From a virus: 61,126 nt of DNA. This document shows, piece after piece, positions 1-61,126 of this stretch (position 1 is its first letter; every line of letters begins with the position of its first letter). Location: the IMG/VR virus record IMGVR_UViG_3300025305_000017, positions 1 through 61,126 of that record; one strand, written 5' to 3'. Made by a program: the position numbers and the translations under genes. The notes below the pieces were generated by a model. That model saw only the letters and a program-made list of their open reading frames with translations, was not told where the DNA came from and did no database searches.

Positions 1-15
1 GGGGCGCACAGAAGG
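1..15. repeat. 15-bp terminal direct repeat, left copy
   Basis: The bases GGGGCGCACAGAAGG at 1-15 are repeated exactly at 61112-61126. The simplest reading is an assembly overlap of a circular or circularly permuted molecule. The minus-strand gene order continues sensibly across the join, from terS into the genes upstream of terL, which supports closure. Confidence 0.75.
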
Positions 16-331
16 AATCGACGGGGGGTAGGCTTTTGGGGATGGGGTGCAAAGAGGAGTTGCTATGAAACTGAGAGGATCGGGTGAGCAGAACTGCCTG
101 TGATGGCGTGGGGCGGACCCGTCGTGCCTCAGGGGGGGCCGGGGGTACCCCAGTGGCATGGGCTGGTCCCCAGCAAGTGGCCGGGGCCGTGGCGCAGGCC
201 CAACGGGTGCCGGTGCCAGCGCTGATGGCCGCTGCGTCGACCGGGCGCAGCCATAGCACCAAGCGCTGCATGGTTGCCGGGGAGCGCGCCGCAAGAAACA
301 GGGCAGGGGTAGGGGCACAAATTATTTTGTG
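1..331. other. G-rich noncoding region downstream of terS, spanning the contig join
   Basis: No convincing gene is seen here. The open frames lack ribosome sites and have shadow-like composition. The plus strand is rich in G runs (for example around 23-48 and 131-146) and is visibly more GC-rich than the flanking genes. A small inverted repeat (CACAAA/TTTGTG, about 318-333) abuts the terS stop. With 61010-61126 it forms a gap of roughly 450 bp between the exported-protein gene at 60605-60985 and terS. Next to a terminase gene it could hold the packaging site, but that is inference. The opening bases resemble the 5' end of a tmRNA but no matching 3' half is present. Confidence 0.5.
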
Positions 332-859
332 TTAGCCGGTGCCGGTCTTGTCAGAGAGCAAGCGAGCCAGCCGCTCTTCCAGTTCTGTGCGGATGGTTTC
401 GGCATCGCGGGCATCCTCAGTCACCAGCCTGTCTTGGAACAGCGAGCCGCCTTGATCCGCTAACTTTCCGATTAGTTCAAGCGCGCGGACCCTTGATGCA
501 CTGTTGCTGTCTGCACCTTTGCCAAGGGCTTCGACTTCGAGCCTAGATATAATGAACTCTAAGCGAGAGTGCGCGCAGAGCAGTGCATGTTCATCTTTCT
601 GCGTTTCCAGCGCCTGTCGCCTACTCCTAACCTTATCCTGCGAAGCCAACAAGCTAGCCTTAGTCCACACAGTCTGGTCTGTCATGTTCCCGGTATTGTA
701 GTTCGCCCGGTATGCATCGCTCAGGGACATAGGCTTGCCGTTTTCATCACGGCTCATTAGTGACCTTACAAAGCCAGCTTGCTTGGCGGTTAGCGGCACG
801 TCCCGCTGCGCGACCAAAGACCCATCGACCAGTACCAAGTGGGGTTTCTTCTTTGTCAT
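332..859 (-). CDS. terS: terminase small subunit
   Basis: A 175-residue protein, likely the DNA-recognition subunit that loads the phage genome onto the large terminase. Residues about 24-85 hold the pattern typical of small terminases: a LTAKQAGFV opening, a Ser/Asp-Ala-Tyr-Arg element and a second short helix region, as in helix-turn-helix DNA binding. The C-terminal half is charged and predicted helical, fitting oligomerisation. The ATG at 859 is preceded by GAGAGGGA, a good ribosome site. It lies upstream of terL in transcription order, across the contig join, although about 2.2 kb separate the two genes. The family is assigned from sequence style, not a database match. Confidence 0.7.
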   Translation of the reverse strand: MTKKKPHLVLVDGSLVAQRDVPLTAKQAGFVRSLMSRDENGKPMSLSDAYRANYNTGNMTDQTVWTKASLLASQDKVRSRRQALETQKDEHALLCAHSRLEFIISRLEVEALGKGADSNSASRVRALELIGKLADQGGSLFQDRLVTEDARDAETIRTELEERLARLLSDKTGTG

Positions 860-1439
860 GTCTTAGTCCCTCTCATTTATGTGATATACGTTCTCTTAGC
901 CCCAGCCAATCCTATTGGTCTGTAACTCTCCCCATCAATGGGGATACATCCGCGCCCTTAAAGCCCCGCAAGCCACTTGCTCTGCGCCGGTCCCTGCCAA
1001 CTGGTATGCATCAAGTCTCAGGCCCCTAAGGTTTCTTATGTCTCCCTCTTACACTGAAGCGTTCCCTGAGTGCAATCACTGCGTGCTTGCTAACGCCGGG
1101 CGTGATCATGGGGAACTATCCGACACAACCGGGACATAACATGTATGCCCGAATCTGTCACATGCCAAAATCGGTCACCCATTCCCGTCCCATCGACACT
1201 GCCTTGCGACAGTGACATCGCCAACCATCCATCTGCGATTGCAGGGGAGCAATCCATGCCAAGTCGGTCATTATCCTGTGGCTGCCTCAACACAGCCCAA
1301 CTGACCCATTTAACCCCTAATTCACCCTATCTAAGCACCTTACAGAAGTCGAATGCCTCTGTGAGGCTCTAGGAAGCTCACTGGTGAGCATTAGTTTTTT
1401 CTGATAGGAAGGTAGCCGAGCATACCGGCATGGCACCTC

Positions 1440-1550
1440 AGTGACGCTTACAAGGAACGTTTTTTCGGGCCACTTGTTGGGGAGTGCATATTTGTCACAC
1501 AGTATACTTAATCGTCGCTAGGTAGCTTGTATTCAACCCTAAGCGTCACT
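1440..1550. repeat. 11-bp inverted repeat with 89-bp interval
   Basis: AGTGACGCTTA at 1440-1450 is the exact reverse complement of TAAGCGTCACT at 1540-1550. The interval is noncoding. The arms could be paired protein-binding sites, for example for origin binding or looping regulation. No function is shown by the sequence alone. Confidence 0.6.
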
Positions 1551-1764
1551 ATGTCCCTTATGTCATCTTCTTGTTACGGTGACCGGCTCGCGACCGCATT
1601 CACAACGCGACCCCCGGGCGACCAAGGTGTCGCATAGGCGGGCGAAGTCAGGCGCTAGACGTGCTGACCGCTCTGACCCCGCACCCGCGATGCCCCTAAG
1701 AAGTTCGCGCCCGTGGGAGAACCCCAACCCGTCTGTCGGAATGTGCGTGTCGCAAAATGGAAAA

Positions 1765-1779
1765 AGCCCCATTCGGGGT
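1765..1779 (-). terminator. weak leftward hairpin with T-tract
   Basis: Read leftward, a CCCC-GAAT-GGGG stem is followed by CTTTTTCC, which resembles a short intrinsic terminator. The stem is only 4-5 bp and no leftward gene is evident upstream of it, so it may be incidental. Confidence 0.25.
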
Positions 1780-1862
1780 ACCTGAAAATATAGGTTCTTG
1801 TGACAAAAGATGACAAAGCCAGAAAGGTGGAAGCATTACACGCAGTGGGTAAGAAAGGACTA

Positions 1863-1882
1863 CGCTGACCTGTTGGTCAGCG
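1863..1882. repeat. 8-bp-stem inverted repeat upstream of the first early gene
   Basis: CGCTGACC (1863-1870) and GGTCAGCG (1875-1882) form a perfect stem with a TGTT loop, about 70 bases before the MoxR ATPase start. It could be an operator or part of the 5' leader. There is no T-tract, so a terminator is unlikely. Confidence 0.5.
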
Positions 1883-1948
1883 CATCCTTAAGTGCATTCA
1901 TAGTGGTGCATTTAATGATGCGTTGAGCGCATCTGAGAGAGAGAGCAA

Positions 1949-3025
1949 ATGAAAAATCTTATTTCGATGGCAGACCTACCCGATGTTATTCGGACTTCCC
2001 ATCGTATCCAAATCGATACGCCTGAAGAGGGACAGCCCCTATACGTTCGAGGCCCCATCGGCGTCGGTAAGAGCCAATGCCCAAAGCAAGTTGCCGAGGA
2101 AGACGGCACCTATTGCAAAATTGTTAACTTGGCCGACTACCAGCCCAGCGAGATCTCTGGTTGGGTCACACAGGTAGGCGACCAGATGGCGCAACTTAAA
2201 CCAAGTTGGTTCGTCGACATTCTTCGCGAGGCTGACAAGGGCCGCGCATCAATTCTGGTTCTTGAGGAATTTGGATTGTGTGATCAGGACCAACAGCGCG
2301 CCGCTGCTAAAATAGTATGCGACCGCACGGTTGCTGGGGAGCAACTGCCTCCCAACTGCCTCATCGTAGCCAACGGAAACCGACGCGAGGATCGAGTCGG
2401 AATTAGGGCAATGCCAGAGCATCTTGTGAGCCGGTTCAGCCATGTCGACGTTGAGGCTGAACTTGAACCGACCCTTGCTCACTTTGCCAAAATAGGCGTC
2501 GACCCAATCGTCAGCGGATACTTGGCGTTCTCAAAAGACTCGCTTCACCGGCATCAGCCTGATGGAACGCCGTTCCCATCTCCCCGGTCGTGGGTCGCGG
2601 TTAGCCGCATCCTCAAAGCTGGCGCGTCAAAGACAATCGAAAGTGTCTTGATCGCTGGGAGGATCGGCGTTGAAGAAGCAGCCAAGTTTATCGGCTTCCA
2701 AAATTTGGCACACTCACTGACAGTGCCGTCGAAAGTTTTCGCGTCACCCGACACTGCGCCGGTCCCCACTACCGACGATGGCGACCCAGCTATGGACGGT
2801 TGCTTTGCGATGGTCTCCGCATTGGTTGCGGCGGTCTCGACAAAGACGGCCAGCGCCTTGGGCGTTTATCTCAAGCGCTTGCCGGTCGAGCTTCACCCTG
2901 TCGCAGGGGCTGCGCTCAAGCTGCGCAACGAGGGCCTAAAGGCGGAGGGCAAGCCTCAAATAAAATCCGCTGAGATCGCTGATATCTATGTCGGAACTCA
3001 GCAGGTTCTAGCTGAGGACGATTAG
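1949..3025 (+). CDS. MoxR-type AAA+ ATPase
   Basis: A 358-residue ATPase of the MoxR/CobS-like class, which usually acts as a hexameric chaperone or remodelling motor with a VWA-domain partner. Visible motifs are Walker A GPIGVGKS (residues 35-42), Walker B ILVLEEFG (102-109) and sensor-1 IVANGNR (139-145). A Ser-Arg-Phe motif follows at about residue 160, where a finger arginine is expected. The start follows an extended purine ribosome site, GAGAGAGAG. It heads a rightward cassette whose third gene encodes the expected VWA partner. Residues from about 240 on are family-specific. Its substrate is unknown: cobaltochelatase-like maturation, protein complex assembly and host take-over are all possible. 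Confidence 0.85.
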   Translation: MKNLISMADLPDVIRTSHRIQIDTPEEGQPLYVRGPIGVGKSQCPKQVAEEDGTYCKIVNLADYQPSEISGWVTQVGDQMAQLKPSWFVDILREADKGRASILVLEEFGLCDQDQQRAAAKIVCDRTVAGEQLPPNCLIVANGNRREDRVGIRAMPEHLVSRFSHVDVEAELEPTLAHFAKIGVDPIVSGYLAFSKDSLHRHQPDGTPFPSPRSWVAVSRILKAGASKTIESVLIAGRIGVEEAAKFIGFQNLAHSLTVPSKVFASPDTAPVPTTDDGDPAMDGCFAMVSALVAAVSTKTASALGVYLKRLPVELHPVAGAALKLRNEGLKAEGKPQIKSAEIADIYVGTQQVLAEDD

Positions 3026-3057
3026 CACCTTGAAGAGGGTGTATGAATGGTACACCA

Positions 3058-3105
3058 AGCGCCCGGGGTTCATCCCCGGGCGCTGCGTATCGGGCTAGCT
3101 GCCCG
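3058..3105 (+). promoter_or_regulatory. intergenic hairpin element A, copy 1
   Basis: Two consecutive stem-loops lie between the ATPase gene and the DUF3150-like gene. Stem 1 is an 11-bp perfect GC-rich helix (3058-3068 with 3074-3084) with a 5-base loop. After six bases comes stem 2, CGGGC (3091-3095) with GCCCG (3101-3105) and loop TAGCT. The same arrangement recurs at 5603-5649, with a different stem-2 sequence that still pairs. No T-tract follows, so an RNA-level role such as processing, stability or translational control seems likelier than simple termination. Confidence 0.75.
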
Positions 3106-3154
3106 GCTGACGATTCCAACTACGGATGAAACGCTCACACAGGAGAATCACAAA

Positions 3155-4120
3155 ATGGCTAATGACATCTATGCTAAGAACGGCTTGCTTGTCGGCCTAA
3201 GCGCGAAGTGCTTGGGCTGGGAACGCAAGGATGATCACATCACCCGGGCCGTGCAAGAGCAGCACGGCGTCGGTGACGACGCTGGCGGGTGGCGCAAATG
3301 GCTGTTGCCAAAGTCACTCGTTCATGGGCCTCAAGAAATTGTCCGCAAGGCGCGCACCATTCACGAGCGCCTCACGGTTGCGTGGGGCACAAAAGGAATG
3401 CGCTACCTTCCGCTGGAACACTTCGATGTGTACACCGAAAGGTTCGAGAAACTCAAAGGCGAGTTTGACAAGGCAGTGTCCGATTTGCAGGGGAAGGTTC
3501 CCCAGTACATTGAAGATCAGAAGCAGCGCCTCTCAAACGCCAACGACGGCACTACGCTGTACCGCGAAGAAGACTATTCGCATCTCGCGAATATCGCCCC
3601 GTCGTATGATTTCATACGGAGGGTTCAAGCAGTCCCTAAAGAGGGCGACCTGATTGTCGACCTCGTTGGCGAAGAGCTAGACAAACTCAACGCCGACGCC
3701 GCTGCAACCCGCCAAGTGTCGGCGGACGCTGCCAAACTGGATCTAGCCAAGCGCCTCGCCAAGTGCGCCAAGGTTATTGACGATGCGCTCAAGGGTTTCA
3801 GCGTGACGCGCGTCAGGAAGTCGGGCGGAAAATATAAAAACGAGGCCACCCGCAACGGCGCTCCCGGCGCACGTCTCGCTGAGAGCATGATCACCAATCT
3901 GCAAGACCTCATTGAGATCGCTGATGGCTTGAACGTAACCGGCGATGCCGACTTGCGCCAAGCCATTGCCGACGTTCGCGACGGCAGCTTGGTGAAATAT
4001 GACGTTGATGATTTGCGCGACCCAACAGCGTCAGACGTTGTTGAGCAAGTGCGCTCTGATGCGTCTGACCTCGCCGCCAAGATGGCTGGGTTCATTGGGG
4101 CCGACGACCAAGGCGACTGA
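3155..4120 (+). CDS. DUF3150-like protein of the MoxR/VWA cassette
   Basis: A 321-residue soluble protein, largely helical, with charged coiled-coil-like stretches at roughly residues 85-130 and 170-215. Size, position between a MoxR ATPase and a VWA protein, and general style agree with DUF3150 as I recall it, a family without known activity. The open frame extends upstream to 3047, but that part runs through hairpin element A. The ATG at 3155 follows a good AGGAG and is preferred. It is probably a structural or adaptor subunit of the MoxR-VWA complex (inference). No catalytic motif is visible. The stop codon lies inside element B. Confidence 0.6.
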   Translation: MANDIYAKNGLLVGLSAKCLGWERKDDHITRAVQEQHGVGDDAGGWRKWLLPKSLVHGPQEIVRKARTIHERLTVAWGTKGMRYLPLEHFDVYTERFEKLKGEFDKAVSDLQGKVPQYIEDQKQRLSNANDGTTLYREEDYSHLANIAPSYDFIRRVQAVPKEGDLIVDLVGEELDKLNADAAATRQVSADAAKLDLAKRLAKCAKVIDDALKGFSVTRVRKSGGKYKNEATRNGAPGARLAESMITNLQDLIEIADGLNVTGDADLRQAIADVRDGSLVKYDVDDLRDPTASDVVEQVRSDASDLAAKMAGFIGADDQGD

Positions 4121-4165
4121 TCGCAGCGCCACTGCCCATCTAGGTCGATGGGCAGCACGGTGCGA
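4111..4165 (+). promoter_or_regulatory. intergenic hairpin element B, copy 1
   Basis: The 26 bases 4111-4136 are identical to 7052-7077, including the stop codon of the gene before each copy. They open a hairpin whose 9-bp core is CTGCCCATC (4132-4140) with GATGGGCAG (4147-4155). An outer TCGCA/TGCGA pair (4121-4125 with 4161-4165) closes it. In copy 2 the core differs by a C-to-T change that is compensated on the other arm, which supports a conserved RNA fold. Confidence 0.75.
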
Positions 4166-4189
4166 CCAAGCACCTGAGAGAGAGACAAT

Positions 4190-5593
4190 ATGAGTGGTTT
4201 AGTTGCAAAGCTAAAGTCGGGGATTGTCGACCCCGGCGCTGCCATCAAGCGCATGGTAGTAATATCCAAGATCAAGGTCTTGGTTACGCATCCCTTTACG
4301 GGATGCCGATTGCTGCGAATGAAAGTGCTTTACACAACAGCGCTTTCGACTTGCGGCGTCGACGGCACTCACTTGTTCGTTAACCCCGATTACTTTTCCA
4401 AGACACTCGACAAGCCCAAGCGCAAAGGCGTTTTGTGGCATGAAGGTGCGCATGTTTGGATGATGCACCATCTGCGTCGGGGCGACCGCGACCCTCACTT
4501 CTATAATCTGGCTGGCGATGGCGTGATTAATTATCACGCAATCAAAGAGGGTTTTGAACTGCCAGAAAATCACATTTCCTTCGCATCCTTGAGAGCGCAG
4601 GGGTATGACCTCCCTCTGAAAGACGGTGAGTACACCACTGACTCGCTTTACGATGCGCTCATTGCGCAAGGCAAGAACCCCGGCGACCAGCCCGGCAAGA
4701 ACGATGGCGGCGACGACGGCGACGACGGCAAGACCGGCGACCAGCCGGGAGAAACCGGCGACGACGGCGACGACGGCGAAGACAGCGACGACGGCGACAC
4801 TGGTGAGACGGGTGACGGCGAAGGTGCCGACACTGGCGAGACTAGTGGCGGCGAAGACAACCAAGGCGAAGATCCTTTTGAAGACGTTGGCGGCACCGGC
4901 ATTGTCATAGATGCTGAGGACGACGACGGAGAATCTTTGAAGGGTACGGAACTCGCTCAAGCGCAGCGTGAACTGGCGGGTGAGATCTTTAATGACGCGC
5001 AGAACGCAAAGAGCCGGGGAAAGTTGCCCGGGAGTATCGCAGAGTATGTAGACTCTTTGCGCGATGCCGTGATTGATTGGCGAGAGAAACTCGCGCGGTT
5101 CTTCAATCGGGGTTCCGATTTTAGAAGTGACCCCAATCGCATCGACAAAAAGGCAGCGCGCCGTGGCTTGTTTCTGTCACGCCGTGTCAAGGAAGGCACC
5201 GGCACTGTTGTCGTCGGCGTCGACACTTCAGCATCGGTGAGCCAGCGTGAGTATAAGGTGCTGATGGCGGAGCTAAAGGCCATCTGCACAGAGGCTGGCG
5301 CTCAAGAGGTTGTCGTGCTTTACGCCGACACATCGATACGGCACGTCGACATATTTGAAGACCCAAGCGAGATCGAAGAACGCGACCTTGGCCGCTACGG
5401 CGGCGGCGGCACCGACTTCCAGCCGGTCTTCGATTACGTTTACGAGAACGAGGTCGAAGTGGACACGCTGGTCTATCTGACTGACCTTGAGTGCAGACTT
5501 CCAGAGGAACCCGATTACCCCGTCCTCTGGGTCTCGACCACTGACGCCGTCGCGTCTTGGGGGGAGACCATAAAGCTAGACTCTACTGGCTGA
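4190..5593 (+). CDS. zinc metallopeptidase-like / VWA-domain protein (DUF2201-like)
   Basis: A 467-residue protein with three parts. Residues 1-160 resemble the DUF2201 metallopeptidase-like domain and contain HEGAH (84-88), an HExxH zinc motif, in VLWHEGAHVW. Residues about 165-230 are an Asp/Gly/Glu low-complexity linker built of GDDGDDG-like units. Residues about 335-467 form a VWA domain with the metal-binding MIDAS set DTSAS (345-349), a GGTDF motif near 408 and an LTDLE motif near 432. Proteins of this type act as partners or substrate adaptors of MoxR ATPases. The first two genes of the cassette supply the ATPase and the DUF3150 component. The ribosome site GAGAGAGAGA matches that of the ATPase gene. 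Confidence 0.85.
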   Translation: MSGLVAKLKSGIVDPGAAIKRMVVISKIKVLVTHPFTGCRLLRMKVLYTTALSTCGVDGTHLFVNPDYFSKTLDKPKRKGVLWHEGAHVWMMHHLRRGDRDPHFYNLAGDGVINYHAIKEGFELPENHISFASLRAQGYDLPLKDGEYTTDSLYDALIAQGKNPGDQPGKNDGGDDGDDGKTGDQPGETGDDGDDGEDSDDGDTGETGDGEGADTGETSGGEDNQGEDPFEDVGGTGIVIDAEDDDGESLKGTELAQAQRELAGEIFNDAQNAKSRGKLPGSIAEYVDSLRDAVIDWREKLARFFNRGSDFRSDPNRIDKKAARRGLFLSRRVKEGTGTVVVGVDTSASVSQREYKVLMAELKAICTEAGAQEVVVLYADTSIRHVDIFEDPSEIEERDLGRYGGGGTDFQPVFDYVYENEVEVDTLVYLTDLECRLPEEPDYPVLWVSTTDAVASWGETIKLDSTG

Positions 5594-5602
5594 CGACTAT
5601 GA

Positions 5603-5649
5603 CGCCCGGGGAGAACCCCCGGGCGCAGCGTCTGGGACTAGCGGTCCCA
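5603..5649 (+). promoter_or_regulatory. intergenic hairpin element A, copy 2
   Basis: Stem 1 is CGCCCGGGG (5603-5611) with CCCCGGGCG (5617-5625) and loop AGAAC. Stem 2 is TGGGAC (5633-5638) with GTCCCA (5644-5649) and loop TAGCG. Compared with copy 1, stem 2 has changed on both arms and still pairs, and the TAGC loop is kept. It sits just before the gene at 5695, after the VWA gene stop. Confidence 0.75.
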
Positions 5650-5694
5650 TTGACATGCGGTGAGATCCGCGAAACGCAAAGGAGGATGTATCAC

Positions 5695-6582
5695 ATGCAA
5701 GAAGGAACTAAAGATGCGTACCAAGACTTCCTAAAGATGAGGAGGACTCTTGACGCCATGCGAGGAGTGATCGGCAACGAGGCGTTCAACGCCTTCATCC
5801 GCTCACTCAAAGACGACGACTTACACTCTTGGGATCAGCGGAAGATTGTTACGGACGCGCGGCCAGACATCGCTGGTGAACTAATGATCAGCCCCATACT
5901 CGACGCGCTTAAGCGCGTGCAAGACTATCGCGCAACGCGGTCCATTGACCAACTAAGGTACAACCAAGGGCCTACGTTTACCGGGCGCTGGGAAAGTCGA
6001 CTAAACTCCGTCACCAGCGCTTTCAATAGCTGGCGCGAGAAGGTCAAGGTGTCTTTGTATTTCGGGAAGAACGCCGACGTGATCGACGGCTTGAAAGACT
6101 CGCGAGTATCAACCGCCGGTTATTATGGCAACGAGCTACGGGTAAAGATCAAAGTGAATGCGAGGATCTTTACGAAGGTCATGCCGCTTTTCAACGGCGG
6201 CGAGATCCATGCGAGAGATCACTATTCTCCCGGCGATGGCCGTGAGAGTTGGGATCACTTGCCGCAAGTCGAGAGGCTGGGAAACACCCGCACCGGAAAA
6301 TATTTCCAGTATTTAATCTACGATATTGGGGAGCCGGTGTTCGACTTTCCAAAGGATCAAGAAATTGTCCCGATGGAAAACGGCATCCGCGCGTACCCGG
6401 TTGATGTCATTGAGGTCGTCGGTCCATTAGGTGATCGCAGCCTTGACGTGTCGAAGAAGTGGCTGGCATTCATGGGCAAGCACATCAAAGAGGACACCGT
6501 CACGGCGGTACACGATTCGCCGCGACAGGCTTACAACCTCTGCCGACAACGGTTGTGCCGCGACATGGTGGCGCAGTTATGA
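5695..6582 (+). CDS. unknown protein, fourth gene of the MoxR/VWA cassette
   Basis: A 295-residue soluble protein that I do not recognise. The N-terminal third is charged and helical. The middle (about residues 115-200) looks like a mixed alpha/beta domain with several basic and aromatic positions. There is no signal peptide or membrane segment. The open frame continues upstream to 5557 through hairpin element A, but the ATG at 5695 lies nine bases after AAAGGAGG and is chosen. The ATG at 5686 abuts the same ribosome site too closely. Its 3' end overlaps the next gene by ATGA, so the two are probably translationally coupled. Confidence 0.75.
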   Translation: MQEGTKDAYQDFLKMRRTLDAMRGVIGNEAFNAFIRSLKDDDLHSWDQRKIVTDARPDIAGELMISPILDALKRVQDYRATRSIDQLRYNQGPTFTGRWESRLNSVTSAFNSWREKVKVSLYFGKNADVIDGLKDSRVSTAGYYGNELRVKIKVNARIFTKVMPLFNGGEIHARDHYSPGDGRESWDHLPQVERLGNTRTGKYFQYLIYDIGEPVFDFPKDQEIVPMENGIRAYPVDVIEVVGPLGDRSLDVSKKWLAFMGKHIKEDTVTAVHDSPRQAYNLCRQRLCRDMVAQL

Positions 6583-6788
6583 GGCGTACAATTGAGCAAT
6601 GGCGGCGGACGGCGGTGACTATCGCCGCCAACCCCGCCCACTATTCACCATCGCAGCGGTGGATAGCTTGGGCTTTTCTGTACGAGCAGAAAACCGGCCA
6701 GCCGTTGCGCCAGATTAATAGTGAGTTCCCCGGAGGGACACAGTCACCCTCTTGTCGGGGAGCGGTCCAGAACAAAGAGGAGGAGTGA
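6579..6788 (+). CDS. small protein of unknown function (69 aa)
   Basis: It starts at an ATGA overlap with the preceding stop. The N-terminal 50 residues are Trp- and Arg-rich, with a helical amphipathic pattern around EQWRRTAVTIAANPAHYSPS. The last 20 residues are low in structure and are encoded over a nested GC hairpin at about 6727-6762, which may serve the mRNA more than the protein. The next gene begins at the base after its stop. Confidence 0.55.
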   Translation: MRRTIEQWRRTAVTIAANPAHYSPSQRWIAWAFLYEQKTGQPLRQINSEFPGGTQSPSCRGAVQNKEEE

Positions 6789-7061
6789 ATGGACCCCATA
6801 CTGCATACCTTGGTGGCAATGGCCGCATTGGCCGCTGCCTATTACGGCGGTACGTTTGTAGCGAGGCGAACCGTATCGGAATATGCGTTCGACCGCATCC
6901 TCCGCAAGTTGAATGAGGACGGTTTCGTTGCCATCACCGTAGATGACGATGGCGACTATGCTCTCATTCCCATTCGGGAAATTGTCGAGACCGTGGCTAC
7001 CGATATTCGCAGGGGCGACGGTGAAATCGTGGACAGACTGTTGACTAATCTAGGCGACTGA
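6789..7061 (+). CDS. small membrane-anchored protein (90 aa)
   Basis: Residues 3-25 form one hydrophobic segment rich in Ala, suited to an inner-membrane anchor. The remaining 65 residues are acidic and soluble, with ITVDDDGDYALIPI as a likely beta region. The ribosome site AGAGGAGG directly precedes the ATG. The stop codon lies in hairpin element B copy 2. It is the last sizeable gene of the cassette. Function unknown. Confidence 0.7.
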   Translation: MDPILHTLVAMAALAAAYYGGTFVARRTVSEYAFDRILRKLNEDGFVAITVDDDGDYALIPIREIVETVATDIRRGDGEIVDRLLTNLGD

Positions 7062-7109
7062 TCGCAGCGCCACTGCCTATCGCAGACGGTAGGCAGCTTA
7101 CTTGAGCGA
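7052..7109 (+). promoter_or_regulatory. intergenic hairpin element B, copy 2
   Basis: It begins with the same 26 bases as copy 1. The core hairpin is CTGCCTATC (7073-7081) with GGTAGGCAG (7088-7096) and a 6-base loop. Relative to copy 1 one C-G pair has become T-A and one pair is a G-U wobble. A weaker outer TCGC/GCGA pair (7062-7065 with 7106-7109) may close it. It ends the rightward cassette just before the convergent minus-strand block. Confidence 0.7.
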
Positions 7110-7176
7110 GAAGGAAGTCAAGTCCCTCGTTCGAGATGGGGTTACCGTAAACATCACCGCCGACGCAGACGACTAG
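7102..7176 (+). CDS. possible 24-residue peptide
   Basis: A TTG-initiated frame directly after element B encodes a short acidic peptide ending NITADADD. There is no good ribosome site. The last bases overlap the end of the opposing gene. It could be a decayed gene remnant or a leader peptide. Confidence 0.2.
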   Translation: MSEKEVKSLVRDGVTVNITADADD

Positions 7177-7697
7177 GCGACAAGCGACGGTTGCCGGTGG
7201 CGACCGTCGCCGCCTAACTTGGCGGTAAAATATTCATCCAGAATCGCAAGCGCTCTCGCAAGTGCTGCGATATCCTTCCCTTTTATCACGCGCCGGTCCT
7301 CAAGAACCGCAGCAAGAATCACATTCTTGGCGTGATCTCCCCCCAATCTTTTGACGACCCCGATCATCTTTCCCGCATCCGCATAGGCTATCGCTTGCCG
7401 CTCGGATATGGTGTGGTGTGGTGTGGTGCAACCCCCACGTTCCCAGTTACTGCTGCCGCCGCCTATCATGCGCGCCCGAAAAAGCACTGACATGAAGTGA
7501 TCAGCGGTGTCATGTTGGTGTGGTGTGATCTTCTGTGCGAGAAGAAGCCTGTCGATCTCGCAACTGTCGACGCGCCTGATCCTGATGTCACCAGCACGGG
7601 TGGACGCTGCCTCTAAAACGAACGTGCCGTTGCCGTTGTCGAAAGGCTCAGAGATCTTTCCACCAAGATTCTTCTTTAACCCACTCGCTAACCTCAT
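7173..7697 (-). CDS. unknown protein downstream of the primase-helicase
   Basis: A 174-residue, basic, mostly helical protein. The frame is open from 7745, but the ATG at 7697 has AGGAG just upstream, within the 3' end of the primase gene that it overlaps by about 50 bases. Residues about 70-110 carry a Gly-rich segment followed by CTTPHHTI, encoded by a GTGTG pentanucleotide repeat (7409-7428). The C-terminal 60 residues form a regular helical region. There is no recognised domain. Its position suggests a replication or regulatory role, by inference only. Confidence 0.6.
   Translation of the reverse strand: MRLASGLKKNLGGKISEPFDNGNGTFVLEAASTRAGDIRIRRVDSCEIDRLLLAQKITPHQHDTADHFMSVLFRARMIGGGSSNWERGGCTTPHHTISERQAIAYADAGKMIGVVKRLGGDHAKNVILAAVLEDRRVIKGKDIAALARALAILDEYFTAKLGGDGRHRQPSLVA
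7409..7428. repeat. GTGTG pentanucleotide repeat, short copy
   Basis: About 3.6 tandem copies of the 5-base unit lie inside the gene downstream of the primase. The unit is the same as in the longer array at 9223-9256. Related short runs occur near 7515 and 12133. As the unit is not a multiple of three, gain or loss of one copy would shift the frame. Confidence 0.8.
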
Positions 7698-9456
7698 TCT
7701 TCTCCTCATAGTAACAGCCGGATGGGAGGTCGAAGTCAAGGACACGTTCTCCCTGAGATCCTAACCAACGGTAGCGCTGTTTCCAACAGATAATTTTTAC
7801 ACGCTCACGTTCTTCTTTGGTGTCATCGAAGCGTGCCACCGTGATGCCGGTGTCAGCAAAATTATACCAGTGAGCGCTCCCTGATAAATCATACCCTTTA
7901 GGAACGGGCACATTGCCTTCCTCCCTCCGCATCTTAGCGGGATGTGCAACGAACCACACATGGATATCGTGCAGCTTGGCGAACATGCGCACGTCGGTGA
8001 GCATGTCTGATATCTGCTGTGTCTCTGACTTATCTTTGTTGGGGAGTGCGATGTAGGAATAGGGGTCTATGATCAGCCCGCGCACGCCCATTCGTTGAAC
8101 AGCCGCGCCCGCTCGCTCAAGTATACTGGCAAGCGTGGCCTTCTCCCCCTCATTGTAGTCAATGAAAACAAAATGATCGGCGATGAAATCCTTGGCCTCT
8201 CTCAACGCCTGTTCGTTTAGGCGTGGTGTGGGGCCGTCGAAGAAAGGTTTGCCTGTAAACTTCTCTATCAACTGGGTTATGTGGGTTGCCGGGTCGTTCT
8301 CAAAGCTACATATCGCGAATTTCCACGACCTACTCCGTGCCAAGTTGACCATCACGGCATCCAAGAAACAACTCTTGCCACTCGACGGGATACCTGTGAC
8401 CACCGAAACATGCCCTGTCTTGACAGTGATCAGGTCATCAAGACTCGGGAAGCCCGTGCTTTCCCCGCCAACAATACCCTTACGATAGAGGTCATCGACT
8501 TCAGTTGAATAATGATCGGCGGTATTAAGGCCGCTAAGAGGATAAGGAACCGCGTCGGTGATCGCTTGCGACAGGGCTTCCGCACCGTGCTTAACCAACA
8601 CATCGTTGGCGTCCTTGCAGTCGGGAGGCCATCTTACCAGCCAGCACTTAGCCTTCCCAATTCTTCTGGCGAGTTCCTCAGCAAGTGCGTCACCTTGCGC
8701 GTCTCCGTCGGTCGCTAAAACTATTTTCTCCATGCGTCCGAATAATTCACGCGCTTCCCAAACGTAATTAAATTTCTTGTCCTCGCTTGGATCAACCCTC
8801 CTGTCCGAAAGCTTTGAAGGTGCGCCATTCGGAACAGACACTGCACTGATCTCCTGACCCGTTTCCTCGAATGCACATGTGCAGCTAAGGGCATCGATCT
8901 CTCCCTCGCAAACACACAAGGTGGTCTCACCGTTGATGCGTTGCTCACCGAAGAATGTGTGCGCGCCTCCCCCCGACTGCGTGTGGGCCTTGGCTTCCAC
9001 CGCTCTGAACTTGGTCGCATAGATTTGATCGCCCTCAAAGTAGGGGAAGCCTATGGCTGTGACCTCACGGTCAAGCTTGGGAAAGTATTTCTCGGTGGAG
9101 AACACGCCGAATTGCTGGAGAACGCTCCGTGATATGTGTCGGGTTGTTTCGAGATAAGCAAGAGGCTCATCATCCAGTGCCGCAGCCTCGGCGCGTTTGA
9201 TATCCTGAGGGGGCAGCGGGTCGTGGTGTGGTGTGGTGTGGTGTGGTGTGGTGTGGAACGGAACGCACCCGCTAATGTCACAATGGTGACAGTCGTATAC
9301 GAACCTGTCTTCCTTAATAAGTACACTTAAAACAGGCTCACGTTTGTTGCGCCCCTTCCTGCGGTGTGAGCATTCGGGGCATGTGATTCTAATGTTGGTT
9401 TCAATACGATGAGCAAACGGCTCACAGGCCGCTCTAATAGCGTCATCTAAGTGCAT
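7648..9456 (-). CDS. primase-helicase (T7 gp4/Twinkle-like)
   Basis: A 602-residue bifunctional replication protein. A zinc-binding site is formed by C26, C29, C56 and C59, as in primase zinc domains. A TOPRIM domain at about 180-290 shows the acidic motifs CVCEGEID and ATDGDAQGD plus a DANDVL element. A RecA-fold DnaB-type helicase follows, with Walker A GIPSSGKS (about 353-360), an acidic Walker B region LIIDPYSYI and an H3-like VWFVAHPAKM. It should unwind DNA and prime lagging-strand synthesis at the fork. Start: ATG at 9456 after GAGAGGAG. Oddity: a His/Thr/Pro stretch at residues about 66-78 is encoded by a 5-base tandem repeat. Confidence 0.93.
   Translation of the reverse strand: MHLDDAIRAACEPFAHRIETNIRITCPECSHRRKGRNKREPVLSVLIKEDRFVYDCHHCDISGCVPFHTTPHHTTPHHDPLPPQDIKRAEAAALDDEPLAYLETTRHISRSVLQQFGVFSTEKYFPKLDREVTAIGFPYFEGDQIYATKFRAVEAKAHTQSGGGAHTFFGEQRINGETTLCVCEGEIDALSCTCAFEETGQEISAVSVPNGAPSKLSDRRVDPSEDKKFNYVWEARELFGRMEKIVLATDGDAQGDALAEELARRIGKAKCWLVRWPPDCKDANDVLVKHGAEALSQAITDAVPYPLSGLNTADHYSTEVDDLYRKGIVGGESTGFPSLDDLITVKTGHVSVVTGIPSSGKSCFLDAVMVNLARSRSWKFAICSFENDPATHITQLIEKFTGKPFFDGPTPRLNEQALREAKDFIADHFVFIDYNEGEKATLASILERAGAAVQRMGVRGLIIDPYSYIALPNKDKSETQQISDMLTDVRMFAKLHDIHVWFVAHPAKMRREEGNVPVPKGYDLSGSAHWYNFADTGITVARFDDTKEERERVKIICWKQRYRWLGSQGERVLDFDLPSGCYYEEKNEVSEWVKEESWWKDL
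9223..9256. repeat. GTGGT pentanucleotide array in the primase gene
   Basis: Nearly seven uninterrupted copies of the unit lie in the primase-helicase coding sequence, between the zinc domain and the TOPRIM domain. They encode a HTTPHHTTPHH stretch. One unit more or less would cause a frameshift. Such arrays are prone to slippage. Confidence 0.85.
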
Positions 9457-9518
9457 GTGATACTCCTCTCTCTACCCTTGCGCCTGACTATAAGCTATGT
9501 TAGTTGTTCATTCTACTT

Positions 9519-9815
9519 CTAATCGGGGGCGGCGGGTATCCTCTCTCTCCCCACAACAATCCGCCGCTCCCCCAACCCTTCACGAATCCTTTCAAACCAG
9601 TATCGACGTTGTGCGTTGCCGCGCACCACCAGCTTTCCTACCAACCGTCGCATCTGTACTGGATCCCTCCCCACTAACTGACACACGTCATCGCAGTACT
9701 CAGTCGCGAACCACCCAACAGCCTCTGCTAGGTCACGCTTATTCTTGGCGTGGGCCACGTCCCACAAGGCAGACACCAACACCTCTCGCCACAGCTTGGC
9801 TTCAGCGGAGATCAA
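9519..9815 (-). CDS. conserved small phage protein between primase and resolvase
   Basis: A helical protein of about 98 residues with the pattern EAKLWREVLVSALWDV, then a Trp/Phe-containing helix and CDDVCQLVGRDPVQMRRLV. This style recurs in small phage replication-region proteins of unknown function. No ATG is available. The TTG at 9815, six bases after GAGG and inside the end of the resolvase gene, is my choice. A TTG at 9848 is the alternative. Confidence 0.6.
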   Translation of the reverse strand: MISAEAKLWREVLVSALWDVAHAKNKRDLAEAVGWFATEYCDDVCQLVGRDPVQMRRLVGKLVVRGNAQRRYWFERIREGLGERRIVVGRERIPAAPD

Positions 9816-10167
9816 CGCTGACCTCAACCCTCGGATCGTCCTTATCAAGCGCCCAATAAATGTGTTTCTCTTTTACTTGTCTATCATTCTGATAGACGCA
9901 CCCCTGCATGGCATCAAGCACCACTGACTCGTCAAGATCAGGACGGCGGGAAGCGTAATAAATTGTCATGGTAACAGATACATCTCCCTCCATGAGGGGA
10001 TCGCACCGTGGAACTTGGAGGCTGAAGGCTTTTAAAAATGACAGAGCTTTAGCACTTTTGATAAAGCGTGGCTTCGATTTGTGCATAACTAGTCTGCGTT
10101 GGTTGGTCTTGCTTGCAGGTTCACCGTGAGCCACAAAAGAAATAGTTGACACATCCTCTCTTTTCAT
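9802..10167 (-). CDS. RusA-type Holliday junction resolvase
   Basis: A 121-residue protein matching the RusA fold, a dimeric nuclease that cuts branched DNA during late replication and packaging. The signature is RPDLDESVVLDAMQGCVYQN followed by DRQV, where conserved Asp residues bind metal and the D-x-QV element ends the active site. N-terminal strand residues SFVAHGEPASKTNQRR also fit. Start: ATG at 10167 after GAGG. It is divergent from the nuclease gene at 10193 with only 25 bases between, so both promoters must lie within the flanking genes. Confidence 0.85.
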   Translation of the reverse strand: MKREDVSTISFVAHGEPASKTNQRRLVMHKSKPRFIKSAKALSFLKAFSLQVPRCDPLMEGDVSVTMTIYYASRRPDLDESVVLDAMQGCVYQNDRQVKEKHIYWALDKDDPRVEVSVDLR

Positions 10168-10192
10168 CTTATAACCTCATTGGGAGAGAGAA

Positions 10193-11074
10193 ATGAAAAT
10201 CACTAACAAGTACGAGTTGCCATCAACTATAGTCGATGCGCTGCGTTCCCAGCAAGCCCGATATTCAAAGGGTGATGCTTGGATGTCCGTCACGGGATTG
10301 CAACGTCCTCCCCGCATGTCCGTCCTAACCAAACAACATTGGGGTTCTCTTAGCGAGGACGCCTCCGATGGTGTGTGGAAACTGTTTGGCTCCGCCATTC
10401 ACGAGGTTCTCCAAGAAGGTGAGAGCAACTCCCTGATCAAGGAAGAACGTCTCTTTATGGAGATCGACGGAAAGATTATCAGCGGAGCCATCGACGTGCA
10501 GGAAGTGAGCGACTATGGCATCGCCATTACAGACTGGAAGATGACGAAGGCGCGAAACGTGCAGCCCGATTCGTATTCGATGCGGGGCTGGATTGAACAA
10601 CTAAATAGCTACGCCGCGTTGGTAGAGTTTAACAAAGAGTTCCCCGTCTACGAGCTTGCCGTGTGTGCCATCATCCGTGACCACAATCCCCAACAGAGGG
10701 AGCGTCAGAAAGATTATCCACCGTCGCCTATCCACATGGTGGAAATAGAACTATGGCCCCAAGAGAAGCGGCTGGCATTTATCAAGGATCGCATCGCCGC
10801 TCACGTTGAAGCAGAAGAACTATTCGACGTGACGGGCCTCCTTCCACCATGCACAGATGAGGAGCGCTGGAAGCGTGGCGACAAGTGGGCTGTCATGCCC
10901 AACGAAACGTCCACTAAAGCCTACCGCATTTTTGGTAGCGAAGAAGAAGCCAAGGCGCTGGCAGCCACTAAGGACAAGTATGTCGTGGAGCCTCGCCCAT
11001 CAAGTCCACTCCGGTGCGAGCGTTACTGTAGCGCTGCACCGTTCTGCGACCAATACCAAGGAGAATTGAAATGA
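10193..11074 (+). CDS. PD-(D/E)XK nuclease with probable Fe-S cluster (RecB/Cas4-like)
   Basis: A 293-residue nuclease. Core motifs are H in GSAIHEV (about residue 71), D in GAIDVQ (about 101), D-x-K in ITDWKMT (about 115-117) and Q in EQLNSY (about 139), the order found in RecB-family exonucleases. One Cys at about 220 and three near the C-terminus (RCERYCSAAPFC) match the four-cysteine iron-sulphur arrangement of Cas4 and AddB. It probably resects DNA ends for the annealing protein encoded two genes downstream. Start: ATG after GGGAGAGAG. It overlaps the next gene by ATGA. Confidence 0.85.
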   Translation: MKITNKYELPSTIVDALRSQQARYSKGDAWMSVTGLQRPPRMSVLTKQHWGSLSEDASDGVWKLFGSAIHEVLQEGESNSLIKEERLFMEIDGKIISGAIDVQEVSDYGIAITDWKMTKARNVQPDSYSMRGWIEQLNSYAALVEFNKEFPVYELAVCAIIRDHNPQQRERQKDYPPSPIHMVEIELWPQEKRLAFIKDRIAAHVEAEELFDVTGLLPPCTDEERWKRGDKWAVMPNETSTKAYRIFGSEEEAKALAATKDKYVVEPRPSSPLRCERYCSAAPFCDQYQGELK

Positions 11075-11337
11075 ACGCCGATGAGTTCAGAAAGCAAGCT
11101 GCCGAACTAAAGGGTGGCGAAACTATGGTCTATTTTAGCGGGCATCTCGGTGAGGAAGGAGAACGCAGCCGGGATATCTTTGAGTTAGGCCGTGTCGCGT
11201 GGCATTACGCCACCGATATCCACTTTGGAACACTTACCCAACGCCGCAACGGCGACAGGTTTGACTACCTTTTCACTCGTTCCAAGGACAAAACGAAACC
11301 AAGAAGAGATGGGAGAATAGACAATGAAGGGACGTAA
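11071..11337 (+). CDS. small protein of unknown function (88 aa)
   Basis: Translationally coupled to the nuclease gene (ATGA). Residues 1-65 look like a compact alpha/beta domain with MVYFSGHLGEEGERSRD and a central Trp-His. The tail is basic. Its place between nuclease and annealing protein suggests a recombination role, without direct evidence. The 3' end overlaps the next gene by 14 bases. Confidence 0.65.
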   Translation: MNADEFRKQAAELKGGETMVYFSGHLGEEGERSRDIFELGRVAWHYATDIHFGTLTQRRNGDRFDYLFTRSKDKTKPRRDGRIDNEGT

Positions 11338-11644
11338 GAACCGCGAGTGCCGCAACCGGCTTCTCGCAGAGAATTATCTACAGCAACGCACGATGGGGCA
11401 GGCGGGGATCATTTCCCGTTTGGGTCAGGCGTTTGGCCTTAACGAGGCATACATCTACAAGCTCCTCGCGATCCATCGTAAGCAGAACCCAGACATATGG
11501 AACGCTCCCGAACAATTATTGATGCAGCCACAAACTCTGCACGGCGAAAGACTGATGGCCTCTAACGCCATCATAGAGCCACACAGGCGGGTAAGCAGGT
11601 GGCAACGGTTCCTCAACAAAATGTCTGTGAAACTAGGAGTATAA
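11324..11644 (+). CDS. small basic protein with helix-turn-helix-like segment (106 aa)
   Basis: The N-terminal 50 residues are basic. The stretch GIISRLGQAFGLNEAYIYKLL has the spacing of a helix-turn-helix, so DNA binding is plausible. The C-terminus is basic. GGGAG precedes the ATG. It lies within the recombination operon and ends two bases before the annealing-protein gene. Function unknown. Confidence 0.6.
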   Translation: MKGRKNRECRNRLLAENYLQQRTMGQAGIISRLGQAFGLNEAYIYKLLAIHRKQNPDIWNAPEQLLMQPQTLHGERLMASNAIIEPHRRVSRWQRFLNKMSVKLGV

Positions 11645-11645
11645 G

Positions 11646-12494
11646 ATGGCAGCTAATAAAAAAGTTAAAGAGAAGGCCGAACCCACCTCCGTGTGGGCAA
11701 ATCTTTCGCTCATCGATGTGAGCGGCAGGATCGAAAAGAAGAAGGGAGCCGGGGGCATTACCCTCAGCTACTTATCATGGGCGTGGGCGTGGGGAACACT
11801 AAAGGATTCGTATCCCACAGCCTCATTCGAGAAGCACTGGTTCACCCATGAGAATGGCAGCTTACCTTTCGCCGTTGATGCAGCCGGACATTCATACGTC
11901 AAGGTCACTGTTACTGTGGACGACATCCCAGTAACCGAGACCTACCCCGTCTTGAACTACGCCAACAAGGCGGTGGTTCATCCCGATTCATTTGAGGTCA
12001 ACACAGCCCTGCAACGGTGCCTCGCCAAGGCAATCGCTTATCACGGACTGGGCCACTACATCTATGCGGGTGAAGATCTCCCCCCGGACGCAGCCAAGGC
12101 AGACGACGGCGACGAAGATGTCGGAAACAGTGGTGGTGTGGTGGAACAAGTGGAGAAGTCTGAGTTGACTAAGGCCGTGAAGGAAACATTTCCAGACGCT
12201 GTAACTACTGACATACATCAGGACGATGAACACAAATGTGGGTACGATCCAGATACGAACATGTTCCTGATCGATCCGAAAGAGAAGCCGTCAAAGGCGG
12301 TGGAATACCTCAACGATGCCCTCCCTATGATCGTTGAGAGGATCGACGACATCATGGTGTTAGGGGAGTTTTCTCAGAACCACCTCACCATGTTCAGAAA
12401 GCTGGCTGAGGACACGGGTGTAAAGGTTAAAAGCCTTCCGTTCATAGCCAGCATTAACAAACGCAGAGACGAGCTTGAGAAAGGAACAAAGTAA
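11646..12494 (+). CDS. single-strand annealing protein, DUF1071/Rad52-like
   Basis: A 282-residue protein. Residues 15-140 fit the DUF1071 group of Rad52-superfamily phage recombinases: WANLSLIDVSGRIEKK, the ITLSYLSWAWAWGTLK element, a Phe/His-rich strand, VKVTVTV and the NTALQRCLAKAIAYHGLG helix. It should coat single-stranded DNA and promote strand annealing with the upstream Fe-S nuclease. The C-terminal 120 residues are acidic then helical and less conserved. The start follows AGGAG. TAATG overlaps the next gene. Confidence 0.85.
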   Translation: MAANKKVKEKAEPTSVWANLSLIDVSGRIEKKKGAGGITLSYLSWAWAWGTLKDSYPTASFEKHWFTHENGSLPFAVDAAGHSYVKVTVTVDDIPVTETYPVLNYANKAVVHPDSFEVNTALQRCLAKAIAYHGLGHYIYAGEDLPPDAAKADDGDEDVGNSGGVVEQVEKSELTKAVKETFPDAVTTDIHQDDEHKCGYDPDTNMFLIDPKEKPSKAVEYLNDALPMIVERIDDIMVLGEFSQNHLTMFRKLAEDTGVKVKSLPFIASINKRRDELEKGTK

Positions 12495-12802
12495 TGGCTT
12501 TCGGAAACATTTTCGACAACCGCCCCCTCGCCAACGACGGTAAGTGGCGGCCACAATGGAAGGGCGACATGTCCTTTCGCGAGGTAGATATCAAGTATCT
12601 GGTTGACCAACTAAAGGCGGGGGTCAACGAACCCAAGATGGAAATGCAGGGAGAGGAACGGCAGGGAAAGAAAGGCCCCTACCTTAACATCAAGCTTAAA
12701 CAACCGTGGACTGGAAAATCTTCTCAACCCACCCCTGCTCCCGAACCCAAAAAGGAGAGCGAGGTTGACCTTGATAAAGCTTTTAACTTCGATGATCTCT
12801 AA
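12494..12802 (+). CDS. putative ssDNA-binding accessory protein (102 aa)
   Basis: A small protein with a structured first 75 residues (Lys/Trp/Gly containing, GPYLNIKLKQP) and a Pro-rich linker. It ends in the acidic-hydrophobic tail DLDKAFNFDDL, which resembles the protein-interaction tip of single-strand binding proteins. It immediately follows the annealing protein (start overlaps its stop). An SSB-like or recombination accessory role is inferred, and I do not recognise an OB-fold with confidence. Confidence 0.5.
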   Translation: MAFGNIFDNRPLANDGKWRPQWKGDMSFREVDIKYLVDQLKAGVNEPKMEMQGEERQGKKGPYLNIKLKQPWTGKSSQPTPAPEPKKESEVDLDKAFNFDDL

Positions 12803-13079
12803 GATCAAACGTCTGCGGGACAAGCGTTACCTTGTCCATGTGCGGCAGCAAGCTTGCCTTGCGTGTCGCCGCCCGTGGGCGGGTGACGCCCATCACATCA
12901 TGTTCGCAGAACCAGCCGCCATGAGCATGAAGGTGAGCGACAACTGGGTAGTCCCTTTGTGCAGGAATTGTCACCACGATCTACACATGGCTGGCAATGA
13001 AAAACATTTCTGGGAAGCTGTTGATCGTGACCCCATCGCATGGGCGACCAGTCAATGGAAGGAGTGGAGCAATGCTTGA
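12792..13079 (+). CDS. HNH-type zinc nuclease domain protein
   Basis: A 95-residue protein with CLACRRPW, then DAHHI and CRNCHHDLHMAGNEKHFW. This is the CxxC-HH-CxxCH-H arrangement of small HNH endonucleases of the DUF968/recombination type. It probably binds zinc and cleaves branched or nicked DNA. The ATG at 12792 lies inside the end of the previous gene. An upstream TTG at 12765 also reads in frame and has a GGAG nearby, so the exact start is uncertain. It overlaps the next gene by 8 bases. Confidence 0.75.
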   Translation: MISKIKRLRDKRYLVHVRQQACLACRRPWAGDAHHIMFAEPAAMSMKVSDNWVVPLCRNCHHDLHMAGNEKHFWEAVDRDPIAWATSQWKEWSNA

Positions 13080-13554
13080 CGAAGAAACATTACGCGAAGC
13101 CATCTTCACGTTTGAAGGCCAGCTTCATAGTGTCACCAACAACATGAAGGCCCAGACGGGGGTGCTGATAAAGATTTTAATACATCCCAACGACGTTCCA
13201 GAGGGGCTGCTTACCCACACCACAGCTACGCGCTTTCGTGTAGCGATGGCCGAGATCGGTGACGACGAACAGCCCGTGGTGCCATCGCACATAGAAGCTG
13301 GCAAGGGCCTCATAGCTAACGCCAGTAAACTGTGCCGTGATGACAGGTTCCAGACCTTCATGGCGACATGGGCTACCAACAATAAGCTTGGCCCCGTAAT
13401 AGAGGACACTCTTGAGGATCAAACCAGAGCATATGTGCGCGCTGCCCTCAACGTAGAGTCTCTCAGTGAACTCAAAGAAAACAAAAGCGTGCAGCGCACC
13501 TTCCGTGCATTGCGTGATGAATTTGAAATGACAACCAACGGAGAGAGTCAATGA
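13072..13554 (+). CDS. unknown protein of the recombination operon (160 aa)
   Basis: A soluble protein with an alpha/beta N-terminal half (QTGVLIKILIHPNDV) and a helical C-terminal half. The ATG at 13072 follows AAGGAG, so I set aside an upstream in-frame ATG at 12997 that lies within the HNH gene. It overlaps genes on both sides by a few bases, as is usual in this operon. No catalytic motif is visible. Confidence 0.7.
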   Translation: MLDEETLREAIFTFEGQLHSVTNNMKAQTGVLIKILIHPNDVPEGLLTHTTATRFRVAMAEIGDDEQPVVPSHIEAGKGLIANASKLCRDDRFQTFMATWATNNKLGPVIEDTLEDQTRAYVRAALNVESLSELKENKSVQRTFRALRDEFEMTTNGESQ

Positions 13555-13778
13555 GCCAGATGGACAGGCCGCAAAAACTAGGCGGTGAGAACAAGAAGTA
13601 TTCTTTCTTAGCTCCGCGCCACGTTCTTGAGGCGCTTCATATACTAGCAAGGCAGCAACACTGCACCACAGCTACGTTGATGAGGCGCATTATTGAGGAC
13701 TACGTCATGCGATCACCAACCTTTGCCCAGCGTCCCGACCATAACGGGGAGCGGAACGGTGAGCAGACCTCTCTATGA
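13551..13778 (+). CDS. ribbon-helix-helix DNA-binding protein (75 aa)
   Basis: Residues 15-53 (KKYSFLAPRHVLEALHIL, then CTTATLMRRIIEDYV) show the strand-helix-helix pattern of Arc/MetJ-type dimeric repressors. It probably regulates phage transcription. The start overlaps the previous stop (ATGA), and the stop lies inside the next gene. No binding site could be assigned. Confidence 0.7.
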   Translation: MSQMDRPQKLGGENKKYSFLAPRHVLEALHILARQQHCTTATLMRRIIEDYVMRSPTFAQRPDHNGERNGEQTSL

Positions 13779-14181
13779 AAGCGAGGAAGACCGCAACCAT
13801 GAAGCTACAATAGCCCAGAAAATTGCATTGGCGTGGGGCTGTGAGATTCATAAGACCCCACCCAAAGCACCTTACGACTACTGTGTCGTAAAGGATGGGC
13901 TGATAAGGGGAGTAGTAGAAATCAAGATGCGGAAGAATACACACGATTATTATGCCACCTTCCTGTTGAGCGTAGACAAGGTCGTGCGCTGCAACCAACA
14001 CGCCCAGCTTATCGGCTGCCCCTTCATCGTCGTGGTTCAATACACAGATGCACTCAAGTGGTGGCGCTTTGCTGAGGGGGAGTACTCCACAGAAATAGGT
14101 GGGCGCTTTGACCGGGGCGATGCTCTGGATGTGGAGCCTGTTATCCATGTACCCCTTCGACACTTCAAGGAGATAGGGTGA
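13759..14181 (+). CDS. PD-(D/E)XK-superfamily nuclease-like protein (140 aa)
   Basis: The core YDYCVVKDG - GVVEIKMR matches the Asp then Glu-x-Lys arrangement of small restriction-endonuclease-fold nucleases, followed by a helix with Tyr residues and the strand CPFIVVVQYTD. The GTG at 13759 after GGGGAG is preferred. The frame is open further upstream inside the ribbon-helix-helix gene but without a ribosome site. It could act in recombination or in degradation of host DNA. Confidence 0.65.
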   Translation: MSRPLYESEEDRNHEATIAQKIALAWGCEIHKTPPKAPYDYCVVKDGLIRGVVEIKMRKNTHDYYATFLLSVDKVVRCNQHAQLIGCPFIVVVQYTDALKWWRFAEGEYSTEIGGRFDRGDALDVEPVIHVPLRHFKEIG

Positions 14182-14987
14182 TGGAGTACATCAGTATAGG
14201 TATAGGGCTACTGCGTCTGTTGTTCGACGCTCATGTCTATGGGGCGTCGGCAGACATCCTTATTGAGGAGTGGGTCTACGGACGTGGGTCATACATCATC
14301 CACTCTGAGATCACCGAAGCACAGGCTTGCGCCAAAGCAGAGTCGAGAGCGAAGCTTGATGCCATACACTCATTCAATGGGGAGTACATTGCCAGCGACA
14401 CCTTCATGGCCTGTAAAGAAAAGGACGACAACGTCGAGTGTCCACTACACACATTCACATGGTCGATGCTTGACGGGTTGATCAGCGGGGTACGCAACAA
14501 GACAGTGCGCGCCACCGAGAACCTAGAAGATCAAAGGATATGCCGTGTCACGCTGGAGGCACGGGTGTCTACGAGACCCGAACCTTTCGATCCCAACTTC
14601 GATTTACAGGTGCGCCTATCAACGGCGACCCTGCGTCATGGCGATCCCCTCACTATAGAGGTCGAGCCGACGCAGCCTATGTACCTCAACATCTTGGTCG
14701 AGGACTACAGCCACACCCTCACCAAAATATTTCCCAACCAGTTTGAAGAGGAGTCGCACACGACAAGTGGGAGGGTCATCCCATCGAGCGAAGCCTATAA
14801 TTTTGTAGCTGAGTTCCCGTCCCACTTATCAGGGAACGACGCGCAGGAGATAGTGCATGTGCTGGGCACACGCGACCCTCTATTACTCCTCGCCCAGTAC
14901 AGCATCGAAGATTTTAACCTCAAGCTTCTTGAGTTACCCAACAGCAAGAAGCGATACGTCAAGAAAGCCTACCGACTTGTTAAATAA
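14181..14987 (+). CDS. exported DUF4384-like protein
   Basis: A 268-residue protein. The N-terminal 25 residues are hydrophobic with an AxA-like end (VYGASA) and may be a signal peptide. Residues about 60-120 contain several Cys. Residues about 145-230 match the DUF4384 beta domain: DPLTIEVEPTQPMYLNILV, then IFPNQF and the IPSSEAYNFV strand. DUF4384 domains are found in bacterial envelope proteins and accompany LPP20 or CsgG-type lipoproteins. A lipoprotein of the LPP20 type is encoded 0.8 kb downstream. The start at 14181 lies 8 bases after AAGGAG. Confidence 0.7.
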   Translation: MEYISIGIGLLRLLFDAHVYGASADILIEEWVYGRGSYIIHSEITEAQACAKAESRAKLDAIHSFNGEYIASDTFMACKEKDDNVECPLHTFTWSMLDGLISGVRNKTVRATENLEDQRICRVTLEARVSTRPEPFDPNFDLQVRLSTATLRHGDPLTIEVEPTQPMYLNILVEDYSHTLTKIFPNQFEEESHTTSGRVIPSSEAYNFVAEFPSHLSGNDAQEIVHVLGTRDPLLLLAQYSIEDFNLKLLELPNSKKRYVKKAYRLVK

Positions 14988-15036
14988 GTGCAGTTGTAAC
15001 AACACAATCTTAATTCACACAGAAGGATACCACAAA

Positions 15037-15351
15037 ATGGCTACATCAAAAAAAGGACGTGCATCTAAATTGGTTCCCTATTCGGCATTCGAGCAGGGAT
15101 GCCTTGATCTTAATCTCGCCAAGGATAACCTCGCAGCCCAAATGGGTTATTCCAACGGCGTTGCCGTTCACTGGGAGAAGACCGGCTTCATGCCGCGTGT
15201 TGCGGCTATGGCTATCGATAGCCTGCGCAAACGCTCGGGCAGTTGCCAGTCGATGACGACGATGCTGGTTCTGGTCGAGCCTAAGGACATCCAACTGGTC
15301 GAGGGTGTTTTGGACAGTCTCCCCTGCGCTATACAGAAACTACCGATCTAG
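15037..15351 (+). CDS. helix-turn-helix protein (104 aa)
   Basis: Residues 20-70 (FEQGCLDLNLAKDNLAAQMG, then HWEKTGFMPRVAAM) have the helix spacing of Cro/XRE-type DNA-binding domains. The tail resembles a small dimerisation region. The ATG follows GAAGGA. A 49-base gap to the previous gene may hold its own promoter. It probably regulates the accessory region. Partner operators are not identified. Confidence 0.65.
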   Translation: MATSKKGRASKLVPYSAFEQGCLDLNLAKDNLAAQMGYSNGVAVHWEKTGFMPRVAAMAIDSLRKRSGSCQSMTTMLVLVEPKDIQLVEGVLDSLPCAIQKLPI

Positions 15352-15368
15352 CGAATGGGAGAAGACAT

Positions 15369-15764
15369 ATGACTGAAGAAGTGAACCATGACCACCTTAA
15401 TTGCCCCATCTGTACCGATGAGGAAGAGATAATACGCTCACAACAAGAAGCTGAAACGCTCCTCCTCCGCAAGCTCAAGTACCCAAGCAAACTTAAGGAA
15501 GAGACTGTACGCGAAGCTATCCGCGTCCTTAGCAAACCACCACCACAACAGGAGAGCGTTATGTCTGATCAGTTAATGATATCTCAGCACCGTATCGCCG
15601 CATTACGCACAGCCTTGGAAGAAATCAAGGACGTGGCACAAGCCAGCGAAGGCGTCGAGTTCTATGCCATGCTAGCTGACAAGGCCCTTACTAGGGACGA
15701 CGACAGTAGCACGCTGGAGAGATCGCCGGACAAGCCCGAAGATCCTGAGGAGCCTGTGCTGTGA
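15369..15764 (+). CDS. unknown acidic protein (131 aa)
   Basis: It starts with NHDHLNCPICTDEEE, a CxxC that might bind metal but has no second pair. The rest is helical and very acidic at the C-terminus. The start follows GGGAG. GTGA overlaps the lipoprotein gene, so the two are coupled. No family is recognised. Confidence 0.65.
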   Translation: MTEEVNHDHLNCPICTDEEEIIRSQQEAETLLLRKLKYPSKLKEETVREAIRVLSKPPPQQESVMSDQLMISQHRIAALRTALEEIKDVAQASEGVEFYAMLADKALTRDDDSSTLERSPDKPEDPEEPVL

Positions 15765-16366
15765 ACATAGTGCTTGGCATCCTCATATACATCACCGTTT
15801 CTTTTCTGCTAGGGGGGTGCTCGTCAACGTCACCCGGTTCTCCAGCAGCATTCCTAGAAAAGCAGGAGGCACGGCTAGAAGCTCGCAAGGAGATGGTCGA
15901 GGAAACCATCGCTGATCTGCCGTCGTGGTTTGTAGAACTACCAAAGGAAGATGGCGCTATCCACTCTGTGGGTAGCGGCACCTCCCCTGACCTTCAGTTC
16001 GCCATCGACAAGAGCATCCTTCATGCCAAGCGTATGCTTGCAGACAGGATAGAGGGACGCTTGAGTTCACAAGTTAAGGAATATCTGACTGAAACGGGGA
16101 GGGAATTGGCACCTGTAGCAGTGACTGATACGGAGCGAGTCACCAAGAACATCATGCGTGAGGTAAATGTGGCTGGGTACAGCCTAAAGGAAATGGAAAT
16201 CCGCCCACACAAAACCTTCTTCCGTGTGTATGTACTGCTGATGTATCCTGTGGGGGAAGCTAACGAGTTGCTTGAACTGCAACGTCAGCGCGCAACCGCT
16301 CTCAACTCTCGGCAACAGGCTGAAGAGGGGTACAAAGAACTGGACAAGGAACGCTTGCGTCAATGA
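15761..16366 (+). CDS. LPP20-type outer-membrane lipoprotein
   Basis: A 201-residue lipoprotein with a hydrophobic signal and lipobox LLGGC (residues 16-20, Cys20 lipidated). Residues 50-105 match the LPP20 pattern: LPSWFVELPKEDGAIHSVGS, then a run of Ala/Asp helices and AKRMLADRI. Host relatives occur in cell-envelope and flagellar assembly contexts. The C-terminal 35 residues form a charged helix. A phage-made lipoprotein could block superinfection or alter the envelope (inference). The GTG start overlaps the previous stop. Confidence 0.75.
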   Translation: MNIVLGILIYITVSFLLGGCSSTSPGSPAAFLEKQEARLEARKEMVEETIADLPSWFVELPKEDGAIHSVGSGTSPDLQFAIDKSILHAKRMLADRIEGRLSSQVKEYLTETGRELAPVAVTDTERVTKNIMREVNVAGYSLKEMEIRPHKTFFRVYVLLMYPVGEANELLELQRQRATALNSRQQAEEGYKELDKERLRQ

Positions 16367-16539
16367 GCAACCCACTCTACCAAAAACCTAAAGGGACAAG
16401 CGTTCTCAAAGAGCGCTTGTGCCTTTTGTGCAAGAGGATCTTTGAAAGTTGGGGTTCCGGCAACAGGATCTGTAGTCGGTGCCGTCAAACCAGTGACTAT
16501 AGAGATCTCAGCTTTGCCGAAACTTACAGGAAAACCTAG
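16363..16539 (+). CDS. zinc-ribbon miniprotein (58 aa)
   Basis: It starts by ATGA overlap with the lipoprotein gene. Two CxxC pairs, CLLCK (20-24) and ICSRC (36-40), spaced 15 residues apart, form a zinc ribbon similar to those in RNA-polymerase- or DNA-interacting proteins. The basic N-terminus may bind nucleic acid. Function unknown. Confidence 0.6.
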   Translation: MSNPLYQKPKGTSVLKERLCLLCKRIFESWGSGNRICSRCRQTSDYRDLSFAETYRKT

Positions 16540-16600
16540 TTTGACGATCAGGTAGCAGCTATCTATAGTTCAGAAGCTGGCAATAACTTGGAGAATCAAC

Positions 16601-16783
16601 ATGACTTTCCCACGCAAGAGGCCATCGACACCCTCCGCCAAGAGGAAGAGCGCAACCGACGCGCAACCCGGCGGCCATCAGCCGTCACCGCAAGAGAAGC
16701 CCCGGTCAATGATCGACAGATTGATGGACGAAGGGATGACTGAAGAACAGGCCGGAAGAATAATCTCTGATACACTAATGTAA
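16601..16783 (+). CDS. small basic-tailed protein (60 aa)
   Basis: The first 35 residues are Lys/Arg/Pro/Ser-rich and disordered. The last 25, MIDRLMDEGMTEEQAGRIIS, look like a short helical hairpin. GGAG precedes the ATG. No family is recognised. Confidence 0.5.
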   Translation: MTFPRKRPSTPSAKRKSATDAQPGGHQPSPQEKPRSMIDRLMDEGMTEEQAGRIISDTLM

Positions 16784-16803
16784 AGACATCTCGACGGCTC
16801 GCT

Positions 16804-16971
16804 ATGGTAGTTCATTGTCTTACCTGTCAGGGAACAGGACGTGAGATAGTGGAGAAGGTTAAATCTGCTCCTCAAAACTACGACAGGTTTGCGGAGCCGA
16901 TCTACTACGAAGAAGAGGTCGAGTGCGAGGAATGCGAAGGGTCAGGAGTTAATGACTTGCTTCCTCTTTAG
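16804..16971 (+). CDS. DnaJ-type zinc-finger miniprotein (55 aa)
   Basis: Two CxxCxGxG motifs, CLTCQGTG (5-12) and CEECEGSG (41-48), are the hallmark of the DnaJ/HSP40 cysteine-rich domain, here without a J domain. A single four-cysteine unit probably binds one zinc. The 3' end overlaps the convergent lipoprotein gene by 23 bases. It may assist folding or bind nucleic acid. Confidence 0.6.
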   Translation: MVVHCLTCQGTGREIVEKVKSAPQNYDRFAEPIYYEEEVECEECEGSGVNDLLPL

Positions 16972-17317
16972 GGGAGCCTTCCAACACCAGCCCAAGCCCA
17001 CTTCCCACGACGCAGCCCTCATCATCTATGGAAGTGTGGAGTATTAAGGTCCAATCATTCTGATCCTTATCCACCCACACCTCATAGATATTCGTAGGGT
17101 TCTTTGCGATCATCGACACCAGTAACCTTTCACCCCCTCGCTGAAGACTTTTCTTTAAGATTTCATAGTTAGCACAAGGGCTTCTATGTTGGTATATGCC
17201 GGTGGGCCTTAACGGCACATAACCCTGCGCTATATGTGGATCAACCTGTTGAGCGACAGCACAACCACTACACAGCAGCACCATCAAAGCTATAAGAGAA
17301 GTAGCGGGTGCCATCAT
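16949..17317 (-). CDS. small exported lipoprotein
   Basis: A 122-residue protein with a hydrophobic signal and LLCSGC (Cys19 as likely lipidation site). The mature part contains SPCANYEILKKSLQRGGERL and an NDWTLILHT strand followed by EGCVVGSGLGL. A similar W-x-L...C-x-x-x-G pattern occurs in the exported protein at 60605-60985, and the two may be distant relatives. It is the last gene of the late unit, coupled to the upstream zinc-ribbon gene. Confidence 0.65.
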   Translation of the reverse strand: MMAPATSLIALMVLLCSGCAVAQQVDPHIAQGYVPLRPTGIYQHRSPCANYEILKKSLQRGGERLLVSMIAKNPTNIYEVWVDKDQNDWTLILHTSIDDEGCVVGSGLGLVLEGSPKEEASH

Positions 17318-17496
17318 TTCTCGTCCTTGGTATCCTGTACCGGCTGGGCTTGCTCACCGTCGCAACAATCCAAGACAGGTCTGTTGCATCTTCCGCAAAT
17401 ATATTTGGACTGTATGAACTGTGGTCTGGTGACCCCGCCGCACCACGGACACACCACCAAGTCACTTCCAAAAATAGTGTCTTCAGGGGCACTCAT
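17314..17496 (-). CDS. zinc-ribbon protein (60 aa)
   Basis: CPWCG (16-20) and CGRC (34-37) form a treble-clef or ribbon zinc site. A CC pair follows at about 44. It lies directly after the lysozyme stop and overlaps the next gene. A regulatory or scaffolding role is possible but unproven. Confidence 0.6.
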   Translation of the reverse strand: MSAPEDTIFGSDLVVCPWCGGVTRPQFIQSKYICGRCNRPVLDCCDGEQAQPVQDTKDEK

Positions 17497-18006
17497 CTAG
17501 TAACCCATTTGGTGAGGAGAGGGAGTCATGAAGAGGTCTCTTTCAACTGCACGCCTCCGAACGAGTCCGCGCAATATCTTTCCCCCGGCTCTGCGCCACT
17601 TGGGGAACTCATTAGCTGCACCTATTCTGTCGTTCCGGTTAAGCTTGGCCCGTAACGTAGAAGACTGGAGTCGTCCTGATCCGAGGTTCCATGTGAATGA
17701 ACAAATCGAACTGAACTCATTCTCGTTGAGCGCCACCCGAACCAGATTTCGTACAGAACGCTCGACAGATACCAGCCCCTGTTGAAGAAGATCCTCGCCC
17801 TCATCCTTTGTGATCTCTGGGCTATCCATCGTAACTCGGCTACCGTCACCCAAACGAGTCGATCCAAATCCCTGTGTCGCCACTCCCGCAGGACATCTGT
17901 ACGGGACGGATGAAAATCCCTCGAAGATTTTGATGATGTGTATCCCACTTGCATTGCAGTGTCCGTCCCAGCCGTGCTTTGCAAGCAGGAAGTTAGCGAC
18001 TGACAT
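17497..18006 (-). CDS. endolysin, T4/P22-type lysozyme (GH24)
   Basis: A 169-residue muramidase that degrades peptidoglycan at lysis. The catalytic Glu is E29 in IFEGF. The following YRCPAGVATQGFGST replaces the usual Asp by Cys, as in the CPAG variant seen in many phage lysozymes, and keeps the Thr in GST. The helical lobe has the SSICSFTWNLGSG element. The ATG at 18006 overlaps the holin stop (TGATG). A GTG three bases upstream is possible. No signal peptide is evident, so a holin is needed, and one precedes it. Confidence 0.85.
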   Translation of the reverse strand: MSVANFLLAKHGWDGHCNASGIHIIKIFEGFSSVPYRCPAGVATQGFGSTRLGDGSRVTMDSPEITKDEGEDLLQQGLVSVERSVRNLVRVALNENEFSSICSFTWNLGSGRLQSSTLRAKLNRNDRIGAANEFPKWRRAGGKILRGLVRRRAVERDLFMTPSPHQMGY

Positions 18007-18455
18007 CACCGACTAAGCCGGGAGATGGCCCTACTCCCGAACCAGAAACTGACGACGGCGCTGAAAAGTGCTATGACCTCGTCGTCGAAAATAAGCTGGG
18101 CCGCATCCAATCCAGATAGTCCACTGGCAGTGAGACTAAGATAGGCGGCGATCTCAACGAAACAGAACAACCCCATAAAAACATAGGTAATAACAGGGCG
18201 CACACTACTGCGAAGACCATCGATCCACCGGACGCCCGATGGCTGCATGGACTTCTGAAGCGCTTCGATCTCTCGTATGTCTGCCTCAACATGGACTGCC
18301 TCCAACTTCTGTGCAGCAACCTCTTTCTGTTGCTTAATCTGCATCTCCATTACAGCTAGCTCATGCTTTTGGTCCTGTTTATTCTGCCAAAACTCCATCA
18401 CCTTTGGCAGGAATGAAGTAGAAAATCCAAGCAAGCTGCCTAATAAAGTGATCAT
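18006..18455 (-). CDS. holin-like protein, GTA 3TM holin family
   Basis: A 149-residue protein with a central charged helical segment, then GVRWIDGLRSSVRPVITYVF and two hydrophobic segments at about 88-108 and 126-143. An N-terminal hydrophobic stretch may be a third. This fits the 'holin of 3TMs' found in gene transfer agents and phages. It would make the membrane lesion that releases the lysozyme encoded next. It starts after GGAGG, three bases after the 4069-residue gene ends. Confidence 0.75.
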   Translation of the reverse strand: MITLLGSLLGFSTSFLPKVMEFWQNKQDQKHELAVMEMQIKQQKEVAAQKLEAVHVEADIREIEALQKSMQPSGVRWIDGLRSSVRPVITYVFMGLFCFVEIAAYLSLTASGLSGLDAAQLIFDDEVIALFSAVVSFWFGSRAISRLSR

Positions 18456-18457
18456 CT

Positions 18458-21400
18458 CTACCTCCCTAGCTGAAAAGCTTCCTGTCTCATAGCTGGTAGA
18501 TCCTGTACAGCCAGTAACTCATCCTGCGTAATGTCGTCAATCAAAGCCCTCTTTTCCTCACCTGACATGTCGCCTTCCATTATACTCTTTCTCTCCTCCC
18601 TGAGGTCAGCAAGTATCTGAGCAATAGCATTCACCTCTTGCTCCAAATCCAGCAACGCAGCCCTCTTGTCGGCGAACTCCTCACTCTTAACGATGGTAAG
18701 CTCACCTTTTTCCAACATATCATAAGTACCCACCGCCTGCGTCACAGCTTCCCTTAGTTGATAGAACTGTGTCACCAAACCACGGGCATCGGGGCGCGCA
18801 AAGAAGCGCCTGATAAATGGATACTCGGTAAGCTTGCGAGTCTGCGTTTCACCCAGTTCATCATCAACCGAGCGCACCAACTGATCAACCGTATCAAGCA
18901 ATACCGTACCCAGCGTACCGCCGTATCCCTTGATCATGTGATCGATCTTGATCGGAGAGTAATTGATCGCCTCCCCTAACTCACGCGCCAGTCCTGACGT
19001 TCTACTGGCATAACGATACCCCGGCTCAATGCCCTTTAGGTATTGCCCTTCGATCTCACGTCCCGTCCAGAAACTATAGTTAACGAGAGCTTCTCCTAGA
19101 GGAAGAACCGCTTGAGGTATAGGATTAAACTCGAACGTATTAACCAACCCCCTTCTCAGGGATTGCGTCACATCAAGAGGGACATCTTGCCCGAGGAACA
19201 AAGCCATTAACCTCTCAGGTATGGTCTTGAACAGGTATCCAACCTCAAACGGTATGGGTATCTTGATAGGCGGCCCGTCATATCCGGGGATCCACGACGA
19301 TGGAATGATCCAGTAGTTGTCCTTTACCTCGGGGTTTTGATTGATGTATTCCTCATCGTCATGCACCAAAGTCCAGTAAGCTGCACTGCTCATTCCTACC
19401 AGCAATGACCTCATCAGGAAGCGGCGTTTGACAATGTCGGACTCTGGTCGTGCAGCAAAGCCGGGCCTCCCCATAGACGATCTATAAAGCACGTCGAGTC
19501 CCTGTATCCTAGCGTTCAAGAAGGGCACCATGACAGCGATATTCTGAATTAAGGCAGAAGAACCCCTAGCCGAGAAGTTGATAACTTCCTGTGCCTCCCA
19601 GAAAGCCTGCACTTCATCGCCAGTCTCTTTTAATACCCTGTTGTAAACAGCAATTCTGGTAGCAGCATCTGACGCCCGCGAACCTGTGCCGGTTACATCC
19701 CATAAATACTTGAATGGGTTGCGAATAGCCCGCCTCATCTCAGAAGGATACTGATACTTCTGAAGTTCCTTTTCGATAAAGGTGGTCATCTTGGTAGGAT
19801 CGCCACCAAAATCAAACCCTGTCATCAAGCCTGCGGAAGCCAGTGCGTTAGCCGACTCATCCCCACGCACAGCACTGTACATCCCTTTCATGGTGCCAGC
19901 TAATGCACCAGTCTTGCGCCCGCTAGTAACCCATGCAGACAACGAGTCACGCAGCATGTTAGCGGCCATGAAGTCTGGTGATCTGGTGATCATCTCCCTC
20001 AGGAAACGGGCTGGCATACCAAACAGATTAACCCACGGCGGGATCCGCTGATGTTCTAAGTAGTTAAATAGCGATGAAAAAAGCAGTTGGTCTCCCACAA
20101 AGAGAGTCATAGACTTACCTTTGACTCTGAAGGTTATCGCCCCCGGTGTCCTGATCTTGGCCCTCACCGTTGTCTCAGGCTCTACCAAGACAAGGTTACG
20201 CATCGCACGCTGCACCCCGACATTCATCATGCCCGTTTGTACAGCAGCTAAAGCATTCTCGGTTAGGGTATCAAGGAATCCTCCAATGGGCATTCCGCCT
20301 TCTACTACCGACACCTCAAGATTGGGGTGCTCTTGCTTTAGTTTCTTAGCATAACCCTTTGCGACTGCCTTCTGATGAGACTCAAAGGTCGTTGGAAGAC
20401 GGGTTACTATCTCTTCTCCATTAATGGTCTCTTTGGTAACGATAGTCCATATCGTTCCCTTGCCAGAGAGAGGGGGAGGAGGCCGCGTAGTAATGCCGCT
20501 AAATACCTGCGTCTCCCCCAGCACCTCTTCATATTTTTGGTCAAGTTGCCTGTAAAACGGAACGTAATCCGCGGTCTCTGTCCATTGGTCGGCCTTCTTA
20601 CGGTCGATAACCCCTGTGTCTACTAAAAGATCCACGAAGTAGCTGTTCCACACCTGATAGTTCTTAAATATCTGATCGAAATCTAGGAAGGTATCCTGTC
20701 CCGTAGCTATTATCTTTCGCGCAATGGCATCTTCCGTTAAGGCTGGGTCACCGATTATACGTTGGATCTCAAGAGGCGTGTTGCCGTACCCTAGATACTC
20801 GATGATCTGATCCTGCGTTAAGAGCCTCTCCCTACCCTCTCTCAGCAAGCGCGCTGCCCTGCGCCCGATAGCATAGGCATGGAAAGTACGGAACCTATTG
20901 CCCTCACGCAGGGGTTCGATGATGGGTATCAAACCTGTAGGCGTACCAGCAATGGGACTAGGCGACAGAGAGCCATCGATGTTGGTTTGCATTGCATCTT
21001 TGGGAATGTTTTTAACGGATGTACCGCCATTGGCATAAACAGGGACGCCCTTGGAAAGAGCATAGGCAGTTATAGCCGTTCCCCTTCTGGCCGAACGTAA
21101 AGCCGTCCACGCAGACGACGCCGCACTCAGGAAGCTAGCGTACTTTGTATCCGACTCAGCCAAATAAACATCAGTCCGACGCGCAGGATCCCACATATCA
21201 ACAACGCTTTGACGGAACCACTTGAAAAAATCCGTGTAACTATCTAGCGGCGTGCTACCGAGCATACCAAGATTGGTTAAAACCTTGCTTCCAAGAGTCT
21301 CGTCGGTGGTTTGTGCGGCAGAAATCATACTTAAATCAACATCACCAACGCCCTCTTCCTTGTTTAAAAACGAGAAGGCCCGTGCGGCTTGGTAGGGACG

Positions 21401-24400
21401 CTTGTGCTTGTCCTTGCGGGTGTAGCCCTTGCGGCTACGCACCACCCGCTTCCTGTACTTGGGTGTGCGCAAGTCCTCGGCAATGACGTTGCGCTGACGC
21501 TCTTCCTCGAAAGCCTTTTTGCCCGCCTTGTCCTTGATAAAGGAGCGCGCTTCCTTGGAAGAGAAAATCCTACGCTGGATCTCATCCTCAAGCTCCAACG
21601 CATCGATGATGGGGTCTGCCATAGAGGCAGAGATGTTGCGCGTCTCTCCTGCAAAGAGGGCTGAGAGGTTCGCCATCTGCGGGATCGAGTCGATGATGCG
21701 GTCAAGCCTGCTACCCTCATAGCGTGATCCCACAGCAGGGTGACCCCGTACCTCAATGCGGTTGTCGCCGCTTTGTATGGTTAAGGTCGCCCGGTCAGGA
21801 CGTTGGTCGAGAGTGAGGCGCATCCCGTGGCCGCGGAGGCTGTCGTATTGGGTATCGGTTATGTCGTAGAACGGTCGAGCGGCTTTTGCTTTAGCTCCTT
21901 CTGCAACCCCTTTAGCAACTGCGCCCCTAGGTCGAACGCCCGCGCCCGCCCTTTGAGTGACCTGAACTCTTTTAACGAGTTCTTTGATTCTGCTCGCTCT
22001 TTCCGTGAGCGCTTTCTCGTAGTCTCTGACATTGTTTAAGTCCATTCCTTTTCTTACTTGGTTGAAAGCCCATAGGGCAGCTTGTGTTTCTATTGGCGTC
22101 CAACGCAATTCATTAGCCACCTTGGTGATAAGACGTTGCGCCTCTAAAACCATTCCCTCAGTCGGGCTGTCTCTATTGAAAAGCAATTGAGCGATGTGCC
22201 GGTCAACAACCACCGCTTCATCCGCATCGCGCATGGCCTGTATCATGTCGGGTATTTTCTTGCCCGCAAAATAACGCGCTCCGCCGCCCGGTAACTCAGT
22301 AGGTGGCTTACCAGCCCTTTCCCGAAGAGTTCCCTCCCTAGATGGGAGCCTTCCCATGAGACGATTGATGTTATCTACCACCGGATCCAATAAGAGCTTC
22401 GGTGTAGCAGTTTTGCTAAGAATCCCAAGAGGGTCGCCGGTCTTGATAGCTTCATAAACTACCAGCGCCAGATCAATGTTACGATCAATCCGCTTCTGCT
22501 GGCTGGTGATGGATATGATGTCGTTGAAAAGCTGCATGTCATCACCAAATAGCTCATGCAGAATAGGACGATGGCGCTCATACCAGTCTCGATAATTTCT
22601 TGCTGACTTGGCGTCCTTAATAAGCTGAGTAAAGGTGCGCCTAGATGTAGGCGCTCTGGGCTTACGAGGTAAGACAGGGTACTCTCCTAGCTGTACGGCA
22701 CCCGCAACCATGCGCCGTGCTTCCTTAACCTTGTTGGCTTCATCAGCAAGGATGGCGCGCACTTCACCGGGGTCTACACCGGGAGTATCTTCGGTGATCA
22801 CACCGCTCAAGACATCGTTCTCGAATGCCATCTGGCGGATACGCATGTCTACTTGAGAGGGGCGTAGTAGTTCATCTACTGGAGAAGGACGTAGCGGCTC
22901 AAGAATAAACCGTGGAGTTTCAACTGTAGCAAACTCAGTGTCTAGTGATTGTAAATTAGCCAAGAACTTATTAACAGCAGCGGCACTATCAGACGCTACA
23001 TATCCCTTGAAGTTACCGCTGTCCCAGAACTGAGCTACCGTTTCAAAATTATCTACGAGGATATCTTCAGTTGCTTCCTCGGAGATCATGTTCTTGTGCA
23101 TACCCTCCAGCGTTTCTCGGCTCTTCGCGGTCATCTCTTTCACGCTATAATAGCGTGACTTGAACTTATTTTTCTTTGCCTCCTTCTGATCCCACGCTGG
23201 ACGAGCAGCCATCCCGTCCTTCTCGAATACTTTTTCTTCAATGATGACCAAGCCGTTCTTTTTAGCCAGTTCCTTCATGCGTTTGATTTGAGGCTCACGG
23301 TCAGGAGAAATGAATTGGAATACCATAGCCTCATGGACAACATCATATTTTTTAGGGGGCTGGAAGTAGTAGATAGGAGTGCCATCATCCTCTGCCCACG
23401 CGAGAGTTCCTTCCTGCTCGCGTGATCCAAAGGCTTCTAATTTATAGTCAGAACCGGGAACTGGATCTTTCTGAAAAACCTTAGCCATTTCTATATTGGG
23501 ATCAATGCCAGTCGTTTTGATAGCACCCCCAGATAGAGATGTGATGGTTTTAATTAAAGCCCCTTCCGATGCCCCAACATCCAACATGGTGGAACCGTCC
23601 CCGTATGTGTTGACGATAGCCTCTGCCACAGCCAACTGCACTTCCCCAAAACCGGGAATGCTGGTCTTTATGTGATGCTCGAAATTACCCTTCCACTTAT
23701 CATACAGAGCCGGAACGCCAAAGTAATCGGTAAGACCAATGACTGGAATATATGCGTTACCCGTAGAGGGACGATGTTTGACTCCCAGAGTCGCTGCTGT
23801 AAAAAAATCTGTGTAATCCCTACCAGTTCCGGTCATCACCCGCGCCATCTTGGTCACGGCAGGTTTCTTTAGCTCTAGCTTAGGCATCGTTGGAGGAGAT
23901 CCCACCATCGACCGCGCCATCTTTGGCTTCTTTGTGCCCTTGGCAAGGAACGCATTTACTGAAGCTTCTATAGCTTCTGGAGAAAGGTCACCGAACTGAT
24001 ATTCCCCTAGCGCCTCCATCTTTGTCAGCGCCTCTACCTTCCTTTGGGTAGCTTTGGGTAGCACAGGGTGTGCCGTCTCAAGATAATAGAAAGGCCCTGC
24101 CTCTAAAGTGTCGAGAGCGAGACGTTGGAGACCGCCCCTATGTGCGGGCATACCCGGCATCTCCTCGGGAACGACAAGATCGAACCAACCTCTGATGGGA
24201 TGTGTAGATGCAGGATCATTCCACTCGATCCCTATCTTGGTCGGGGAAGCTATCCTCATCTTCTCCCCTTGATCTATGGTTATAGCAGGGTTGTTCCTCG
24301 GAGCGCCTTTCTCACGGTTCCAATAAGCATCCAACAATGCAGCCACACCCTGCGTTGCATTCTTATAGGGAGTGAAGGCAGCAAATTCCTCGTCGTGCTC

Positions 24401-27400
24401 GGAAGCATGGGCGAGACCGAAATCCTGTGGAGTACCCCGTGGCACAAGAACACGATACTCGTTGCCAGCTACACGCACCCTCCCCCATACGATGGTGGGG
24501 TTGCCAGCAATGTCGCGTCTGGTTTCCAGAGCAAACGCAGAGGCCGGTAAATTGGCGTAGCGGCGGGATTGTTTGACCTTACGCTCCCGTATGGCATCGG
24601 CTAATCTTTGTGCATTACGATTTTCAGCGTTAAACGCTTCCTCATCTATCCGAAAAGCAACTAGTTTCACATCATCAGGGTAAGTATCAAGAGCTACGTT
24701 AGCCCTCTCAACATCTTCAGAGGGTCCGCGTGGAGTAGTGGGGGTTTCGACAATCAATTCTCTCTTTGTTGGCGACCTCTCCACCGCAAACTTTACATCA
24801 TCCTGTTGAATATCTATTGGAGGCCCTAATTCAGCACGATCTTTAGCAATGCCAATGTCATCGAAGGGCACATACCAGCCACTAATGGGTGCAGATAGAT
24901 CAGCGTTAGGAGCGTCAGGAGTACCAAGAAGAGTTCCTAAATCTTCCCGTAACAATCTTGAGTAAACTCGATATGCATCACCCAAGGGATTTTCAAGATA
25001 TCCTTCTGATGGAATCGTCAGAGCCTCAAGGGTTCTCAGGTTTTGAATAGTAGGATCATTATCCCACTCCCCAATGATGAAATTTAATTCATTCTCCTCA
25101 TGTAGCTCTATCCCGGGGAGGCTAACAAAGTCCTGCTTTCTCCAAAATTTATCTAACGCAGTCTCAATGGGTTCTGGCTGGAAAAGAAGATCAGTTTGCG
25201 GGGTGCCCTGCAACCTGACGCGCGGGTTGCCATCATCATCCAACTCACGAACTGGTCTTTTGAGAAGGAGGTCGTCTAATTCATTAAATTGCGTAGACAG
25301 TCCCTCCCAATTAGGAGCGTAAACCTCGAATATTTCACTCCCATCATCCGCAAGCTCCGCGTGAATATAGCCAGTGTTCTCCCCCATAGAAGGTGGCAGC
25401 TTAACCTGCCCATTACTTACATGCCTAACCAGTTGAGCCATACCCTCGTGCGATATAACATAAGCGTCCCACACATAAAGCTCGCCCTTGTTATCGTAAG
25501 CAAAACGTAACTCGGCTCTCTTTCCCACACGCCCAACCAGTCCTTCAGCATGATCTCTCCTGTACTTTTGCGCCATCCTTGTTATCACATGTCGAGAGGG
25601 ATTAATCCTTACCTCCTCAACCTCAGGCTCATAAGTACTGTGAGCGAAAGCTGCCGCTACTTCCTCACCAGTAAACCTTCTGCCGCGTGACCTCCCTACT
25701 TTCTCCTTATCTATGGCACTCATCTCCTCGTCGATAAGAGGATCCCCGATCATGGTGTCTTCGATAGGAAGAAGCCCTATTTTCTGAGGCGCAAAGGGGC
25801 GCTCTTCAATAGGCAGTGAGTCTGCCCGTTTGGCTGGGTCAATGCCGAGACGGTGGAAATTGAACCAAGCGTTGTTTCCCAGTGTCTCAGTAGCCAAAGC
25901 CCAGCGCGCCCACGGACTAGCCATCATACGCGCATGATTAACGTAGGCTGCCTTTCCCCCGAACTTACCCAACGAAAGAGGTGACATGGTGTGAGCGTAG
26001 TAGTCATGCACAGCCCGTAGCACATCATTGTACAACAAGAACGTGCCGTTCATATCGACACGCCCGCTCTGTTTTATGAGGGGATGGTTGGAAGAGAAGT
26101 CACTTTCGTCAGTCTTGAGGATATAGAGATGATTGTTGTTCATAACATCATCTCTCATGGCTGCGCTGTTAGCGTATGGCTCCCCCTCTCCCTCGAACAC
26201 CTCTACCTTGACAGGCAGGGCGTCGAACTGACTAATCGACTCTCGCTGAAGTTCCGTATAGGCTCTTTTAACAGCAGGATTCCCGCTGTCATCATCCGGC
26301 ATAGCGTCGTAGTTGTCGGCTATCCTCTCAAAGGATGTTCTTTCTTCTGGAGTGAGGGTGGTTTGTGGGACGGCAGTGGCAAAGGGCAGCCCACGCAGGA
26401 ATTGAGCTATTCGGTGACTGGTTCTGTTTCCTTCGTGGTACGCCGGGAGACGAAGTGTGCCTGATATCTCTTGATACCCGTTTGTGGCGGCAAATCCACT
26501 ACCGTAAGCCCAGAATCTTCTAATGCTTCTGTTAGCTCGTGATATGCTTTTTCCAAGGGATTGGCGGGCGCGGTTGGCTTGTTGTTGGAACTCTTGGATG
26601 GCGGCTGTGTCATTAGGATCTCCCCAGTAGTATGCCTCTAAATATGTATCAGTTACCGTTAGGCCGGGCAAGCCTGATGACTTAATGACCTCATCGATCT
26701 TTGCCCGCGATAATGGTTTAGGCAAAAGATAGCGAACTGCAATAGTGTTATACGACCCATCTGGATGAACGAACCCGGGAATGTTATTGTTGGGGTCACC
26801 ATCCAAAACGTGGAGTTGTTCTTGATTGAAGTTGGTGGAGAACTGCTTGAGGGCAACCAGCGTATCCTGCCTGTCCGGTTCAGCAAAGCCCACCAGCAAT
26901 CCAACTGATGGCTCACCCTCTCCCGCATAAACCCCCTGCGAGGGGAGTATCTGGAAAGTAGCTGTGGGAATACCGCTCAACAAGTAGGTCAGGGCATCAG
27001 TGGCAATGTCCTGCAACAGGTGAATGGCGTCTTGATTGCCCGTTTGGGCCTGCTCCTGTAAAGCAGCAAGGCCGGGGATCTCAGCATTAACGACCGACAG
27101 GTTGGAAGCTATCTGATTGACAGGGACATCGTCTATGCTCTTGACCTCGCTGCGGTCGAGAACGTCCTGATCCCAAATAACGTAGTTATAAGTACGACTA
27201 TCGCGTAACTCTATCGACCCCGGGTCCGCTGACCATTCTTCTAAAGTCTCTTTTAAATCGCGAGCATCTCTGAGTGTAGATCTTAGATTTTGGGTATAGC
27301 GTCTATTTGCCGCTCTTCCTTTAGGACCAAAAGCAGGTTCTGTCGCTAGAGCAAGAGACGTTTGCAACCGTTCCACCGAAGCCGTGGCCTGCTCTAGCGC

Positions 27401-30400
27401 AAGATCAACATCCCCTGCGGTAGCACGCACAGCACGAGATGCTGCGAGATAGCCTAAATGGTACGGATTGTTTTCATCTATCTCTTCGCCATTATAAAAA
27501 ACACCGATTGGTTTATCCCGACTCAACTGATCCCAATATCTAAGACCCGGAACACCTTCGTCAGCCAACGCCAAAGAAAGAACCTTCTTGGCCTCTCCCC
27601 GCTCTATGCCTTGTTTCTTCTCAATCGCCTCAGTAAGCGCGCGATAAATACCATTAACGGTTCTCTTGGGGTCCAACTGGTATGGTATGTACTTCTGAGG
27701 CACTCCGCTTACCACATTGGTCAGAGCCTCCTGCACTTCTGGAGATTGCTTGTCGAATGCCAGATCAGCATCCATAAACAGCGCCATGTCGGCATCTGGA
27801 ACGTCTATTTCATAGAGGGTAGGCGCGTCTATGGCTGCCCTGACATCTGTACCAGCAGCAATCCATTGATCTATTAGTTGGAGTGCCTCAGAAGTAACTG
27901 CATCCGCTGCTGGTCCGATTTGATATACAAGCGAGTCTAACGATCCGCTTAAATAATCTCTCGCCAACTTTAATAACCGCTGTGGATCAGCACCTAGAGC
28001 TTTCTCTTCTTGTGGATTTCGATAACTACCAAAGAGATCGTTAAGCGCTGCTATTTTATGGCCCCGTTCATGGCTCACAATACCGGAGCTAAGGTCCACA
28101 GCACTGGGCCTAAGGTCTCCAGTCTCCCACCTACCCCGTAGAGATGGATGAGGAAGCGACCTACGCCCCCCTGCATACTCAAGAACCATTTGCAGAATGT
28201 AATTAGCATACGTTAATGGAGAAACCAGTTCCTCTAATGACGGCATTTCCGAGGCAGGCACCACGGGATAACGTCCCCCAACAGGTCTGAGGGGGTTGGG
28301 AAGAACGCCGCCTATTGCACCTTTGTATTCATCACCAAGATGTTGGAGACCCGGCTCTTCCCACGTTTTTTGAGGAACACCATCTATAACAATCTCCCTG
28401 ACAGCATCCTGATTCCTCCACTCCTGCGCACGATCAGCCCTATAAGCCGCACCCGTATCCCGCACCTGCCCCGCATAATAACCCCACCCCTCCATAGTGG
28501 TGTCCTCTCCAGTACCCTGAAAAGCCAGATCTGGCTTGCCGAACACCCGATCCAAAGCCTTACCCCACGGCACGGGACTACCGCTGAACGCGCGCGCCTC
28601 TTTAACCCCCTCCTGCTTTTCCTTCTCAAGCTTCTTACTTAGACTTTCCTCCAGTTCCTCTGGGAAGTCCTCTGTTCGCGCCCCAGTCGGAATAAAGCCA
28701 GCAGGAGTGGGATCAATGATGCGATCAAACACTTGCGCGGCGTTGTAGATTTTGGCGTCAGCAAGACCCCCCTTCAAATTCCTGAAGAAATTGAGGATAC
28801 GCTGCCATATTGTCAGGGGGCGGCCCTTGAGAAAGTTCTGCCCGCTGGCGTGTCCCCTGAACAACTCGGCAGCCACCTCTTCAAGCTGCTCCGTCTCAGA
28901 GAGATCGGAGTAAGTCTCGCGCACCACCTCCATGACGCTCTTAACGGAGCCATCGTCTCTAAGCTGCCCCGTCCAATGAGGAACTTCATTGGCCGCTTCT
29001 GTTAAAGCTTTTATATCGGCAGCATCCAATGTCTTCATATCGACCAGCGCATGGATGGTCTCGTGGTCAAGCAGACCAGCCATGTAACGAGCCATCCATT
29101 TGGGATTCTTGAGAGTGGCTGGAGGTAAGCCATCAAGAGCAATCAAGATCGCTCGCTTAACAGCGGCCTCTTGAGGAATAAATATCGCCTCGTCCCCAAC
29201 CTTCTGACCATATATGCCAGCAATGGTATCGGTAATTATCAGTGGTACCTTGTCTCCTAGATTAGAATACGAGCCAAAGCGACGTAGCAGGTTCTTGCGT
29301 ATCTGACTGAGGATGGCGGGGGTGATATCGGGCTTGATGGTGGCAGTCCGAACAGTATCGGTAAGAGTGGAGATATCTGGAATAATCTGCTTCTCGGCAG
29401 GACCGATGTCCACATGCACAGGATCAATAGCCGACGTAATGATCTCTTTGGTCTCTTCCAGAATAGCCGGTGCCTCTCCACCCACGTCTTCATCGACAGG
29501 ACTGATACCCGGCAGGGCAGCAGGCGGCGTTGCGTCAATGGTTTCTTCTATGATGGGGGGTTCGGGGAGGCGGGTAGTCGGGATAGCTGCCGCAGTCTCA
29601 TCCAGAATAGGAGGCTGTGGAATAGGCTCAAGAGGTATCGCTTCAGCCGTTTCTTCAAGGATCGCGGGCGGCGCGAGCGGCGGCCCCTCTTCTGCTACCG
29701 TTTCAAATTCTTCGGGGAGTCCTTCAGTGGGGTCGGGTGGGGGTACTGGATCCGGTGTGGGGCGAGCAAAGGGGCCACCCACGCTACCAACAAACCCACC
29801 AGTAAGGCCACCAATAGCAATGGCATTAGCAATATTCTCCACCCGCTGTGCCAACTGGATGTCTTCCGGGGAAGCGCCCGTAGCCTCGGTGTATTCACCC
29901 GTCGTCTCCTGAATGATCTGCTGCGCACCTTCGGTAAGCGCCTCTACAGTGAGGCCCTTCTTGCCGAACTGGAGCATCCGCTTGGCAACTGAGTGTGCGA
30001 TTTTTTCTTTGGTTTTTTTCCTGAAGGGAGCAGTGAGGGCAGAGAGACCGGCCATATCCAAAGCGGCCATCGCCACACCCGGACCCAAAGCTATGCTAGC
30101 CGCCGTGTCAGGATCTACCTTTTCCTGCTCAACCAGATAATCATAAGTATCGCCATAGTTCTGGAGGAAAGATCCCGTACCAGCCCCAACACGCATCCCT
30201 ACCCCTACGCCGATAGGGCCACCGGGTGCCCCTGCTATCCCACCAGCAACAGCACCAGCCAATGGCACACCTAAGGAAGCAACGCCTTGCCCTAATCCTT
30301 GACCGACGTAATCCAGAAAAGTATCAAGGTCTTTGATTTGAGTGAGGGAGGGGACGCGAGCAACAAAAGCTTCTTTATCAGGCTCTGCTTCAAAGTCACT

Positions 30401-30667
30401 GACGATCTCAGAACCCCAGTCAGTGACTGTATCTGAGCCAAAGAAACGACCCAGCCCTTCGATGGCGCGCCCAGCCAAACGTGGGTTCTCTTGGGTAAGA
30501 GTGCCCCAAAATGAGCCAGCGAATTGTTCACCAAACCCCGATTCGCTAGGCTGAGGAGGGGGAGCTTCGTAGGGGAATTGTTGATTGATGTACGCTAGAG
30601 CTTCATCTTGCGTAGCGTCATCAGGAAACGAGAACTGCTGCCCTTCAAATTCATAAAGCTGTGCCAT
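18458..30667 (-). CDS. giant polyvalent virion protein (4069 aa)
   Basis: The largest gene, 20% of the genome, lies between internal virion proteins and the holin. It is probably packaged and injected with the DNA. In order: a FEGQQFSFPDD opening; a Gly/Ala-rich hydrophobic region (about 130-230); a Pro-rich linker with four ILEET-like repeats (about 300-420); a metallopeptidase-like HETIH (535-539); a second HERGH (866-870); a conserved domain with FLLYNDVLRAVHDYYAH (about 1540-1610); an SAM methyltransferase fold with MLDVGASEG (2361-2369); a DUF7178-like helical region near 2690; a basic patch near 3090; and a C-terminal LPD38-like region (about 3650-3950) with one membrane-like segment. 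No RNA polymerase motif is seen. Domain names are from memory. Confidence 0.85.
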   Translation of the reverse strand: MAQLYEFEGQQFSFPDDATQDEALAYINQQFPYEAPPPQPSESGFGEQFAGSFWGTLTQENPRLAGRAIEGLGRFFGSDTVTDWGSEIVSDFEAEPDKEAFVARVPSLTQIKDLDTFLDYVGQGLGQGVASLGVPLAGAVAGGIAGAPGGPIGVGVGMRVGAGTGSFLQNYGDTYDYLVEQEKVDPDTAASIALGPGVAMAALDMAGLSALTAPFRKKTKEKIAHSVAKRMLQFGKKGLTVEALTEGAQQIIQETTGEYTEATGASPEDIQLAQRVENIANAIAIGGLTGGFVGSVGGPFARPTPDPVPPPDPTEGLPEEFETVAEEGPPLAPPAILEETAEAIPLEPIPQPPILDETAAAIPTTRLPEPPIIEETIDATPPAALPGISPVDEDVGGEAPAILEETKEIITSAIDPVHVDIGPAEKQIIPDISTLTDTVRTATIKPDITPAILSQIRKNLLRRFGSYSNLGDKVPLIITDTIAGIYGQKVGDEAIFIPQEAAVKRAILIALDGLPPATLKNPKWMARYMAGLLDHETIHALVDMKTLDAADIKALTEAANEVPHWTGQLRDDGSVKSVMEVVRETYSDLSETEQLEEVAAELFRGHASGQNFLKGRPLTIWQRILNFFRNLKGGLADAKIYNAAQVFDRIIDPTPAGFIPTGARTEDFPEELEESLSKKLEKEKQEGVKEARAFSGSPVPWGKALDRVFGKPDLAFQGTGEDTTMEGWGYYAGQVRDTGAAYRADRAQEWRNQDAVREIVIDGVPQKTWEEPGLQHLGDEYKGAIGGVLPNPLRPVGGRYPVVPASEMPSLEELVSPLTYANYILQMVLEYAGGRRSLPHPSLRGRWETGDLRPSAVDLSSGIVSHERGHKIAALNDLFGSYRNPQEEKALGADPQRLLKLARDYLSGSLDSLVYQIGPAADAVTSEALQLIDQWIAAGTDVRAAIDAPTLYEIDVPDADMALFMDADLAFDKQSPEVQEALTNVVSGVPQKYIPYQLDPKRTVNGIYRALTEAIEKKQGIERGEAKKVLSLALADEGVPGLRYWDQLSRDKPIGVFYNGEEIDENNPYHLGYLAASRAVRATAGDVDLALEQATASVERLQTSLALATEPAFGPKGRAANRRYTQNLRSTLRDARDLKETLEEWSADPGSIELRDSRTYNYVIWDQDVLDRSEVKSIDDVPVNQIASNLSVVNAEIPGLAALQEQAQTGNQDAIHLLQDIATDALTYLLSGIPTATFQILPSQGVYAGEGEPSVGLLVGFAEPDRQDTLVALKQFSTNFNQEQLHVLDGDPNNNIPGFVHPDGSYNTIAVRYLLPKPLSRAKIDEVIKSSGLPGLTVTDTYLEAYYWGDPNDTAAIQEFQQQANRARQSLGKSISRANRSIRRFWAYGSGFAATNGYQEISGTLRLPAYHEGNRTSHRIAQFLRGLPFATAVPQTTLTPEERTSFERIADNYDAMPDDDSGNPAVKRAYTELQRESISQFDALPVKVEVFEGEGEPYANSAAMRDDVMNNNHLYILKTDESDFSSNHPLIKQSGRVDMNGTFLLYNDVLRAVHDYYAHTMSPLSLGKFGGKAAYVNHARMMASPWARWALATETLGNNAWFNFHRLGIDPAKRADSLPIEERPFAPQKIGLLPIEDTMIGDPLIDEEMSAIDKEKVGRSRGRRFTGEEVAAAFAHSTYEPEVEEVRINPSRHVITRMAQKYRRDHAEGLVGRVGKRAELRFAYDNKGELYVWDAYVISHEGMAQLVRHVSNGQVKLPPSMGENTGYIHAELADDGSEIFEVYAPNWEGLSTQFNELDDLLLKRPVRELDDDGNPRVRLQGTPQTDLLFQPEPIETALDKFWRKQDFVSLPGIELHEENELNFIIGEWDNDPTIQNLRTLEALTIPSEGYLENPLGDAYRVYSRLLREDLGTLLGTPDAPNADLSAPISGWYVPFDDIGIAKDRAELGPPIDIQQDDVKFAVERSPTKRELIVETPTTPRGPSEDVERANVALDTYPDDVKLVAFRIDEEAFNAENRNAQRLADAIRERKVKQSRRYANLPASAFALETRRDIAGNPTIVWGRVRVAGNEYRVLVPRGTPQDFGLAHASEHDEEFAAFTPYKNATQGVAALLDAYWNREKGAPRNNPAITIDQGEKMRIASPTKIGIEWNDPASTHPIRGWFDLVVPEEMPGMPAHRGGLQRLALDTLEAGPFYYLETAHPVLPKATQRKVEALTKMEALGEYQFGDLSPEAIEASVNAFLAKGTKKPKMARSMVGSPPTMPKLELKKPAVTKMARVMTGTGRDYTDFFTAATLGVKHRPSTGNAYIPVIGLTDYFGVPALYDKWKGNFEHHIKTSIPGFGEVQLAVAEAIVNTYGDGSTMLDVGASEGALIKTITSLSGGAIKTTGIDPNIEMAKVFQKDPVPGSDYKLEAFGSREQEGTLAWAEDDGTPIYYFQPPKKYDVVHEAMVFQFISPDREPQIKRMKELAKKNGLVIIEEKVFEKDGMAARPAWDQKEAKKNKFKSRYYSVKEMTAKSRETLEGMHKNMISEEATEDILVDNFETVAQFWDSGNFKGYVASDSAAAVNKFLANLQSLDTEFATVETPRFILEPLRPSPVDELLRPSQVDMRIRQMAFENDVLSGVITEDTPGVDPGEVRAILADEANKVKEARRMVAGAVQLGEYPVLPRKPRAPTSRRTFTQLIKDAKSARNYRDWYERHRPILHELFGDDMQLFNDIISITSQQKRIDRNIDLALVVYEAIKTGDPLGILSKTATPKLLLDPVVDNINRLMGRLPSREGTLRERAGKPPTELPGGGARYFAGKKIPDMIQAMRDADEAVVVDRHIAQLLFNRDSPTEGMVLEAQRLITKVANELRWTPIETQAALWAFNQVRKGMDLNNVRDYEKALTERASRIKELVKRVQVTQRAGAGVRPRGAVAKGVAEGAKAKAARPFYDITDTQYDSLRGHGMRLTLDQRPDRATLTIQSGDNRIEVRGHPAVGSRYEGSRLDRIIDSIPQMANLSALFAGETRNISASMADPIIDALELEDEIQRRIFSSKEARSFIKDKAGKKAFEEERQRNVIAEDLRTPKYRKRVVRSRKGYTRKDKHKRPYQAARAFSFLNKEEGVGDVDLSMISAAQTTDETLGSKVLTNLGMLGSTPLDSYTDFFKWFRQSVVDMWDPARRTDVYLAESDTKYASFLSAASSAWTALRSARRGTAITAYALSKGVPVYANGGTSVKNIPKDAMQTNIDGSLSPSPIAGTPTGLIPIIEPLREGNRFRTFHAYAIGRRAARLLREGRERLLTQDQIIEYLGYGNTPLEIQRIIGDPALTEDAIARKIIATGQDTFLDFDQIFKNYQVWNSYFVDLLVDTGVIDRKKADQWTETADYVPFYRQLDQKYEEVLGETQVFSGITTRPPPPLSGKGTIWTIVTKETINGEEIVTRLPTTFESHQKAVAKGYAKKLKQEHPNLEVSVVEGGMPIGGFLDTLTENALAAVQTGMMNVGVQRAMRNLVLVEPETTVRAKIRTPGAITFRVKGKSMTLFVGDQLLFSSLFNYLEHQRIPPWVNLFGMPARFLREMITRSPDFMAANMLRDSLSAWVTSGRKTGALAGTMKGMYSAVRGDESANALASAGLMTGFDFGGDPTKMTTFIEKELQKYQYPSEMRRAIRNPFKYLWDVTGTGSRASDAATRIAVYNRVLKETGDEVQAFWEAQEVINFSARGSSALIQNIAVMVPFLNARIQGLDVLYRSSMGRPGFAARPESDIVKRRFLMRSLLVGMSSAAYWTLVHDDEEYINQNPEVKDNYWIIPSSWIPGYDGPPIKIPIPFEVGYLFKTIPERLMALFLGQDVPLDVTQSLRRGLVNTFEFNPIPQAVLPLGEALVNYSFWTGREIEGQYLKGIEPGYRYASRTSGLARELGEAINYSPIKIDHMIKGYGGTLGTVLLDTVDQLVRSVDDELGETQTRKLTEYPFIRRFFARPDARGLVTQFYQLREAVTQAVGTYDMLEKGELTIVKSEEFADKRAALLDLEQEVNAIAQILADLREERKSIMEGDMSGEEKRALIDDITQDELLAVQDLPAMRQEAFQLGR

Positions 30668-30684
30668 TCAGCAACTCATCACAT

Positions 30685-33159
30685 CTAGAATGGATAGACT
30701 TGTCGTGGCGCGGCAACAATGTCGCCACTGTTAGGATCACGAATAGTCGTGTGAACACCTGCTGCCGTCTGTGGAGCGACACCAGTAGCCGCTCTGATTT
30801 GTTCTAGTTCCTTTTTATATTCCTTTAATAGCTCTTTCTTCACCTTATCAGGATCATCTCCATACAGATCCTTTAGCCTACGTTCAACCCGTTTTCCTGC
30901 GAGGCTCCGTACCCACTGATGATAAGTTTGAAGGGAAGCCTTTGATGCAGCATAAGGAGATTGAGCACTGCCAGCGCCCCAAGCCTTTCTTATTGCTTCT
31001 CTTGCCCCGGGGAGGGGGTTACCGGGTTTACCATCGACATCCTCAAACCACCTTTTCCAATGAGGACTTTCCTTGTGGCTTGCTAATATATCTTCTTCAA
31101 ATCTCTGATAGGCGTCTGGTTTTCTCTTAAGAGCCGCCGCCTGTAATTCCAATGTAGCCCGTGCCAAGTCCTCTTTAGCACCCGCCGCTCTGGAGGCAGC
31201 TAATCCCTTCATGCCCTCCAAGCCACCTCGTCCCAATGAACCAAGGGCAGTTGCTCCGGGCAGTTGCGCTGCCGCCGCCGTCCCAAATCCAGCGCGCGCT
31301 AAAAATTCCCATAGATTCTGTTGGTCTCTTTCTTTTTGGCCCGCCAAGAGAGCACTCGCAGCAGAGGGTATTCCCGCAGCATCATCAACAGTAGCGTCAT
31401 CAAGTGCACCCGGCTTCCCAGCAGCCATATTCCTGAGAGCACCCTGCCTCCAACTTCCCGGCCCCCCGAAAGCAACGGTCCTCGCATAAGCTTCACCCAT
31501 ATCAGGAGGAGCAAAACCCGGCGGAGTAGATGCCGCTACTAACGGCCTCTCACTCTGACTCAGAGCTAACTGCAAGTTAGGTGGATCAGGAATAGGATCA
31601 GCAATTTTATAACCCCCGACAAAGGGCAATCCCCCAACTTTCTCAGCATAAATCCTCTTAAATGCTTCTTTATCCGCAGCACGTTGCTGCTCCATGTTTT
31701 TTCTGTATATCACATCGTTAATCGGGGCTGCTTCAGAAAAACGACCAGTCTGAATACCTGCAAGCTCTGGGACTAGAGGCTGTACTGTTGATGGCGGAGC
31801 ATCAGGCGAACCAGAAAGCACAGTCTCTTCCTTGAAGCGTTCAGGAACCGGCAGCCCAAGCCGCCCCACTAACCGCCTACCCGCGCCCCCTAAATCAATT
31901 GCGCCTTGTAGCACTTTTTCACCTATGCCACCCGCCTGACCTATGCTTGTGCCAGATGCTGCTACCTGTGGCAGTCCACCTGTAGCTCCAGTTGTAGCTC
32001 CAGACATGAACTGCGGCGGAAGCCATGTCCCAGATAAGGGAACTGCTTCCTCAATTCGATTTAACCAATCCACGGCCATCAGCGTTTCATCAGGTGACAC
32101 AATAGGTTGTTCAGCAAGCTGTACTGGAGGCTGTGCTGTAGGCACCGCAGAAATAGCAGCCTCTTCTTCTGTTAGCGGTTTATCCCCGGCAGTAAAGAAA
32201 ACATTCCCGCCAATATCCACCTTATCAGGTGTCAAGGGCGTTGTGAGGTTGCCTTGAGAATCATAGAAATCTTTAAGACTCTTGCTAATAGTCCCTCGTT
32301 TGGCAGTTAAGGTGGGGTTCTCAAAATTGAGCGAGCCACCAACAGGATTCGCCGCATTGAACGACCGCCCATCAAAGAGCGCCCCCGACACGAAGTATCT
32401 CGTCCAGCCGCTTGCTGGTAAAAGCTTGTCTACATCATGTCCTGCCTTCCCCACTGGCTCAAATTGTTGTTTTGCTTCAAGAACTTCCTTAACACTATCC
32501 CCCCATTTGCCATCTCTGAGACGATTTATAATTACTGCCGTTACTGCAAATATGCCCTTTACATCATCCCCAGTTTCCTGATCAACAACCCTCGCAATTC
32601 TGTCTTTATCTTCATCAGTTAGGCTCTCAATCACCTCCTCAATAGACTTAACCCTACCTCCCTTAGCCATCCTCACAACACCACCTTGCTCCATCATCAT
32701 GGGGGGAACAGCCTGACGGGCCATTGGTGGAGGCACTGCTCTGGCAAGAGCCTGCATCTGAGGAGGAACACCCGGTGACATCTGCCGTTGGGGTAGCGCC
32801 CTGATACCCTGCTGGGCTTGCGGGGGCATACGTCCCTGCATCATCTGAGGAGGAGGCCCCTGCATCATTTGAGGTGGAGGACGGCCCTGCATCATCTGAG
32901 GTGGACGGCCCTGCATCATAGCCTGCGGCCCCATTAGAGGACGGGGCTGCTGTGGTGATGCGCCACTAATAACATCATCAGCAACCGTAGTCTCCGCTTC
33001 CTCTACATCAGCCCTATAGGCGTCTTCCATACGCTTACGGCGATCCAACTCACTAATGATTAAATATGTATCAACAGCCCCGGGGTTCTGTACTTGCTGT
33101 AGCAAAACTTCCTTAGAAAGACCCTTCAGAATCTCTGTTATCTGTAAGATATTGGTCAT
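30685..33159 (-). CDS. virion-associated SleB-type cell-wall hydrolase
   Basis: An 824-residue protein. Residues about 80-125 are a Met/Gln/Pro-rich repeat (units like MMQGRPPPQ). Residues about 190-330 match the SleB hydrolase fold: IARVVDQETGDDVKGIFAVT, VIINRLRDGKWGDSVKEVLE, then the QFEPVG element, with Glu in the first motif as catalytic candidate. The remaining 450 residues are Pro/Ala-rich and low in motifs, with a helical end. It likely opens peptidoglycan during DNA entry. The frame extends upstream to 33546 inside the previous gene, but the ATG at 33159, four bases after that gene's stop, is the sensible start. Confidence 0.75.
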   Translation of the reverse strand: MTNILQITEILKGLSKEVLLQQVQNPGAVDTYLIISELDRRKRMEDAYRADVEEAETTVADDVISGASPQQPRPLMGPQAMMQGRPPQMMQGRPPPQMMQGPPPQMMQGRMPPQAQQGIRALPQRQMSPGVPPQMQALARAVPPPMARQAVPPMMMEQGGVVRMAKGGRVKSIEEVIESLTDEDKDRIARVVDQETGDDVKGIFAVTAVIINRLRDGKWGDSVKEVLEAKQQFEPVGKAGHDVDKLLPASGWTRYFVSGALFDGRSFNAANPVGGSLNFENPTLTAKRGTISKSLKDFYDSQGNLTTPLTPDKVDIGGNVFFTAGDKPLTEEEAAISAVPTAQPPVQLAEQPIVSPDETLMAVDWLNRIEEAVPLSGTWLPPQFMSGATTGATGGLPQVAASGTSIGQAGGIGEKVLQGAIDLGGAGRRLVGRLGLPVPERFKEETVLSGSPDAPPSTVQPLVPELAGIQTGRFSEAAPINDVIYRKNMEQQRAADKEAFKRIYAEKVGGLPFVGGYKIADPIPDPPNLQLALSQSERPLVAASTPPGFAPPDMGEAYARTVAFGGPGSWRQGALRNMAAGKPGALDDATVDDAAGIPSAASALLAGQKERDQQNLWEFLARAGFGTAAAAQLPGATALGSLGRGGLEGMKGLAASRAAGAKEDLARATLELQAAALKRKPDAYQRFEEDILASHKESPHWKRWFEDVDGKPGNPLPGAREAIRKAWGAGSAQSPYAASKASLQTYHQWVRSLAGKRVERRLKDLYGDDPDKVKKELLKEYKKELEQIRAATGVAPQTAAGVHTTIRDPNSGDIVAAPRQVYPF

Positions 33160-33163
33160 AGCG

Positions 33164-34246
33164 CTATCCAGTAAGGGTTTTGTAAGCACCAAGAGCACCA
33201 AGGCCAGCACCAGCCAACTGACCCGTAAATGATCCCGGTGCTTGGTATTGGTAAACCTCGGACTGAGGTGTAACGGGCACTCCCTGTAATAGGCCAGCCA
33301 AGAACTGAAGCTGCCTACGCTCAAAGTCCCGCTGATTAAGGAAGTCCTGATAGGCCAAATCAAGGTTGGCCTGATCCATTTTCTGATAAGCAGCCCCCAC
33401 TCCCTGCAACGCCCCAGCTTGAGAAAGCTGTTGCTGTAATATTTGAGGGTCCATTCCAGCGGCGGCAGCCGCAGCCTGTAATCCATACTGCGCCTCCTGC
33501 AACCTCTCTGCTCCCCCAAGTTGAGCAGCCTGTACGCGAGCAGCACGATCCCGCTGGAACTGATCCATTGCCTGCTGTTGAGCTAAACGAAATCCCTCCG
33601 AGCGTTGACGGCTTTCAAGATCGCCCATACGCTCCTCGAATTGACCGCGTGCCAATGATTCTTCCACGGCAGCACGGCTTCCCGTGCGCGTTCCACGCCC
33701 CACACGGGCAGCTTCCCTTTGCTGGGCCTGTAACCCAAACTGCGTTTCAGCACTCCTCCGCTGCCCACCAAGAACATCCTCCAAATAGGGATCAAAATAG
33801 TCCTTATAATCATAAGATGGCCTGTATTCCCCTATAAGCCCGCTGTAGCCCTGTGCTTGAAATGGGCGTGGTCCGAACCCGGCAGCAGGAGAAGGCCCCT
33901 CAGCACCCCCTACAGGAGCCTGAGGAGGCGCCCCCACCTCACCAGCAGGGGGTGGGGGAGCATACGGACGGTTAAGAATATTGGAGTAATAGTCCTGCGC
34001 AGCGTACATTCCCTGAGGAGCGGTTGCGCCTGCCTGTGTCTGCAACCCAAATCCTAGGCTCTGCTCCGGTGCAAATGGGGCAATGCGTGGTCCCGGGTAA
34101 CCCAAATAGGGCTGATCGGTAACCGTTTCGCCTCGCGTTAAAAGACGCTCGTAGTAAGGCTGTGCGTATTCGGGAAGACTAGTCTGTGTAACCGTGCTCT
34201 TAGTGGGCGTAGGGTTGACACCCCCGCCACCTCCACCTTTACTCAT
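33164..34246 (-). CDS. internal virion or tail structural protein (360 aa)
   Basis: It starts with a poly-Gly tract. SLPEYAQPYYERLL at about 24-37 is typical of a family seen in marine podoviruses. Then come a Pro-rich stretch and a long Gln/Ala/Arg helical region (160-330) that looks like a coiled coil, and a Gly-rich C-terminus. It is probably an ejected core or tail-associated protein, inferred from position among virion genes. It overlaps the GNAT-like gene by 8 bases. Confidence 0.65.
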   Translation of the reverse strand: MSKGGGGGGVNPTPTKSTVTQTSLPEYAQPYYERLLTRGETVTDQPYLGYPGPRIAPFAPEQSLGFGLQTQAGATAPQGMYAAQDYYSNILNRPYAPPPPAGEVGAPPQAPVGGAEGPSPAAGFGPRPFQAQGYSGLIGEYRPSYDYKDYFDPYLEDVLGGQRRSAETQFGLQAQQREAARVGRGTRTGSRAAVEESLARGQFEERMGDLESRQRSEGFRLAQQQAMDQFQRDRAARVQAAQLGGAERLQEAQYGLQAAAAAAGMDPQILQQQLSQAGALQGVGAAYQKMDQANLDLAYQDFLNQRDFERRQLQFLAGLLQGVPVTPQSEVYQYQAPGSFTGQLAGAGLGALGAYKTLTG

Positions 34247-34652
34247 AGCCTTTCTCCGTAATAAAGAACGTCGCGTTCCATCCGATGTCTCTCAATGCGC
34301 GAACCCATCCCCTGCGTCCCGTCAGTTCAATGCCTGCGCAACCATGATCCATACCCCACCTTTGCAGCATCTCATCAAGATCCCCCATCCATTCCATTAA
34401 ACGGGTGCCACCCAGAAACTGGCCCGTCAGCATTCTCTTGCGCGGGTACTGCGTGAATGTGGTGGTACATGTTGCGATAATCTCGTCCTCATCCAACACC
34501 ACCCACAGGTGGCTCTCTTGTGTGACTACCAAATGGTACACATCCTCAAGAGTGAACCTTCCTAAGGACTGCTCCACAGCAGGCTTGAGCAACGGAGCGA
34601 CTTCATCCCAACACTCCGCCACCCTATCGTAGGGGACAATGGAAACCTTCAC
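34239..34652 (-). CDS. GNAT-fold-like virion-locus protein
   Basis: A 137-residue protein with an acetyltransferase-like pattern: SHLWVVLDEDEIIATCTTTF as strands 2-4, then a helix and CAGIELTGRRGWVRALRDIG near the end. The usual acetyl-CoA loop is not clear, so it may have lost catalysis, like the internal virion protein gp13 of T7-type phages. The GTG start overlaps the previous stop. Confidence 0.6.
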   Translation of the reverse strand: MKVSIVPYDRVAECWDEVAPLLKPAVEQSLGRFTLEDVYHLVVTQESHLWVVLDEDEIIATCTTTFTQYPRKRMLTGQFLGGTRLMEWMGDLDEMLQRWGMDHGCAGIELTGRRGWVRALRDIGWNATFFITEKGYE

Positions 34653-36763
34653 GCAACCCCTACTTCTTCAAAGACTTCCTCAACCCCTTCCTCGCCTATG
34701 TAGTTGGGGCGCTTGATAGTTCCATGTGCCATCATCCTTAGCTTATTGCGCGCCGCATCCAACCGCCTAGCTCCTGCCTCGGTATTGCCGTCACCGGCCA
34801 ATGCCACATCATCGGCAGACCAGATGTGTTCACCGCTGCTCACATTAATCGCCTCCCTGCCGTCGATGTTACCTCGCCGCAAGTCGTCACGGCCACCGTC
34901 TGCACCACGAACAAGGCCCTCGTGCGCACGACCCAACCCCCTTGCGCGCTCTTCCTGTATAATTATACGGCGCAGTCCCTCGAAAGCACCGGGACCAAAG
35001 ACCTCGGCAAAGCGGGTGATAGCTATTTCAGGCTCTGGATGGTCACCTTTTATGGCCGCGATAGCCTGTTGAGTGACATCTTCAATCAAAGCCTCAGCGC
35101 CTCCCGCTATGGGAAGGGAACCAATGCCGCCTTCAGCAAGCTCCGTAGGCGCTTCTACCGGGAGATCGGTTATGCTGCCCTCGACCTCTTCAACTGTTTC
35201 GGTCTCTTCAACCTCGTCATCAATGGGGAGAGACTGAAGGCCGCCAGCTTGAGCGTATTGCGTGTAACCCAAACGATGGGGGTCCATGATATTAGGATAG
35301 AAGAAGCGTCCCTCGGGACCGTAGCCATACTGGGTCAAGTCAGCAGTCTGAGCTAATTGTGTGGGCCGACGGGTGTCGGGCACAAGTCTGGGATCGCGAT
35401 AGGTTCCACCTGTACCTGACGTAGGCAGAGGGCCAGTATACTTAGGTAGCATAGCCTGTTCGGCAGCCATCCCACCCAGTCCACTAAACGCCCCAGCAGC
35501 GGTAAACGGATTATCCAACATAGACGCAGTCATTTTTTGAGCGCCACTTTGAATGCCAGATAGCCCCGAACCCCCAGCAAACTGGGGAGCACCAAAAGTC
35601 CTTTGATAGTCAGCGAGATTATATGACCCAGTCAAGGGATCTGTTCCCTGAGCAACCATTTCTTCTATTGGAAGAAATTGCTGACTGGCTCCAAGACCCC
35701 CCTCACCCACAACTTGACCTGCTTGAAGGCTACCAGCTTTAATTGGCTCATATCCCGTTGGTGCGCCACCTAAAAATTCCGCACCTCCTCTGAAAAGACC
35801 AGCAGTTACTGCCGTCCCTAATCCTGCTAGTAGCCCCTTTTTGAGAGGATCTTCTTCTCCCAGCATATAACTCTGTGCAGCTTGTCCAAGCCCTGCACCA
35901 GCCCCCGTTGCTAAAGCCCCTCCTAACCACCCAGCAGGCCCCAAGGATGCACCCAACATACCCCCTAACAACGGCCCCAAGAAATTCTCAGGCAATCCAG
36001 TATCAGGGTTCCTAGTGACTCCCCCCAGAGAAGCAAGTCCCGCCACTTCATCGGGGCGCATATGCATGAGCATGGTGTCGCCGCCACGTCCTTGGCGCGC
36101 CACCTGTTTGGCTTGGTTGCGTAGCCCCATCAAACCGCCTCCTTGTGCCACTTGGGGCCGATAAAATAAATCACTAGGCAACCCCCTAAAGCCCGCTGTA
36201 GTAAAATCATAACCCTCATACGGCTGCGGGTTAAAAACCTGTGGCCCATAAGGATCACGGTAGGTAGCCGCCTCTTCCAAGGCAGGCAGAGGTGGAGGAC
36301 GCCGTAGTTGAGGTGGGAGAGGTTCATCATCTCGACCCCCAAAGTCTTGCGGTGGCGTTTGCAATCCCAATTGTGCGACAGCCGTCTCCGCATATGGATC
36401 GCCTACACCACGACGCTCTTTAAAACCAAACTGAGGATCATTCTCCGCCCTATATGGACCGAATCCAAAAAAATTCCCAAGCCCTCCGAGCCAACTCTCC
36501 TCCTCAAGTTCCGCTTGAGCAATAGGTAGAGAGAAAGGACGACCCGCACCTTGAAGCCTAGCAGCAGTAGCTGCCTCAATAATATCCCCTACCCCTTCTG
36601 AAGAGAGTCCCCCTGTACCACCACCACCGCCGCCACCATAGTCGACGCCCCAGCCTTCCGGCCCACCATAATCAGCACCAATATCAGCAGGAGCAAACCC
36701 ACCCCCGCCACCAACATCAATGCCGTCCCAATCTGTTCCAGCGCCGCCGATATCTTCTGGCAT
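34649..36763 (-). CDS. large Gly-rich internal virion protein (704 aa)
   Basis: The N-terminus is extremely Gly/Asp-rich (DVGGGGGFAPADIGADYGG). The middle (about 270-330) is a Gly/Ala hydrophobic region like a membrane-active segment. The C-terminal third is acidic then helical, ending in a region with IWSADDVALAGDGN, common in phage structural proteins. It probably forms part of the ejected core with its neighbours. The start follows AGGA. Confidence 0.6.
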   Translation of the reverse strand: MPEDIGGAGTDWDGIDVGGGGGFAPADIGADYGGPEGWGVDYGGGGGGGTGGLSSEGVGDIIEAATAARLQGAGRPFSLPIAQAELEEESWLGGLGNFFGFGPYRAENDPQFGFKERRGVGDPYAETAVAQLGLQTPPQDFGGRDDEPLPPQLRRPPPLPALEEAATYRDPYGPQVFNPQPYEGYDFTTAGFRGLPSDLFYRPQVAQGGGLMGLRNQAKQVARQGRGGDTMLMHMRPDEVAGLASLGGVTRNPDTGLPENFLGPLLGGMLGASLGPAGWLGGALATGAGAGLGQAAQSYMLGEEDPLKKGLLAGLGTAVTAGLFRGGAEFLGGAPTGYEPIKAGSLQAGQVVGEGGLGASQQFLPIEEMVAQGTDPLTGSYNLADYQRTFGAPQFAGGSGLSGIQSGAQKMTASMLDNPFTAAGAFSGLGGMAAEQAMLPKYTGPLPTSGTGGTYRDPRLVPDTRRPTQLAQTADLTQYGYGPEGRFFYPNIMDPHRLGYTQYAQAGGLQSLPIDDEVEETETVEEVEGSITDLPVEAPTELAEGGIGSLPIAGGAEALIEDVTQQAIAAIKGDHPEPEIAITRFAEVFGPGAFEGLRRIIIQEERARGLGRAHEGLVRGADGGRDDLRRGNIDGREAINVSSGEHIWSADDVALAGDGNTEAGARRLDAARNKLRMMAHGTIKRPNYIGEEGVEEVFEEVGVA

Positions 36764-36771
36764 TGTATTTC

Positions 36772-37068
36772 CTAACTTGTTGTAACCGTTACGGTTCCAA
36801 TTGCACTAGCTGCCGAAACGGAACCTGAGTATCCTACATTAACAAGCACGATCTTCAATGTGCCACTGTCGTTAAAAACAGAACCTGTCGCCAACTGAAA
36901 GCCACTCGTGGGCAAGTCCGTCAGCACCAACGTAGTGCCGCGCAAGGCCCCCGGGTTGGCTACCTGTTGCACGAACGCATTAAGCGTCCTCACCAGATCA
37001 TCGGCATATGCCCTCTCATACCCTTCTGGCGGGGAAGGGAAGACCGGCAGGCCGCCCTTGAAGTTCAT
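36772..37068 (-). CDS. small tail/structural protein (98 aa)
   Basis: The N-terminal helix region ADDLVRTLNAFVQQVANPGA is followed by beta strands (TTLVLTDLPTSG). The C-terminus SAIGTVTVTTS nearly equals that of the 117-residue protein at 47327. The ATG overlaps the stop of the 766-residue tail gene (ATGA). Confidence 0.65.
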   Translation of the reverse strand: MNFKGGLPVFPSPPEGYERAYADDLVRTLNAFVQQVANPGALRGTTLVLTDLPTSGFQLATGSVFNDSGTLKIVLVNVGYSGSVSAASAIGTVTVTTS

Positions 37069-39365
37069 CTCCTGCCATCCGGCCTTATGTTAAGGCGCGG
37101 TACTCCCAGCCTCCATTGCACGCCAATCTCGGTGCTCGATACCCTGAGAGCAACGCCGCGCCCTCTAATGCGGACGTGCAACTGGTTGGTGAACTGCTCC
37201 ACAGGGGTGGTAGCAGTACGGGTGGCCGTCTCATCCTGAGATTCATCGTAGGCAGCACCGGGATAGTTACGCGCCTTGATGGTGAACGTCGCCGTGGGGT
37301 CCATAGATGTCGACCCATCGAACGTGAGGTCAGGAAGGACGCGGTCCACGAAACTGACGCTATCCCCCTGCCCTATATCAAACTGAGAGCTTTCAATATA
37401 AGAATCAATAGCGGAGCCATCGTCGTCATTCCCATTCTCGTGGTTATAAAGATAAGGCGAAGCAGTCGTCCCCGTTGCCTGAGGGTAGGTTCTGATGCCC
37501 CTGTCGATCCACGCTGTTCTAGCTAACGACCCATAATACCACAGGTTTTCCCCATAGTTATAGACAACATACGAATCGTTTTCAGTCGCCGTGGACGACG
37601 GATAAAACCATATAACCTCCGTAAACTCTGAATTGACCCCCGCATAGATGGTCCGCAAGAGATTAGCATTAAGGTTGCCGAAGACCTTGAAGCGCACCGC
37701 ACACGGGAGCGCCTGAACGCGCCCATCGTAACGATAGAAGGTATCCCTGCCCATCCAGAAGATGAGGTCGTCGACACTGGCTACGGCATTGGGACCAATA
37801 ATCGTAATGGCCCCCGAAATCTGGGCCAGACCAAACGTATCGGGAGGTCCGAGAAACGTCATCGAATGAAGGGAGGTGTCAGTCCATATCAATATTTCTC
37901 TTTTGGTTTCAACGGCCTTGACGAAAGTAGAACCCGATCCAAGAACCAAATCACCGGCAGTAGTGGTCTCGTCAATATCCCAATTAATCCTGCTGTCCTG
38001 ATCGGACCAACGGACAAGAAGGGGATCTTGAGCAGAAGAACCCACGGCATTGCAACCAAAAGCAATAATGTGGCCGTCCCTATCCGAGGTCAGTATCTGC
38101 TTGGCAACGGTGGGCACGTTGCTGGCGTCCGTCTCAGTCGCCAAATCAACAGCCGCAGTGAGCAGACCGTTGTCCCTTTCCCAGACATAAATAGCGCTAT
38201 CCCTCACGTTAGCAAGAAGGTCTTCGCCATAGTTATCCTGCGACCACAGAGGTAGCTCAGTTCTCACGGCGATCTCCGCAGGATCTCCCCAGCCAATAAA
38301 GGCCCTCGCATCCTGTACAGGTGCGGCATCGGCATGAGTAGCTCCCGTTGTCCCCCTAGTGCCCCGGGTTATTCCAGTGAGATCATTAGTCGAAACACCC
38401 GTATAAGTGATCAGTTCATTATCTACGAGGATCACCCCGAGATAAGTAACAGCATCAGAAGCCGTGTGAGGAGCAGCAGTCGTACCAAAAGCGCCCCGAG
38501 TTAAGTCACTGAATACATTACCAGACAGGGTTTTGTAGCCGATAATCTCTGTGTTAATCGATACCGTTCCGGCTGCCGCAAAGCCTGTCGAGCTAGCCAC
38601 TGTAAACGACGTGTCGGCATCCGTTATACCGTCACTCAAGGTGGTGCTACCCGCAGCAAAGTCAGTAGCGCTCGTCAGGGCAATATTCGACGTGGACGTT
38701 GGACTTGATATCGCGCCGTTTAATGTGGTGGAAACAGCACCAGTAACAGCACCGCCCCACAAGCCAGCACTCCAACCAGTACCGCCAGCGGTCGAAGCAG
38801 GGCCAGTATTGATCTGATACGTCGCTGTGAACGCATCTCCTCCCGAACCAGTTCCGGTCGAGGTTGCGGCACTCCCCACGGTAATGGTGTAAATATTGGC
38901 ATCGGTAACACTTGTTATCTGGTGCTCCGTGTTAAGGTCGGCAGCAAGGATTCCGTTGACCGCACTAAGTCCGGTAAACGTCACAAAGTCATTCTGTATA
39001 GCACCATGTCCTGAATCCGTAACCGTTACCGTCGTCTCCGTGTCAACTGTAGCCAACGCCGCTGCCGTCAATGACGCCGTCCGTCGAATAGGAGTAATGT
39101 CGTAAAACGAAACACCCTCTTGAATATAGAGCTTGAGGTTCGTCCCCACCCCTAAGAAATCAGAGCCATCATTGGCAACCCAATTGTGCAAAGAACGGCA
39201 CGCCCCTTGGAAGGTTGAAGAAGAAACCTTCTGCCAACCACCAAATTTTTCCGGCAGGCCGAAACGAAAGCGAACCATATCCCCATCAAACCACCCTCCC
39301 TCGTTGGCATAGGAAGTCGTCTCCGTCACGATACCGGGGCGGAGGGTGATGTTCTGCAAGGGCAT
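37065..39365 (-). CDS. large tail protein (stabilisation/TubB-like), 766 aa
   Basis: A beta-rich protein beginning MPLQNITLRPGIVTETTSYA, with GGWFDGDMVRFRFGLPEKFG at 30-49, the signature of a tail protein common in marine podoviruses. The middle holds Ser/Thr-rich beta repeats (about 75-330). The C-terminal half resembles a propeller-like tail tip protein. It probably forms the tubular or hub part of the short tail. The frame runs up to 39428, but the ATG at 39365 follows the previous stop closely. Confidence 0.7.
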   Translation of the reverse strand: MPLQNITLRPGIVTETTSYANEGGWFDGDMVRFRFGLPEKFGGWQKVSSSTFQGACRSLHNWVANDGSDFLGVGTNLKLYIQEGVSFYDITPIRRTASLTAAALATVDTETTVTVTDSGHGAIQNDFVTFTGLSAVNGILAADLNTEHQITSVTDANIYTITVGSAATSTGTGSGGDAFTATYQINTGPASTAGGTGWSAGLWGGAVTGAVSTTLNGAISSPTSTSNIALTSATDFAAGSTTLSDGITDADTSFTVASSTGFAAAGTVSINTEIIGYKTLSGNVFSDLTRGAFGTTAAPHTASDAVTYLGVILVDNELITYTGVSTNDLTGITRGTRGTTGATHADAAPVQDARAFIGWGDPAEIAVRTELPLWSQDNYGEDLLANVRDSAIYVWERDNGLLTAAVDLATETDASNVPTVAKQILTSDRDGHIIAFGCNAVGSSAQDPLLVRWSDQDSRINWDIDETTTAGDLVLGSGSTFVKAVETKREILIWTDTSLHSMTFLGPPDTFGLAQISGAITIIGPNAVASVDDLIFWMGRDTFYRYDGRVQALPCAVRFKVFGNLNANLLRTIYAGVNSEFTEVIWFYPSSTATENDSYVVYNYGENLWYYGSLARTAWIDRGIRTYPQATGTTASPYLYNHENGNDDDGSAIDSYIESSQFDIGQGDSVSFVDRVLPDLTFDGSTSMDPTATFTIKARNYPGAAYDESQDETATRTATTPVEQFTNQLHVRIRGRGVALRVSSTEIGVQWRLGVPRLNIRPDGRR

Positions 39366-39369
39366 TAAA

Positions 39370-39891
39370 TCAGTCCAGTGGATCGGGCCAGTCGTGCATG
39401 GGAGCGTTGCCGTCATCAGGCGCGACAAACATATTCTTCAGCCCAGTGACTGTCTTCTTTGCGGCAATGGCCTTGGTGATCTTCTTCTCCACCGCCCTCA
39501 CCGCAGCACGATATGTCGCCACGTCATCGGGGATCGCTTCCTCTGTCTCTGTCTGCCTAATGACGTACCAGTCAGTAGACTTCAATAAGCTCAGAGCACT
39601 CTGCGCTGTACGCTCCGTGTGTTTTTTCCTCAACTCATCCATCGGCTTAGGCGTGACGTTGTCCCACACACGCACCACCTTCTCGGATTGGATGTCGTAG
39701 CGCTCTCCCCTGTAAGTGTAGAACTCGCTGTCTTGATGCTGGATCTCCAACGGGAAGACGCCGATGTTGGCAAGCTGGTGTTTGTCCCATGCACGGAAGA
39801 TCGCCGCCGGGTGCTGTATCTCATCAATGGTGATGGCTTGAGCGCCATTGATGATTTTGATGACCTGATTACCCTTACGCACACACCACAT
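39370..39891 (-). CDS. tail-fibre assembly-like protein (173 aa)
   Basis: The N-terminal half is a small beta domain. The C-terminal half has DDVATYRAAVRAVEKKITKA, resembling the C-terminal helix of tail-fibre chaperones (DUF4376-like). A role in fibre assembly is inferred from its place near the fibre genes. It starts after GAGG. Confidence 0.55.
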   Translation of the reverse strand: MWCVRKGNQVIKIINGAQAITIDEIQHPAAIFRAWDKHQLANIGVFPLEIQHQDSEFYTYRGERYDIQSEKVVRVWDNVTPKPMDELRKKHTERTAQSALSLLKSTDWYVIRQTETEEAIPDDVATYRAAVRAVEKKITKAIAAKKTVTGLKNMFVAPDDGNAPMHDWPDPLD

Positions 39892-39902
39892 AACTCACCT
39901 CG

Positions 39903-40214
39903 CTACGTCTTGTTTGCCTTTACAACTACCTTTTTCAGATGCTCTATCTCGCTCCTGAGCGTGGCTAGTTCTCTGGTATCCTTCTCCAACTTCTCGGGAC
40001 TGAGGATGCTGCTCACTATATCCAGCCTGTGCTTAAACAATCCATTGGACTGTTCGATTGAGTCGAGACGATTATCCAACTCTGTTTTGCTCTTGAACAA
40101 CACCTCCACTCTTTCCAGCAGACCGTTGATCTTGTATTTGGCAATCGCCGCCGATCCTATTATCGCCGCCACCATCGCTGCGAGGGATATGAGATTAGAG
40201 GTTGTAAGCTCCAT
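39903..40214 (-). CDS. membrane-anchored coiled-coil protein (103 aa)
   Basis: One transmembrane segment (about 5-25) is followed by a long charged coiled coil to the end. It resembles small spanin-, holin- or signal-anchor-type phage proteins, but lacks a lipobox and a second membrane segment. The start follows GAGG directly after the large fibre gene. Confidence 0.6.
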   Translation of the reverse strand: MELTTSNLISLAAMVAAIIGSAAIAKYKINGLLERVEVLFKSKTELDNRLDSIEQSNGLFKHRLDIVSSILSPEKLEKDTRELATLRSEIEHLKKVVVKANKT

Positions 40215-40216
40215 CT

Positions 40217-43200
40217 CTACCTCGCTCTTGCCTGTGCAACTCCTGAACCTCCAAACGGATTTTCCGCAAAGGCAATGTAGATATAATCAGCAGTGTCTGT
40301 ATTTTGGAATGTACTGCGGAGTTTGAATCCATTTGCTAAGAAATCCTGCGTTGCACCTGTATTTGTTCCATCAGTATCATCAACAACTAAAAAATCATCA
40401 AGTGGGTTAAATGGATCTCTCTTATTATCTACTAAGGTATAACTACCAACAGCACTAAACTTTTTCTGAAACAAATAACTAGGACGAAACCCCGTACAGA
40501 CAAACGGACCGTCCGCATCACCATTACCGACATAGCTTCCGAAAGAGGAATATCCTTCAACGGGAAACCACGCATAGAAGACATATTCTTCAACTAAATT
40601 AACAGCATTATTATTTAAATTTTTTGCAAGAGTTATCGTTGTTGAAGATACTGCACTTATATACCCAGCATTTGGAGTTACTTCGGCACCATTATGATCT
40701 ATTTGCAGGATCTTATTAGCGGATAATGAAGTATGCCAAAGAGTCCACGAACTAGACCTCTCAAGAGGTTTCACTATAACCAATTCAGGGGTAACCCCAA
40801 GTCCGTGACCTATCGTAGAAGAGACAGCGGCATTATCACCTGTATAAGTACCCATCGAAAATCCGGCAGCGGTATTTGCCCTGATCGTAGTCGTAATGGC
40901 ACCATCCCCGTTACTGGTTTCCGCACCATCATTCGCCCATTGCCACAGAACATAACTTTCGGCAGACGTATTAACTGCATCCATGTTTCCTATCTGTACA
41001 CCCTGCTGAAGGAATCGTTGTACAGAATTAGTATCGGTATCTTGACCGTCAGTAGTATTACTTTCTACATAATTATAAATTCCAGTTACCCTCGTCTGAA
41101 GGATATGATTATCAGTAGCATCCCGGTTCTTGATCCAAGAGAAGCCGGTGATGCCAGCGGTGTTGGCTGGTAGGTTGTCCTGTTGGAAAGCTAAAAAATC
41201 TGTTGGTGGTGTATATCTGAAATACCCACCGGCAGTAGCATCTAGTGTCGTTGTCGCCCCATCGAAATAACGCCACTGACCGAAATTAAAAGTACAGGTA
41301 TGACTAGCATTAAAAAGCAACTCTATAGCCCATTTCGATATATTCGGACCTCCGAATATTCCCGTTATGGCAGGGTTTGTGCCAGCACTAGGATCACCGC
41401 TACCCATCCACGTATCATTTTTTGCAAACCACATATGTCCCGCATCTAAATCCATTGCGATTTGAAACACATCTCCAGATACATAACCCGTTCCGAAAGT
41501 TGTAAAGTCACCCCTCACATTTTTTTGCCCTGTAGACCCTGATGTAGTACCACCAGCACTATCATAATTTCTGTATCCAAATGCATTTTCGCCATAAATA
41601 CTATTATCCGCAATTAGATTGTTAAGATCAATAATTCCAAATGCCATTGTATTAGCGCCAACCACCATCGTATCTATTCCAATTTCAACATACCATTTTC
41701 CGGTAGAAGCACCCATAAAAGCAGGGCCAGAAGGATTACCCGATGATTGCGTATATGTTAAGTTTCCCTGCGTTAATCCCGCTGCTAGAGGTTGTATCCA
41801 TGATATGCCGGTACTATCCCAACCACCATCCATTACATTAAAGTTCTGTGACGGCGTGTCGTACATCTGGTTGCTGCCGTTGGTGCTGTCCAGATTAGTT
41901 TCGGCCCAATCATTACCTTCACCGGAGGTATCATCACCTAAATTATTTTCAGAAGCATAGGCAAGGTAAGTGCCGTTGGTTCCAAAGGTTAGACCTGAAA
42001 CATCCTTTGGTATCCAACGACCTGTTGAAGTATCAGTCTCACCAAAGCTGGAAGCAGCGTAAGCCGTTCCATCAATAAAAACAGTTTCAGCTAAATATCC
42101 ATCATAGGGTATATCCCCCGCTGGTTCTCGTTGACCTATTCCGTGTTCAACATTGGTTTGTACGCCACCCTCAAAATTTAATGCTGGATTCGTATCCGTT
42201 GAAAAATTGGTAAGTTCCACCCCATCATAATATATCCGAACTCTGTCACCTGCTGTGGCATCGGTAGTATCCCATGTCAGCACGATATTGTGCCATGAAC
42301 TTGTATCTAAAAATAATCGGTCTGTGGCGAGATAAGTAGTACCTCCAGCATTAAATTGAAGTGTATTAGCACTTCCAAATATAAGAACACCAGAATTAGC
42401 TGTGGTTGCACCAGAAGCTGGTTGTGTCCCAAATATGTGTCCGTTAACATCAACTTTCCCTCGTTTTACCCAAGTTGAGAACGTCCACGTTTTTCTATCA
42501 CTAGCATCAAAGGTCCGGCTTAAAAAATCACTGTCACCACTATCAAACCTACAAGAAGCACCAACAGCAAACGTATCGGTGAAGGGTATGAAGTTACCTA
42601 CACGCTGACCAGCGCCGTTGCCTTCATAGAGTATGGGGAGGAACTGATCTGTGGGTTTGGTTATGGTTGGGGCTGCAAGGTTAGCCGTGCATATAGGAAG
42701 ATGGTCTGTAGCTGGAGTATCGTCAAACCCAAATTGTCCGGCGTTAATATTCGATATTGTAGTGCCATTATTAGTAAAATAGAGAGTGTACGGCCCGGTG
42801 GCTAATGTCATGCCAGAATCAGTGAATATATTTGAACCATCGAAAGATCCTGCAATAGTTCCGTTATCAAGATCTATATCCACCGCCACCCGCTGTCCAG
42901 CAGTTACTACCGTCAAACTGCCACTTTGCTCTACACCTCCCAACTGCGTCATTCCATCACCTGAAGAAGGCTTCATGAACCAGTTCCAGTAGCCACTAGC
43001 ACTTGGATTGAAGGTACTGAGAGTGGGTGTTAGTCCAAGTCTATGATGACCACTACCACCAAGAGTTGTCATAACAAATTCTATGTGCCATTTCCCAGTA
43101 AGTATAGGTGTTGTAGTAAGCGGTATAAAAACATCGCCACTGGCTATAGCTATTACTACTTTAGTATTCCCCTCACTCCAAGTCACTTCAGAAGCATAAC

Positions 43201-44032
43201 CACCAGGAGCGGTGTAAATAGAAGACCCTGTACTATAATTCCCAATCGTCGTGCCGCTATCGGTGGGACTGTCGAGGGTTTGGTTTGATGCAGACATACT
43301 AGTTGTTGTAAAGTCGTTATCATTACCAGATACGTCGTTACCTAAATCGGAACTGTCTTCAAAATCCAACCAGAAACCATTTGTACCAAATGTTAAATCT
43401 GTAGGATTAACTGGTATCCAAACTCCATCCGAATTAAATTCCCCAAAATCACTAGGAGACGCTTCCACGCCATCAAGCATTACTGTCTCAGCCATGTACC
43501 CATCAAAAAAAGCATCTGTTAGTGTTGTATTTCCCGGTACTCCTTGAAGCACGGCACTAGAATTAATGTAACCATTAACATCGGCAACAGCTACATCAAC
43601 TGTTGTGGCTGTCTGCACAATTCCATTTATATAAAACCTTACTCTGGTATTAGCCGCATCTTTCGTCACCATGTAATGTGACCAAGCAGTTGGATCTCGT
43701 TGAATTGCGGTACAATATATTTTACCTTTTTCTACACTCCCAACAGTTACATCCCACGCAAACCGTAAAGCAGAACTCACGGCTCTAAAAGAAAGACGTT
43801 CAAAATCATTCCCTGAAGTTCCGGCAATATAAAAATTACCTTCATTGGTGAAGTCCGATCCCAACTTCATCCACGTTGAAAAAGTAAACACCTTTAAATT
43901 ATCTGCTGAACTCCCCGGCGTATAAGTCATAACGTCGTTAGTACCGTCATACCATACTGAGTTATCAATCGTATAGGCAGCAGCAACAGTAGTGCCGCTA
44001 AAGAAGCTGCTTGATCCAAAAGGTCCAGACAT
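40217..44032 (-). CDS. large tail fibre / receptor-binding protein with LamG and SPRY-like modules
   Basis: A 1271-residue beta-rich protein. Residues about 25-200 form a concanavalin-like LamG domain (FTFSTWMKLGSD; WSHYMVTKDAANTRVRFYIN). A SPRY-like domain follows (about 270-440). A second LamG at about 490-660 (WTFSTWVKRGKV; WHNIVLTWDTTD) and a second SPRY-like domain (about 720-890) repeat the order. The last 300 residues end in FAENPFGG, typical of a C-terminal domain of marine phage fibres. It probably binds host surface glycans. The coding sequence is visibly more AT-rich than its neighbours, suggesting separate exchange. Confidence 0.75.
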   Translation of the reverse strand: MSGPFGSSSFFSGTTVAAAYTIDNSVWYDGTNDVMTYTPGSSADNLKVFTFSTWMKLGSDFTNEGNFYIAGTSGNDFERLSFRAVSSALRFAWDVTVGSVEKGKIYCTAIQRDPTAWSHYMVTKDAANTRVRFYINGIVQTATTVDVAVADVNGYINSSAVLQGVPGNTTLTDAFFDGYMAETVMLDGVEASPSDFGEFNSDGVWIPVNPTDLTFGTNGFWLDFEDSSDLGNDVSGNDNDFTTTSMSASNQTLDSPTDSGTTIGNYSTGSSIYTAPGGYASEVTWSEGNTKVVIAIASGDVFIPLTTTPILTGKWHIEFVMTTLGGSGHHRLGLTPTLSTFNPSASGYWNWFMKPSSGDGMTQLGGVEQSGSLTVVTAGQRVAVDIDLDNGTIAGSFDGSNIFTDSGMTLATGPYTLYFTNNGTTISNINAGQFGFDDTPATDHLPICTANLAAPTITKPTDQFLPILYEGNGAGQRVGNFIPFTDTFAVGASCRFDSGDSDFLSRTFDASDRKTWTFSTWVKRGKVDVNGHIFGTQPASGATTANSGVLIFGSANTLQFNAGGTTYLATDRLFLDTSSWHNIVLTWDTTDATAGDRVRIYYDGVELTNFSTDTNPALNFEGGVQTNVEHGIGQREPAGDIPYDGYLAETVFIDGTAYAASSFGETDTSTGRWIPKDVSGLTFGTNGTYLAYASENNLGDDTSGEGNDWAETNLDSTNGSNQMYDTPSQNFNVMDGGWDSTGISWIQPLAAGLTQGNLTYTQSSGNPSGPAFMGASTGKWYVEIGIDTMVVGANTMAFGIIDLNNLIADNSIYGENAFGYRNYDSAGGTTSGSTGQKNVRGDFTTFGTGYVSGDVFQIAMDLDAGHMWFAKNDTWMGSGDPSAGTNPAITGIFGGPNISKWAIELLFNASHTCTFNFGQWRYFDGATTTLDATAGGYFRYTPPTDFLAFQQDNLPANTAGITGFSWIKNRDATDNHILQTRVTGIYNYVESNTTDGQDTDTNSVQRFLQQGVQIGNMDAVNTSAESYVLWQWANDGAETSNGDGAITTTIRANTAAGFSMGTYTGDNAAVSSTIGHGLGVTPELVIVKPLERSSSWTLWHTSLSANKILQIDHNGAEVTPNAGYISAVSSTTITLAKNLNNNAVNLVEEYVFYAWFPVEGYSSFGSYVGNGDADGPFVCTGFRPSYLFQKKFSAVGSYTLVDNKRDPFNPLDDFLVVDDTDGTNTGATQDFLANGFKLRSTFQNTDTADYIYIAFAENPFGGSGVAQARAR

Positions 44033-44033
44033 T

Positions 44034-45272
44034 TTAGGTCACATTCGCTAACGCTAACTGTGGAGTGCCGAGAGCTATCTTGTCAGCAGCCCAGCAGAAG
44101 TAGGGGATGACATCGATTGCCGATGCCGCTGTTGAGATCGTAAGACTGGCACCGGGAGCATAAAACTGAGTACCAATAGAAAGCGTTCTCGATCCCGATC
44201 CATCCTGCTCGAAGATGATCACCCCCGATTGCCCGATGCTTTCCGTCGTTGGGTTAGACAGCGTCACGTTGCCGGTGGCCGTCAAATAGAAGTTCTGGTA
44301 GGTATCGAAGTCGAGTGTCGTAGCGCCTGTAGTGGTGGCATCAACAAACACACTTGCATAAGCGCTATTGGCAAAGGCCACCTTACCACTGGATACGATG
44401 CGCATGACTTCGGCGGCAGTGGCTCCCCCTTTCATGGTTTTAAAGACCATGTCGAAGTCTTCTGCCGTAGACGTTACGTCGGTCGTCAGCGACTGAATGA
44501 CGCCCCCCGTCTCGTTATTACCAGCACCAGTCTCGGTGATGAAATCCATGCCCACACCGATACCGGCAGCGGGCGATCCACTACTGGTGCGTGTCAAGGT
44601 GAGGGGATTGAGGACGGTAGTGGTGCCAGAATCCTCTTTACTCAAAACAGCCCCGGCGCTTCCCGTGATGCCACTGGTAACGGCAAGGGTAGAACTCAAT
44701 GTCGTCGCTGCCGTGACGCCCAGCGTCGAGCTAAGAGTTGCCCCACTGGTAACAGCCAGCGTACTCCCTAGGGTAGCTGCCCCGTCAATGGCAGCCGCTC
44801 CGGTGCATTCAAGAGTGGCTATCTGAAGATCGGCCAAGGCATCCAAAACCGCAGCCCCAGCACCTGCACCGTCGCAGTATACGGCTACATTCTTGCCATT
44901 CTGGATAGTGACGTTGGCTCCAGCCCCCTGAGATACGTCTATGGTGCGGCTGGCAGAGAGGGCGTTCTCCATAATAAACCACGCCGTCGTCGTATTGGGT
45001 TCGATGGTGACAGTGCAATTTCCTCCAATATCCCCCGAATCCGCGAACTTGAGAACACGAAACATCCCAGCTTGAACATTGGATGTACCGCTGCCCGGCG
45101 AAGCCTCGCGCACAGTAAGAGTGTGGGATGTGCTGGACACCGTCACTGGAGAATACGCAGCGATCCGATCTATGATGTCCCAGTTGTAATTGGAGGTGGT
45201 TCCCCAAGTGCCAGCTTGGTCGCCACTCCCCATTTCCTCAATGCCTAAGTTGGTCGTGTATGAACTTGCCAT
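44034..45272 (-). CDS. tail fibre protein with repeated beta segment (412 aa)
   Basis: The N-terminal domain (MASSYTTNLGIEEMGSGDQA) is the common virion-anchor of marine phage fibres. Residues about 165-215 hold 10-residue repeats of the kind TLSSTLAVTSG, suggesting a triple beta-helix shaft. A globular C-terminal domain follows. It starts after GAGG. Confidence 0.7.
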   Translation of the reverse strand: MASSYTTNLGIEEMGSGDQAGTWGTTSNYNWDIIDRIAAYSPVTVSSTSHTLTVREASPGSGTSNVQAGMFRVLKFADSGDIGGNCTVTIEPNTTTAWFIMENALSASRTIDVSQGAGANVTIQNGKNVAVYCDGAGAGAAVLDALADLQIATLECTGAAAIDGAATLGSTLAVTSGATLSSTLGVTAATTLSSTLAVTSGITGSAGAVLSKEDSGTTTVLNPLTLTRTSSGSPAAGIGVGMDFITETGAGNNETGGVIQSLTTDVTSTAEDFDMVFKTMKGGATAAEVMRIVSSGKVAFANSAYASVFVDATTTGATTLDFDTYQNFYLTATGNVTLSNPTTESIGQSGVIIFEQDGSGSRTLSIGTQFYAPGASLTISTAASAIDVIPYFCWAADKIALGTPQLALANVT

Positions 45273-45279
45273 TTTTACC

Positions 45280-45876
45280 TCACGCTGCTCTGCTTCCTAT
45301 TTCAATCCAGTCTGGTGTCTGACTGGGCACAATCGGCTCCCAAATCACCGGGTAATTAAGAGTGTGGGTTGCCTCGACCCCCGTCACGCTGAAGATAAAT
45401 CCGGGGGCGGTAACCGTTCCTATAGCACCCGCAGCCTCCACACCCGTAGGCTGTACAACCACACCGCCGCCTTCAACCACCGTCTCACTGCCCGTCGCCC
45501 CCGCAGCCGACACCCCGGTAACCGCAATGTCGGTTCCCCCAGCCACGGTAGAGCTACCAATAGCGGCAGAGATCTCTTCACCAGTAGCCGTAACAAGAAC
45601 ATCCCCACTAACGCTTTCAGTGCCGGTAGCGAACGCTCCTTCGACGCCGCTCTCGACAATGGTAACGCCGGTTCCTTCACCTACCGTATAGGTGCCAAAC
45701 GAATACTGAGCCTGAACACCTGTCGCAGTAACCGTAACCCCCGCACCCTCGACAACGGTCGTCGTGCCGATACCCGAAGCAAAGGTAAGAGTAGCCAGAC
45801 CGCCTGTGTTCCACGCCCCCTCGTTCCAGCCGGATCTTCCCCAGCCGGTTCCAAAGATAATGGTGACGGCAGCCAT
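45280..45876 (-). CDS. repetitive beta-rich fibre protein (198 aa)
   Basis: After a Trp/Gly-rich start (GWGRSGWNEGAWNTG), about six imperfect repeats of 23 residues follow, with the core TGV-x-A-x-x-A-x-G-T. They are likely beta-helical or Ig-like strands. The end contains PVIWEPIVPSQTPDWIEI. Probably a fibre or head-fibre accessory. Confidence 0.65.
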   Translation of the reverse strand: MAAVTIIFGTGWGRSGWNEGAWNTGGLATLTFASGIGTTTVVEGAGVTVTATGVQAQYSFGTYTVGEGTGVTIVESGVEGAFATGTESVSGDVLVTATGEEISAAIGSSTVAGGTDIAVTGVSAAGATGSETVVEGGGVVVQPTGVEAAGAIGTVTAPGFIFSVTGVEATHTLNYPVIWEPIVPSQTPDWIEIGSRAA

Positions 45877-45880
45877 GACT

Positions 45881-46390
45881 TTACGCTAGACGAATGATGG
45901 CGTTGTTCGCGTCGTTGGCGGGATACTGGATGGTGAAGTCACCCGCTGAAGACGACTTGTCTCCGCCAAAGTCGAGCACAGCTACCGATGGATCGGCGTC
46001 ATGGGTGACATCTCCGCCAGTCCCAGCGGTGCTGAGAGTGGAGTTGTAGATCACGGCACATCGGGCATTTGAGATAGTGGACGAAGCCCACGTCGTATCA
46101 GCGAAGTCGAGAAACGCCGTGGGTACGGAACTGCTGTTGTCAGACAGCCCAAGAGTAACGCTTCCAAGCGCCTCCCCGCCAGCCGAATAGGCTGTTCCTG
46201 TAACCTCGTTGGTCGCCGTATACCCGGTCAGGTCTTCATTCGCATCGGTCTTGCTCGACGTGAACATTGCGATCTTGAAAGTGTCAGCCGCAATCACACT
46301 GGCCCCGGTGCGGGAATGGGACATCCAAAAGTGGATGCCAGCCGTTATCTGTTCCTTATAGGAACCACACATCGCTTGGTTAATTGCCAT
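45881..46390 (-). CDS. structural protein, fibre-locus (169 aa)
   Basis: A beta-rich protein beginning MAINQAMCGSYKEQITAGIH, with FKIAMFTSSKTDANEDLTGY as a probable strand-turn-strand. This family is frequent in phage structural regions as a tail or decoration component. It starts after AAGGAG. Exact role unknown. Confidence 0.65.
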   Translation of the reverse strand: MAINQAMCGSYKEQITAGIHFWMSHSRTGASVIAADTFKIAMFTSSKTDANEDLTGYTATNEVTGTAYSAGGEALGSVTLGLSDNSSSVPTAFLDFADTTWASSTISNARCAVIYNSTLSTAGTGGDVTHDADPSVAVLDFGGDKSSSAGDFTIQYPANDANNAIIRLA

Positions 46391-46681
46391 CTAAAGTCTC
46401 CTTATGATCTCTGCTTCCTCGTGGAACCCTTCCTTCTTCAGAACATTCCACAGCGTGGTACGGTCACTAGCGATAGCTCTCTTCATGTACTCCGTAATGA
46501 CCGCCTTGACCTTCTCACGGAAGGCGAGAGCCTGCTCACGCACATGAGGCGGTGCATCCTGCGAAATAAAACAAATCTTATTGACAGCCATCTCGGCTAT
46601 CTCTTCGGGGGAGTGTCCTCGATCAGTCGTCGTGAACACTTTAACCGCACCGATCTCCCCGGTGCCTACCGATCCTTCCAT
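46391..46681 (-). CDS. small helical protein (96 aa)
   Basis: The C-terminal two thirds are helical, with HVREQALAFREKVKAVITEY. Similar small proteins accompany head-tail genes in marine phages. The start overlaps the stop of the 213-residue adaptor. Function unknown. Confidence 0.65.
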   Translation of the reverse strand: MEGSVGTGEIGAVKVFTTTDRGHSPEEIAEMAVNKICFISQDAPPHVREQALAFREKVKAVITEYMKRAIASDRTTLWNVLKKEGFHEEAEIIRRL

Positions 46682-47322
46682 CAGGTCACCGCAATGCGAA
46701 GCTGACCTGACCGGAAGACATCCTTGCGATCCCTTCCCTCACCGAGGTTCTTAACCCTCGGCAAGGTCTCTTGATAGCGCGTCTGATAATAGGTCAACAA
46801 CTCTGCATCGCCCTTCATAAAGATATAGGCTTCGATCAACGAAGCGTAGAGCAATGCGTCGTAAGCATTGGTGCCGAGCCACGTTGTAGTGTTGCTCGAA
46901 GAAAGTCCATCTGGCTTATAAACATAATGGAACTCCATCGTGTAATCGGCATCCGGTACAGGAGCAACCAAGAGATTGGTATCGTCAAAGATGGAATAAT
47001 AAAGAGGCCGTCCCGTCTCTGTGGTGTCGGGGTAGGACTCCTGAAGAAAGTTCACGTCCTTGTTGAGGAGGAAGTAGTAGGTATTGGACGACACCACCGA
47101 CAGCGAGAAGGGTGCCAGAAAATCGTTAGGCAGCGCCAGATACTTGTTCGCAGAGGTCAGCGTTCCCTGCGTGTTTTTCCTGAACACGGGCAACTGAACC
47201 TCGAACAGGATCCTCTGTTCGGCATTAGAAATGAACTGGTCTATCTGCGATACGAAGACCGTTTCGGTATTGTCCGTGTAATCTTTGATCGCCTGCACCA
47301 GTGTCGAGTAAGTAAGCGCCAT
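46681..47322 (-). CDS. head-tail adaptor protein (213 aa)
   Basis: An N-terminal helical segment (TLVQAIKDYTDNTETVFVSQ; FISNAEQRILFEV) is followed by a beta domain, the arrangement of adaptor proteins that bind under the portal. With the 233-residue protein upstream it probably completes the connector of a short-tailed virion. Confidence 0.7.
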   Translation of the reverse strand: MALTYSTLVQAIKDYTDNTETVFVSQIDQFISNAEQRILFEVQLPVFRKNTQGTLTSANKYLALPNDFLAPFSLSVVSSNTYYFLLNKDVNFLQESYPDTTETGRPLYYSIFDDTNLLVAPVPDADYTMEFHYVYKPDGLSSSNTTTWLGTNAYDALLYASLIEAYIFMKGDAELLTYYQTRYQETLPRVKNLGEGRDRKDVFRSGQLRIAVT

Positions 47323-47326
47323 CTCA

Positions 47327-47680
47327 TCAACTCGTTGTAATCGTTACAGTGCCAATAGCGGAATTGATCTGCATCGTCTCCAGTCCCTGAGTCCCCAAGA
47401 CCTCGGCACTGTTGCCATCCCCCACGGGATCCCACGCAAACAGCCCACGACCAGCAGTCCCTCCATTGGGACGGGGATCGAACAAAGCCTGAGGATCGAC
47501 AATGGGAATAGCACCCACCCAGTTCTGTGGTTGATCGGGATCGAACACATCCTGACCCACCCTCAGCCCTGTACGCATTCCCCTCTGAACTTCATAAACC
47601 AGTTGGCTCAAGGGATAACGGAAGCCCGTCTTGTCACAATACCCATAAGCATACTTGCCGCGCGCATAGGGATAGCTCAT
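47327..47680 (-). CDS. small head-tail region protein (117 aa)
   Basis: It begins with MSYPYARGKYAYGYCDKTGF and continues with a LSQLVYEVQRG-type element common in phage virion loci. The C-terminus SAIGTVTITTS is nearly the same as in the protein at 36772. It is translationally coupled to the 233-residue adaptor by ATGA. Confidence 0.65.
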   Translation of the reverse strand: MSYPYARGKYAYGYCDKTGFRYPLSQLVYEVQRGMRTGLRVGQDVFDPDQPQNWVGAIPIVDPQALFDPRPNGGTAGRGLFAWDPVGDGNSAEVLGTQGLETMQINSAIGTVTITTS

Positions 47681-48378
47681 GCCGAATAGTACTCAGCAAG
47701 TGGGATCAACCTAAAGGGAGCCTTGACCCTGTTCTCTTCGGCAGCCAATCTGAACTGTTCCTCGTATTCCTGCTTCAACATAGGCACCCGTGGTGCCGCT
47801 TCTGGCTTCTTGATGGCGATGTAATAAGCAAGACCTGCCACCATCGCAGGAAGGAAAAGAGCAGGGATGTCGTAATTATTTGAACCCTTGGTTCCCGTAT
47901 CCGTCATTCGCCTGACGCGCCAGTAGACAAACTGGGCAGTGGTGAAGGTTGAACTGGCGGTGGGGTATATATAAATGGTGGGGGCTGTGCGCTGACGGTC
48001 AACCCAGTACTGGTTGGGACGCCCCTTCTCCAACTTGTCAGGGATAGTTGCGTAGGTAACGGGTGATACGCGCGAGATGGACGAGTCAATTTGAAGGGTG
48101 GCATTGGATGGGTCTGTCCTCACCACGGCCTCTATGATGTCAACGGTATCATCCGGCAGGCTATAGGACGCGGTTCCCTCCGTGAAAGCAAAGTAGCCCT
48201 CTTCGATACACCACAGATTAAGCCCACGGTTCTGCCACTCAAGGCCCATCAGGTTGAGGCTGCGGCGAGCCGTCTTTAGATCGTAACCGCTGCGCATCTC
48301 AAGCCCTGCGCGCTCGAACGCTTCCTCGGCTATCTCGTTTATATCGAGGTTGAATGTGGCAGTCGTCTCTACAGCCAT
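47677..48378 (-). CDS. portal-associated adaptor (P22 gp4-like), 233 aa
   Basis: The N-terminal helices FNLDINEIAEEAFERAGLEM and YDLKTARRSLNLMGLEWQNR are typical of the gp4-type connector that sits below the portal. A beta domain follows. It likely stabilises packaged DNA and bridges portal and tail. Confidence 0.7.
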   Translation of the reverse strand: MAVETTATFNLDINEIAEEAFERAGLEMRSGYDLKTARRSLNLMGLEWQNRGLNLWCIEEGYFAFTEGTASYSLPDDTVDIIEAVVRTDPSNATLQIDSSISRVSPVTYATIPDKLEKGRPNQYWVDRQRTAPTIYIYPTASSTFTTAQFVYWRVRRMTDTGTKGSNNYDIPALFLPAMVAGLAYYIAIKKPEAAPRVPMLKQEYEEQFRLAAEENRVKAPFRLIPLAEYYSA

Positions 48379-48384
48379 GAAAGC

Positions 48385-48576
48385 CTACGCCTTTTTCTTA
48401 CGAAGCTTGCCAAGAGTCACAGCGAGGCGCGCCCTCTGTCCTTCCTTGCCGCCCTTCTTAGCGGCTGCCCGAAGTTTCTTCTTGGGGATAGGCTTGCCCT
48501 TCTTAGCTCCCAGTTCCTTGCGCAGCGCGCCCTTGTTCTTGGTCGCGTCCTTTATCCAGTTCTTTTTCGTAGCCAT
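48385..48576 (-). CDS. very basic small protein (63 aa)
   Basis: Lys/Arg-rich throughout (KKLRAAAKKGGKEGQRARLA). Probably binds DNA, perhaps in packaging or as an injected protein. The frame is open upstream to 48813 in shadow of the next gene, but the ATG at 48576 follows GAGGG. Confidence 0.6.
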   Translation of the reverse strand: MATKKNWIKDATKNKGALRKELGAKKGKPIPKKKLRAAAKKGGKEGQRARLAVTLGKLRKKKA

Positions 48577-48583
48577 AACGCCC

Positions 48584-48871
48584 TCACCTGTTCTGGTTGT
48601 TATAGCGCCGATTGTATGAACTGGCCGCACCGCCTCCTTCAAAACCACTCCGACGCCCAAGACGCTTGTCACGCTCGAACATGGTCTCGCCTGCCTCACG
48701 CACGGGAAGGGCACCACGACGGCCCAACTCACCCGCCATCGTCCCACGCCCCGTCTCCGTGAGACCACCGAGGTAACCGCCAGCCTGCATAAGGACAGCA
48801 CTATCGTCCTCACGCGGAAGCCGGGTGAGTCCGCCTATCGCGTAACCGTCACGAGAATCTCTCTTCGCCAT
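48584..48871 (-). CDS. small Gly/Arg-rich protein (95 aa)
   Basis: Low-complexity, with basic ends (FERDKRLGRRSGFEGGGAAS). Located among small basic virion-locus proteins. It starts after GGAG. Function unknown. Confidence 0.6.
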   Translation of the reverse strand: MAKRDSRDGYAIGGLTRLPREDDSAVLMQAGGYLGGLTETGRGTMAGELGRRGALPVREAGETMFERDKRLGRRSGFEGGGAASSYNRRYNNQNR

Positions 48872-48880
48872 AATCGACTC

Positions 48881-49087
48881 CTAAGCCATCGGCCCGTAGG
48901 TGAAAAGACCCTTAGTCTGCCTGATCACCTTACCGCCCTTGTTGTTGCCATAAGCCGCGACACGCCTCTTCTTGGCTTCTCCTACGTCGCCGCCTGTTCC
49001 ATCGACCTCAACAGGCATACTGCCATACGCTTCGTCGGTCTTGACCTTGTTGAGAGCCGCCGTTTTTGGGTTCAATGTCGGCATCAT
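48881..49087 (-). CDS. small basic protein (68 aa)
   Basis: A hydrophilic protein with EAKKRRVAAYGNNKGGKVIR. It overlaps the upstream gene by ATGA. AAGGA precedes the start. Probably a minor virion or DNA-binding component. Confidence 0.55.
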   Translation of the reverse strand: MMPTLNPKTAALNKVKTDEAYGSMPVEVDGTGGDVGEAKKRRVAAYGNNKGGKVIRQTKGLFTYGPMA

Positions 49088-49446
49088 GCTTTCCTTTTCT
49101 TGGCTTTCTTTTTCTTGCCCTTGTCCATCGTCTTGACAGCAGCATAGGCCCTTCGCCCAAGCGCCTTCTCCTCGCCCTTGCTTTCCTTTGCGCGTGCGGC
49201 CAGATTGCCCTTGGTGCCGCGATGGCGCTCCCCCAAGGACATTTTAAGGCGGGAGCCGAACTTTCCCTTACCCTTCGTAGGTTTCTTGGTCGTCTTTCCT
49301 TTCTTACGCATAACCCTGTTCCCTTCACTGTTGGCAATCGCCAATGCCTGTTTGCGATTGGTAACCTTCTTGCCGGAACTACTCTTGAGAGTCCCGCGTT
49401 TGAACTCGCCCATGACGATGGCGATCTTGTCGTCCCTCGTCGTCAC
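49084..49446 (-). CDS. DUF6496-like basic protein (120 aa)
   Basis: Residues 10-45, VMGEFKRGTLKSSSGKKVTN and KQALAIANSEG, match the DUF6496 pattern found in many small phage proteins. The C-terminal half is Lys/Arg-rich. The GTG at 49446 is chosen because GGGGA precedes it and GTGA overlaps the stop of the upstream small gene. An ATG at 49413 is possible but would cut the motif. Confidence 0.6.
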   Translation of the reverse strand: MTTRDDKIAIVMGEFKRGTLKSSSGKKVTNRKQALAIANSEGNRVMRKKGKTTKKPTKGKGKFGSRLKMSLGERHRGTKGNLAARAKESKGEEKALGRRAYAAVKTMDKGKKKKAKKRKA

Positions 49447-49619
49447 TGGATTCCCCGCACGACAATGGATATCAAAGCCGACACGATAGCCACGTTTGAT
49501 ACCCAAATCACCCGCTCTAAACGAACCAGCCTACGTTCAACCGACTCCCAGCGCACAGCACACTCGCGCTCGTGCGCCATCAGTTCAGCGGCAACGTCCC
49601 GCTCCGCCACCGATGCCAT
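49443..49619 (-). CDS. small membrane-anchored protein (58 aa)
   Basis: The first 35 residues are charged and helical (VAAELMAHERECAVRWESVE). The last 22 form a hydrophobic segment, then RGIQ. This N-in coiled coil with a C-terminal anchor occurs in small phage proteins of unknown role. It starts at ATG 49619, just after the upstream stop, and ends in a GTGA overlap. Confidence 0.6.
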   Translation of the reverse strand: MASVAERDVAAELMAHERECAVRWESVERRLVRLERVIWVSNVAIVSALISIVVRGIQ

Positions 49620-49623
49620 GACA

Positions 49624-50601
49624 CTACCCGTCGAACATGAAGGTGACGGAGGACAGAAGGTCTGTATCCACAGGCATATCCATACTCATAGCGGTGGCAA
49701 AACGAATACCCGTACCACCGATGTTGGGATAATTGACGCTACCGTCTGTCTCGCCGGGATTGAAAGTGAGGCGAGCCGTACCCGAAGCGGAAGACGTAGC
49801 GCCGTCTTCAATGTCGATTGTCTCGCCAGCAGCATTAGCCCCCTCAACCAGATACCAGTTCTTCAGACGGGTATCCTGATTATTGATCATAATTCGGATA
49901 CCAGCCACCACCCCCGCACTCACACTGTTACTGTCGGAGCCGCTGGCCTTAATGGAAGAAATGAAACGGAAGTAGCTTGAGCCTGTTGCCGTCCCAGAAC
50001 TTGGTCCGGTAATGCTCTCAGTCTGAACATTGCCGTAAACATCCAAGCCCACCACGCTGTAGGTGATGGCGGTAGAGTTACCATCCGAGGTGATGTTGAC
50101 GGTACGACATAGTTCTCCCAAGTTCACATAACCGGCATTATCGCCCACCGTCAACGAGGTCGTCGCCGAATCGCTATAGATGAGATCGATAACCGAGTAG
50201 AGATTAGATGAGTAAACGCTTGCCGCGTTAGGCCCAGTCACCTCTTCCGTTACCGGAATGCCGCTCCCGTCCTTTCCTTTGACAGTCAACGTCACCGAAG
50301 AATTGTCACTCGCAGAAGCGAATGACACACGGCGCGGCGCGGCCCTTCCATAGTTGACCCTACGGATACCGTTCTTCTCTTCTGAATCGGCTCCATCAAT
50401 CGCCAACTGACCATTGACGCTCTGGGACGTACAAACACCATCACCATCCCCAGCAGTCGCCATGCCGCCGTCGAGGAGCATGTAGTACTCGTCATCGGTT
50501 AAAGCAGCAGCATCCCCGCAGGCGTCAACGTCCGCCGCAGGGTTGCTCGTGCTTTCAGCGGTACCAGAATAGGTGTAGGTAAAAGACCTTAGATCGGTCA
50601 T
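49624..50601 (-). CDS. structural protein (325 aa)
   Basis: A Ser/Thr/Gly-rich beta protein with an N-terminal AALTDDEYYMLLDGGMA segment and several Ig-like strands (VTLTVKGKDGSGIPVTEEVT). Probably a head decoration or fibre-type protein. It starts after GGAGG. Confidence 0.65.
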   Translation of the reverse strand: MTDLRSFTYTYSGTAESTSNPAADVDACGDAAALTDDEYYMLLDGGMATAGDGDGVCTSQSVNGQLAIDGADSEEKNGIRRVNYGRAAPRRVSFASASDNSSVTLTVKGKDGSGIPVTEEVTGPNAASVYSSNLYSVIDLIYSDSATTSLTVGDNAGYVNLGELCRTVNITSDGNSTAITYSVVGLDVYGNVQTESITGPSSGTATGSSYFRFISSIKASGSDSNSVSAGVVAGIRIMINNQDTRLKNWYLVEGANAAGETIDIEDGATSSASGTARLTFNPGETDGSVNYPNIGGTGIRFATAMSMDMPVDTDLLSSVTFMFDG

Positions 50602-50610
50602 GGTACCCTC

Positions 50611-51060
50611 CTATGTCAGGTTGATGTTCTGGATATACCAGACAGTCAAAACACCAACGCCGCTTCCGGTTGCCACAGAGTCGACTGAAATCCTTACATC
50701 GGTCGTCCCGACATCGCGCCAGTTGGCTCCTGTGCCGGTGGTCGCCGCCGTCATGTTCACCAGACCAGCCGCCGACGTTACCATGCCGTTGACATACAGG
50801 TCGGTAGTGGTGCCGTCTCCGACATCGAGGGTGTTAGTGCCGCCGTCCCACACCGTTGTGACAAGACATTTGATGTCTATGATCTGACTGTTGGCGGGAA
50901 TGATCATGTCGGTGCTGGCTGAAGTGGCAGCTTCGGTAATGGCCTCAGACTGCGCCATTACAACAAAACCAATATTCTTCATGTCAGTGCCTACCGTAGT
51001 GCCGGTAGTGTTGTTGATCGTGCCAGCCTTGACTGGCCCAGAAAAAGTTGTCGTACCCAT
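50611..51060 (-). CDS. structural protein (149 aa)
   Basis: A beta-rich, Thr/Gly/Ala-rich protein beginning MGTTTFSGPVKAGTI, of a style typical of head decoration proteins. The ATG at 51060 lies nine bases after GGAG and is chosen over an upstream TTG. It is the first gene downstream of the capsid terminator, so it may have its own promoter in 51061-51253. Confidence 0.6.
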   Translation of the reverse strand: MGTTTFSGPVKAGTINNTTGTTVGTDMKNIGFVVMAQSEAITEAATSASTDMIIPANSQIIDIKCLVTTVWDGGTNTLDVGDGTTTDLYVNGMVTSAAGLVNMTAATTGTGANWRDVGTTDVRISVDSVATGSGVGVLTVWYIQNINLT

Positions 51061-51253
51061 AACCAAGTTCTCCTATGAGAGAAAGGCCCCAGTGTCTTCA
51101 TAGCGTCTGCTGGGTCAGTCCCAAGGGCCATTGATCCCAGAAAAGGTGGGGGCCTGCGATCCCCCTTACTATAACAGCGCGCCCGTAAGCTCCACTCTAT
51201 AGCTTGCTTATACTAGCGCTGGGTCGCTATCCCAACATAACCACCATACAAGC

Positions 51254-51286
51254 CAAAAAAGAAAGCGGGGGCACGAAGCCCCCGCT
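51254..51286 (-). terminator. strong intrinsic terminator after the capsid gene
   Basis: Read leftward, a 9-bp perfect stem (51278-51286 with 51264-51272) with a TTCGT loop is followed by TTTCTTTTTT. It begins six bases after the capsid stop codon. It should limit read-through from capsid into the tail genes. Confidence 0.88.
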
Positions 51287-51291
51287 CGCCT

Positions 51292-52209
51292 TTAGGATGC
51301 TCCCTCGCAACCGAACATTCCGAGGGGATCTGAGACACCGAACACATAGCGTTCGCGTGCCTTGTAACGCACGTTACCCGTATCGAAGTCGCCGTCCATC
51401 GATGTCTGGAGCGGAACACGAGTAAAGTGTTTCATGCCATTGGGCACATCGGTGACGATGTACCACGAGTCGGTATCCGTGAGATAGTGGTTCACAGCAT
51501 ACCCCTCGGGGATCGTACCGTTGTGGTTGATGGCGTTGATGTCATTGTCCGCCGTTCCCGTGCGGCCTTCCGAATCGAGGATCCGGGTAGCCACGAACAT
51601 GTTGTTTGGCGGAACAATAAGCTTCCGAGGTTTGGCAGCAATCAACAAACCCTTCTCATCCACGAACGCGGCGATAGAAATAACAGCCGCTTCAAGACTG
51701 GTCTCATTGAGATCGGTCTGGGTGGTGGGAGTGTTGGCATTGGTGCCACCGGCAACGGTTGGGTGAGCCGTATTAAACAGCGAAACGCCGTCACCCGAAT
51801 CGAAGTTGTCGGTAGTCGGAAGACCTTGGTTGAGCGGAACAGCGGCCTTCACCTGCTTGGTGTAAGCCATCGCTCTCGCAAGTGCTTTTGTATAACGCGC
51901 AGACAGCGAGTCATACAGGTTGTCTTCCATCGCTTCCTCGGTAATCGCAAAGCCCATTGCGATGGTCTCGTTGTTATAGCGAACAGAGAAGCTCTCACTT
52001 GCCGTGTCGTAATTGATCGCTTCACCTTCCGCTTTAACAGGAGCCTGTCCGAAGCCCGTCAGCTTAACCTCCTCTTCAAACGAACGGTCAGAAGTCTCTG
52101 TCTCGTAAATCTGCTCGCTCTCGTTCTCGTAGGTTTCGTAAGTCAAGCCGAACAAAGCATTGAGACCGGGCAGTAGCTCCTTCAGCATTTGTGCTCTTGA
52201 AATAGCCAT
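51292..52209 (-). CDS. major capsid protein (HK97-type, Mu gpT-like)
   Basis: A 305-residue protein. The N-terminal arm region has YENESEQIYETETSDRSFEE. The spine and axial domains include ETIAMGFAITEEAMEDNLYD, LFNTAHPTVAGG and LLIAAKPRKLIVPPNNMFVA, typical of gpT-like major head subunits. It lies after the scaffold and decoration genes. GGAGG precedes the ATG, a strong ribosome site fitting high expression, and a strong terminator follows. Confidence 0.85.
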   Translation of the reverse strand: MAISRAQMLKELLPGLNALFGLTYETYENESEQIYETETSDRSFEEEVKLTGFGQAPVKAEGEAINYDTASESFSVRYNNETIAMGFAITEEAMEDNLYDSLSARYTKALARAMAYTKQVKAAVPLNQGLPTTDNFDSGDGVSLFNTAHPTVAGGTNANTPTTQTDLNETSLEAAVISIAAFVDEKGLLIAAKPRKLIVPPNNMFVATRILDSEGRTGTADNDINAINHNGTIPEGYAVNHYLTDTDSWYIVTDVPNGMKHFTRVPLQTSMDGDFDTGNVRYKARERYVFGVSDPLGMFGCEGAS

Positions 52210-52218
52210 GCCAGCCTC

Positions 52219-52833
52219 CTATGCCAAGGTGCTCGTCTGGTACTGATGCACACCGAAGTTCCATGTAACGAGAACGTCTGGATATGTATCAGTCCAGTTG
52301 TTATTGGGAGCTTCAAACAGCCCAACAACACGAACAGCTAGAGTTGCGGTCGTTGCAGCATCCGCATCAACGGTAAGTTTGCTCTGCTTACTGAGGTCAA
52401 GCGTATTAACATCAGTAACATTCGTAAGAGCAGAGTTCTTCCCTTGATCCGTGGCGACCATAGCGCCATCTGCTTGGACCTTAAAAACCGCCCTCGGGTT
52501 ATCCCACACATACACCTGTACGGCAGAATGACCTGAAGAGGTCATCGAACTCGCAACAAGATTGTTGGAGAACGTCAATTGCCCCGTGCTTCCGTCGATA
52601 TAACGGAAGCCAGAAGCGACGCCTATGGGAGTGGTCGTAGCGCCATAGGTGGTAGTCGGGGTGGCCGTGATCGGAACGGTAACACCATCCGAGAAACATA
52701 CGGGTTGCCCCGCAAAAATCGCGTTGGTGTTATTCGATCCGAGCGGATATTGAGTGGCACCACCCGTATTGTAACTATCACCAAGAACGCCAACTTGGAT
52801 CATCCCATAAGGAGCTTGTACTGAACCAGCCAT
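52219..52833 (-). CDS. head decoration-like protein (204 aa)
   Basis: A beta-rich protein directly before the capsid gene, with strands such as AVQVYVWDNPRAVFKVQA and a C-terminal NWTDTYPDVLVTWNFGVHQY. This matches capsid-associated proteins paired with gpT-like capsids in marine phages. It starts after GAGGAC. Confidence 0.7.
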   Translation of the reverse strand: MAGSVQAPYGMIQVGVLGDSYNTGGATQYPLGSNNTNAIFAGQPVCFSDGVTVPITATPTTTYGATTTPIGVASGFRYIDGSTGQLTFSNNLVASSMTSSGHSAVQVYVWDNPRAVFKVQADGAMVATDQGKNSALTNVTDVNTLDLSKQSKLTVDADAATTATLAVRVVGLFEAPNNNWTDTYPDVLVTWNFGVHQYQTSTLA

Positions 52834-52863
52834 GATTCAATGTCCTCATGTTATGGAGGGCAA

Positions 52864-53328
52864 CTACCCTCCTTTGCCAAAGTCTACCCGCGTCTTCCGC
52901 TCTGATTTAAGAAGCGGCATACGAGGATCGTTCGCCCGCATGTAATTCGACTCGACGGCATCCATCTGTTGTTCCGCCTTGTCCCGATAATGTTCAGCCC
53001 TTTTCTGGTGCTTCTCGTGCGGCATCTTGCACAAAAGAAGACCGCCAACCTCGATGTTTCCATCGGATCCAAAACGCGAACCTACATCAGACTGGATGCA
53101 AAGTTCAGGATGGTCTTCTGCCCGGCAGGGCACCCAACCGCCTCTGAACATCTTGGACACATTGGTGTTGTCAGCGTGGCCCATTATCGAAGTGCGCACC
53201 CACCTGAAAACCCATCCCTCCTGCGGGTCGGGGTCGGGTAGTAGTGATGGGGGTACCCACTGTGTCTCGGTGCGTGATTCCTTTTCACGGGTTTCGTGGT
53301 GTCTCGGTGTACGAGCGTCATCTTCCAT
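52864..53328 (-). CDS. conserved head-locus protein (154 aa)
   Basis: A polar protein with PQEGWVFRWVRTSIMGHADN, then MFRGGWVPCRAEDHPE and VGGLLLCKMPHEKHQKRA. It is conserved in phages of this gene order as far as I recall, between scaffold and capsid. The ATG at 53328 follows GGAG. It overlaps the scaffold stop. Possibly a scaffold or decoration factor. Confidence 0.65.
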   Translation of the reverse strand: MEDDARTPRHHETREKESRTETQWVPPSLLPDPDPQEGWVFRWVRTSIMGHADNTNVSKMFRGGWVPCRAEDHPELCIQSDVGSRFGSDGNIEVGGLLLCKMPHEKHQKRAEHYRDKAEQQMDAVESNYMRANDPRMPLLKSERKTRVDFGKGG

Positions 53329-54235
53329 GCGCCATCTCCTTCGCGACTTGCTTCGCATATTGTTCGGGCGTAATCCCCAGTTTCTTGGCGAGATCAATCT
53401 GGGTGCCGGTGAGTGTTACTTTGCGTGGCGGCTTGCTTCCTCTTGTCGCAGGAGCAACCACGGATTTGCGAGGAGTCCCCTCACGCGCAGGCTCTTCCTC
53501 GAAGCGTTCAGGAAAGACCTCCCTTACGCGCTTGTCGACCCTGAGGTAGTAATCTTCTGAACGGGGATCAATCCGCTCGTCAACCACCAGCTTGTCGTGC
53601 AGGCCGTAGGCGAAAGAAGTCATTTCCTTGTCTTGCCCGAACCAAGGGTTGTCGCGTAACCATTGGATGGCACGGGGGTCAGGAGGCGCTACATAGTCTT
53701 GTTGCGGAGCGGGGCTGTCTTGCCCGTTACCGGGTGGCGCTTCCTGTGCAGGCGGACGCATGTCTTCGACGCTCCGCTTGGTGTAATAGGCTTCATTAAC
53801 CATCTTCTGAGCCTCGACGATGCGGTCACTATCACCGGCGTCGTAGGCTTCACGAAATTCCTTCTCGGCAACCGATAGCTCTGTATCAGTCTTGGCCTCG
53901 GTGGCCTTGTAGAGAGCCTCGTTGCCTCGCTTCAAAAGGTTCTTGAGATCATTGTTCTCTGACACCATGCGTTGAGCGTGAGCGAGAGCCTCTGTATTCT
54001 GGCGCTCTGCCGTCTCCTTTGCACGGCGCTGCTCGTGGAACTCATACTTCAAACGCTTGATGCGCTTCTGAACGCGATCAGAATATTGCCCTATCTCGTC
54101 TTCAGAGATATCGAAGTCGGCTGCCGCTTCCCTGTCGCGCGCAGACACCCTGTCGTCGGCAGGGGTGTCGTCCACGACCTCAACCTCAATGCCGTCTTCT
54201 TCCTCAAATTCAACTTCCTGTTGTTCAGCCATCAT
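53318..54235 (-). CDS. capsid scaffolding protein (305 aa)
   Basis: An acidic N-terminus (VEFEEEDGIEVEVVDD) is followed by a long coiled coil (about 50-140), a Pro-rich linker and a basic C-terminus (LTGTQIDLAKKLGITPEQYA) that can bind the capsid. Position before the capsid genes supports a scaffold role. Two in-frame ATGs lie at 54235 and 54232. Both overlap the GroES-like stop. Confidence 0.75.
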   Translation of the reverse strand: MMAEQQEVEFEEEDGIEVEVVDDTPADDRVSARDREAAADFDISEDEIGQYSDRVQKRIKRLKYEFHEQRRAKETAERQNTEALAHAQRMVSENNDLKNLLKRGNEALYKATEAKTDTELSVAEKEFREAYDAGDSDRIVEAQKMVNEAYYTKRSVEDMRPPAQEAPPGNGQDSPAPQQDYVAPPDPRAIQWLRDNPWFGQDKEMTSFAYGLHDKLVVDERIDPRSEDYYLRVDKRVREVFPERFEEEPAREGTPRKSVVAPATRGSKPPRKVTLTGTQIDLAKKLGITPEQYAKQVAKEMAHGR

Positions 54236-54600
54236 GCCCTCGCATATCCTCTGGGATCATCAACCACACCCTCGACACTGTCGTCGTTTATAAAACGAAA
54301 CTCCTTGCCGTGGATCTTGAGACGGGTACCTTGGAAAGCCCTGAAGAGAACAAAGTCCCCTTCCTTGCACCACGGTCCCGATGGGAACCTCTTGGTGTCA
54401 CTGTAAGCATCAGGCCCCATTTTTAGAACGAAACCCACAACACTCGACACCGCTTCCGTTTCCATCGCATTGTCCGTCTTGAAGATACCTCCCTCAGTCT
54501 TCTCGTCGACCTCTGGAAGGGCGATCAGCAATCTGTAACCAGAAGGCTGCGGCAATTGCTTGGCCGCTTTTTCCTCTTGGAAATCAACCACTTTTGCCAT
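54232..54600 (-). CDS. GroES-like co-chaperonin
   Basis: A 122-residue protein of the Cpn10 fold: PSGYRLLIALPEVDEKTEGG, then the mobile-loop region and GFVLKMGPDAY, and a GDFVLFRAFQGTRLKIHGKE strand, with a final EGVVDD. It probably replaces host GroES as cap for GroEL during capsid folding, as gp31 of T4 does. No phage GroEL is present. The ATG at 54600 follows GAGG. Confidence 0.82.
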   Translation of the reverse strand: MAKVVDFQEEKAAKQLPQPSGYRLLIALPEVDEKTEGGIFKTDNAMETEAVSSVVGFVLKMGPDAYSDTKRFPSGPWCKEGDFVLFRAFQGTRLKIHGKEFRFINDDSVEGVVDDPRGYARA

Positions 54601-54650
54601 CACTTACCTCATCATGCGTTGCTTCATAAAGGGGCAACGGTTCCCTTGCG

Positions 54651-54848
54651 CTATTCCTCGTCTTCGTCTTCATCCTTTACGAGATCGAGGAGTTCACGTT
54701 CTGCGAGGGCTATGCCATCGATGCGCCCTACCATGCGCTGGTATTCGGCGTAATCCTTTGCGCCTCCCGTTGCGAGGTGATCGGCACCTTCGTTCATAAA
54801 CTCACGAAGACGCTTCTGCAACAAAGCTGCGAGATCAGGTTGGTCCAT
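54651..54848 (-). CDS. small acidic helical protein (65 aa)
   Basis: A helical protein with DLAALLQKRLREFMNEGADH and a very acidic end (VKDEDEDEE). It starts in a TGATG overlap with the previous gene. A common small partner in phage portal-scaffold intervals. Function unknown. Confidence 0.6.
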   Translation of the reverse strand: MDQPDLAALLQKRLREFMNEGADHLATGGAKDYAEYQRMVGRIDGIALAERELLDLVKDEDEDEE

Positions 54849-55039
54849 CAAGACGCTGTGCGTTTGATGTTTGCCCAGTATTCTTTAGCTTGGGCTGGGT
54901 ACATCCTGTCGCCATCCAAGGTGACCAGCGGAATGACCGCAGCTTTCTTGGCTTTCTTGGCAGCCCTCTTTTGAGGTTTGTTGGCCTTAGCCGACACACC
55001 CCCTATAGAAATACTCTGCTTGATAGACTTCCTTGCCAT
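54848..55039 (-). CDS. small basic protein after portal (63 aa)
   Basis: Lys/Ala-rich N-terminal half (KPQKRAAKKAKKAAV), then a short domain ending in YPAQAKEYWANIKRT. TAATG overlaps the portal stop. Probably a minor head protein. Confidence 0.6.
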   Translation of the reverse strand: MARKSIKQSISIGGVSAKANKPQKRAAKKAKKAAVIPLVTLDGDRMYPAQAKEYWANIKRTAS

Positions 55040-57504
55040 TACTCACCCTTTCCTTTGGTGTCTATGAGAGCCTTGGCGATCTCGACACCGAGACGCGCCC
55101 CTTCCATCTTTTCCTTTTCGGCAAGCTCGACGCCCTTGATTTCTCCCTCAAGAACATCTCCAGCGATCTTCGCGCCGATCTGAGCACCAACAACCCTCTC
55201 GGTGGATTCGATGCGTTCGCGCTCGCGGGCATCAGTCATGGCTGCCTTCTCAAGCTCGACATCTGCCTTGAGCTTGTCTGCCTTGGCTTTCCTCTGAACG
55301 TCCATCTCGCGGATCTCAAGCTCGCGCTGCTGCTGCTGCACGATGGGATCCTCTGCCATACGCTGTGCTTCTGCCTGACGCGCCTCAGCGATGTCCTTCT
55401 GCAAGAGCTTCTCTGACGCTTGCGCAAGCAATCCTGCGAGTTGCTTCTCAACGTCGCGCGGGAGAGGTTCTCCCTCTGGCGGGAGGGGAGCGCCGAACTG
55501 TTCTTCGATCTCGTCCCTGTAGAGGAACGCCAAGTGCTGACGGATGTGCGACTCGGCTGCCGCCTGTATGGAAGGAGCCATAGGAGACTGCCTCACAAGC
55601 GAGAGGATCTTGGGATCCTGAAGGGCCGTCATGTGGACGGTGATGTGAGCCTTCTGATCCTGATACGAGAAAGCCTTGACGGGCTTTCCATTGATGATGT
55701 TCTCGTTCTCGGTAACGGGGTCGATGGCCTTGATGTCGTCCTTGTCTGGAACGATCTTGTCGACATCCTTGAGGCCCATCGTTTCGAGCATCTGGCGGTG
55801 CAATTCAGGGAGGTCGTACATCTGAGGAGCCTGCGCAGCCAACTGTAGGGCGGCCTGATACTGCATCACCCTCTGCGCCATCGTGGTGGCGTTTGGATCG
55901 GACACCGGAATGATGTCTATGCGGTCGTCGAAGTCCTCAGCCCTGATACCGCCCACTTCGTAGTCGTAAGCCTCAGGAAGATATTCCTTTATCAATGCCG
56001 CGAGGATGGAGAACTCCTTGCGCATGGATGCGTGAAGTCTCGCCTGCACAGCAGACATCACCTTCATGCCGCGTTCTATAATCGCGAGGGTCGTTCCGAC
56101 AGGGGCTTCATTGTTCATGTCGCTGACCTTCATGTCGGCCAGCGAAGCGAAGCGCCTCCCTTCCTCCACAATGTTCCCCAGCAACTGGTAGAGAACAGAG
56201 CTAGGCTCCTTGTAGGGAAGGAAGGTTATGTTGTCCCTTATCGCGCCACCGGGAACATCCACATCCCTGAACTCTCCCGGCATGATGGGGGTTTCGTCTC
56301 CCTTGATCCTAAGCCCCCTAGACTTGAGACCGGCGGGAAGATTGGAGAGCGTCCCGGCATCCACAAGCTGACGTAGTATTGAGGTCGCAGATTTAGTCAG
56401 GCCGCCGATGCAGTGGATCAACCCGTATCCGTAAAAACCCAATGATGGCAAGTACTTATAGTGAACGAAGTGAAGCATCTTCTTTTTGAGTGGGTCGTCT
56501 TCCAGCCAATTCCTGTAGACCGACAGAACCTTCCCAGAGGACTTGTCTATAGTCACCACATAGGGCAACGCGATGCCCGTAGGCTCGCCATCCTTAGTGT
56601 CCTCGAAATCAGCGAGGTCCAAGTCGGCGTGACATTCGAGAAGAGTGAACCTGTCGTCATACTCGAAGGCGGGTCTCTCTCCCTGCAAGCTATTGTATTG
56701 CTCCTGTATCTTGGTGTAGTCGGGGGCGGGTTCCCCGAGATCGATGTCTCGATAGAAGCCAGCTACCTGAAGTTTACGCACCTCATTCTTGGTCTTCTTC
56801 ATGACATGGGTGTAGCGCGCGCAACTCATCAAATCGGCAGCCCCATAAGACACCACGAGATCCTCTGCCGGAACAAAGGCTGCGGTGGGCCTTCCCATGT
56901 CTATGTCGTAATAGATCTTCTTGAAGGCGCTACCCGCCAACGGCAACGCGAACAACATGTTCTCGTGCTCGCTGCGGTAGTCAGGCATCCCTTCGGTAAG
57001 CTGGTAGTTCATTTCCTCCTGAACGCGGAGGGCCTGCTTTTCCTTGTCGTCGTTTAGTTCTCCGAGGATCTGCGTCTTCACCGGACCCTTCGCGGGGAAC
57101 GTCTCCATGATGGACTGAGCCTGAAAACGTATCACGGCCTCAGACAGGACGGGATGGAAAACGCCGCACGCACCCGGCCAAGGGATGGTCCTCTCTTCGA
57201 TCTTGAGACCGAGGAGGTCAAGACCCTTGATGTAGGTTTCCTCCCAGTCGCTACGCGAATTTCTGTCTGCCTCGAAAGCCCCCATCAACTCAGAACGAAC
57301 ATGCGATAGTTCGTCCTCTTCGATGTGCTCCGCGAGATTGGCGTCGTGGGAAACTGCCTCGCTTGCCTCGCTCTCTGGATCGAAGTCGATGACCATGCCG
57401 CCGTCTGGCGTTTCGATGGATATGGCCTCTGGATTGACGACGGCTATCTCGATAGCTTCTTCGGTGTCCCCGCCAATTCCCTCAAGTGCCCTGTCAATCG
57501 CCAT
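55039..57504 (-). CDS. portal protein (P22-like size class)
   Basis: An 821-residue portal forming the dodecameric DNA gate. Features include SDWEETYIKGLDLLGLKIEE near 85, IPWPGACGVFHPVLSEAVIR near 110, the central FKKIYYDIDMGRPTAAFVPA, ILRQLVDAGTLSNLPAGLKS around 395, and a long C-terminal coiled coil (about 660-800) with Lys/Glu-rich helices that may form a barrel. The order terL-portal-scaffold-capsid confirms the call. It starts after GGATCG. Confidence 0.85.
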   Translation of the reverse strand: MAIDRALEGIGGDTEEAIEIAVVNPEAISIETPDGGMVIDFDPESEASEAVSHDANLAEHIEEDELSHVRSELMGAFEADRNSRSDWEETYIKGLDLLGLKIEERTIPWPGACGVFHPVLSEAVIRFQAQSIMETFPAKGPVKTQILGELNDDKEKQALRVQEEMNYQLTEGMPDYRSEHENMLFALPLAGSAFKKIYYDIDMGRPTAAFVPAEDLVVSYGAADLMSCARYTHVMKKTKNEVRKLQVAGFYRDIDLGEPAPDYTKIQEQYNSLQGERPAFEYDDRFTLLECHADLDLADFEDTKDGEPTGIALPYVVTIDKSSGKVLSVYRNWLEDDPLKKKMLHFVHYKYLPSLGFYGYGLIHCIGGLTKSATSILRQLVDAGTLSNLPAGLKSRGLRIKGDETPIMPGEFRDVDVPGGAIRDNITFLPYKEPSSVLYQLLGNIVEEGRRFASLADMKVSDMNNEAPVGTTLAIIERGMKVMSAVQARLHASMRKEFSILAALIKEYLPEAYDYEVGGIRAEDFDDRIDIIPVSDPNATTMAQRVMQYQAALQLAAQAPQMYDLPELHRQMLETMGLKDVDKIVPDKDDIKAIDPVTENENIINGKPVKAFSYQDQKAHITVHMTALQDPKILSLVRQSPMAPSIQAAAESHIRQHLAFLYRDEIEEQFGAPLPPEGEPLPRDVEKQLAGLLAQASEKLLQKDIAEARQAEAQRMAEDPIVQQQQRELEIREMDVQRKAKADKLKADVELEKAAMTDARERERIESTERVVGAQIGAKIAGDVLEGEIKGVELAEKEKMEGARLGVEIAKALIDTKGKGE

Positions 57505-57513
57505 GTCGATCCT

Positions 57514-59010
57514 TTAATAAAATTCTGCGTATCTTGGGGGCATCCACTCGTCATCCTCGTCTGATGGGTTGCGGATGAAACCACCCTGCCTGAAGCGCAA
57601 CAACGCCTGCGTCGAGCTATCTACGAGGTCGTCGTGATCCCCAGAGGGGAATGACGCGAACTCTTCGATGACCTCTTCTGCCCACCGCGTGTTGGGTGCC
57701 CACACCATTCCAGAAGCGAACATGTCTGCGACGGCGTTGACGCGGGCTATCTTGTCGTTTCCCTTTGATGGAGTGAACTCTGAGACGGGTATACCCATCT
57801 GCCTCAACTCGAACACCAAGGGCATTCCAGAAGCCTTTCCCTCGACGATGAAGGCATCTGGATCTGTGTCCTTCCACATCTCGAAGGCGCGCTTCTTGAG
57901 TTCTGGAAACTCAAGCCTCTCCTTGTACGAATCGACAAGGATGATGTCCATCCTGTCTTCGTCCTCGTTGAGGAAGACGCCCCATGTAGTACACGCTGAA
58001 TAGTCTGAGCGCTCAGTCTTGAGGAATGCCGTGTCCCAAGACTGTATGACGAACTCGCAGTGTGGAGGCTTCTTTTCCTTCCACTCCTTCCACCACTCCC
58101 TTTTGACGAGAGCGCCCTCCTCAGAGGTTGGATCCTGCTGATATTGCGCGGACCACTTTGAGAGGGGCAACTCAGAGCGAAGGGCTTCAAGTTCTGTAAT
58201 GCCCCAATACTCCGGCCACAAGGGATTTCCAGAGGGCATGATGGCGGGAAGCTCTATAACCTCCCACTCGTCAGAACCCATCCTCTTGACAGAGTTGTCG
58301 ATAATCTTTCCGGTGAGGTCTCTCTTAGACCACCTCGTCATCACGACGATGATGGCACCTCCCGGCTGAAGTCTTTGGCGAGGCCCAGAGGTGTACCATT
58401 CATACACCCTATCGAAGACCTCTGGGTTGTATTGTCCCTGCGCTGCATCCTGCTCAGAGTGGGGGTCGTCGATGATAAGAATATCAGCACCCTTACCCGT
58501 GACCGCGCCGCCAACGCCGATAGCGAAGTACTCACCACCCTTGTTGGTGTTCCATCTTCCGGCAGCCTTGCTGTCCGATTGCAAACGCGAATCGGGGAAG
58601 ATGTCCTTGAACTCCTTGTCGTTGAAGAGGTTACGGACCTTCCTTCCGAAGCCCACCGCAAGCTCTGCGGTGTGAGCCGTCTGGATGACCTTTTTATGTG
58701 GATACTTCCCCAAGAACCATGCCGGTAGGAGATAAGAAGCGAACTCAGACTTGGTGTGCCTCGGAGGCATATTAACAATGAGGCGCTTTAACTTTCCCTC
58801 AGCCACCCTCTCGAAGGCATCAGCCATCGTGGCGTGGTGTTTTCCCTCTATGAAAGGGGGCCACACCGTCTTGACGAAAGTGAGAAAACTCTCGTGGCTC
58901 TTCTCTCTTGCCTGAGCACTCTCGTATTGATCGACAAGATCGAGAAGCTCGCGCTGCTCATTGAGGGGGAGCGCCGCGATCTGATCGTGCAGGGCGACGG
59001 CGGGTTGCAT
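57514..59010 (-). CDS. terL: terminase large subunit
   Basis: A 498-residue packaging motor. The ATPase has Walker A MPPRHTKS (81-88) and Walker B ILIIDD (177-182). The nuclease domain has QSWDTAF (Asp 326), an IVEGKASG element near 395 and HDDLVDS near 470, the three acidic positions of the RNase-H-like terminase nuclease. It lies directly before the portal gene. The start follows a weak ribosome site. Confidence 0.92.
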   Translation of the reverse strand: MQPAVALHDQIAALPLNEQRELLDLVDQYESAQAREKSHESFLTFVKTVWPPFIEGKHHATMADAFERVAEGKLKRLIVNMPPRHTKSEFASYLLPAWFLGKYPHKKVIQTAHTAELAVGFGRKVRNLFNDKEFKDIFPDSRLQSDSKAAGRWNTNKGGEYFAIGVGGAVTGKGADILIIDDPHSEQDAAQGQYNPEVFDRVYEWYTSGPRQRLQPGGAIIVVMTRWSKRDLTGKIIDNSVKRMGSDEWEVIELPAIMPSGNPLWPEYWGITELEALRSELPLSKWSAQYQQDPTSEEGALVKREWWKEWKEKKPPHCEFVIQSWDTAFLKTERSDYSACTTWGVFLNEDEDRMDIILVDSYKERLEFPELKKRAFEMWKDTDPDAFIVEGKASGMPLVFELRQMGIPVSEFTPSKGNDKIARVNAVADMFASGMVWAPNTRWAEEVIEEFASFPSGDHDDLVDSSTQALLRFRQGGFIRNPSDEDDEWMPPRYAEFY

Positions 59011-59011
59011 T

Positions 59012-59101
59012 CTAGATAATTATCCCCACCGCGAGGCCGACGATGAAACCGCCGATGATGCATTTGTAGTGATCTGTGAGGTACTCGAATATTACAGCCA
59101 T
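59012..59101 (-). CDS. tiny single-span membrane peptide (29 aa)
   Basis: It begins MAVIFEYLTDHYKC and continues into a hydrophobic 14-residue stretch IIGGFIVGLAVGII. Ribosome site GAAGG at 8 bases. The stop lies one base upstream of the terL start codon. Its size and membrane span recall tiny phage membrane effectors. Confidence 0.4.
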   Translation of the reverse strand: MAVIFEYLTDHYKCIIGGFIVGLAVGIII

Positions 59102-59175
59102 GTCCAAACCTTCAAGCTAATTGCCACAATTGCCAAAACGGCGATCATCACATCAAACCAAGAAATCGGCGTCAT
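59092..59175 (-). CDS. tiny single-span membrane peptide (27 aa)
   Basis: It begins MTPISWFDV, followed by a hydrophobic stretch IAVLAIVAIS and KVWTWL. It overlaps the end of the methyltransferase gene and the start of the next tiny gene. The ribosome site is weak. Its existence is uncertain. Confidence 0.3.
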   Translation of the reverse strand: MTPISWFDVMIAVLAIVAISLKVWTWL

Positions 59176-59728
59176 GGCTTCGGGTCCAAACCTCGTAACG
59201 GCAGCTATCCGAATGAGGTCTTTCCCACATCGCCACGGCGAGTGCCCTATCTGGGGAGCCGCCCTTCTGTAAATAATCTTCGCGCCAGTCCATGTTTGCC
59301 CAACGACTTGGGCGGTGACGCATTAATTGATCTCTTCCCTTCTTGCAGGCCCACAGTCTTTCTGGACAAACCAGAGCCATCTTCTGAACACCGATGTCGA
59401 AAGCGTGATCGATGAATGGACGGATGTACCTGAAGGGTGGGTTGGTGATAATCGTGGGCGCGAGAGTGTCGGTGTAGTCGAAGAAGTCCTGAAGCCTTGC
59501 GATGTCGGTAGCGACAACCTTGCACCCTCTCTTGGTTAGGGCGTCACTCAATATACCATCCCCCGAGCAAGGTTCCCACACCATCATAGTGGGGAGCGCC
59601 CATCGATGAACAAGTTCAGTCACCAGACTCACCGGGGTGGGGTAGTTGTCGTTTAGCTTTCTCAGTTGACCAACACTGTCGTTGCTCCGAAAAAGAGGCG
59701 GCTCCCGTGGGGTTGAGGTTCTGGGCAC
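59153..59728 (-). CDS. N6-adenine DNA methyltransferase-like protein
   Basis: A 191-residue enzyme-like protein. EPCSGDG (52-58) is an SAM-binding motif I with Pro-Cys. NPPF (96-99) is the catalytic motif of N6-adenine methyltransferases. Surrounding strands (KVVATDI, PTIITNPPF) fit the fold. It may methylate phage DNA to avoid restriction. The GTG start lies inside a large hairpin (59696-59751). It is shorter than full methyltransferases, lacking a clear target recognition domain. Confidence 0.75.
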   Translation of the reverse strand: MPRTSTPREPPLFRSNDSVGQLRKLNDNYPTPVSLVTELVHRWALPTMMVWEPCSGDGILSDALTKRGCKVVATDIARLQDFFDYTDTLAPTIITNPPFRYIRPFIDHAFDIGVQKMALVCPERLWACKKGRDQLMRHRPSRWANMDWREDYLQKGGSPDRALAVAMWERPHSDSCRYEVWTRSHDADFLV

Positions 59729-59751
59729 CTTTCACCTTACGGAAGCCGCCT
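59696..59751 (-). promoter_or_regulatory. 13-bp stem enclosing the methyltransferase start
   Basis: Read leftward, 59751-59739 pairs with 59708-59696 over 13 positions, with one G-U wobble. The GTG start and its AAGG ribosome site lie in the 30-base loop. Folding could hide or expose the site, so translational control is plausible. Confidence 0.5.
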
Positions 59752-59816
59752 AGTCAGGGAGGAGTATCACAAACCGTAGCTACATCTAGCCGCAACTAAC
59801 GGGAAGTGTACAATAT

Positions 59817-60155
59817 CTACCCCTCTTGACAGGTGTCTGTCAACTGTTTGTGAAGCTCTTTTCCTAATTGAGCATATCCACAGATGTCATCCCAATGATC
59901 GGGAGTGAAGGTTCCGCACTGGATGCGCGCGATCTTATGAAGAATATTAATAATGGCGACCTCATGTGGGAGGACGTGGCAATCCTTAAACTCTCCACTC
60001 ACTTCAATAACGTGGTGTTGTTCATGCTTCATCATCAAAATATTAGTGATGAGATTGCCTGCAAGCTCTAGGGTCTCTCTGGGATCACCGTGTGTCGTCT
60101 GGCGTTTATGTAATAGATCTTCAGTCCTTTTGGCTGCTTCTTCGTTGTAGGTCAT
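59817..60155 (-). CDS. DUF6378-like phage protein
   Basis: A 112-residue helical protein with MTYNEEAAKRTEDLLHKRQT, THGDPRETLELAGNLITNIL and LPHEVAIINILHKIARIQCG, then DHWDDICGYAQLGKEL. This matches the DUF6378 group as I recall it, perhaps a helical MazG-like fold. The ATG at 60155 follows AAGGAG. The frame continues upstream to 60272. It is separated from the methyltransferase gene by 88 bases without a gene. Confidence 0.7.
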   Translation of the reverse strand: MTYNEEAAKRTEDLLHKRQTTHGDPRETLELAGNLITNILMMKHEQHHVIEVSGEFKDCHVLPHEVAIINILHKIARIQCGTFTPDHWDDICGYAQLGKELHKQLTDTCQEG

Positions 60156-60272
60156 GGGACACTCCTTGAGGGCGAGGACGCCCTTTAAAAAATGGTGATT
60201 GTATTGAACGATCTTCCACCCTTGCGCCTCATAGTGCGCGCGGTGGGCTGATGGTATGTATTTGGCGAGCAA
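60156..60272 (-). other. in-frame coding extension upstream of the DUF6378 gene
   Basis: From a TTG at 60272 the frame reads 39 residues (IPSAHRAHYEAQGWKIVQYN and more) straight into the DUF6378-like start, without a stop. The pattern resembles small stand-alone phage proteins that I recall. It may be a fused N-terminal domain, with the internal ATG at 60155 giving a shorter form. There is no clear ribosome site for the TTG. Confidence 0.4.
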
Positions 60273-60273
60273 T

Positions 60274-60486
60274 CTAATGAATGGAGGTTATCTTGATGTC
60301 CACTCCCCCAACGTCGCCATTGTCTGGGTGTAGGTCTGATTCGTCAGTGGGAAGATACACCAACACCTGACATGCGCAATTTGGGCAGTGTAGGTTGGTG
60401 ACCATGAAGTAAACGATGCCGTCTTCTTCCTCGCAATCGTGATCTCCACCCCATATCAACTGTGTCTTACAATGCCAGCAATTCAC
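60274..60486 (-). CDS. zinc-ribbon protein (70 aa)
   Basis: VNCWHCKTQLIWGGDHDCEE opens the protein. CWHC and the later CPNCAC form a zinc site. The family is common in small phage proteins. The GTG at 60486 after GGGGAGGGAG is chosen over upstream in-frame codons. It overlaps the stop of the small upstream frame by GTGA. Confidence 0.65.
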   Translation of the reverse strand: MNCWHCKTQLIWGGDHDCEEEDGIVYFMVTNLHCPNCACQVLVYLPTDESDLHPDNGDVGGVDIKITSIH

Positions 60487-60602
60487 GATCTCCCTCCCCT
60501 GCAACGGCTCCACATCCTGCGCCACAACCAACCATCCGCCATTGCAACCTTACGCGCAACCCACCTCATCAAAGATGAGTGCCACAACCAATGGCGATAC
60601 AC
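60483..60602 (-). CDS. possible small basic protein (39 aa)
   Basis: The frame, Trp/Arg-rich (GWLWRRMWSRCRGGRS at the end), fills the gap between the exported protein and the zinc-ribbon gene. Its stop overlaps the next GTG start. The start GTG at 60602 follows GAGG very closely. Coding is uncertain. Confidence 0.3.
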   Translation of the reverse strand: MYRHWLWHSSLMRWVARKVAMADGWLWRRMWSRCRGGRS

Positions 60603-60604
60603 CC

Positions 60605-60985
60605 TCAATGGGCCATTCCAATGTTGGGAAGGATGAGATCCTGCTCCATGCCCGTACTGATAGCACACACTTCCCTAGATGGGAAAGTGACGAACAATCC
60701 CCAATTACCAGTGTTGTGGTTGCGATGGAGGGTGAGAACACTCTGGAACTCGTTCATGCCCCACCACAATGGGTCCATACCGTAGGCGGGCTTTAAATTC
60801 TTGAGGAACTGTGGGGAGTAGTCGCAGTCGATTGTGATGTACTCTGTGCCGCTCTTCGGTACCTTAGGTACCATAGGTACCCTCTTAGGTACAAGCTTTA
60901 AGTTAGTATCTAAATTAGTACAGTACCCATATAGGGGTACCAACAAGGTACCTAGAAACAGTAGTGCTGTAATTGTTCTCAACAT
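60605..60985 (-). CDS. small exported protein with GGTACC-encoded VPK repeats
   Basis: A 126-residue protein with a signal peptide (LRTITALLFLGTLLVPLYGY). Residues about 32-46 (VPKRVPMVPKVPKS) are encoded by clustered GGTACC sites. The mature part has an NWGLFVTFPSREVCAIS region resembling that of the lipoprotein at 16949-17317. It starts at ATG 60985 after GGAG. An upstream frame to 61003 lacks a better ribosome site. Probably periplasmic. Confidence 0.65.
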   Translation of the reverse strand: MLRTITALLFLGTLLVPLYGYCTNLDTNLKLVPKRVPMVPKVPKSGTEYITIDCDYSPQFLKNLKPAYGMDPLWWGMNEFQSVLTLHRNHNTGNWGLFVTFPSREVCAISTGMEQDLILPNIGMAH

Positions 60986-61009
60986 GTGAACTCCTCGGTA
61001 CATGGTACC
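60858..61009. repeat. cluster of GGTACC palindromes
   Basis: Six GGTACC sites (60858, 60867, 60876, 60936, 60947, 61004) and two GGTACA variants (60888, 60997) lie within 152 bases. Three are spaced exactly nine bases apart. They cover the 5' part and leader of the exported-protein gene. Confidence 0.85.
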
Positions 61010-61020
61010 ATTTTATTTTT

Positions 61021-61034
61021 AGGGGGTGCCCCCT
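61021..61034. repeat. G/C hairpin in the leader of the exported-protein gene
   Basis: AGGGGG and CCCCCT flank a two-base centre. A T-rich stretch (61010-61020) precedes it on the plus strand, which is an A-rich stretch in the direction of the genes, so it is not a terminator. It may be part of a promoter or operator. Confidence 0.4.
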
Positions 61035-61111
61035 TTGTGAAACTATCCAGAAGATAGCAAAATGGGGGGTGGGGGTCAAGTAACAGAGAAGATGTAAGAA
61101 GATAAGTATGG

Positions 61112-61126
61112 GGGGCGCACAGAAGG
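61112..61126. repeat. 15-bp terminal direct repeat, right copy
   Basis: Exact copy of positions 1-15. It lies in the G-rich noncoding stretch after a G6 run. The duplicated bases should be counted once if the genome is circularised, giving a unit of 61,111 bp. Confidence 0.75.

Follow-up and report, generated by a model that had tools for sequence, protein, structure and literature searches.

The longest gene-free stretch of this phage genome, at 860–1948, is probably a divergent control region, set between a leftward gene set led by terS and a rightward operon that encodes a MoxR-like ATPase and a VWA-like protein and would be preceded by a structured leader. Comparisons with related virus contigs indicate that the stretch is under constraint, and two short elements further along the operon look like self-cutting ribozymes of the hammerhead type. 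If these readings are true, a kilobase of gene-free phage DNA is more constrained than the genes adjoining it, and relatives of abundant marine phages process their own operon with built-in ribozymes.

The window, i.e., the whole stretch of DNA that was analysed, is a single virus record of 61126 bases, the first 15 of which are the same as the last 15. Because its ends are identical and contigs of three relatives (3300028039_000038, which supplies loci L003 and L005; L004; and L006) run across the circular join, we treated the window as complete and its map as circular (about 61.1 kb). Open reading frames cover 92% of the genome (greedy set, 57 ORFs), and no tRNA was found. Counting ORFs of about 80 aa or more, the gap at 860–1948 (1089 nt) is the largest ORF-free stretch, the runner-up being 586 nt, so that the gene-free kilobase to which an earlier note on this DNA had drawn attention is confirmed. 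Because the neighbour on the left lies on the minus strand and that on the right on the plus strand, the genes flanking the gap diverge.

The product of the left gene is weakly similar to small subunits of terminases: it matches those annotated in Nitratiruptor phages NrS-1/2/3 at 36–37% over 46–47% (tblastn, E = 5e-8), and it has no PHROGs or Pfam match. The leftward set that begins with this gene also includes terL and portal. The stretch that separates terS from the following leftward gene spans the circular join (1–331 and 61004–61126) and contains an 83-aa ORF with a GTG start on the plus strand (84–335). Rightward, the ATPase gene is followed by a second gene, with homology from about 3155, and then by one whose product has DUF2201 and VWA-like domains (Table 1).

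Table 1. Positions of genes, repeats, hairpins and ribozyme-like elements in the window.
Feature	Position	Strand	Basis or remark
Probable divergent noncoding control region, largest ORF-free gap	860..1948		ORF map and conservation
terS-like gene, 175 aa, first of leftward set	332..859	-	tblastn match to Nitratiruptor phages
Perfect 7-bp hairpin, 69 nt before terS	929..944		position shared, stem sequence differs among lineages
Block 97–100% identical to L002	1408..1507		sliding identity
Inverted repeat, left arm	1440..1450	+	exact 11 bp; retained in L002
Inverted repeat, right arm	1540..1550	-	exact 11 bp; lost in L002
GC-rich block, 90–100% identical to L002	1568..1726		local RNA folding not above chance
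Three successive hairpins before ATPase ribosome site	1855..1936	+	fold prediction; same fold in L002
MoxR-like AAA+ ATPase gene	1949..3025	+	phrog_1297 ATPase, 3.8e-54
11-bp GC hairpin directly before ribozyme-like element	3058..3084	+	fold
Type III hammerhead-like element, after ATPase	3085..3134	+	predicted cleavage after 3089
Intercistronic hairpin element	4111..4180	+	z -5.52; first 46 nt recur at 7052–7097
Gene with DUF2201 metallopeptidase-like and VWA-like domains	4190..5593	+	phrog_1314, labelled 'HNH endonuclease'
GC hairpin directly before second ribozyme-like element	5600..5627	+	fold
Hammerhead-like element, core UUGACAU, after VWA gene	5628..5677	+	predicted cleavage after 5632 if active
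Second copy of 4111–4156 element	7052..7097	+	46 nt, 85% identical; folds, z -2.82

The order terS, gap, ATPase, with the two genes diverging, occurs in 15 contigs: the window, L005, L002 (with L007; contig 3300003690_000189), L013, L014, L015, L018, L020, L021, L093 and L100, and the more distant L030, L033, L055 and L063. It is not universal: terS is matched in L027 and L059, yet the sequence upstream of it, at least 2.4 kb in each, shows no match to the ATPase. In the 11 contigs with a TerS that shares 70% identity or more with the window's, the gap measures about 760 to 1400 nt, that of L013 being longer; L013 has two extra small ORFs (1985–2386 and 2388–2582) between leader and ATPase. 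Because the gaps of L030 and L033 (1.9–2.1 kb) contain ORFs of up to 245 aa, and those of L055 and L063 one ORF each (129 and 95 aa), these four are not simply gene-free. Only L005 and L002 cover the whole of the window's gap; L004 covers 1000 nt of it and L006 120 nt. (L006 1–107 tracks the gap as far as window position 980, beyond which it resembles window 27340–27420, through either an assembly chimera or a rearrangement.) Scans with two 20-mers from the gap retrieved no further virus contig. As for a stretch shared with bacterial genomes, a candidate that we rejected, there was one exact 20-mer in a Xanthobacteraceae MAG and otherwise similarity at chance level.

Gap identity exceeds the four-fold-site identity of every flanking gene measured in nine of ten pairs, the tenth (L018/L093) having identical gaps, as do L014 and L015 (100% over 820 nt); the ten pairs are partly non-independent, TerS four-fold sites enter only outside the two L002 pairs, and the identities exclude alignment columns with gaps, an omission that favours distant pairs (651 such columns in L013/L021). 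The gap is 97% identical between the window and L005, versus 82% for four-fold sites in the ATPase gene and 90% for those in TerS. For the two pairs with L002, only the ATPase gene is compared: window/L002 has 87% in the gap against 36%, and L005/L002 87% against 31%. The excess recurs in other lineages, with gap identities of 91% for L018/L020 (four-fold sites 75 and 74%), 83% for L018/L100 (62 and 78%), 82% for L020/L100 (57 and 76%), 79% for L013/L021 (62 and 57%), 66% for L014/L018 (40 and 38%) and 69% for L014/L020 (36 and 38%). Judged by these alignments, the gap is under constraint.

The similarity is unevenly spread. Between the window and L002, sliding identity (40-column steps) is mostly 82–100% along the gap, with low patches at about 1161–1307, 1368–1427 and 1488–1567 and values of 75–82% in steps between 1727 and 1885; it is 100% before the ATPase start codon and falls to 45% at 1966–2005, just past it. 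L002 is a mosaic, in that a separate 4-kb segment is 95.5% identical to the window, so recombination may contribute to the similarity of these two gaps. That recent recombination accounts for it entirely, with no special constraint, we consider improbable: within the gap, blocks of 95–100% identity alternate with patches of 32–75%, the drop coincides with the ATPase start codon, and the excess over four-fold sites is found again in lineage pairs other than those with L002. The gap does hold five small ORFs of 67–75 aa, but indels of 1 nt and 13 nt between the window and L002 break the reading frames, and the four ORFs scanned against PHROGs (that at 1090–1293 was left out) had no match; we therefore rejected a small protein gene, which is very improbable.

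Several hairpins had been reported in the gap, and this holds, the best supported being that near terS and the group of three near the ATPase gene. A perfect 7-bp hairpin with a loop of 2–3 nt lies within 150 nt of terS in each of the ten gaps whose terS side is covered (window, L005, L002, L013, L014, L015, L018, L020, L021 and L100; L091 ends before terS and was left out). These hairpins have four different stems and stand 45–69 nt from the start codon. Such a hairpin occurs in 8 of 305 200-nt windows over the whole of our window, in 2/67, 2/40, 2/60 and 4/64 over other whole loci, and, when the upstream 200 nt are shuffled 2000 times, in 23 to 165 of the shuffled versions. Among 11 distant loci in which the terS start could be placed (TerS 34–43% identical; L053 gave no start), two had the hairpin, representing one sequence. 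A MAFFT alignment of the hairpins was set aside because it misplaced the loops.

Packaging sites are commonly located directly before terS, and the terS side of the gap, hairpin included, might be such a site (cos or pac). Its position and the recurrence of the hairpin in ten of ten gaps with four different stems would suit a packaging site; the contig ends of relatives, however, are scattered (window 1859, 2452 and about 252), and the hairpin might just as well belong to the leader of the terS transcript, so that we regard packaging as rather unlikely. The hairpin also resembles the hairpin promoters of N4 type, which are used by a virion RNA polymerase. This candidate was rejected because the giant protein of the window (4069 aa) has no RNA polymerase match in Pfam, PHROGs or PDB sequences. 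In the control-region reading, the left part of the gap would be a terS leader with a conserved hairpin.

The right part of the gap would contain the start of the rightward transcript, with a noncoding leader of about 400 nt whose last 90 nt would form three hairpins before the ribosome site of the ATPase gene. The fold of 1855–1950 has a z of -4.08 in the window and -3.84 in L002, and sliding z near the ATPase gene reaches -5.0 on the plus strand versus -1.8 on the minus strand, 1861–1980 being the strongest plus-strand folding signal of the gap. Values of -4 or below are not confined to the gap: among 117 sliding windows over 301–7380 there are six, three of which fall in ORFs (3181–3300, 4261–4380 and 6601–6720). 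The whole leader (1513–1948) has z -3.0, a value as low as which was reached by none of 100 shuffles. L002 has the same three stems, and its first loop reads AACA in place of TGTT, its reverse complement, a change that a flip of the hairpin could have produced. One C-G pair of the hairpin at 1766–1779 is U-A in L002. The consensus fold of the leader has double changes in 2 of 112 predicted pairs and is drawn from three sequences, so these paired changes are weak evidence. A long closing helix in the predicted fold (1561–1569 with 1807–1815) was rejected: L005 disrupts one of its pairs and L002 several, and the consensus fold prefers a local hairpin. The conserved GC-rich block at 1568–1726 shows no local RNA folding signal and may therefore act as DNA. 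Rfam yielded no family in the window at gathering score, and only chance-level matches in the gaps of the window and L002 at E ≤ 10. Elsewhere in the operon, window 4110–4185, around the first copy of the intercistronic hairpin element, is matched by L002 5904–5983 at 82%.

The earlier note had placed early promoters where transcription diverges. Gene order, noncoding conservation and the structured end of the leader all argue for a divergent control region, but a consensus rightward promoter is missing from the gap of the window: a sigma-70 scan of 300–3300 gave a single site, directed leftward (1816–1787), where 2.0 are expected by chance, and none directed rightward in the gap. There is a TATACT at 1503–1508 with no matching -35. 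In seven relatives (L013, L014, L015, L018, L020, L021 and L100), two hexamers of the TTG/TTT type, separated by a spacer of 17 nt and with 8–9 of 12 matches uncorrected for chance, form a candidate pair 282–343 nt before the ATPase gene (894 nt in L013, which has the two extra ORFs); L005 and L002 have a weaker pair at 457 nt, and the window has none. Promoters, start sites and transcription of the leader are what we infer. A candidate intrinsic terminator at 1376–1403 was rejected, L002 having neither its stem nor its T-run.

The exact 11-bp inverted repeat described earlier is present. It is not very unusual: among 1000 dinucleotide shuffles of the gap, 19 produce a pair of 11-mers at most 100 nt apart and 92 a pair at any distance, and of 56 equally long genome windows two have a pair within 100 nt. 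Conservation divides the two arms: the left is retained in both L005 and L002, and the right is retained in L005, whose gap is 97% identical anyway, but reads TAATCATCCCC in place of TAAGCGTCACT in L002. Because the right arm is missing from L002, the repeat was dropped as a key element, and a function for it is not supported by these comparisons.

The earlier note had ranked the gap the best candidate for the replication origin and for early promoters. An origin here, whether as the whole gap or within it, and perhaps alongside promoters, we think possible but doubtful. The gap is the longest noncoding stretch and strongly constrained, and homologous gaps contain DnaA boxes, TTATNCACA being found twice each in L018 and L020 and once each in L014 and L015. 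The boxes of the form TTATCCACA make a tandem pair in L018 and L020 (also L100 and L093) and occur singly in L014/L015; the members of the pair are 14 nt apart (L018 2742–2764; L020 2739–2761). By our estimate, such 9-mers are about as frequent over all loci as expected from equal base use, and the boxes of the relatives are therefore only suggestive. They occur in two of four gap lineages, and the window's own gap has no TTATNCACA, with nothing within one mismatch of TTATCCACA anywhere in 1–10000. Nor is there a family of direct repeats with three or more copies, 700–2200 having only two repeats of 10 nt, each in two copies. The GC skew is equivocal: the raw cumulative curve has its minimum close to the gap on the circle, at 60709 (-2080), changing by about +95 by position 501 and standing at -2076 at 1751 on the second lap, but the detrended minimum is at 55452 and skew tracks gene strand. 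Finally, no initiator gene is among the annotated neighbours, the primase/helicase lying at 7648–9456. We prefer to regard the gap as a divergent control region.

No hammerhead was detected within 860–1948 by a relaxed descriptor, by Rfam at E ≤ 10, or by a model, R1, built from six other type III elements and run without filters; the two hammerhead-like elements of the window lie downstream, each 3' of a strong GC hairpin. The first (3085–3134) has three helices, with stems of 6, 3 and 4 bp, around CUGANGA and GAAA, the first pair of stem II being U-U. Compared with its L002 counterpart, 13 of 13 pairs are kept in both, with four double changes, a result from two sequences that 32 of 500 shuffles reach. 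R1 gives it 16.2 bits (E = 1.4e-4 over 860–3200), the next match being 11.5 bits within the ATPase gene; Rfam does not list it at E ≤ 10. The L002 counterpart (2153–2208) sits, oddly, in an open frame of 674 aa that joins the ATPase gene to the one after it, and the window differs in that its ATPase stops at 3025.

The second element (5628–5677) departs from the conserved core CUGANGA: it reads UUGACAU, and UUGAUGU in L002, so that C3 and A9 are changed in both and G8 too in the window. All 15 pairs are retained relative to L002 4526–4577, with three double changes, as in 53 of 500 shuffles. R1 gives it 20 bits in 5400–5900 (next best 4.2), and Rfam does not list it at gathering score. The L002 counterparts of the first and second elements receive 23.3 and 29.9 bits, the next best match being 9.7. 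With filters off, R1 thus places all four elements first or second in their stretch; with filters on (21 sources, E ≤ 10), L002 4526 is the only one of the four listed. The variant core was seen only in the window and L002 among the sequences compared (four rows, three of them from the L002 contig) and never in 3.0 Mb of shuffles, and the altered core (U3-A8, U9) has been retained over large divergence in the window's lineage. To judge by fold and paired changes, both elements look like self-cutting ribozymes that punctuate the rightward operon; they would cut the transcript between the ATPase and the second gene, and perhaps also after the VWA gene.

Hammerheads were also found among the relatives. 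A descriptor of three helices with CUGANGA and GAA, run on 1.00 Mb of window and loci, gave 26 hit rows, or 19 distinct elements once same-contig loci and the double typing of L046 are merged, versus one hit in 2.00 Mb of order-1 shuffles. In Rfam, L062 matches Hammerhead_II above gathering, the sole match in a gathering-score scan of 11 loci, and L018 and L100 match Hammerhead_3 below gathering (E = 2.8e-6 and 1.9e-6). Nine of the 15 contigs with the divergent order have a hammerhead between terS and the ATPase start: in six close relatives (L014, L015, L018, L093, L020 and L100) it stands directly before the ATPase gene in the homologous gap, and the others are L030 (three), L033 and L055. 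It is absent there from the window, L005, L002, L013, L021 and L063, the last having one just after the ATPase gene; L091 has a hammerhead in the gap, and its contig ends before terS. Clusters of three hits on one strand within 1.5 kb occur at L030 2017–3478 (types I and III) and L075 1046–2493 (types II and III).

The gaps of L100 and L018 agree at both ends, with 92% identity in the first 625 nt and 96% in the final 69 columns of the alignment, where the hammerhead lies; the middle 154–174 nt have no significant similarity, and the inserts between candidate promoter and hammerhead match no Rfam family at E ≤ 5. A conserved fold of the L018-type leader RNA was weak and was rejected (double changes in 5 of 37 pairs; the single fold of L018 is no better than shuffles). 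One tentative explanation, for which we have limited confidence, is that the slot before the ATPase gene is an RNA cassette, in which a promoter is followed by a noncoding RNA that can be exchanged and by a hammerhead that releases it, the window's lineage having a conserved leader instead and ribozymes at the next junctions. In the relatives, the leader RNAs that precede the ribozymes are candidates for phage noncoding RNAs, with no Rfam match.

By TerL and portal, 023Pt_psg01 and the pelagiphages HTVC027P and HTVC023P are among the closest named relatives. With HTVC023P-type pelagiphages the window shares TerL at 54–58% and portal at 41–43% amino acid identity and a GroES gene. Terminase, GroES and DNA polymerase are named among the core genes of that type (PMC9599517); the window has the first two but differs in the third, the Pfam DNA polymerase A model having no match in it. 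The main text of PMC9599517 mentions no ribozyme, hammerhead, intergenic, noncoding or origin-of-replication feature. We found no hammerhead in the 34–41 kb part of each of HTVC027P, HTVC023P, 023Pt_psg01, DSL-LC04 and Pag-Yong1, and in the four of these five with annotated terS no annotated ATPase adjoins it. The ATPase is of the N4 gp24 type, matching phrog_1297 and the 'N4 gp24-like protein' of LUZ7, a feature shared with N4-like phages; the window differs from them in that no virion RNA polymerase was found, its giant protein (18458–30667, minus strand) matching LPD38 near the C-terminus. The same protein has a tRNA-methyltransferase PHROG match (3.5e-16) and a weak DarB-like match.

Our literature search returned no paper joining hammerhead ribozyme, prophage and terminase. 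Hammerheads that flank genes are nevertheless described in prophages (Perreault et al. 2011, PMC3088659), where, in the passages that concern them, several lie close together around single genes or short phage gene blocks, as here, and are thought to split long phage transcripts into gene-length mRNAs. Among the natural variants given there are U3-A8 in place of C3-G8 and a U10.1-U11.1 mismatch, and we see the former at 5628–5677 and the latter at 3085–3134. Given these variants and the gene-flanking hammerheads of prophages, the arrangement is already known in kind. What sets the window apart from those prophages is the setting, in that its operon encodes a MoxR-like ATPase and a VWA protein in a pelagiphage-related phage and each copy follows a GC hairpin, and the core of the 5628 element, in which U replaces A9, a change absent from that paper's passages on variants.
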